DNA of 27,526 nucleotides from a virus: positions 1 through 27,526 of IMG/VR virus record IMGVR_UViG_3300033233_000144. One strand, 5' to 3'. The notes below the pieces were generated by a model that was not told the origin of the DNA, ran no database searches, and saw only the letters and a program-made list of their open reading frames with translations. Both the position numbers and the translations under genes were made by a program. Numbering within the stretch: position 1 is the first letter of the stretch; every line of letters starts with the position of its first letter. Positions 1 through 27,526 of this stretch are shown piece by piece.

Positions 1-11
1 TGAGGTTTACA

Positions 12-230
12 GTGACATGCCAAAACGGGATGGTAAACATTGACTCCGATGATTTCAGTTTTTCCCTTATTGCCAACATGTACACAACCGGCCATGGTTC
101 GGGGTTGCAAGTTGTTGACGAGGAAAACAGGCAATACCTCCAGCGGATGTGCGGTAAAATATCTGACGCTGTACTAGAAGCAACAGGGGATACGCCATGG
201 ACAGTTGGGGGATTGCCATCATCGACCTAA
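12..230 (+). CDS. Hypothetical small phage protein (72 aa)
   Basis: I do not recognise this protein. It is a short, acidic, soluble-looking polypeptide with no membrane segment. The GTG start at 12 is chosen because a TGAGG ribosome site lies about six bases upstream; an in-frame ATG at 30 is the alternative, and the gene could also continue off the left edge in another form. It is the first of five small plus-strand genes packed head to tail, running against the minus-strand late block. Such clusters of tiny genes are usual in phage early or accessory regions, so an accessory role is inferred from context only. The next possible gene overlaps its 3' end. Confidence 0.5.
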   Translation: MTCQNGMVNIDSDDFSFSLIANMYTTGHGSGLQVVDEENRQYLQRMCGKISDAVLEATGDTPWTVGGLPSST

Positions 231-301
231 TCAGATACATAAACGGCAAAGCCATTACCATTCGGTATGCGTTGCAAATTATAAGGAGGGTCGCGGGATG
301 A
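197..301 (+). CDS. Possible 34-aa peptide
   Basis: This short reading frame starts with ATG at 197, behind an AGGGGA ribosome-site-like stretch, and overlaps the end of the preceding gene. Its TGA stop overlaps the ATG of the next gene as ATGA, an arrangement typical of translationally coupled phage genes. The peptide (MDSWGIAIIDL at the start, IIRRVAG at the end) alternates aliphatic and basic residues and could be an amphipathic helix. There is no recognisable family. The coupling geometry is the main support, and it may be chance. Confidence 0.35.
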   Translation: MDSWGIAIIDLIRYINGKAITIRYALQIIRRVAG

Positions 302-426
302 ACTGTGATTGTCAAGAATGGTCAGACGCAGAGGCCAACGACGAATCAAATTGCTATAGTAGTAGGGACTGGATGTATTGTCCATTTTGCGGTGACGAAT
401 TAAAGCCATTGGCGGACGATAAATGA
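298..426 (+). CDS. Small zinc-ribbon-like protein (42 aa)
   Basis: The start at 298 is fixed by a strong ribosome site (AAGGAGGG at 283-290, seven bases upstream). The 42-residue product has cysteines at 3, 5, 19, 28 and 31. The last two form CPFCG, a classic zinc-knuckle half-site, so a single zinc ribbon (C3 or C5 with C19, plus C28/C31) is likely. The rest is acidic. Tiny zinc ribbons in phage early regions often bind nucleic acid or host proteins, but no specific function can be given. Its stop overlaps the ATG of the following gene (ATGA), so the two are probably translated together. Confidence 0.6.
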   Translation: MNCDCQEWSDAEANDESNCYSSRDWMYCPFCGDELKPLADDK

Positions 427-635
427 ACATACCCCCCAAGCAAACAGGCCGCAAAACCGTGTACAAATTCGCGGACCTGCTCAAGATGAAAAAGAAGTTT
501 TACAAGGCCGATGCAAAGCGGATCGGGAACATCAAATCATGCGTCTCGAAATGGGCGAAGAAGAACGGCGTTGTGGTTACTACTCGAATTGGAAGCGGGG
601 GTGTTACCGTTTACCTCGTGGAGAATGAAGCATAA
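423..635 (+). CDS. Small basic protein, possible DNA-binding (70 aa)
   Basis: This gene is coupled to the zinc-ribbon gene by an ATGA overlap. The product is strongly basic in its first two thirds (KTVYKFADLLKMKKKFYKADAKR) and ends in a strand-rich segment (VVVTTRIGSGGVTVYLVE). That helix-then-hairpin layout with lysine clusters would suit a small winged-helix nucleic-acid-binding fold, but this is inference from composition. No membrane segment or enzyme motif is visible. It lies inside the plus-strand cluster of small genes and is followed within 15 bases by the next one, which has its own ribosome site. Confidence 0.6.
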   Translation: MNIPPKQTGRKTVYKFADLLKMKKKFYKADAKRIGNIKSCVSKWAKKNGVVVTTRIGSGGVTVYLVENEA

Positions 636-649
636 AAAGGAGGGCAACA

Positions 650-796
650 ATGATTAAAGAACTGGTTAAAATACGCAACTTAGCAAAACTAAACAAGATC
701 GAAATAAATTTTGATGGAGCGGAAATTTGCCTGTGGGGCGATGTTAGTTCGACGAGGCTGACATGCCAAAATATAAAGCCTGAAAATGTCCAATAG
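650..796 (+). CDS. Hypothetical 48-aa protein, last of the plus-strand cluster
   Basis: An ATG at 650 is preceded by an excellent ribosome site (AAAAAGGAGGG, ending about six bases upstream), so translation here is well supported although the product is only 48 residues (MIKELVKIRN at the start, IKPENVQ at the end). The N-terminal half is basic and helical; the second half has CLWGDVSS and a later cysteine. No family is recognised. A protein-like reading frame continues in the -1 frame past its stop to about 870, so the gene could be a frameshifted remnant of a longer one. It ends about 50 bases before the terminator hairpin of the opposing late block. Confidence 0.55.
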   Translation: MIKELVKIRNLAKLNKIEINFDGAEICLWGDVSSTRLTCQNIKPENVQ

Positions 797-844
797 GCGG
801 TTGCATCCATCGTCGCTTGCAGAAAAAACTGCTGGAAAATCGCG

Positions 845-894
845 TAAACAAAACCGCGCCCCGCGACTAATCGGAGGGGAAAAGTCCGGGGCGC
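845..894 (-). terminator. Intrinsic terminator at the end of the late block
   Basis: Read on the minus strand about 30 bases after the lysozyme stop, GCGCCCCG-GACT pairs with AGTC-(G)-CGGGGCGC. This gives a stem of twelve pairs with one bulged G and a loop of about 14 bases, followed by GGTTTTGTTT. A GC-rich stem plus T-rich tail is a standard Rho-independent terminator, placed where the long leftward transcript should stop before it meets the converging small genes. A second short inverted repeat (CGCGG/CCGCG, 901-919) lies between it and the lysozyme gene. Confidence 0.75.
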
Positions 895-923
895 ACCATT
901 CGCGGGGAGAGGGGCCGCGAAAC

Positions 924-1349
924 CTAACGTGTCAACAATACCGACTCTGCTTTTCTGCGCAACACAAGGCCGGTTAATTTCTTGCCGCCAGCCCATACCC
1001 ACTTATTTAATTCTGCGACTACGGATTGCCAGCGCCCGGCGTTTACTTGCTTTCTCAATGTGGACGCTTTCAGCCTGCCAAGGCCAAGATTGTAAGCAAA
1101 GTCAGCAATAGCGCATAATTTATTACCGCGTAGGGTTGGGCAAAGGGCAAGGGTTCCAGCCACAAACCTTACCGCATCATCTTCTAGCCGCTGGTCTGCT
1201 TGTGCTTGTGTCCACGGCACACCTGGGAATACACCAGGGCCGGTTGCCCCATATCCGCATGTGAGTTTTCCAGCAGGACACCAATAGGGCATTAACCGGC
1301 AACCTTCAAACTTCTTTATGAGCACATACAGTTCGGCAAGATCGTTCAC
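924..1349 (-). CDS. Endolysin, T4-type lysozyme (GH24 family)
   Basis: This is a 141-residue muramidase that cleaves the beta-1,4 bond between N-acetylmuramic acid and N-acetylglucosamine, releasing progeny phage. The catalytic region is clear: Glu15 in KKFEGCRL, then YWCPAGKLTCGYG, with Thr30 in the usual place and spacing E-x8-C-x5-T as in T4 lysozyme (E11-x8-D20-x5-T26). The aspartate position is a cysteine (Cys24), a variant that the CPAG motif marks in many proteobacterial phage endolysins. The later IADFAYNLGLGRLKASTLRK stretch matches the family. There is no convincing signal peptide, so it probably depends on the upstream holin. The start is GTG, overlapping the holin stop as GTGA, with GGAG upstream. 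Confidence 0.93.
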   Translation of the reverse strand: MNDLAELYVLIKKFEGCRLMPYWCPAGKLTCGYGATGPGVFPGVPWTQAQADQRLEDDAVRFVAGTLALCPTLRGNKLCAIADFAYNLGLGRLKASTLRKQVNAGRWQSVVAELNKWVWAGGKKLTGLVLRRKAESVLLTR

Positions 1350-1813
1350 AGCTTGCTCCTGGTGTGGATTCTATCACCAACAAACACACCTAGAAATGCG
1401 CTGATTAAGGCCCAATCCATTTGATCTAAAATAAAACCCGTCACGCCCATAGCCACAACCCATACAAGAAGCGATATAGACGCTCCACAAGGCCTGATTA
1501 TATGATTCCACGCATCCACCCACCTTATCCCGGTCACAGTGTTGGTGGCCCTTACCGCCTCAAGGAAGGCATCCGTCATTACCTTCTTTTCTATTGCGTC
1601 AGCCTGGGCAATTATTTCCCTTACGCCAAGGTCTGCCTGTAGCTTGATCCGTTCAAGGTCTCTAGTGTGCCGCGCGGCCTCAAGCTCGGACTGTAACCGC
1701 TGCAAGTCCATTTCGTGCTGATGGTCTTGTTTTTTCGTGAACCAATCAGACACCGCCCCAAATATCAATCGGAATGCGCTACCTCCTAAAAAAGAAATCA
1801 AAGTCACAAGCAT
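1346..1813 (-). CDS. Holin, GTA/3-TM type with coiled coil
   Basis: This 155-residue membrane protein is encoded directly before and overlapping the lysozyme. It has a hydrophobic N-terminus (about residues 3-20), a long charged coiled coil (about 27-75, rich in Gln, Glu and Arg), and two C-terminal membrane segments (about 110-129 and 133-147) ending in a short basic tail. This layout matches the 3-TM holin family named after the gene transfer agent holin, which is common in phages of Gram-negative bacteria. Holins form inner-membrane holes that time lysis and let the endolysin out. It starts 10 bases inside the end of the upstream gene behind GGGGGAAAC. No separate Rz/Rz1 spanin pair was recognised. 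Confidence 0.82.
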   Translation of the reverse strand: MLVTLISFLGGSAFRLIFGAVSDWFTKKQDHQHEMDLQRLQSELEAARHTRDLERIKLQADLGVREIIAQADAIEKKVMTDAFLEAVRATNTVTGIRWVDAWNHIIRPCGASISLLVWVVAMGVTGFILDQMDWALISAFLGVFVGDRIHTRSKL

Positions 1814-2004
1814 GGTGTTTCCCCCATAATATCAGCGCAACGTGTTAAGTGCTTCTCAAGCCGGTCTATCGCCGCATCCAGCATCACAGATCCCATGGTA
1901 GGGTTTTCCGCCATAACGTGCTTTGCAAGGTGTACCACTGCGGCAAGAGCGTTCCTTGTTTCGTGGCAACAGATAGAGCAAGGATCGTCTGGTATCGCTG
2001 TCAT
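1804..2004 (-). CDS. Small Cys/His-rich protein (66 aa) in the lysis region
   Basis: The start at 2004 is chosen because GGAGGG lies just upstream; longer in-frame extensions lack support. The product has an N-terminal CSICCH cluster (Cys9, Cys12, Cys13, His14), three more histidines (25, 29, 52), and Cys56 and Cys65 near the C-terminus, with a helical middle. This spacing could bind a metal or form disulfides, but I recognise no family. It sits between a single-TM protein and the holin, overlapping the latter by 10 bases, so it is almost certainly co-translated with the lysis cassette. A regulatory or accessory lysis role is possible but unproven. Confidence 0.6.
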   Translation of the reverse strand: MTAIPDDPCSICCHETRNALAAVVHLAKHVMAENPTMGSVMLDAAIDRLEKHLTRCADIMGETPCL

Positions 2005-2005
2005 G

Positions 2006-2365
2006 TCACCCTCCGTGCTTAAACATCTTTTGCATGGTGGCAACAAACCCGTCCCAGAATGTTGCGGCTGTCCATACACAAACAGCGGCAACAGACAGAT
2101 AAAACGCGATCTCCCCGGCCTTGCTACCTCGTTTTCTAAACCGGGACACAAAAGCGTGGTTCTCTTCTTTCTCTTCTGCTAAAATAATGCACTTCGCCAA
2201 GTGGTTATGCTCGTTGTAGTGCCGCTCTGCTGGTATCCAGAACGCTGTACGTTCAATCTGTAACTCGTGCTGTACAATTTCCCGAAACTTAGGCTCAAGG
2301 TGGTTTACCTGCAAGTCCTTGAGCATAGACATAAATTCATCCTTGGTCATTTCGGAAACATTCAT
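2006..2365 (-). CDS. Single-TM protein of the lysis region (119 aa)
   Basis: The start at 2365 overlaps the stop of the upstream gene as ATGA, which decides it over a longer form beginning at 2410. The first 80 residues are charged and helical (a histidine-rich ERHYNEHNHLAK segment is notable). They are followed by basic RFRKRGSK and one membrane segment (about 84-105), with a short tail. This reads as a cytoplasmic helical domain tethered to the inner membrane. It lies two genes upstream of the holin. An accessory holin, antiholin or superinfection-exclusion role would fit, but none can be assigned from the sequence. No lipobox is present, so it is not an obvious outer-membrane spanin. Confidence 0.65.
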   Translation of the reverse strand: MNVSEMTKDEFMSMLKDLQVNHLEPKFREIVQHELQIERTAFWIPAERHYNEHNHLAKCIILAEEKEENHAFVSRFRKRGSKAGEIAFYLSVAAVCVWTAATFWDGFVATMQKMFKHGG

Positions 2366-3066
2366 TTTAAAACCCTCATCGCATACAGCCCCGGTAGATA
2401 TTCCCGCCATCTTGGTTTAAGGTTCAGTCTGGCCAGCACATGCCGGATAGTCCAGACGCATTTTGTTCCAGGGAAGCGCGGCTCACCCACCAGATCGTCA
2501 AGCATTTCCTCTATCTCTGGGGTAAGTGCTTGTCCGGTGTCAACCGCGATATTGGCAGATAAAACAGAATGACCCATAGAATAGAGCGCAAAGTCGCCTG
2601 TGTTGCGTCGGAATGACCACGCTTGACCATTAGCATACACCGACACGGAATCAGTGGGGAGGCCCACTAACGCCTTGATTACGCCCCATGTGCTTTTGGG
2701 TCTGTGAAATAATATAAAGACATTCTTATTATTGAGCGGGTCGCTCTGCACGGAGTAGCTTCTTTTCGCCGTGTGGATAAACCACATAGAAAAGCAAACC
2801 AAGATCGGAACGGATGAATCAAATCGTGCAACCTGCCATACGACATGCCCGGAAAAGTCAACCCATGCCCCTATGCAGAACAGGGCAATAAAGGAGCGAA
2901 ACAGCAGGGGCCGTTGCTTTGTCTCTGCGAGAAGCAGTTGCAGGACGACGGCCAGAGAAAGATACTTCGCGCCAAGGGCAAGCTCCCACGTTGCGTCATT
3001 GGATAAAAACCCATGCGCTAGGTGTTCGCTTGCCGCAATAGCTATGAGGCCAAGGAGCCAGTTCAA
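2362..3066 (-). CDS. Membrane protein with C-terminal soluble domain (234 aa)
   Basis: The N-terminal 100 residues contain about four hydrophobic segments (near 3-19, 29-47, 56-77 and 84-97). From about 115 there is a soluble domain beginning VFILFHRPKSTWGVIKALVG, containing SVSVYANGQAWSFRR and later TKCVWTIRHVLARLNL. The order of a strand-glycine segment and then a cysteine on a helix resembles circularly permuted NlpC/P60-like (LRAT-like) proteins, but the usual histidine is not evident, so this is a weak suggestion. The start is a TTG that overlaps the stop of a 22-codon frame; a stop codon immediately precedes it in frame, so no longer form exists. Its function is unknown; position suggests host interaction or lysis. 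Confidence 0.68.
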   Translation of the reverse strand: MNWLLGLIAIAASEHLAHGFLSNDATWELALGAKYLSLAVVLQLLLAETKQRPLLFRSFIALFCIGAWVDFSGHVVWQVARFDSSVPILVCFSMWFIHTAKRSYSVQSDPLNNKNVFILFHRPKSTWGVIKALVGLPTDSVSVYANGQAWSFRRNTGDFALYSMGHSVLSANIAVDTGQALTPEIEEMLDDLVGEPRFPGTKCVWTIRHVLARLNLKPRWREYLPGLYAMRVLK

Positions 3067-3131
3067 TTAAACCGTCCGGTCCTGGGGTCTCTGCTCGGTG
3101 GTGCGCCTTTCGGTTTCGGTGATCCTGCCAT
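3063..3131 (-). CDS. Possible 22-aa Pro/Arg-rich peptide
   Basis: This tiny frame begins with ATG seven bases after GGGGGAT (the end of the upstream 92-aa gene). It encodes a basic, proline-rich peptide with the segments SPKPKGAPPS and DPRTGRFN. Its TGA overlaps the TTG start of the next gene (TTGA). It exactly fills the only gap between its neighbours, so it either encodes a real peptide or serves as a translated leader that delivers ribosomes to the weak TTG start. It is too short for homology arguments. Confidence 0.42.
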   Translation of the reverse strand: MAGSPKPKGAPPSRDPRTGRFN

Positions 3132-3134
3132 ATT

Positions 3135-3413
3135 TTAATCCCCCATGTCAATATCGCCAATGCTTGCCGAGGTAATAACCAGTGAATTAACCTTCATCGT
3201 ATTTACGGCAGCATAAAATTCGTCGCCGAAAGTTGAAGCAACTCCAAATTCCGTACTTGCTTCCAATGCGGATGTGGTCACGCCTCCGCCGGTCAAACTG
3301 TTCATGAGAGCAACAGCTCTTTCAAGTTTTTCCTGGCCCTTCCTGATATAATCAACCCCCTCGGCTACCATTTTACCACCAATCGTTGTTGGACTGTAAG
3401 TGATTCTTGCCAT
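3135..3413 (-). CDS. Hypothetical small protein downstream of fibre genes (92 aa)
   Basis: I do not recognise a family. The first half is a likely amphipathic helix (VDYIRKGQEKLERAVALMNSL) followed by a glycine turn; the second half is Ser/Thr/Ala-rich and ends in an acidic tail (GDIDMGD). Length and helical character could suit a small virion-associated or chaperone-like protein. It starts one base after the stop of the 226-aa gene, with AGGAGA upstream, so it belongs to the same translational unit as the tail-fibre accessory gene. Confidence 0.62.
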   Translation of the reverse strand: MARITYSPTTIGGKMVAEGVDYIRKGQEKLERAVALMNSLTGGGVTTSALEASTEFGVASTFGDEFYAAVNTMKVNSLVITSASIGDIDMGD

Positions 3414-3414
3414 G

Positions 3415-4095
3415 TCATTCTCCTATTGTTTTAAGTATCGTTAATGATTCAACCAAAAGACCTGCCGACTGTAACTTTTCTGCCCTTCGTCTGATCTGCG
3501 CTTTATAAAATTTTGAGTTTTTCTCCTGCTGTACCCAATAAGGCTCGTTTGTCGTCGGCCAACCAGTTGTAATAACATAGGTTGCCGCTTGTTCTTCTGT
3601 CAACAATAAAATAGCGTCTTTATGGGAGGTTCTAACCGACCAGAGTGCCTTCTTTGCCGCAAGGACATCAAGGCCAACAGGGATAAATTCAGAGGCCGGA
3701 AGTGTTTGTGTCACGTTGTCCTCTGTGCGAAACTCAACCAGAGCCGACTCTTGGCCTGCCGCCCGCATCGCCACTGCGTCATAAACTATATCCCTGAAAA
3801 TTGAAAAATCCTTGTCATTCCGTAGCTGAATTGTTTTTATCCCAGAGGGGAAAAGCGCATCGACGTTGCTATAGTATTTCTGCTGATATAGTACCTCCAA
3901 CTCTGCAAGTTTTGCCTCAATTTTCGAAGGTAAAGGATTAACTACCACCACCCAGGCGCCGGACACAAACCGGCACGCTTCAATGGTTGGATCGTAGAGT
4001 GGCACCGGCACGCTGGTTGAGGTAGCCCAATCAGCCACGGCTGGCAAGGGGTTTCTGATATGTTCCAAGGTTTGCGGGTGATAATAATTCGTCAT
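3415..4095 (-). CDS. Putative tail fibre assembly/chaperone protein (226 aa)
   Basis: The protein has a short N-terminal segment naming a ligand-like surface (YYHPQTLEHIRNPLPAVADWATST), a strand with ACRFVSGAWVVV, then long helices (KIEAKLAELEVLYQQKYYSNVDAL and a C-terminal KAQIRRRAEKLQSAG). This plan is like tail fibre assembly chaperones, which often carry a WxxxxVVDNR-like element followed by helices. The position next after the tail fibre gene fits, but the family match is not certain. The middle contains YDAVAMRAAGQ and a DUF4376-like helical layout. The gene has its own AGGAGC ribosome site and is separated from the fibre by an antisense homing endonuclease gene. Confidence 0.6.
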   Translation of the reverse strand: MTNYYHPQTLEHIRNPLPAVADWATSTSVPVPLYDPTIEACRFVSGAWVVVVNPLPSKIEAKLAELEVLYQQKYYSNVDALFPSGIKTIQLRNDKDFSIFRDIVYDAVAMRAAGQESALVEFRTEDNVTQTLPASEFIPVGLDVLAAKKALWSVRTSHKDAILLLTEEQAATYVITTGWPTTNEPYWVQQEKNSKFYKAQIRRRAEKLQSAGLLVESLTILKTIGE

Positions 4096-4123
4096 TGGTT
4101 TGCTCCTAATTATGTAGTATCAT
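4095..4123 (+). promoter_or_regulatory. Possible sigma70-like promoter for the HNH gene
   Basis: TTGGTT (4095-4100) and TATCAT (4118-4123) are separated by 17 bases, a plausible -35/-10 pair located 36 bases before the HNH start codon. The gene faces against the late transcript and needs its own promoter, which makes a promoter here likely. The exact boxes are a reading by eye. Confidence 0.35.
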
Positions 4124-4158
4124 ATACCCGTGTTCCACTTAAAACAAAAGGAGCGGGT

Positions 4159-4707
4159 ATGGAAACATGGAAAGATGTTATTGGATTTGAGGGCAGATAT
4201 AAAATAAGCGATAATGGAAATGTTTTTAGCCTTCCCAAAAAATCCAAGGTTGGCAAAAATGGGGGCATAACTATGCGTGGCGGAATAGAGTTGCGCCAGT
4301 ATAAAATGAAAAGCGGAGGTCATTTTAGAGTTTATTTGTCTGATGGTTCTGGCAAGAAAGCACCGAGACTTGTCCATAGGTTGGTAGCCGAAGCCTTTGT
4401 TTCTAATCCCAATGCTCTTCCCGTTGTGCATCATAAAGATAGCAACCCAGAAAACAATTTTTCCGACAATCTTGAGTGGTCCACCGTGGCTCAAAATAAT
4501 GCGCACTTCCTTGCACAAGGTACACGCCGCCCTGGGAATCAAAAAGGCGGCGCGAATAGCCAGGCAAAGATAACGGAGGAAATAGTATTGGCTATAAGAT
4601 CCCGCTTTGCTGAGTGTGAAAATGCTTCTCTGGTGGCAAGAGAATTTAAAATCAGCCCCAGACACGCACATAGAATTTGCCATAGACAGTTGTGGAAACA
4701 TATCTAA
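4159..4707 (+). CDS. HNH homing endonuclease with NUMOD4 domain (182 aa)
   Basis: This is a free-standing homing endonuclease expected to cut DNA lacking the gene and promote its own spread. The start at 4159 follows AAAGGAG. Residues 1-55 are NUMOD4-like (METWKDVIGFEGRYKISDNG, then NVFSL). The HNH core is at about 88-110: VVHHKDSNPENNFSDNLEWS, with His91/His92, the asparagines and the final tryptophan in the usual places. A C-terminal helix-turn-helix-like stretch (about 157-181, SLVAREFKISPRHAHRICHR) probably contacts DNA. It is the only plus-strand gene within the late block, and its TAA overlaps the tail fibre TAG on the other strand. This arrangement marks a late insertion beside a conserved target. 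Confidence 0.93.
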   Translation: METWKDVIGFEGRYKISDNGNVFSLPKKSKVGKNGGITMRGGIELRQYKMKSGGHFRVYLSDGSGKKAPRLVHRLVAEAFVSNPNALPVVHHKDSNPENNFSDNLEWSTVAQNNAHFLAQGTRRPGNQKGGANSQAKITEEIVLAIRSRFAECENASLVAREFKISPRHAHRICHRQLWKHI

Positions 4708-6584
4708 GGTACCATTAAATGATCGGCGGCGGCACGGAGGCCAACGCTCCAGCTCACGCCCCCCTGGTAGTTGCCCCAGTTGGAGCACCGTGAGCCAGAG
4801 TTGACGCCGACCGCCCGAGTGCCGCCCAAGATAACGCGCACAAGGCCATAGGTGCCAAAGGTGTAAACTTGTCCTCTCCCGCCGTTGATATCCTTATAAG
4901 AGGCAGCACCTGTTACATCTTGATATGCACTGCTATCATCGCCCCAGATCCAGTGATGGCCACTGGCCTGCTCCAACCCATATTTGCTAGTGTACCCAGC
5001 ATTGCGTTGAGTAGTGGGATAAGTGGCGGCGGTGGAGTCGATGGACTGATTCTCCGTTACACCGAATGCGGCCAGGATAAACTCCTGCTCGCGCAGCAAC
5101 CGCTTTTTATAGGCTGCGGCGATCTCGATAAAATCCCCCCACTTTGGGGTCGCATAGGTGACTGTGCCGTTGCCGCCAAACTCAAGCGGTTTTTTCGGCA
5201 GCACCGTGCCGGAGGCGATATCCGTGCCTGCCTTGCTAGTGCCGTTGGTGGTGTGGTTGGTGCCGCAGAAGTAGATATCCACCCAGGTGCGGCCTGCAAC
5301 CAGGGCCATGCCCTTGGGGTCACAGAGTGGCCGCCACTTGAGATCCCAAAGGGAAAAGGCATTGATCCCGGCAATCAGGTCAACATCCGCCTGAGTCCAG
5401 ATCATGCCAGTGTTTGTGAATATCAAAGATACTGTTGCGCTAGCAGTAGATACTACAGATAAAGTCACCTGCGACGCCGAATCTACGGATGTAATTACAG
5501 CCGATACCCCGATTCCTGTGCCAGTTACCGTCATGCCTTTATGCAAATCAGAGGTAGAAGCTAACCCGGTAATAACCGCGCTAGAAGTTGTCGTTGTTCC
5601 ACTCCTCGTTACAGTGGATATATTAGAGAATCCCGTTGCAATTCCGACAGCAGTGCCTGGGGCAGTCAAGCCATAATGGAAACCGCCGATCATCCGGCTA
5701 TTGGCCGTGGTGTACCCGGTGGGTGCGGTAAACGAGGCATCGGCCCTCACGGTGCCATCGGTGCAGGCGTAGATGGCATAGTCGGTGCCTGCGGTGAGGG
5801 CGGGCATGACCACGGCTGTGTCAACGGCGATGATTACCGCCACCCCGGCAACCATGATGACCTTGGTGCCTGCCTTGATGGAGATGGTACCAGCCGCGGT
5901 TTTGGCGAAGGCCACGGTGGAAGAGTCGAGCTTGAAGAAGCCGGGGAATACAGTCGCGGTTGCAAATGCGGTGGTTGCAAGTTGGGTGGTGTTTGTTCCC
6001 GCCGCCGCCGTGGGGCCAGTGGGGGTTCCCGTAAAAGCTGGAGAGTCCAGATTGGCTTTAAGATTATCAGCCGTGGTTGCAAATGCGGTGGTTGCAAGTT
6101 GAGTCGTGCTTGTTCCAGCTGCCGCCGTGGGAGCGGTGGGTATTCCTGTGAAATTCGGAGACACAAGACTCACTGTTAATGCAATCCAGTTGACTACGTC
6201 GTTAGCAGGATCAACGGTTAACGAACTTGTTGCTGTAATATGCCTATAAGACTGGAAATTTATCGGAGAAAAGACAACCATCCCCGTTGTATATGTAGCA
6301 CCGGATACCCAAGCGGCTACAGGGGCAGCGGAACCTACTGCTGTATCAACATACTGTTTCGATGTGGGATTTTGATTTGCAACTGGTGTGGGAACGGTGA
6401 TATTTGCCCCCGTGAAGTTATGATTGCCACTGTATATGTCGCCAGCCTTAGAGGGCTTGGTGATCATCTCCGTGTTTACTGTGGTAAAGCCAGCGGCTAT
6501 GCTGTCTAATTCGGCCCTGATCTGCGCCGAAGATCCAGGTGCGTTAAATGCCGGGGCAGTCCCATGCGAATAATACGTTGTCAT
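4704..6584 (-). CDS. Tail fibre / receptor-binding protein with C-type-lectin-like tip (626 aa)
   Basis: This is a virion adhesin that binds the host surface. The start at 6584 follows GGAGGGT. The N-terminus (about 1-120) is a virion-attachment-like region. Two 39-residue repeats (about 142-220) share the core PTAAAGT-TTQLATTAFA, typical of trimeric fibre shafts. A Ser/Thr/Val-rich beta region follows. From about 420 the sequence resembles Mtd-like and formylglycine-enzyme-like C-type-lectin domains: KWRPLCDPKGMALVAGRTW, then LLREQEFILAAFGVTENQS, GHHWIWGDD, and the final LGGTRAVGVNSGSRCSNWG ... VGLRAAADHLMVP. That final segment is where variable residues fall in proteins diversified by retroelements. 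No reverse transcriptase is in the window. Confidence 0.85.
   Translation of the reverse strand: MTTYYSHGTAPAFNAPGSSAQIRAELDSIAAGFTTVNTEMITKPSKAGDIYSGNHNFTGANITVPTPVANQNPTSKQYVDTAVGSAAPVAAWVSGATYTTGMVVFSPINFQSYRHITATSSLTVDPANDVVNWIALTVSLVSPNFTGIPTAPTAAAGTSTTQLATTAFATTADNLKANLDSPAFTGTPTGPTAAAGTNTTQLATTAFATATVFPGFFKLDSSTVAFAKTAAGTISIKAGTKVIMVAGVAVIIAVDTAVVMPALTAGTDYAIYACTDGTVRADASFTAPTGYTTANSRMIGGFHYGLTAPGTAVGIATGFSNISTVTRSGTTTTSSAVITGLASTSDLHKGMTVTGTGIGVSAVITSVDSASQVTLSVVSTASATVSLIFTNTGMIWTQADVDLIAGINAFSLWDLKWRPLCDPKGMALVAGRTWVDIYFCGTNHTTNGTSKAGTDIASGTVLPKKPLEFGGNGTVTYATPKWGDFIEIAAAYKKRLLREQEFILAAFGVTENQSIDSTAATYPTTQRNAGYTSKYGLEQASGHHWIWGDDSSAYQDVTGAASYKDINGGRGQVYTFGTYGLVRVILGGTRAVGVNSGSRCSNWGNYQGGVSWSVGLRAAADHLMVP
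5955..6166 (-). repeat. Two tandem 117-bp repeats in the tail fibre gene
   Basis: The plus-strand sequence TTGCAAATGCGGTGGTTGCA occurs at about 5960 and again 117 bases later, at about 6077. Each is followed by a similar stretch encoding the core PTAAAGT-TTQLATTAFA. This corresponds to a 39-residue shaft repeat duplicated in tandem. Such repeats lengthen or shorten fibres by recombination. Confidence 0.75.
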
Positions 6585-6598
6585 TTTTTACCCTCCAG

Positions 6599-6677
6599 AA
6601 AAAAGGCCCCACCTTGACCGTTATGGTCAAAGCAGGGCCTGCGCTCCGCTTAATAAATCGCACCGAACTATCGGCAC
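6599..6677 (-). terminator. Two-hairpin RNA module ending in an intrinsic terminator, copy A
   Basis: Read on the minus strand, a first hairpin (GTGCCGA-TAGT-TCGGTGC, 6660-6677) is followed by TTATTAAGCGGAGCG. A second, longer hairpin comes next (outer AGGCCC/GGGCCT, inner TTGACC/GGTCAA; 6604-6640) and then TTTTTT. It lies between the 33-residue membrane peptide and the ribosome site of the tail fibre gene. A very similar module with compensatory changes is present at 25340-25417, which argues for selection on the RNA structure. It should lower read-through into the fibre and lysis genes or be processed. Confidence 0.8.
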
Positions 6678-6687
6678 TTGTTTTTTT

Positions 6688-6789
6688 TTACTTGTTTTTC
6701 GTTTTAGGCCGCAACCAGTCCCTTATCTCCATCATGATAAAGAGTACAAAAACTATCTCTATCATCGGGATAACGATTTCGTCTATCAT
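6688..6789 (-). CDS. 33-aa single-TM peptide between giant gene and tail fibre
   Basis: The ATG at 6789 overlaps the TGA of the giant polyvalent gene (ATGA), and the frame runs 33 codons to TAA just before the two-hairpin module. The peptide is one membrane helix (IVIPMIEIVFVLFIMMEI, residues 5-22) with an acidic start and a basic end (RDWLRPKTKNK), giving a clear inside-positive orientation. Coupled translation with the giant gene and this clean topology support a real gene. Possible roles are a small holin-like, antiholin or membrane-anchoring peptide, but the sequence does not decide between them. Confidence 0.6.
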   Translation of the reverse strand: MIDEIVIPMIEIVFVLFIMMEIRDWLRPKTKNK

Positions 6790-9700
6790 CTGGGCCTCAA
6801 TGCTTCCTGTAGTTGGCCCCTTAGTTCTGTCGCCTGTTCGGGAGGAAGATCGTTTAGCTTATCCCTATGCTGTACCAGCACGGGCCGGAATAACCGTCTC
6901 TCTGCGTCCGTTGCAACTGAAAAAACCCGTAACTCGTCCTGTATCCCCAGCCGCTTAAACTGCTGCTGCGCCGCCTGAGTTTTGATCGCACGTTGCATAG
7001 AAAGCAGGTCTTTTGAAGTAAGCTTCCCTATCTTAGCATAATTTCGGGCTTCTTGCCAAGCGGAATTGTCTTTGTTTCGCATTCTCAGTTCCAACTCATA
7101 TTTGAGCTGGCGCCGGTCGAAATCTGCCTTTGTTACTGTCCCGTGCGGTTTCTCGTTGTTAATATCCGACATCATCTTTTGCGCCGGGGTCTTGGTAAAC
7201 TCCGAGGTAGCAGGCATAATTCCTATTAACGGACCAAGCATACTTGGCAAAGAGTCGCCACGGCTGTATGCTTTTTGCGTTCCCCTCATCCAAAATGGGA
7301 CAAATGCCTTAGCCGCATATTTCCCGACATCTGCCGCCTGCGCAAAGCTGTTGTCCTGTTTGTCGCGAATCTGGGTGCCGTAATAATCCCGGTTCTTCGC
7401 AATATCTCCCATAAGCGAAATTAGAGGGTGCGTCTTATTCAGCAGGGTTGTTCCAGGCTTATTGAAATAGGCGTAAATGTCCTTGGCATAGGTTGGCAGA
7501 AGAAACCTCTCCGGGTTCCCGCGCTCGTCAGTCTTCCCTGTTCTAAAGGCTAAAAAGTCCATGCCAGCCGGTTGCTGTCCTGTCAGGGCTAAGGTCATTA
7601 ACCCGTTCACCAGGCCAGTAACCGTCAACAAGGAAATGGTATAGGCCATCTTGTCCGTCATTACCGGCTTCTCTCCATTCTTGATTGCCTGAAAAACCTT
7701 GGCAAAATCATGTAATCCACCACCGACCTCAACAATCGTACCGCCTGTCCATCCAGGAGCCCGGACAAGTGCCTGCACAACATTCTTAGCCACGTTATGC
7801 GCCAACAACCTCTCATAGACCACCTGGCCTAAGCGAGAATCAACCCGGTTCCATATATATTGCATGGCCAGCCGCATCTCTTCATGGCTGGCATTCGGGT
7901 TGACCCGGTTCCACTCCTGCGCCATTTCAGAGAACACTCCGAACTTTTGCCGCGGAACAAGCCATTCGAGTATTGGCCTAGCCATCTGCTCCACCATCGC
8001 CGAAGGGGACCTAGCAATGGCCGAGAGCTTTTCACCATTGCTCCAATTTTTAAGCATCTTATCCGTAGATGAAGTACGGAGTCGATTATCAACCGCATCC
8101 CGTGCCCCAGCCATCTCAAGCCACTTGACAATTTGGGGAATCTCTTGCCCGATTACATCCTGCCCATGGAAAGCCCTGAGAACCTTATCGCCAAGCATGG
8201 GATTTTTCCACAAAGCCGATGGGGATTGCAGCATGAACTTTGCTGCCGCTTCCATGTCGCCACGGGCAAGAGCTTTTACCCCAAGCGCGAAGTGGGAAAT
8301 TACTGACTCTCCTCCGGTGAACCCGGCATGGAAAGCGGAGAGTACGCCAAGCTGGAATTGGTTTAGTGCGTTTGCCACACCCATGTATCCGGTGTAGATC
8401 GGCCCAACATATTTGTTTTCGTAAAGCGATTTTGACAGATAGTTGGTGAAAACCTGGGCAACATCTTCTTTGGCCGCATAATGGTAACTCTTGCCGTCCT
8501 GCTTTGTTGCCACGCCATACGGCTTAGGGATAAGGGTATAACCTGGAGGCGCATCTTCTCCGGCATGCACAAGCACAGCGGTCCCATCCTCGGTCATTTG
8601 CTGCAATACCCTGTGCGTGGTAATAAACTTCTGCATATCAGCAAGTTTAGCAAATGCCATATCCAGAGGGGTTCCTTTCGGGACAAATCCGGCCTTGATA
8701 CCATCATCAATCGTGTCAAATATCTTGGCTTTGGTATGAGCCTTGCTCCCCTCCAAGCTCTTCTGATCAGAAAAATGTTTTGCAACCGCATCCGCATCTT
8801 CCCACATGCCGGTGAAATAGTTTTCCCGATACGCCGTTGAATCCGGGACCACCTCATTTGCCTCTTTCCATGTCGAATCAAACATCCCGGAAATGGTATC
8901 GGCTATGGCCTGCAACTCTGGAGTCTTTTGCTCTTTCCCGTTCTGAATCCTGGATATAAAATCATAACCCTCTTCCTTGGGCATTGCATTGAAGGTCTTG
9001 TCTGCCAGTACCCCAGTGGATGTCTGCATGAGATCAAGCATCTTCCCGGCCCTGGTTGTCGCATCTGAATACTCTTTGGAAACCTCGTTCAGCTTACCCT
9101 TGAACTCTGCCGTCTGGTGGAAGTTCTTGCCCATCTGCTCCAAGAGAACTGAGGCGGCCACCGCAGCATCGTCTGTACGACTTGCAGGGTACGAGAAAGC
9201 TTTCAGCCCATCGTAGGCCGCAGAGAGTCCCTTGGCTGCCACCGACGAACTGGCCGAATTGATAACCCTATCTTTCAGCCTGGTAATCTCGTCGTCGGTC
9301 TTTGGCGCTTCCGGCTTAGAAGAGGCATACTTTTTCATCTCCGAAAGAAGGTCTTCACGGGATCGGGAGAAAAGTGGGTAGCTGGCCGGGGTGTTCTGGC
9401 CTATGGGTAGGTAGGGCATGGAAGCGCGCTCCTCCCCTGTCTCGACCATCATCCCATCTGGGTGCGGCCTCATGCCTCCCTTTTCAAGAACGACATCCGC
9501 CGTCCCCATCTTCCCCTTGCCATACGCTTCAAGCATTGCGGGGAGCTGGGTGTCGTATAATTTTTTCAGTCCCTCGCCACCGGCCCTCAAATCAAGGCCA
9601 GAAAGTGTTCCTGATTCCCTATTGCTGTCTTCTATCTTTTGGGCAAGCTCTTTCCCTATCACTTCCTCGACGCGACCTATTGCTACGTTCTCCTCTGCGA

Positions 9701-12700
9701 ATATCTTATTCTTGCCATTGTCGAAGGCACTTACATTATATCGTCCAGTTGCCTTTCCTTTGCTACCAGACAGATGTTTAAGCGAATCACGCACGTCTCT
9801 GAGCTTGTTGGTATCTGTGTCAGACAGGCCATCCTTCACGGCTTTATTAACGGCAGTTGCGGCCTTGTCCCATTCGTTCTCATATTCTTTGCTATATTCT
9901 ACCTTGCTTATCTGCTTCTCCAACGAATACCTATCAGCCTGAGTTTCTCCCGCGCTGCGGCCAGGCTTGGTCGCCAGAGCCACCCCATCAAATCCGTTCT
10001 CCTTGGCATAGGCCAGGATACGCTTCACGCCTAGCTGGTAGATGTTGTCCTTGAGATAGGCGGGCATCTTTTCTTGGTTGGCGGGGTTAGGACCCTGCAT
10101 CTCTTCAATCCTCAAAATGCGCTTGCCGTCGGCGTTGACCTCGTTGAACCGGATGCGGACGATGGGGTTTTTCAAGTCTTGATATTGTGAGTGGCCGTCT
10201 TGCCATCCGGCTCTGTTCTCTCCCTGCATCTCAAGGGCATAAGACTCTCTCTCCTCTTTGGATAACCCTTCCCACGTGGTTTTTGGAATAGCAAACCACT
10301 CTTGCGCCTTAGAAATATCAGCCTCTGTTAGGGGGGGTGGTTTTATTGCACCAGGGGCCGTAACAAACATCTCGCGGTACGATCCCTCAACACTTCCCGG
10401 CTCTTGATAGGTTGAAAAGTGGGTTCCGGTTTCATCATTTATAGCGTAATCATCCAACAGGCTTTGGAGATTGGGGCTATTTTTTACCTGAGATATAGCT
10501 TCTTCAGCGGTATCTACGCCATAAACTGAATCTACTTGCTCGTCTCCTATATAGACCCTGAAGCCTCCGCCGCCATCCGGGATTGCTTTCCACTCTAATT
10601 TGGTATCCCCCAGCACCACATCCTTAAGCTCAACCGTATTGGCCTTGACGAAATCAACCAGCTCGGCCTGCGTCACCTTGTCCGTCGGCTTCTTGGCGGC
10701 AAGAAATTCAGGCAGCCCAACAGCATCCATTTCTGTCTTTTTCACGCCCTGTTTGGCGAGGAAGTTCATCACCCCCTGCGCCTTCATGCCCATAAAGTGC
10801 AACCGGGTAGCCTGTTCAAGCTTGGAGTAGATTGTCTTGGCCGCTTCGATTATCTGCTCCTTGGAATACAGTGATGGTGAACTCTCGCCAACCGTCAAGT
10901 TTTCTTTGGCAGTTGCCTTATCCCCCATGCGTCGTACTCCCTGCGTCACCAACGCCACCAGATCATCGGTAGTCAGGTTCTTCATCGATACGCCCATGCG
11001 CATAAGGAACATGCGGATGTTGGCTATGGTCTTTTTGAACAGGGATGTGTCGTGGTTGGCTTTATTTTCGATGAAGTATGCAAGAGCCTCTTCCCTCTCC
11101 ATCTCTGGGGCGGTATCGCTTGGAACCCTGCGGAAAGCGTCCTGCACCCGATAATCAGTGGCTTTCAGCTTCTCGAACTGGTCAAGGATGGCGTCGTGCT
11201 GCTTGGTGAAAATGGCGTCTTCTCTCATAAGGGAATGCAGCCCTTCATGGAGCATGACATATTCGGCGTCACCGGCCTTGATGTTGTCGGCCACAAGGGT
11301 TATCTGCCGGATGCGCGGATCGTAGGTGCCTGCTATGCTGCCGTCTTTGGAATAGAGGGGTTTTACTTCTTGGGAGTTATCCAGCCGCCGCTCGGAGTCT
11401 TGACTGATCCCATTTTGATTGCCGCCTCTTCCGCCAACTTTATGAGGGAAGAGTGACTTGAGGCCAGCGAGCCCTTTGCCTCCAGTGAGGATGTAGGCTT
11501 GGACTTCGCTTCCGGTGAGGTATGTTGTGGGGTATCCAAATTCATGCTCAAACTCTACCTCGCTTATGCCTGCCTTGTCAAGCATGGCCTGAATTTTTCC
11601 TTCTGGCGCAGAAAGCCAATTCTGGTATCGGCTTGCGGACAACGCTACCGCCGCGACTGGCGTGTTGCCGTCGCCAGACAGCTTATCCACCAGCGCGTTG
11701 AATGTGTCGCCTGATGTAAAATTGTCATCAACAACAACTATCTGGCCGTCATTCGGGGTTTTCCCGGCGAACATTTGCTCATTGCTGAATCTGGCCTTCT
11801 GTGACGCTCCAGTATTGTGTGCGCCGGACTCTTTGGTAGTGTCTAGCCAGTACTCCCCTCCAGTCCGCTCCGCAAGCAACTGTGCATACGCAATAGGAAT
11901 CATATTCAGATGCGGCCCTTCCTTGTGGACCACTGGCACGAAGTACACCTTTTCGCCCTGGGCGATCTTTGCTTTAATATCCGCCAGCAGCCTATCGGTA
12001 ACTGTGTCTCTAACGAGCCTTTGGGCTGCAGCAATATCCCCACCACGCTTCGCCGCTTCGTAGTCCGGGTGGCTTTTAAGCTTGGCAAGTGTGGTGGTCT
12101 TAATAACACTCCCTAAAGATTCAGGGTATAACCCAGGGGGAAGAACCCGAGACGCGGCACTTTTCAACGCTCCATCACCTCGCAACTCATCCACACTCTG
12201 CACGATCCGCAACTTGCCCGATGTGGTCAGCTTGTCATATCCGCGCTTGAGGAAGGTTCGGAGTTCTGTCGCTACCTGATCCGTGGTAGTGCCAGAGGGG
12301 GTGGTGGTCTTGGCATATAGCGGCGCGCCCTTGTCGGTTCCTTTGGTTTTGTCTGGATATGCTATTACTGATTCCTTTTTTATTTCCTCCGCCAGATTGC
12401 CGTTAAATGGAACTCGCCAGCCAATACCGCCAGCCCCCCCGGTGCGGACATTGTTGCTGCTCCAATTATCTCCATCCATCCCGTTATTTTTGACGTACCA
12501 GATATACTCATCGCCAATGGTAAACCACTCCCCGCCACCATAGATGTTCTGCGTGTCAGCGTAGTTGGTGCCATCTGGGACATTCAAGCCATCGGGCCGC
12601 TCGCCATCCTTTTTGATTTCTGCGGATATTCCTTGTAGTGCTGTCTTCGCTCTTTTTTTCTCCGTGCTTGCCGCCTCATCCTCCCGCAACTGGGCGGATT

Positions 12701-15700
12701 CTTCTTCGGTTGCCTCCCTTGCTATCGCCGAAAAAACATATCCTTGCTCGTCTCCAACACCGAATGACATGCCGTCATGCCGGAAATACTTCTTGGATGC
12801 AGAGATGATAGTAACGTACTTCGGCCCATCGTCGCGGGGGTTGCGCATTGTCTCGCCTGGGTGCATCTCCCGCCAGCCGTAACCTTGACCGCCACCAAGG
12901 TGAAATTGCTCATCTGGCAAGACGCCACTCCCCCCAGGCCCGTCAGGCCCATACTTTTTCAGTCCATCAGGGACAGAGCCGGTCACATACCATTGCGACC
13001 TGTCTCCGTCAAATCTGGCGCCGTTCAGTTTTGCGATGGCCCGGTCTTCGTATGGGACGCTCAAGTATATTCTTGGAATTGATGCCTCGGCTTTTTTTGC
13101 TTCGTCCTTTACCGCCTCTGCTTTTTTCTTTGCCGCCCTCACCGAATCAACGGCAGCGTCAAGCCTATCTTGCAATTCGGGATGTTCGCTAATCCCAAGG
13201 CTTTTCAACTTATCAACGCCATTCTGATAAACGTAGTCAGGTGCTTTTTCTTCGACAAACGCCAGCCATTTTTTAATTTCCGGGATTGCCGATTGTCTTC
13301 TTGACTCCTGCTCCTGCGCGTCAGATAATGGGTATATGGTTGTGTTTGTTCCGTACTTTGATGAGTTGGTTTCGACATTCGCGGAGACCGAATATGTCTG
13401 CCCGATCTCCCACCCGTCACTTGTCTCATTTATTTCGACTTTTACCGGATAGTTTTTGCCATCACGGGTTGCCTCAAACCACTTCCGGCCTCGCTTGGTG
13501 ATGGTTAATTTTTCACGGCCAAACCGCCCTGGTGGCAACGCAACGGCTTCCTGTTTTTCGCCAACCATATCATCCTGGGTTGACAAACCAAGGGGGGCAT
13601 TTGTCGCTTTTTCAAGCCGATCCTTGGCCTGCTGCTCGAACAACTGGTCCACCCCATGGGTGAAGTCATTCCACAGGCTGCCTGCTCTTTCCTCCGAACC
13701 GATCTTGCTCTTTGCCGCCTTTACAATAGCATTTGCGTCTTGGATGTTTATCAGCCGGGCTCTTTCCTTTGTCCTAATGGCCGATTCTGGCACGCCTTCC
13801 GCCTTGGCCAAATCCTTTTCTGCTTCGGCAAGGCGGAAGGCGTCAAGGGCTTTTTCTTTCTCGGTCAGGCCTCCGCTCTCAGACGCTTTGTTTCCTCCCT
13901 TATCTGCCGGAGTGACGGCGGGCTTTTCTGCGCCCACCACTGGAGTATTAACCTTATCAGTCTGGACATGGGGGGTCTCCTTTTGTGCGAGATCGGGATA
14001 GTCGGCAAGGACTTCGGCGGGTACGGGCTTCCCTTCTGCCAAAGCCTTTTCGATAACATCTTTATGGGTTACTCTGGCATTGACCCTTTCCAATAATTTG
14101 TCGGTTTCTTCTGGGGTTAAATCAATCTCACCCCGCTGAGCCGCACGAAGTCGCTCCGCTGCATTTTCTGCCACCCCATACCGCAGGACTTCTCCTTTTA
14201 TTCCGTTGGAAACAGCGGTGGATTTATCATTTTTGGTTGGCCGTGATTGTGCTACCTCTGGCCGTGTGGATTCTACCGCGCTGTTCCATTCCTTTGCGGT
14301 CATCTGCCACGGCTCCTTTTGCGTCTCGCTTTTGGAAGACAAATCAGCTTGTGTCTCATTTGCTGCGGGTTTTGAGACACTATTCTCCAGCGCAGACTTC
14401 GCACCAAGGTATTCGATATAGGCTTTGACAAAATCTTGGGTCTTCGCCATACCCTTTGCGCTGAGATTGTAGCCCTGGTTCGTTTCCGGGTTCACCCACC
14501 ACAATTCTTTGCCAACTTTCTTAACGACAGTGAGCCCTTCCGCAAATTTCCTTCCAACCATCGCTTTTGCTTCGGCGGCGTTCTTATCCCCATGCTTACT
14601 TATGATTCTCTTTTCCTCTCTCCACGCCGCAGCATTCTTCTTGTTCACATCATCTTGGGAGTCAGAGACTCCAGCCCACTCCCTTATTGCCTTCCAGGTT
14701 GCGCCCTGTTGCTTGGGGAGAGTCACCCCTGTTGCATCGGTAAACGCCTGCTTCGCCCCTTTGTTCAGCCCATTGGAAAGGTGCTCAAGCGCATAGGCGT
14801 CTTTGCTGAGGATGGCATCGGCAAGACGATAGTGCATGTCGGAAGGAATGCCGTCATGCCCAGCTCGTTCCTTCATAATTTCCGCATACCGCTGTGCAAT
14901 CTGCTCACGGGACATTACTTTTTCGCCAAGCTCCAGCGCCTTCCCGATCTCCGCCTCATGCTTCTTGGCAAAGGTCAAGCCGCCACGTTTGGGATTGGGG
15001 AGACCCTTGACCTTGATCCCTGCCGCTTCCAGCTTGGCGCGGATCTCTGCCGTGTCGCCCTTGACGATGATGGACTTTTCGCCTTGGGGTTCTATGGTGA
15101 TTTTTGCGGATGTAGCGGGAGCCGTAGTGCTGACCGGCTCAGTGGGGGACGGGGCTACTGCGGCTTGCTCGGTTCCGGCAGGTCCGGCACCGGCTTCATC
15201 AACAGGTCTCGCAACCCATTGATCTGCTCCGGGGGTACTCCTGACGCCTCCATTTCCTTCAATGCCTGTTCCGCTTTCCGAAACCCTTCTTGTATTGAGT
15301 TCATTGGTGGCCTCCTTGTTTATATTATCGGCATTGCCTCCCAAAATAGCAAGCTTTTTGCCGGTTCTTCCCTCGTACATCGCCCCGACAAGGTTGAAAA
15401 GCTGCTGAGGGAAAGACACGGTACGGTGCAGACCATTCTTTCGGATTACCGAAAACACGTCCGCCATGTCCGCCTGGTCTTCTTTGGGTATGGCCTTCTC
15501 AAAATGTTCAAGGGCCAGATCAGGGTTATCCATCCCGATCGGGACATGGGCCGGGTCATACTTCACGTCTTCCCGCTGAATGACGCCGTTCCCGCGCTTA
15601 ATACCATCTACAGGCAGCATGTCGAACGGGCTAAGAATCTTCGTCTCTTTTCCATCCAGAACGGCATTCCCCTGACGGTCATACCCGGAATGGTGATATT

Positions 15701-17633
15701 CTTCTCCGTCATTAAGGACAACCTTGTCGCCAGGGCGCAGCTCGCCAACAGGAATATCTTGGCCAACAAGATCAAATCCGCGTTGCTCCATGTCCGTAGC
15801 GGATTGATGAAGCTTTAAAGATGGGCCTGTTTGCATTAACTCGCGCGCTTGAACCTGCATGTAATCCCACGCCTTAGCCTGAGACTTGTTCAGCGCCTTT
15901 CCGTCTCTCACTTTATTGATTGCAGATAGGACGTTGAGTTTGTTTACTGACTTGGCATAATCGGTGCCATTCTCTTTGTCGTAAGCGGCAACCGTTGACT
16001 GCTTAAACCAGTCCGTGTTCGTGCTGGGAAATCTTCCCGTGATCTCTTGCTCGTTCCCCGTGAGGCCATTGTTCGTTACCCTGCCAACTGCCCCAGATTT
16101 AAGGTCTGATTCCATTTGTAATATGGCAGGACTGATCTCGGCAGGGATCAGGTCAGGATTAGGGGTGTACGCTGGGATTTCTCCCATGGAAGGATCAATC
16201 TGGGCAGAGTTGTTATCTTGCGGAATCTGGTCAACCGGCTTAGACCTGATCTGAAACTTTCCGGCATCGTTCTGGAACACCTCGTAATCATCCGTCGCCA
16301 AAGTTGCTGACTTGCTCTTCAGTGCCAGCACTGCGCCTTTCTCGTTCTGGTATTCCTTGGCAAGCAGGACATTGGGTCGCTGATTTACCCCGGCCACATA
16401 ATTTCCTTCCGGGTCCACGCCCCTGACAGAATCGCTATTTGGTCGCAAAATCGTGTTCGGTGTCTGGACATCTCGTGCCGTAAACCCGTCACCATATATC
16501 ACTCCTTCCGGAGCTGGAAGAAGTACTTGAGGGGTATCAACCGGGACACCATCAACCGACTCTATATTCACCTGAGATTGCTTGAAGTCAGGGCCGGTAA
16601 AATCAGGAGAATTACTGTCTGGGAAAGGGGAATCTTTCGATACAATCGAAGAATTGACCACATCCTGCGCCGCAGCAATCGCGTCATCCACGTTCTGTGC
16701 ATCTACAATCTTTCTCTGGGAAATAGCGTCAAGGATGGGTTTCTTGAACGAATCCCGGAGCGGCTGATCTTTGACAAACTGTGTTGCCTGATCGTGGTTT
16801 ATTTCCCCGGTGTCAAGCCCAGTGTTTACTACGTCAGTAATAGTTTTCGCCGCGCTACGTTGCCCGAAGTACTGGTGGCCGCCAAACAACACGCCCATTG
16901 CGGCAGCATGACCTAGGCTCTCTGGAGAAAACGGGTCGATGCTGTCCGACTCCTTATCGTAACCTCCTGCGCGAAGTATTTCCTTTTCGGCAATCTGCCC
17001 GCCTACCCCAATTCCGGCATTGGCCGCCACGCCTCGCCCTATTGAGCCAAGCAGCGTATCCCCAGCCATAGGTGCCTTCATCAGTGCCGCAGTTTCCAAA
17101 CCCCCCTTGAGCGCTTCGACAGTGGCAGTGTTTGTATCATGACCGGCCCTAACTCCTGAGATACCGGATTGCATTTCTGAGTCTGCTATCATCGCGGGAG
17201 TCATAGTCTCTGGAGCAACAACCCACGGGGCAATCTCTTCCACCGCCCGGCCAAATCTACCGATCTTGCCAACCTTGTCACTGGCGGCTTGCTGGTCCTT
17301 GTAGTCTGCCGCCTGCTCGATAAACGAACTAACTTGGTCTGCTAGAGCATGATCCCCGCGCACCGCATCAATGACAGAGGCAAACGGCAAGGCCAACATC
17401 CCGCTAGACCCGGCAAGACTTGCCGCTACGCTCTTAAGAGGCTTTTCAACATACTCGGTGACATTCTCGCCCGCAGTCATTGGCTTATCGCGCCAACCGT
17501 CATTCTTGGTGCTGAACGGGTCGTAATCTACCGGGACAAATTTAGCGGAAGACGGCGAAGAATTATTATCCGAGGCAACAGGGATATTATTATCCGAGGC
17601 AAACGGGTCGTGATCTACCGGAACAAATGGCAT
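6786..17633 (-). CDS. Giant phage polyvalent protein (3615 aa), probable ejected virion protein
   Basis: A very large multidomain protein encoded where P22/N4-like phages encode ejected internal proteins. Visible regions: an N-terminal FVPVD(H/Y)DPF motif twice (3-11, 33-41); Gly/Ala-rich hydrophobic stretches (about 65-260); a linker region containing a nested frame (about 775-835); a basic module with KRGGLTFAKKHE (about 848-900); the polyvalent motif KPVPAEVLADYPDL (about 1200); a DUF5710-like segment (RIYLSVPYEDRA ... ARFDGDRSQWYV, about 1520-1560); a phosphoribosyltransferase-like PRPP loop IVVVDDNFTSGDTF (about 1965); zincin-like HEGLH with a downstream EREEALAYF (about 2130-2190); a GHSQYQDLKNPIVRIRFNE ... 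RILRIEEMQG module (about 2480-2560); and a long helical C-terminus (about 2756-3615) with a hydrophobic stretch near 3330-3350, resembling polyvalent-protein-associated domains. Expected role: enter the cell with the DNA and counter or reprogram the host. No RNA polymerase motif was recognised. A GGGGGAT ribosome site precedes the ATG. Confidence 0.88.
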   Translation of the reverse strand: MPFVPVDHDPFASDNNIPVASDNNSSPSSAKFVPVDYDPFSTKNDGWRDKPMTAGENVTEYVEKPLKSVAASLAGSSGMLALPFASVIDAVRGDHALADQVSSFIEQAADYKDQQAASDKVGKIGRFGRAVEEIAPWVVAPETMTPAMIADSEMQSGISGVRAGHDTNTATVEALKGGLETAALMKAPMAGDTLLGSIGRGVAANAGIGVGGQIAEKEILRAGGYDKESDSIDPFSPESLGHAAAMGVLFGGHQYFGQRSAAKTITDVVNTGLDTGEINHDQATQFVKDQPLRDSFKKPILDAISQRKIVDAQNVDDAIAAAQDVVNSSIVSKDSPFPDSNSPDFTGPDFKQSQVNIESVDGVPVDTPQVLLPAPEGVIYGDGFTARDVQTPNTILRPNSDSVRGVDPEGNYVAGVNQRPNVLLAKEYQNEKGAVLALKSKSATLATDDYEVFQNDAGKFQIRSKPVDQIPQDNNSAQIDPSMGEIPAYTPNPDLIPAEISPAILQMESDLKSGAVGRVTNNGLTGNEQEITGRFPSTNTDWFKQSTVAAYDKENGTDYAKSVNKLNVLSAINKVRDGKALNKSQAKAWDYMQVQARELMQTGPSLKLHQSATDMEQRGFDLVGQDIPVGELRPGDKVVLNDGEEYHHSGYDRQGNAVLDGKETKILSPFDMLPVDGIKRGNGVIQREDVKYDPAHVPIGMDNPDLALEHFEKAIPKEDQADMADVFSVIRKNGLHRTVSFPQQLFNLVGAMYEGRTGKKLAILGGNADNINKEATNELNTRRVSESGTGIEGNGGVRSTPGADQWVARPVDEAGAGPAGTEQAAVAPSPTEPVSTTAPATSAKITIEPQGEKSIIVKGDTAEIRAKLEAAGIKVKGLPNPKRGGLTFAKKHEAEIGKALELGEKVMSREQIAQRYAEIMKERAGHDGIPSDMHYRLADAILSKDAYALEHLSNGLNKGAKQAFTDATGVTLPKQQGATWKAIREWAGVSDSQDDVNKKNAAAWREEKRIISKHGDKNAAEAKAMVGRKFAEGLTVVKKVGKELWWVNPETNQGYNLSAKGMAKTQDFVKAYIEYLGAKSALENSVSKPAANETQADLSSKSETQKEPWQMTAKEWNSAVESTRPEVAQSRPTKNDKSTAVSNGIKGEVLRYGVAENAAERLRAAQRGEIDLTPEETDKLLERVNARVTHKDVIEKALAEGKPVPAEVLADYPDLAQKETPHVQTDKVNTPVVGAEKPAVTPADKGGNKASESGGLTEKEKALDAFRLAEAEKDLAKAEGVPESAIRTKERARLINIQDANAIVKAAKSKIGSEERAGSLWNDFTHGVDQLFEQQAKDRLEKATNAPLGLSTQDDMVGEKQEAVALPPGRFGREKLTITKRGRKWFEATRDGKNYPVKVEINETSDGWEIGQTYSVSANVETNSSKYGTNTTIYPLSDAQEQESRRQSAIPEIKKWLAFVEEKAPDYVYQNGVDKLKSLGISEHPELQDRLDAAVDSVRAAKKKAEAVKDEAKKAEASIPRIYLSVPYEDRAIAKLNGARFDGDRSQWYVTGSVPDGLKKYGPDGPGGSGVLPDEQFHLGGGQGYGWREMHPGETMRNPRDDGPKYVTIISASKKYFRHDGMSFGVGDEQGYVFSAIAREATEEESAQLREDEAASTEKKRAKTALQGISAEIKKDGERPDGLNVPDGTNYADTQNIYGGGEWFTIGDEYIWYVKNNGMDGDNWSSNNVRTGGAGGIGWRVPFNGNLAEEIKKESVIAYPDKTKGTDKGAPLYAKTTTPSGTTTDQVATELRTFLKRGYDKLTTSGKLRIVQSVDELRGDGALKSAASRVLPPGLYPESLGSVIKTTTLAKLKSHPDYEAAKRGGDIAAAQRLVRDTVTDRLLADIKAKIAQGEKVYFVPVVHKEGPHLNMIPIAYAQLLAERTGGEYWLDTTKESGAHNTGASQKARFSNEQMFAGKTPNDGQIVVVDDNFTSGDTFNALVDKLSGDGNTPVAAVALSASRYQNWLSAPEGKIQAMLDKAGISEVEFEHEFGYPTTYLTGSEVQAYILTGGKGLAGLKSLFPHKVGGRGGNQNGISQDSERRLDNSQEVKPLYSKDGSIAGTYDPRIRQITLVADNIKAGDAEYVMLHEGLHSLMREDAIFTKQHDAILDQFEKLKATDYRVQDAFRRVPSDTAPEMEREEALAYFIENKANHDTSLFKKTIANIRMFLMRMGVSMKNLTTDDLVALVTQGVRRMGDKATAKENLTVGESSPSLYSKEQIIEAAKTIYSKLEQATRLHFMGMKAQGVMNFLAKQGVKKTEMDAVGLPEFLAAKKPTDKVTQAELVDFVKANTVELKDVVLGDTKLEWKAIPDGGGGFRVYIGDEQVDSVYGVDTAEEAISQVKNSPNLQSLLDDYAINDETGTHFSTYQEPGSVEGSYREMFVTAPGAIKPPPLTEADISKAQEWFAIPKTTWEGLSKEERESYALEMQGENRAGWQDGHSQYQDLKNPIVRIRFNEVNADGKRILRIEEMQGPNPANQEKMPAYLKDNIYQLGVKRILAYAKENGFDGVALATKPGRSAGETQADRYSLEKQISKVEYSKEYENEWDKAATAVNKAVKDGLSDTDTNKLRDVRDSLKHLSGSKGKATGRYNVSAFDNGKNKIFAEENVAIGRVEEVIGKELAQKIEDSNRESGTLSGLDLRAGGEGLKKLYDTQLPAMLEAYGKGKMGTADVVLEKGGMRPHPDGMMVETGEERASMPYLPIGQNTPASYPLFSRSREDLLSEMKKYASSKPEAPKTDDEITRLKDRVINSASSSVAAKGLSAAYDGLKAFSYPASRTDDAAVAASVLLEQMGKNFHQTAEFKGKLNEVSKEYSDATTRAGKMLDLMQTSTGVLADKTFNAMPKEEGYDFISRIQNGKEQKTPELQAIADTISGMFDSTWKEANEVVPDSTAYRENYFTGMWEDADAVAKHFSDQKSLEGSKAHTKAKIFDTIDDGIKAGFVPKGTPLDMAFAKLADMQKFITTHRVLQQMTEDGTAVLVHAGEDAPPGYTLIPKPYGVATKQDGKSYHYAAKEDVAQVFTNYLSKSLYENKYVGPIYTGYMGVANALNQFQLGVLSAFHAGFTGGESVISHFALGVKALARGDMEAAAKFMLQSPSALWKNPMLGDKVLRAFHGQDVIGQEIPQIVKWLEMAGARDAVDNRLRTSSTDKMLKNWSNGEKLSAIARSPSAMVEQMARPILEWLVPRQKFGVFSEMAQEWNRVNPNASHEEMRLAMQYIWNRVDSRLGQVVYERLLAHNVAKNVVQALVRAPGWTGGTIVEVGGGLHDFAKVFQAIKNGEKPVMTDKMAYTISLLTVTGLVNGLMTLALTGQQPAGMDFLAFRTGKTDERGNPERFLLPTYAKDIYAYFNKPGTTLLNKTHPLISLMGDIAKNRDYYGTQIRDKQDNSFAQAADVGKYAAKAFVPFWMRGTQKAYSRGDSLPSMLGPLIGIMPATSEFTKTPAQKMMSDINNEKPHGTVTKADFDRRQLKYELELRMRNKDNSAWQEARNYAKIGKLTSKDLLSMQRAIKTQAAQQQFKRLGIQDELRVFSVATDAERRLFRPVLVQHRDKLNDLPPEQATELRGQLQEALRPR
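15155..15304 (-). CDS. Nested 49-aa gene inside the giant gene (other frame, same strand)
   Basis: Within the giant gene, on the same strand but in another frame, AAGGAGG lies six bases before an ATG at 15304. The frame runs 49 codons to TAG at 15155. The peptide begins MNSIQEGFRKAEQALKEMEA, continues SGVPPEQINGLRDLLMK and ends in a Pro-rich PEPSKPQ tail, so it reads like a helix-turn-helix hairpin. In the giant frame the same bases give a Gly/Ser/Ala/Pro-rich low-complexity linker, as expected where a second frame constrains the first. It may be a true overlapping gene, or the relic of a gene absorbed when two parts of the giant gene fused. No function is assigned. Confidence 0.45.
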   Translation of the reverse strand: MNSIQEGFRKAEQALKEMEASGVPPEQINGLRDLLMKPVPDLPEPSKPQ

Positions 17634-17646
17634 TAAATATCCCCCA

Positions 17647-18636
17647 TCAAGGTTGGTACATCAAGTATTTTCCTGCACGATTCGGGTCTGGGACATACCA
17701 GTTCCCATCTTTTCCCTGTTTTGCGTTTCCTGGGGCAGGCGACGCGCTCCCTGTATTGGCTCCAGACTGGAAGGGGGCGAAATGCCCGGTACCGTCCTTC
17801 ACGTCCTTCGACCCTAATCCCAGAAGCCCACTCCGTGCGGGTGTTGGGGCTGTGTCTATCTTGTAAGTTTGAAGTGGTTGCTTATGTGCTGCAAGCTCCT
17901 GATTTAGAAGGGCAAGAGTGTCCGCCCCCTTTGCCGTGTTGCCAGAGTTATAAGCGTCAGCAATATCATTTGCCATGTTGGTCCATTTTGTCTGGAGCGC
18001 GGTGCTTACCGTGGGCACATTAGCGCCACCCGCCGTATGCCCGTTCGCCGCAGCCGACCTTGCGTCTTCTGGCGACATTCCCATATCAAGAAATTGTTGG
18101 TATCGCGCAGACGGGTCTAGACTTCCCCTACTTCCCCTGTAGCCTTGGGAGAAAGCATAAGCCTTTGCGTTGGACTCATTGGCATCTGCCTTCAATTTAG
18201 CAAGCTGTGCTTGGGCTACTGCTGCCTGATCCGCAGAAAGGTTATGGATATTATCCCCTGAAGGAATATCATCGCCAGGGAAGAAGAATTTTCCCGTCGA
18301 GGTATCTTGAGCCACAGGCCTGTTGGCATACTGCGCCCGTTCCCCAGCGCCAGCTTCCCACACCTTTGCATTAGTCACAGGGGCTCCATTTGCCGCGTCA
18401 GCCCTGGAAACACCAACACCAGAGTCATTAACACCAACATCCTGTCGGTTATATTGCGTGGTATCCCGCTCTGTCTGAAACTGGTTGTTAAGCCTGGCTA
18501 TATTCTCATTCTGCTTCGCCTTCCACTGTTCAAGTTGCGCCATGGCGTCAAATTTATTTGCATTATCAATCGTTTCGGAAACACTATGCGCTGCGCCCTC
18601 TACACCACCAGCAACCATCTGACCCAAGAGTCCCAT
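17647..18636 (-). CDS. Putative internal virion/ejection protein (329 aa)
   Basis: This is a hydrophilic, Ala/Asn/Gln/Gly-rich protein starting with a short glycine-rich hydrophobic segment (MGLLGQMVAGGVEGA). It is followed by a coiled-coil-like helix (FDAMAQLEQWKAKQNENIARLNNQF) and low-complexity regions, ending in NWYVPDPNRAGKYLMYQP. Its start overlaps the previous stop (TAATG), and the giant gene begins 14 bases after its stop. The composition and the place directly before the giant protein fit a DNA-ejection or core protein. There are no enzyme motifs, and the exact homologue among ejection proteins cannot be named. Confidence 0.6.
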   Translation of the reverse strand: MGLLGQMVAGGVEGAAHSVSETIDNANKFDAMAQLEQWKAKQNENIARLNNQFQTERDTTQYNRQDVGVNDSGVGVSRADAANGAPVTNAKVWEAGAGERAQYANRPVAQDTSTGKFFFPGDDIPSGDNIHNLSADQAAVAQAQLAKLKADANESNAKAYAFSQGYRGSRGSLDPSARYQQFLDMGMSPEDARSAAANGHTAGGANVPTVSTALQTKWTNMANDIADAYNSGNTAKGADTLALLNQELAAHKQPLQTYKIDTAPTPARSGLLGLGSKDVKDGTGHFAPFQSGANTGSASPAPGNAKQGKDGNWYVPDPNRAGKYLMYQP

Positions 18637-19247
18637 TACTGTCCCCCTTTATAGTTCTGCGCGGTTTTCTGGATGCGCTGCATTGCCGTGGTAATTTCCT
18701 GTCTCTGTGCAGGGGGGAGTTTAGCCATGCTCTGTTGCATTTGCTGCATGAGCTTCGCTGGGTCTATCCTGCCCGCCGCAACCTCCCCTTTGATGTAGTC
18801 TTGCACCGCAATGGAGAAAGCCATTTCGAGATGAGCTTGATCTAAAGTGAAAATACGGGCCGCTTTTGCCTTGGAAACCAAGTCATTGAAAAACTCTTCG
18901 GCCCCAAGCAGTTTCACCGCGTCGGCCACATCCGTACCGGATGCCCGTTGAGCCGCATCAAGTTTCTGCAAAACAAGCAGGAGCGCGTTGACTAATGCCG
19001 TCACCGGATCGCCTGTTTTTAGAACAGTCATAAACTCGCCCTGTGTTTGGTCAGAGTTTAGAAGCTCTAACCCCTTTGCCTTGTATATTGCCTCATCTGT
19101 CTTCATAGTATTCTGACTTGGAGAAACCTGCCTAAACGCCGCGGATTGTTGTGCCGGTGGACCTGTCGGCGGAACTGGGGCCATATTCTGACCGATAAGC
19201 CCAGGAGAAGAAGCAGGGGTTAGTTGCGCATTCGGAGTAGGTATCAT
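18636..19247 (-). CDS. Putative internal virion protein (203 aa)
   Basis: This is a soluble, mainly helical protein with a Pro/Gln/Ala-rich N-terminus (PNAQLTPASSPGLIGQNM and PPTGPPAQQS) and a C-terminus of amphipathic helices rich in Met and Gln (DPAKLMQQMQQSMAKLPPAQ). The middle has LVSKAKAARIFTLDQAHLEM. It overlaps its upstream neighbour by ATGA and its downstream neighbour by TAATG, so it belongs to a tightly coupled set of three. Position in the ejection block suggests an internal head or core protein. No family is certain. Confidence 0.58.
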   Translation of the reverse strand: MIPTPNAQLTPASSPGLIGQNMAPVPPTGPPAQQSAAFRQVSPSQNTMKTDEAIYKAKGLELLNSDQTQGEFMTVLKTGDPVTALVNALLLVLQKLDAAQRASGTDVADAVKLLGAEEFFNDLVSKAKAARIFTLDQAHLEMAFSIAVQDYIKGEVAAGRIDPAKLMQQMQQSMAKLPPAQRQEITTAMQRIQKTAQNYKGGQ

Positions 19248-19918
19248 GCTTTCACCTGTGGGATTGCGAGGTTCTGCGTAAGGTCGCCGCTAAATGTTTT
19301 ATAGGTGGACCCGGCCAACTCTGGACTGGCGGCTACGTTTGCAAGGCTCGTTGAATCCATCCTCGTCCCTATCGTCCCTGGAGTCGGTGTAGATGCAGAG
19401 GGGGTAGCAACGCGCATGTTGGCCTCAAAATCTCTTTGGGTCTGGGCTTGGTCTGCCGTAGCATATCCTTTTGCTACCCCAAACATTCCGTCTGTCACCG
19501 CTTTAACGCCCATACCCTGAACATATGGGTTCTTTAAGAAGCTGGTGGTTGTGTCCGGAACGACCGGGATACCACCACCAAACCCCGCCATCACGTCTGT
19601 ATAATAGGCGCCTGTCGGTAAACCAGAGTCTAGAAAATTGCTTGTCGCTTGCGCTTCGGTCAATGCAGTCCCTGTTCCCATCCCTGCCTCCCCAACACCG
19701 CTAGCGACAGTTGGCACCGCCCCGAACGCACTTGAAATTCCAGCGCCAGCCGCGCCCACCAGGCCGCCGGTTATAACCCCCTTAATGATATTCCCGCCGG
19801 TCACAGCTGAGGTTACGCCGCCCACCGCCGCGCCGATAAGGGCGCTACCGGCGACGAAACCTGCCGTAGCCCCAAACGCTGCCGTTACTCCTATCGCTGC
19901 CCCTATTGTCGCGCCCAT
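19244..19918 (-). CDS. Gly/Ala-rich membrane-active internal virion protein (224 aa)
   Basis: The first 80 residues are almost entirely Gly, Ala, Val, Ile and Thr (MGATIGAAIGVTAAFGATAG, later GGVTSAVTGGNIIKGVITGG), giving several glycine-zipper membrane stretches. The remainder is soluble, with TADQAQTQRDFEANMRV and a Pro/Thr-rich end. Glycine-zipper N-termini are typical of phage ejection proteins that insert into the host envelope during DNA entry (P22 gp7/gp20-type roles by position). The start overlaps the stop of the radical SAM gene (TAATG), so the two are translated together. Confidence 0.65.
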   Translation of the reverse strand: MGATIGAAIGVTAAFGATAGFVAGSALIGAAVGGVTSAVTGGNIIKGVITGGLVGAAGAGISSAFGAVPTVASGVGEAGMGTGTALTEAQATSNFLDSGLPTGAYYTDVMAGFGGGIPVVPDTTTSFLKNPYVQGMGVKAVTDGMFGVAKGYATADQAQTQRDFEANMRVATPSASTPTPGTIGTRMDSTSLANVAASPELAGSTYKTFSGDLTQNLAIPQVKA

Positions 19919-20877
19919 TATAGCACCTCATATTCAAAGATCATTGGATAGCCACCAAGGGCTTCTACCATCTCAAAGGTTTTCTCTTTCATTGCATCTG
20001 TCTCCCCTGGAGTGTTACGCATAAACAGCATGATTCTGTCAACCCCGGCCTTATCAAGCCGGTCAACCGTCCGATATATCTGTGCGTCCTTGACACCTTT
20101 TTTTAAGATATTGTTTCGGTATTCCTCATCCCCAGACTCGACCCCGATTGCGCAAGCACTCAGACCGTGGTCAATCAGAAAACTCAGGTGATCAGGTTGC
20201 ACATCTGCCCGCAGGAAACTCAGGAACGGAACATCGTTATCTTGAAACTGATCCCGCCAGGTCCGCATGTAATAAGGCAAAGTCTCATCCGTAAAATAGA
20301 ACATATCTGGACTTTGCCGCTTCAGAATCTCCAGGTCGTCCCGGATGCTGGTCTTAACCCGGACCTTCTGCGGTAAGTTACGCACCTCGCAAAATGAACA
20401 CCGATATGGGCAGCCCCTACTGTGCGAGTAGGGGATCATCTTTTTCCCTGCCAGGAACGGCACACCTCGTCCGAACTCATGCCCAGTCAACCCGGAATAA
20501 TCCGGGAGAATATTGATATTATCGTCGAGCAACTGCCGGTCAAATACTTCCGTACTGCCAGACAAGAAGAAATCAACCAGCTTTTCACCTTCTCCCCGAC
20601 AGACATAATCAAAACCATCGATCTTGCCGCCCTTTCTGGCATAGACTCCGCCAGCAATCTTAGGTACTTTAATCCTTGCCATGATCGGAATAGACCGCTC
20701 ATAATCATGTACTGTGACAAACGAGCAGCAGACATAATCAAAGCCCCGACCGGTAAAGCCCTCTTCGAGCGGAATAATCTCTGTTTCGATCCCGGCCTCT
20801 TTGCACAATGCCGACAACACAGCCGCCCCATGGTTCCACCTGATATACAGGGGATAGTAGGTGAAGGCTATGCGCAT
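19918..20877 (-). CDS. Radical SAM protein with B12-binding-like N-terminal domain (319 aa)
   Basis: The ATG at 20877 overlaps the end of the GNAT-like gene (ATGCGCATAG), which decides this start over a longer form from 20931. Residues 1-105 read as a Rossmann-like B12-binding-type domain (GAAVLSALCKEAGIETEII, DYVCCSFVTVHDYERSI, KIAGGVYA, FDYVCRGEGEKLVDFF), but the cobalamin motif DxHxxG is absent. The radical SAM core follows: Cys156-x3-Cys160-x2-Cys163 in RGCPYRCSFCEV for the 4Fe-4S cluster, then FYFTDETL, GVESGDEEYRNNILKKG and MRNTPGET. It stops soon after this, so it is short for the B12/radical SAM family. Expected chemistry is reductive cleavage of S-adenosylmethionine; the substrate is unknown. 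Its site among ejection genes suggests a virion or host-entry target. Confidence 0.9.
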   Translation of the reverse strand: MRIAFTYYPLYIRWNHGAAVLSALCKEAGIETEIIPLEEGFTGRGFDYVCCSFVTVHDYERSIPIMARIKVPKIAGGVYARKGGKIDGFDYVCRGEGEKLVDFFLSGSTEVFDRQLLDDNINILPDYSGLTGHEFGRGVPFLAGKKMIPYSHSRGCPYRCSFCEVRNLPQKVRVKTSIRDDLEILKRQSPDMFYFTDETLPYYMRTWRDQFQDNDVPFLSFLRADVQPDHLSFLIDHGLSACAIGVESGDEEYRNNILKKGVKDAQIYRTVDRLDKAGVDRIMLFMRNTPGETDAMKEKTFEMVEALGGYPMIFEYEVL

Positions 20878-21320
20878 GGCTTGCAATACCCGAACACGGC
20901 CATATCGGTAGAAACCCCATTGTGGTAACATGCTCCCTTTAGAGTTCCTTCCCGATCAACCCCCAGAGAAGTAATAAACCGAATCGCCGCCCGGTGCTTC
21001 ACGCTCTCCAAACCAATAATCTTGATGCAATCGGTATTCGCAAACATCCAGGCAAAAGCATCTTTACAGGCAGCAATAGCCACCTTTCCCCGATATTCCG
21101 GCAATATCCCTAAATGAACATTGAAAAGATGCTCGTTATAAGGAACAAAGGCAAACACACTGCCCTCGTTTGGCATCAGGACAAAAATCCCAGGATGAGA
21201 CAGTAGGCCACAAGCCGTTTCTCCTTCTCTGCGGCACCGGAATCCATTCACCGGGATATGCACAGAATCATCGTCAAGCACCCGGCTCACCTTCAATATG
21301 TCTGACAGATCGCACCGCAT
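20868..21320 (-). CDS. GNAT-like N-acetyltransferase, possibly P22 gp14-type (150 aa)
   Basis: The fold signature is GNAT-like: strand FNVHLGILPEYRGKVAIAA then a helix (CKDAFAWMF), and the later CIKIIGLESVKHRAAIRFITSLGV with the typical neighbour-residue/helix/LG ending. The acetyl-CoA loop RGKVA departs from the usual RxxGxG/A, so catalytic activity is uncertain. In P22 the small gene 14, whose product is described as acetyltransferase-like, lies between the tail-needle gene and the first ejection gene. Here the gene follows a 246-aa protein and precedes the ejection cluster, so it may be the equivalent head-assembly factor. It is coupled to the radical SAM gene by an overlapping start. Confidence 0.7.
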   Translation of the reverse strand: MRCDLSDILKVSRVLDDDSVHIPVNGFRCRREGETACGLLSHPGIFVLMPNEGSVFAFVPYNEHLFNVHLGILPEYRGKVAIAACKDAFAWMFANTDCIKIIGLESVKHRAAIRFITSLGVDREGTLKGACYHNGVSTDMAVFGYCKPCA

Positions 21321-21326
21321 CGCTTT

Positions 21327-22067
21327 TTACCACCCAGGAGTCTTGGGCCAAGTCAACGGGTACGAATAGATATTGGCCATGGAAGTGAGTTGCGGTTTAT
21401 ACAAAGCGGAAAGATCAGATAGCGCCTTTGCTTTTGCACCTGCATTCAAAACACTATCCGGCTGAACCTGGATATTCTCGTAAGCACTTTGGTATTGCTG
21501 CATTACAGGAGCAACCGCGCTCGTAAACGACGCCCTATTGGACGAATCCAGCTTGTCCATATCAACCGCGACATCCATTTGCTTGAGGGACGTTTGCAAC
21601 TGTGCTGTTGCTGCTTGATGCTGGGCCTGTAAACCCATTTGATCGTTGGCCGCCTGGCTCGCACCAACAGCTTGAACCGAACCCGAATACCGTGTCTGGT
21701 TAAGTGATTGATCCGCATTCTGACTACTTAGACCAGCCGCTGCGCTGGTAGAAGCGTCCTGTGCGGCAATCGGGGCCGAGGCATCAATAGCCGCCTTCTC
21801 TGCCGCCCCAGCTGCAATAGAGCTATTTACAAGGCCACGCCCCGAAGCAAAGGCCGTTCCGTTCGCCACCGCGCTTTGAAGATAGGGACTGTTTTGAGCC
21901 AGCAAGCCATTCATTTGACCAGCCACAGTCTCATTGCTGGTGATGGCCCTAGGGACATTATTCGGTTGAGGAATAGCATTGATCTGTGCCAATGATGCAT
22001 CCGGGGTAGCAGTAGGCGCGGCTGTCGGGGTATATGCAGGTGTTGCTGGTGTGGTATATAGTGACAT
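21327..22067 (-). CDS. Ala/Gln-rich structural or ejection protein (246 aa)
   Basis: The N-terminus is a Pro/Thr/Ala-rich linker (TTPATPAYTPTAAPTATP). The rest is a long low-complexity helical region rich in Ala, Ser, Gln and Asn (AAAGLSSQNADQSLNQ, QAQHQAATAQLQTSLKQM), ending in a hydrophobic aromatic tail (SMANIYSYPLTWPKTPGW). There are no catalytic motifs. Elongated helical Ala/Gln-rich proteins at this place in P22-like gene orders are tail-needle or internal virion proteins, so a needle, plug or ejection role is proposed from position and composition. It starts five bases after the upstream stop. Confidence 0.55.
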   Translation of the reverse strand: MSLYTTPATPAYTPTAAPTATPDASLAQINAIPQPNNVPRAITSNETVAGQMNGLLAQNSPYLQSAVANGTAFASGRGLVNSSIAAGAAEKAAIDASAPIAAQDASTSAAAGLSSQNADQSLNQTRYSGSVQAVGASQAANDQMGLQAQHQAATAQLQTSLKQMDVAVDMDKLDSSNRASFTSAVAPVMQQYQSAYENIQVQPDSVLNAGAKAKALSDLSALYKPQLTSMANIYSYPLTWPKTPGW

Positions 22068-22071
22068 AATT

Positions 22072-24135
22072 TTACCTCATTCCTCTACGGAAACTGTAAT
22101 GAACAAGAATTGAATTGATCGTGAATGGCATAGTAACCGCAGAATGCCCATAGAACAACAAAGATATATTTTCAGCCGTCCCGCAAATTTCACACTCGGT
22201 GGTTGATAATCCTGTGGAATCCCAAAAGAAACTATCCCAGGTGACTTGGTCCCATCTGCTTGTCTTTGAAAGGAACATGCCTTTCGCAACATCTACCGCT
22301 TGGGCATACTCCCCAGAACCGTAACCCAGGTAGTAGCCGAAGTTAAATTCAAGGAAAGATGTCCCCACAATCTCCACCGATGCCTTCCGGTATCTTTTGA
22401 GGAACCGAGGACTTCCGGCGGAAGAGTAGTTTAGACAAAGACTAGAATCTATCGCGGCCCCATCAAAAGAAGAACCCCGCTCTAATTGATACACATACCC
22501 GTTCGACGAACCAAAAAAGGAAATGTCGGTTCCTGCCAAGTTTTTACCTTCCGTCGCACATACTACATCGTTTGGGAAAAACACTGGCATGGAACCCATC
22601 CGTTTACCGTTTACCACGGTGACAAAGATCCCATATCCATCATTAAAAAAAACACGGTACTGGCTCTTGGTTCGACACAGGGTTGAGCATGACACCTTAC
22701 CTACACGGTCATCAATGAACGGCGCGATATTATGGGTGAGCGTAGTTTGCGTAAAGTTGCCAAATTGCAGAGAGGTGTCCAGCGACACTACCCCACGATC
22801 ATCAAAAGCCAAAGTCTGCCCCATATCTTCCGCGGTGTAATCGACCGCCCCAGACCCAGAATTAAAAGTGATTAAGTTCCAATCGCTTGCACTGGACCCA
22901 TAGAGAATAGAGGTGGTGGACCTTCCATAAACCGACATGGCTTGGATCGTTGACGAACCAGGCAACGGGCCGATGGCCGTGACTGTATCCCCCGTGGCAA
23001 TCTCCGCCGCCCCGTTGATCGCTGTCCAATCGTAAGGAAGCCCGGGGGCACAACACATGATGGACGACCCCAAAGATACCCAAAGACGAGCTTTATTGAT
23101 AGCCACATGCTTGGGGGTATCAACAGAAGCACCAGTAGGAATTGGCACATAAACAACCCCGTCAAACTCGAAAGCTGTTCCTACACCGTCAGCTCCATAT
23201 ATACGGATAGTGTTAGCCTGGCCTGATAAATTCCCATTAACCGCTTCAATTCTTCCACCCGCAGGGATAACAATGGCGGTCTGCGCCCCAGAGAGCGTTA
23301 TCGTGGTTGTGCCAATGGTTGCTGCACCAGCGACAAAATTACCGCCCGCGGGGGTACCAATAACGAAGATACCCGCTGCCGTACCGGTCCAAGCCCCCGA
23401 CCTCAACGCCGCCCGTTTTAGAGTAGCAGTTACTGCCCCCTGAGTAAGTGTTGCTCCCTCTGTCGGCACACCGGTCCCGGATGTAAATGACACTTGATTG
23501 AACAGCGTTACCTGTGTCCAGCCGGAAGAGGTTGACTTGTAAATGTTCTTTGCTGTTCCGCCTGTATTATTTCGCCAGGCATAGACTGCATCGTTGTAAA
23601 TGACTACACCGCACACCGGCCCCGACCCTGGTACCGCACCAATATCTGCACGGTAAATGTCGGCAACTGCTGCCCGTGTTCTGGCAACGTCCTCACCCGA
23701 CAACGGAAGCACGTTTATCGCTGATATTACACCAACACTTACCCCCGCATCTGTGACGGTATCTCCGATAGCAAACGTCCCTGTGGTTTGCACCAATGTC
23801 AGGTTTGTTCCTGACAAATAGGCGAGAACCCCTGTGCCAGAAGGCCCGGAAATTGTATGGCTCACCGTCGGCACCGACAGGATCGCAGTTACCGAGAATA
23901 TCACCGTTGGGATACTGGGATCACTTGGCGAAGTGCGCCCGTCATATCGTTCATATCCATCAATACGGGCATACCCACCTGTCGGCGAACATTCAAAGTT
24001 CACCGCATCACTGGCCACCCCTGTCCGGAGTGAAAGGGTGGGTGTGATAAGGTCAAGCCCGCCTGCACAAACTATAGAGTCCATCAAAACCCGAATACCG
24101 TTTGAGCTCCTTCTATTGCCGGATGATATTCTCAT
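22072..24135 (-). CDS. Putative tail nozzle-like structural protein (687 aa)
   Basis: This large beta-rich virion protein follows the adaptor, the position of the P22 nozzle gene. It opens with a basic stretch and GGLDLITPTLSLRTGVASDAVN, a start seen in many podovirus nozzle-like proteins. A Thr/Gly/Val-rich beta-sandwich-like insertion follows (about 70-170), then blocks ending in repeated hydrophobic strands and aromatic turns that suggest a beta-propeller or blade architecture (AINKARLWVSLGSSIMC, TTSILYGSSASDWNLITF, KSQYRVFFNDGYGIFVTV). The TGATG overlap with the adaptor stop supports the first ATG; an ATG 17 codons later is an alternative. The exact family is not confirmed. Confidence 0.65.
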   Translation of the reverse strand: MRISSGNRRSSNGIRVLMDSIVCAGGLDLITPTLSLRTGVASDAVNFECSPTGGYARIDGYERYDGRTSPSDPSIPTVIFSVTAILSVPTVSHTISGPSGTGVLAYLSGTNLTLVQTTGTFAIGDTVTDAGVSVGVISAINVLPLSGEDVARTRAAVADIYRADIGAVPGSGPVCGVVIYNDAVYAWRNNTGGTAKNIYKSTSSGWTQVTLFNQVSFTSGTGVPTEGATLTQGAVTATLKRAALRSGAWTGTAAGIFVIGTPAGGNFVAGAATIGTTTITLSGAQTAIVIPAGGRIEAVNGNLSGQANTIRIYGADGVGTAFEFDGVVYVPIPTGASVDTPKHVAINKARLWVSLGSSIMCCAPGLPYDWTAINGAAEIATGDTVTAIGPLPGSSTIQAMSVYGRSTTSILYGSSASDWNLITFNSGSGAVDYTAEDMGQTLAFDDRGVVSLDTSLQFGNFTQTTLTHNIAPFIDDRVGKVSCSTLCRTKSQYRVFFNDGYGIFVTVVNGKRMGSMPVFFPNDVVCATEGKNLAGTDISFFGSSNGYVYQLERGSSFDGAAIDSSLCLNYSSAGSPRFLKRYRKASVEIVGTSFLEFNFGYYLGYGSGEYAQAVDVAKGMFLSKTSRWDQVTWDSFFWDSTGLSTTECEICGTAENISLLFYGHSAVTMPFTINSILVHYSFRRGMR

Positions 24136-24800
24136 CAGAAACCCAACTCCACGGTTATCTGCGGGGCCTGCTCAGCTTCGAGCCTGGAAAACATAGCACT
24201 GTAAAGTCCAGATTGTTCCTGAATCACTTCCATTGCGGCCTCATAAGACCCGTACTTCATCAGGGCTTTATGAATAATGGCCCAATGAAACCGAGCTGGC
24301 ATATCTGGGACATCCGTGTCAGATGCTAATGTTTGTGGGACCTTGTAGTATTCTCCACGCACCGTATAAATATCATCTGGGATAGGCCCAAGAATCAATG
24401 ACTTGTCTGGCATAACCGAAACGGTAACGGGACTGGTTGTCAAAGACTGTCTTGAGCCAAACAGATAATAATCGCGAAACGTGGTGTAATTGCAATTTGC
24501 TAAAAAAATCTCGGTGCCAACCCCCGCACTGGCGCGAAAGGAACGAAAGGAATCTTCCTTCCATCTAGCAACCATCCCTAATGACGGAGCGTATATCTGC
24601 TGTCCGGCAACAGTATCAAAAGAAATCGATTGCCTCATCCACTCCCAATCGTTCCTGGCCTCCTGTATCTCGACCCATGCCTGCGCAACCCAATCGACAA
24701 GCCGCTTCATTTCTCCGGTCTGCGAACCTACCGTAGATGGCCCATTACTGGCAATGCCTGCCTCTTGTCTTACTTGCTGACATAGTTGCAGGAAGTTCAT
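24135..24800 (-). CDS. Head-to-tail adaptor-like protein (221 aa)
   Basis: The first 60 residues match the typical podovirus adaptor opening: a helix with LCQQVRQEAGI, GPSTVGSQTGEMKRLVDWVA, then QAWVEIQEARNDWEWMRQS. A strand-rich middle follows (FDTVAGQQIYAPS) and helices at the end (HWAIIHKALMKYGSYEAAME). Such proteins (SU10/P22 gp4-like) ring the portal and connect it to the nozzle after packaging. The gene has a strong AAGGAG ribosome site, and its stop is overlapped by the start of the nozzle-like gene. A small hairpin with REP-like sequence lies just upstream. Confidence 0.78.
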   Translation of the reverse strand: MNFLQLCQQVRQEAGIASNGPSTVGSQTGEMKRLVDWVAQAWVEIQEARNDWEWMRQSISFDTVAGQQIYAPSLGMVARWKEDSFRSFRASAGVGTEIFLANCNYTTFRDYYLFGSRQSLTTSPVTVSVMPDKSLILGPIPDDIYTVRGEYYKVPQTLASDTDVPDMPARFHWAIIHKALMKYGSYEAAMEVIQEQSGLYSAMFSRLEAEQAPQITVELGF

Positions 24801-24816
24801 ATTTCACTCCTTAAGG

Positions 24817-24850
24817 TTGACACCACCGGCTTTAGCTGGCGGTAGTTGAC
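24817..24850 (-). repeat. REP-like imperfect hairpin between direct repeats
   Basis: On the minus strand ACCGCCAGC-TAAA-GCCGGTGGT forms a nine-position stem with one mismatch and one wobble, and a four-base loop. It is flanked by TTGAC direct repeats on the plus strand (24817-24821 and 24846-24850). It fills the 51-base gap between the 153-aa gene and the adaptor gene. The CCGGCTTTAGC core resembles hairpins of REP elements. No T tract follows, so it is unlikely to be a terminator; it may affect RNA stability. Confidence 0.45.
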
Positions 24851-24851
24851 A

Positions 24852-25313
24852 TCAGATTACCTCTGCCAAACGTTGACCAATCCATTCCCGGCCCTTAGGG
24901 TTGCGATCCTCAATAATTGAGAACGGAAACTTTAACGCCGCCCGCTGCCGGATAGAATAAGCGCGCTCACCGCCGCCGTTGACAATCTCCGGCGTGGTAA
25001 CAAAATTTGTTTTAACGCACAGGCAATCTACAAACTTGCGTTTTGCTCTGGTCGGTACACCTCTCCAGAACGCCTTAAAAATACCCCCATTCCCTACCAG
25101 CACAGGATTCTCCGCATTCGGGTCGGTTGACTCATGAACCATGATCTCAATCTCTTCCTCCATGAATGCAAGAGCATCGGCATAACTGGGGGTTAGCGGG
25201 GTGCTAACAGTCTCAACATGGTTCTGGCCAACGGCAATGGTGCCGTCTTTTAGCATGATGTCTGCTGGCTGGCCAGTATCCAAGTCCGGGGTGTGAATCT
25301 CTTTGCGTGACAT
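24852..25313 (-). CDS. Conserved-looking phage protein of unknown function (153 aa)
   Basis: I do not recognise the family. The N-terminus is polar and probably flexible (to about residue 40), then an acidic helix (YADALAFMEEEIEIMVHES), the segment VGNGGIFKAFWRGVPTRAKRKFVDCL, and a compact basic C-terminus (GGGERAYSIRQRAALKFPFSIIEDRNPKGREW). There are no membrane segments. It has its own GAGGG ribosome site, and the two-hairpin terminator module precedes it, so its level should be lower than that of the capsid proteins. Its place between capsid/decoration genes and the adaptor suggests a head-assembly or head-completion protein. Confidence 0.6.
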   Translation of the reverse strand: MSRKEIHTPDLDTGQPADIMLKDGTIAVGQNHVETVSTPLTPSYADALAFMEEEIEIMVHESTDPNAENPVLVGNGGIFKAFWRGVPTRAKRKFVDCLCVKTNFVTTPEIVNGGGERAYSIRQRAALKFPFSIIEDRNPKGREWIGQRLAEVI

Positions 25314-25339
25314 ATAAACCCTCGTTTATGATGATAAAT

Positions 25340-25417
25340 AAAAAAGCCCTACCTACACCGATTAAGGCGTAAACAGGGCCTCCGCTCTGCTTAATAAGTG
25401 GCCCGACCGCTCAGGCC
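25340..25417 (-). terminator. Two-hairpin RNA module ending in an intrinsic terminator, copy B
   Basis: Read on the minus strand: GGCCTGA-GCGG-TCGGGCC (25400-25417), then TTATTAAGCAGAGCG, then a longer hairpin (outer AGGCCCT/TAGGGCT, inner TACGCC/GGTGTA; 25345-25381) followed by TTTTTTATTT. Order, loop sizes and linker match copy A at 6599-6677, while stem bases differ in paired fashion. It ends the capsid/decoration unit, so it probably sets a drop in expression between those genes and the rest of the late block. Confidence 0.82.
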
Positions 25418-25428
25418 TTATTCAGTCG

Positions 25429-25917
25429 TTATGCGATCTGCGGACGATTCGGCAGAGCCATACAATCCACCCATGTATAGGTGATGCCAGTTACGGATGC
25501 CGTATTGGAAGAACCCATTAGCCAGCCAGTAACCGCATCAGCGGTCGATCCAGCCTTGATGAGCAGGTATCCAATCGGGCAAACATTGTCGGGCACCCCG
25601 GAAATTTCCGGGACGTCGGCGAATGCACCAGCGGCATCCAGGGCAACAATCTCTCCCTGCACCGCCTGAATAACGCCGGATGTATCAAGACAAATGGCGA
25701 ACACACTGCCAGAGTTTGCCTTCACCCCGCGAAATGCAAGGGCGGACATTGCATCAGTGGTTGGGGCAGCGCCATTAGCTGCAATAGCCTTGATGTAAGC
25801 CTTGCCGTTGATGCAGTACGGAGTGGCGTTAGCAATAGAAATGGTGGTGGTGGTGCCAGCGGACAACCCCGCCTTGTTGCAGGCTATGGTAAGGCCAGCC
25901 ATATCTTTCATGTTCAT
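25429..25917 (-). CDS. Small Gly/Ala/Thr-rich virion protein, possible decoration protein (162 aa)
   Basis: This is a beta-rich, low-charge protein with repeated short strands (TTTTISIANATPYCINGKAYIK, GSVFAICLDTSGVIQAVQGE) and a late IGYLLIKAG followed by TGWLMGSSN. It shows the same plan as the upstream 175-aa protein (GYVIIN near the end), so the two may be paralogues. Small abundant beta proteins just after the capsid gene commonly decorate the capsid surface; this role is inferred from position and composition. A strong AGGAGC ribosome site precedes the ATG. Transcription should largely stop after it at the two-hairpin module. Confidence 0.62.
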   Translation of the reverse strand: MNMKDMAGLTIACNKAGLSAGTTTTISIANATPYCINGKAYIKAIAANGAAPTTDAMSALAFRGVKANSGSVFAICLDTSGVIQAVQGEIVALDAAGAFADVPEISGVPDNVCPIGYLLIKAGSTADAVTGWLMGSSNTASVTGITYTWVDCMALPNRPQIA

Positions 25918-25931
25918 TGTTGTTGCTCCTG

Positions 25932-26459
25932 TTAATAGGTTGCTGATGGGTCAAACGGACCAATCGGGGAAATATAAACTGCGTTGGGAATTACGGTGGC
26001 GTCACCCAAAGGCGTTGTGCCACCCACAAAATTACCTGTACCGGTCGGATTGATGATTACATACCCAATCAAGGTTTTCCCCTCTGGAAACGAAGGGAAC
26101 CTAACACCGGACAAGGTAGAAGCTTCGGCTCCCATTTTGACCGTCATATCTGCCGCGGTCAGACTTGCGCCTGCTTTATTGGCAAAAAAACAATATACGT
26201 TGAACTTGGCATTGGTGACAGAACCAACCAGAACAGGCATATCAACACCTGCCGCAATGGTTACATGATGGCCCTTTACAAGCCCGTAACAAATAGCTGC
26301 GCCTGTTTTTACATTGGCGGTGGTTGCACTAATTACCAACCCAGCCGCAACGAGCATCTGGCATCGGTATCTATCGTAAATCCCCCTTAGCGCCTGGATC
26401 AATGCTACTTCCGCATATGGGTCAGTAACTTGCGACGCAACGGTTGTTAAATTGTCCAT
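25932..26459 (-). CDS. Small virion protein downstream of capsid, possible decoration or fibre protein (175 aa)
   Basis: The first 35 residues are a helix (DPYAEVALIQALRGIYDRYRCQML), possibly an anchor or trimerisation segment. The rest is beta-rich with TTANVKTGAAICYGLVKGHHVTI, FNVYCFFANKAGASLTAADM, PEGKTLIGYVIINPTGTGNF and an IPNAVYISPIGPFD end. The second part resembles the next protein. The start at 26459 has GGAG eight bases upstream. A capsid decoration or head-fibre role is inferred from its place next to the major capsid gene; no family is named. Confidence 0.6.
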   Translation of the reverse strand: MDNLTTVASQVTDPYAEVALIQALRGIYDRYRCQMLVAAGLVISATTANVKTGAAICYGLVKGHHVTIAAGVDMPVLVGSVTNAKFNVYCFFANKAGASLTAADMTVKMGAEASTLSGVRFPSFPEGKTLIGYVIINPTGTGNFVGGTTPLGDATVIPNAVYISPIGPFDPSATY

Positions 26460-26479
26460 CCTAGTACTCCTTGATTAAA

Positions 26480-26495
26480 GGGGCCCGTAGGCCCC
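26480..26495 (-). terminator. Short GC-rich hairpin after the capsid gene
   Basis: On the minus strand GGGGCC-TACG-GGCCCC begins five bases after the capsid stop and is followed by TTTAATC. The six-pair GC stem with a short T run could be a weak terminator or, more likely, an mRNA stabiliser that ensures high capsid levels relative to the next genes. Confidence 0.55.
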
Positions 26496-26500
26496 ACTTA

Positions 26501-27526
26501 TTAGTTGTCCGTCAGGACAGACGCGCCAACCTCTGCCACCGCACACTGCATACTATTCAGCAACACCGCGTTGAAATAGCAGGAAGCACCAACATAACCA
26601 CGCTGGCCGGTAGGATCGTTCTTGTCAATCTGCCCAGGTTTCAGGTCGTAAACATCTATGGCCTTGGTGCCGCGCAGGGCAACATCACCCCAGGCGTTGC
26701 GACCAGAGATAACCACCTGATATACGTCAGGATAAGAGCCCGTGGTGCTGGTCAGCCCGTAGGTGGCAGCATCAACGCTGGTTGCGGAATCCTGAACACT
26801 AACCAACTCGGGTGAGGCAATGATACGGAACTCTTCGCAAGTTCCGAACTCATACGGGCTGACACTCTGCATGGTGCCGTACTTCTCAACAGGGGTGAAC
26901 CCTGGCAAATCGCGAACATCCGGCTTCAGATCGGTATGAATGAAAACAAAATATGAGGCCGCTACTGCCGAGGTGCCAAACTTTGGAGAAGCAGACAGGA
27001 TTTCAGTTACCTTGTCGGTGTGCTGAAGATCGAGAGCTTTGGTGATTTTTCGCAGCATCTTGAGCGACAACTTGCCGTTTACGGTAGCGCGAGAAGTCCC
27101 GGTTCCGCCATAAAACTTGTTGGTCCCGCCCTTAATCTGGCCAAAACGAACCAACTCACGGACCAAGGACAGCCGCTCACCAACCATAGTCTTCATTGCG
27201 CCAGGGACATCATCCTCGTACAGATCGGCGGTGCGCTTGGTATAGCCAAACAAAACACTGTACTCATTCAGTGTGATGGTAATATCCTGGGGAACCAAAG
27301 TCTCCGCGTTGGGCGTCACGCCCTCGTTGGCAATGTGCTGCTGGGCCAGAGCTGTGGCCCTGTCGCCTGCACCGTTGGCAAAATAGGTGTTTGGGCTTGC
27401 AGCAGTCGCATTGACCGGCAGCCACCGTCGATAAACAACGGTATCGCCCTGATTCTTCGGCATGGGCCGAGTGTCTCCGATGAGGCCAAGGACCTCTCTC
27501 GGTACTGCATGTTTCAAGATTTCGCC
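26501..27526 (-). CDS. Major capsid protein, N4-gp56 family (partial, N-terminus off window)
   Basis: This is the shell-forming HK97-fold protein of the virion. The window cuts the gene at its 5' side: the frame stays open to the edge, reading GEILKHAVPREVLGLIGDTRP, so the true start lies beyond base 27526. The opening GEILKHAVPREVL ... PMPKNQGDTVVYRRW and the following QDITITLNEYSVLFGYTKRTADLYED match the characteristic start of N4-gp56-type capsid proteins. The later sections (KFGTSAVAASYFVFIHTDLK, YGTMQSVSPYEFGTCEEFRII, YQVVISGRNAWGDVALRG) are also typical. About 341 residues are visible, ending SVLTDN. Portal and terminase genes would be expected farther upstream, outside the window. Confidence 0.92.
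   Translation of the reverse strand, partial: GEILKHAVPREVLGLIGDTRPMPKNQGDTVVYRRWLPVNATAASPNTYFANGAGDRATALAQQHIANEGVTPNAETLVPQDITITLNEYSVLFGYTKRTADLYEDDVPGAMKTMVGERLSLVRELVRFGQIKGGTNKFYGGTGTSRATVNGKLSLKMLRKITKALDLQHTDKVTEILSASPKFGTSAVAASYFVFIHTDLKPDVRDLPGFTPVEKYGTMQSVSPYEFGTCEEFRIIASPELVSVQDSATSVDAATYGLTSTTGSYPDVYQVVISGRNAWGDVALRGTKAIDVYDLKPGQIDKNDPTGQRGYVGASCYFNAVLLNSMQCAVAEVGASVLTDN

Follow-up and report, generated by a model that had tools for sequence, protein, structure and literature searches.

The ejection genes of many short-tailed phages are preceded by a gene for a GNAT-like protein, P22 gp14 among them, whose role has long been obscure. In the viral DNA analysed here (27,526 nt, hereafter the window), a gene of this kind is accompanied by one for a radical SAM enzyme, which raises the question of whether the two genes form a unit and what such a unit would do among structural genes. 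The paired enzyme provides a handle on this role; radical SAM chemistry leaves a stable mass change, from which the target of the slot could be read by mass spectrometry of virions or infected cells. Radical enzymes encoded within the structural operon of a phage would also be rare.

Organization of the late genes

The late genes of the 27.5-kb window are all encoded on the minus strand. They start with a major capsid protein of the N4-gp56 type, which touches the window edge (26501..27526; phrog_1357, E 3.4e-53), and continue through three small genes to a head-tail adaptor (24135..24800; PF24175 SU10_adaptor, E 2.2e-21), a 687-aa protein designated 'stabilization protein' in relatives (22072..24135; assigned by position and by homologues in MW202426 and OR779980), a 246-aa protein with no family match (21327..22067), the 150-aa GNAT-fold protein (20868..21320), and the 319-aa radical SAM protein (19918..20877). 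These are followed by a glycine-rich 224-aa protein (19244..19918), a 203-aa protein of the ejection block (18636..19247) and a 329-aa protein (17647..18636), the latter two with no confident family match, and then by a giant protein of 3615 aa (6786..17633; PF18974 DUF5710, E 1.8e-8) and a tail fibre. The genes of the stretch that begins with the adaptor and ends with the 329-aa protein are tightly packed, with junctions of -1, +4, +6, -10, -1, -4, and -1 nt.

The GNAT and radical SAM genes overlap by 10 nt (CCATGCGCATAG, 20868..20877, minus strand), and the stop codon of the radical SAM gene overlaps the start of the glycine-rich gene by 1 nt (TAATG). An earlier note on this DNA had described both overlaps, and both are present, but the gene at the second was described there as an ejection gene, an identity that comes from synteny: the glycine-rich protein matches no family in Pfam or PHROG, and the gene that follows the radical SAM gene in a second carrier contig, L116, belongs to phrog_598 (DNA ejection, E 8.5e-23). 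By its position, the glycine-rich protein is probably the first ejection protein.

The positional counterpart of the giant protein in phage Y3 is annotated as DdrB-like ParB superfamily; counterparts of 3995 and 4813 aa are found in the relatives G002 and G008, and that of phage VvAW1 is called DarB-like antirestriction. The tail fibre (4704-6584, minus strand) contains the Mtd second domain (PF21916, E 5.8e-22), a fold used by targets of diversity-generating retroelements. Positions 1-7000 of the window showed no pair of template and variable repeats, only a 101-nt imperfect direct repeat at 5951-6168. An HNH endonuclease ORF (4060-4707, plus strand; phrog_59, E 1.2e-43), encoded opposite to the late genes, overlaps the ORF at 3415-4095 (minus strand) and the end of the fibre gene.

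The radical SAM protein and its GNAT-fold partner

The radical SAM protein is a member of PF04055 (E 3.2e-13; 50.6 bits against a cut-off of 29.5), the match covering residues 168-321 of the longest ORF. That ORF opens at 20931, and the start was set instead at the Met codon at 20877 because the two orthologues described below begin with MRVAFTYYPL and MKVAFTYFPL; this is the only correction to the ORFs of the earlier note, which are present on the minus strand. Its reading of the cluster motif also holds: CPYRCSFC is kept within a partial TIM barrel (C156, C160, and C163), and the three divergent proteins agree fully in these cysteines, in the GEGE, ESGDE, and PGET motifs, and in much of the barrel. 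The N-terminal part (approximately residues 1-145) appears to be a B12-domain-like Rossmann region, and the translation lacks DxHxxG, again as previously read. Many radical SAM proteins with a B12-binding domain bind cobalamin without this motif.

The top 13 Foldseek matches of the protein are all B12-fold radical SAM enzymes (MgmA, E 4e-13, AprD4, CysS, TsrM, OxsB, and TokK), and AprD4, which possesses a B12-binding fold and does not use B12, is the best sequence match among solved structures. The NCBIfam B12/radical SAM models match the protein, all under their own cut-offs. None of the 16 radical SAM equivalog families (PhpK, MJ_1487, HpnJ, AprD4, and others) reached its cut-off, the best score being 47 bits against a cut-off of 600, and no B12-binding domain was matched in the Pfam search. 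The protein has the cluster motif, and apparently also the two-domain order, of MgmA (9ccb), AprD4 (6fd2), CysS, TsrM, OxsB, and TokK, but these are about 450-730 aa in length, whereas the window protein has 319 aa and no C-terminal domain, and its identity to them is about 14-18%. The low TM-scores (0.43 to the best match) reflect a shallow AlphaFold model (pLDDT 74, pTM 0.56), in which the domain packing and the cobalamin pocket are unreadable. As judged from these comparisons, the radical SAM protein is probably of the B12-fold type, with a B12-domain-like N-terminus.

The relationship of the partner to P22 gp14 is indicated by its match to phrog_651 (head morphogenesis; P22 gp14 family; E 1.4e-8) and by the hhalign comparison of a three-sequence profile of its subtype (GNATa) with P22 gp14 (E 1e-5, probability 82). 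Its GNAT fold is seen in the AlphaFold model (pLDDT 70), which matches SpeG/RimJ-type GNATs in Foldseek (E about 2e-7, TM up to 0.78). The window protein scores under the Pfam cut-offs for DUF2824 (PF11039; 18.3 against 25 bits) and Acetyltransf_1 (15.2 against 20.7 bits), and its counterpart in another contig, L019, which is 56% identical, passes that for DUF2824 (28.1 bits). The acetyl-CoA loop pattern R/QxxGxG/A is absent from the three GNATs of this subtype, which read RGKVAI, RGKLAI, and RGKEAI, and acetyltransferase activity is uncertain because the loop glycines are replaced.

In P22, the GNAT-related gene 14 (DUF2824, phrog_651) occupies the same position, directly ahead of the ejection protein gene 7, and, in agreement with the earlier note, no radical SAM gene is annotated at that site, in contrast to the window. 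The gene 14 product is annotated as head morphogenesis and T7 gp13 as 'probable scaffold', and no convincing match of T7 gp13 as a relative of the GNAT was obtained (hhalign probability 0.7). According to the available part of a report on SIO1 and the Cobaviruses, the GNAT pc40 is encoded beside internal virion protein genes and is likened to T7 gp13, and a role in morphogenesis is suggested for it (PMC6775973); unlike the window pair, pc40 is described in that part with no mention of a radical SAM gene.

Carriers of the pair and the variable slot

Apart from the window, only the viral contigs L019 and L116 were found to encode full-length orthologues of the radical SAM protein (71 and 58% identity, respectively), and all statements on the pair refer to these three cases. 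L116 was found only by a motif-pattern scan, of which a stricter version returned just the two known carriers; no relatives were obtained when viral contigs and GenBank phages were scanned with single sequences, or genome contigs with alignments. In all three carriers, the radical SAM gene comes after the same GNAT subtype and directly ahead of ejection genes, and GNATa was found only together with the radical SAM gene. A conserved pair beside ejection genes, for which the earlier note had suggested looking in related phages, is thus present in both L019 and L116.

The ejection block of L019 is related to that of the window, and its slot contains GNATa, a 122-aa HExxH protein, and the radical SAM gene. 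The intervening gene (L019:17205-17573, plus strand; HEVLH) overlaps the radical SAM start by 4 nt, and its product has no match in Pfam, PHROG, or PADLOC. L116 is a 16-kb contig whose portal is P22-like (35% identity to that of Vibrio phage VvAW1), as are its capsid and ejection block; it also encodes a head-closure protein of the gp10 type (phrog_578). Its GNAT and radical SAM proteins are 43 and 58% identical to those of the window, and its genes overlap by the same 10 nt in nearly the same sequence (CCATGCGCGTAG; L116 and window compared, AAGCCATGCGCGTAG against AAGCCATGCGCATAG). In an all-against-all comparison, these two proteins were the only ones that L116 has in common with the window or the L019 contig, the remaining matches being antisense frames of the same two genes, and the pair can therefore be regarded as a transferable unit. 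The arrangement is not due to chance, given two full-length orthologues with conserved cysteines and gene order. Both genes are intact and conserved, and two lineages share them as a unit in the same slot with the same overlap; the pair looks like a real, mobile, and selected two-gene module.

Between the window and L019, the radical SAM protein (70.5% identity) ranks second in conservation among the eight block genes compared, after the capsid (74%) and ahead of the GNAT (55%), the 246-aa protein (51%), the stabilization protein (48%), the 203-aa protein (47%), the adaptor (42%), and the glycine-rich protein (41%). The corresponding pN of 0.22 against a pS of 0.76 indicates purifying selection, although synonymous change is saturated and no dN/dS value is claimed. 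The window and L019 are joined in the trees of the 246-aa (99/98), glycine-rich, and 203-aa (100/99) proteins with 99-100% support, and are not joined in those of the capsid and stabilization proteins; for the capsid, the AU test (p 0.18) gives no decision for or against a clade of the two. The pair and its surrounding segment thus appear to have travelled together within the clade, which fits linkage as well as function. A newly acquired, decaying piece of stray cargo would accord with the patchy distribution, but is scarcely credible for a gene of this rank in conservation, with intact motifs and a conserved junction over deep divergence. The earlier note had likewise argued against stray cargo, and the presence of an intact, conserved, GNAT-paired gene in three carriers from two unrelated structural backbones bears this out.

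An alignment-based scan for relatives with the same capsid returned 80 loci. In close relatives in which it can be read, the slot between the 246-aa and glycine-rich genes contains another GNAT or a cupin and no radical SAM gene in seven of nine cases: a phrog_1249-type GNAT in L004, L011, L014, L016, and G002/L090, and a cupin (phrog_24280/12032) in L017/L092 and L026. L024 has neither GNAT type, nor a cupin, nor the radical SAM gene. Among 49 records of relatives, PF04055 was above the cut-off only in the L019 contig, so that, with these slot contents also considered, the radical SAM gene is a minority option in a variable slot. VvAW1 carries a PHA00672-type cupin (phrog_24280/12032) in the same slot, immediately ahead of its DNA-ejection gene; as in L017 and L026, a different fold replaces the GNAT, and there is no radical SAM gene. 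The same swap therefore occurs in P22-like phages, and the exchange of GNAT for cupin is found in two capsid lineages (L017:20560-21014, L026:16411-16923, and L150:21928-22422). Relatives that have the same block and lack the gene, the first half of a pattern that the earlier note would have counted against a role tied to the ejection genes, are thus common; the second half, unrelated phages carrying the gene at random sites, was not found, and the one distant carrier (L116) holds the pair at the same site. In L008, the stabilization gene is present on both strands end to end (L008:5992-8513), which looks like a palindromic assembly artefact.

Possible roles of the pair

Our tentative reading is that the GNAT and radical SAM genes are a two-gene late module, located in the 'GNAT slot' that precedes the ejection genes of short-tailed phages, whose action is linked to assembly and whose target is handled at an assembly step. 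The enzyme would reduce SAM at its [4Fe-4S] cluster and then carry out a radical reaction with its B12-fold domain, most likely a C-methylation or an AprD4-like rearrangement. It would act with the partner GNAT on a shared target in late infection, while particles are built; this target would be a component of the assembly step, either the GNAT itself or an ejection or virion protein. We infer the joint action of the two proteins, their late expression from the operon position, and the radical chemistry from motif and fold; the substrate is a guess. The slot itself points to a virion target, given the annotation of P22 gene 14 and the likening of pc40 to T7 gp13. The narrower suggestion of the earlier note, that a virion or ejected protein may be what the enzyme modifies, did not find support: no homology was detected between the virion proteins beside the pair in the window and those in L116, and no peptide shared between the lineages rose above chance as a substrate motif. 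Post-translational modification of such a protein by the phage's own radical SAM enzyme and gp14-related GNAT before packaging is unlikely, but, if true, would mean that the assembly of phage particles includes maturation by a radical enzyme.

Because the virion proteins that flank the pair in one lineage have no homologues beside it in the other, a target in the host or among small molecules has almost the same likelihood as one in assembly. The pair may be a late-expressed accessory (moron-like) module acting on a host molecule or small metabolite, such as an envelope component, a nucleotide, or a cofactor, and located in the late operon only because the slot tolerates insertions. Enzyme-like genes (two GNAT types and a cupin) are indeed swapped there across relatives, most of which lack the radical SAM gene, no virion protein is common to both carrier lineages, and the nearest characterized B12-fold enzymes include the small-molecule enzymes AprD4, OxsB, and TokK. 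However, the two lineages agree precisely in the site of the pair, in its GNAT subtype, and in its overlap, and the GNAT is close to a family annotated as morphogenesis, which favours the link to assembly.

That the radical SAM protein is non-catalytic and instead assists the GNAT structurally or as a chaperone is improbable. The slot neighbours annotated elsewhere as assembly factors (P22 gp14 and the 'probable scaffold' T7 gp13) and the degenerate acetyl-CoA loop would suit such a role, but the invariance of the three cluster cysteines, of GEGE, ESGDE, and PGET, and of much of the barrel argues against it. Still less can be said for a split Elp3-like pair modifying tRNA, a reading that we reject. 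Elp3 unites the same two folds, and weak Foldseek matches to it were obtained (E 5e-4), but its cluster motif has a longer first spacing than the CxxxCxxC of the window protein, whose top fold and family matches are all B12-domain enzymes; moreover, the genes are separate, no fused KAT domain is present, and the GNAT is SpeG-/gp14-like. A defence function was also rejected, as PADLOC gave no more than a match of 34 residues to PDC-M51A (21.5 bits), located at the cluster motif.

A phage radical SAM gene linked to ejection genes was not found in the literature searched, and the mention of radical SAM in a paper on N4 relates to an HExxH motif. GNATs next to ejection genes have been described before, and, within the literature searched, the paired radical SAM enzyme appears to be new. 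The window protein has no match in the GenBank phage collection. The plasmid and phage matches to the L116 protein are generic B12-radical SAM proteins, with unrelated neighbours in the two inspected. One B12-binding radical SAM protein encoded by a phage is gp36 of Streptomyces phage SF3 (tblastn E 3e-7 to the L116 protein), which is only about 31% identical over half of the protein and has thymidylate kinase and NUDIX genes, rather than ejection genes, as its neighbours.
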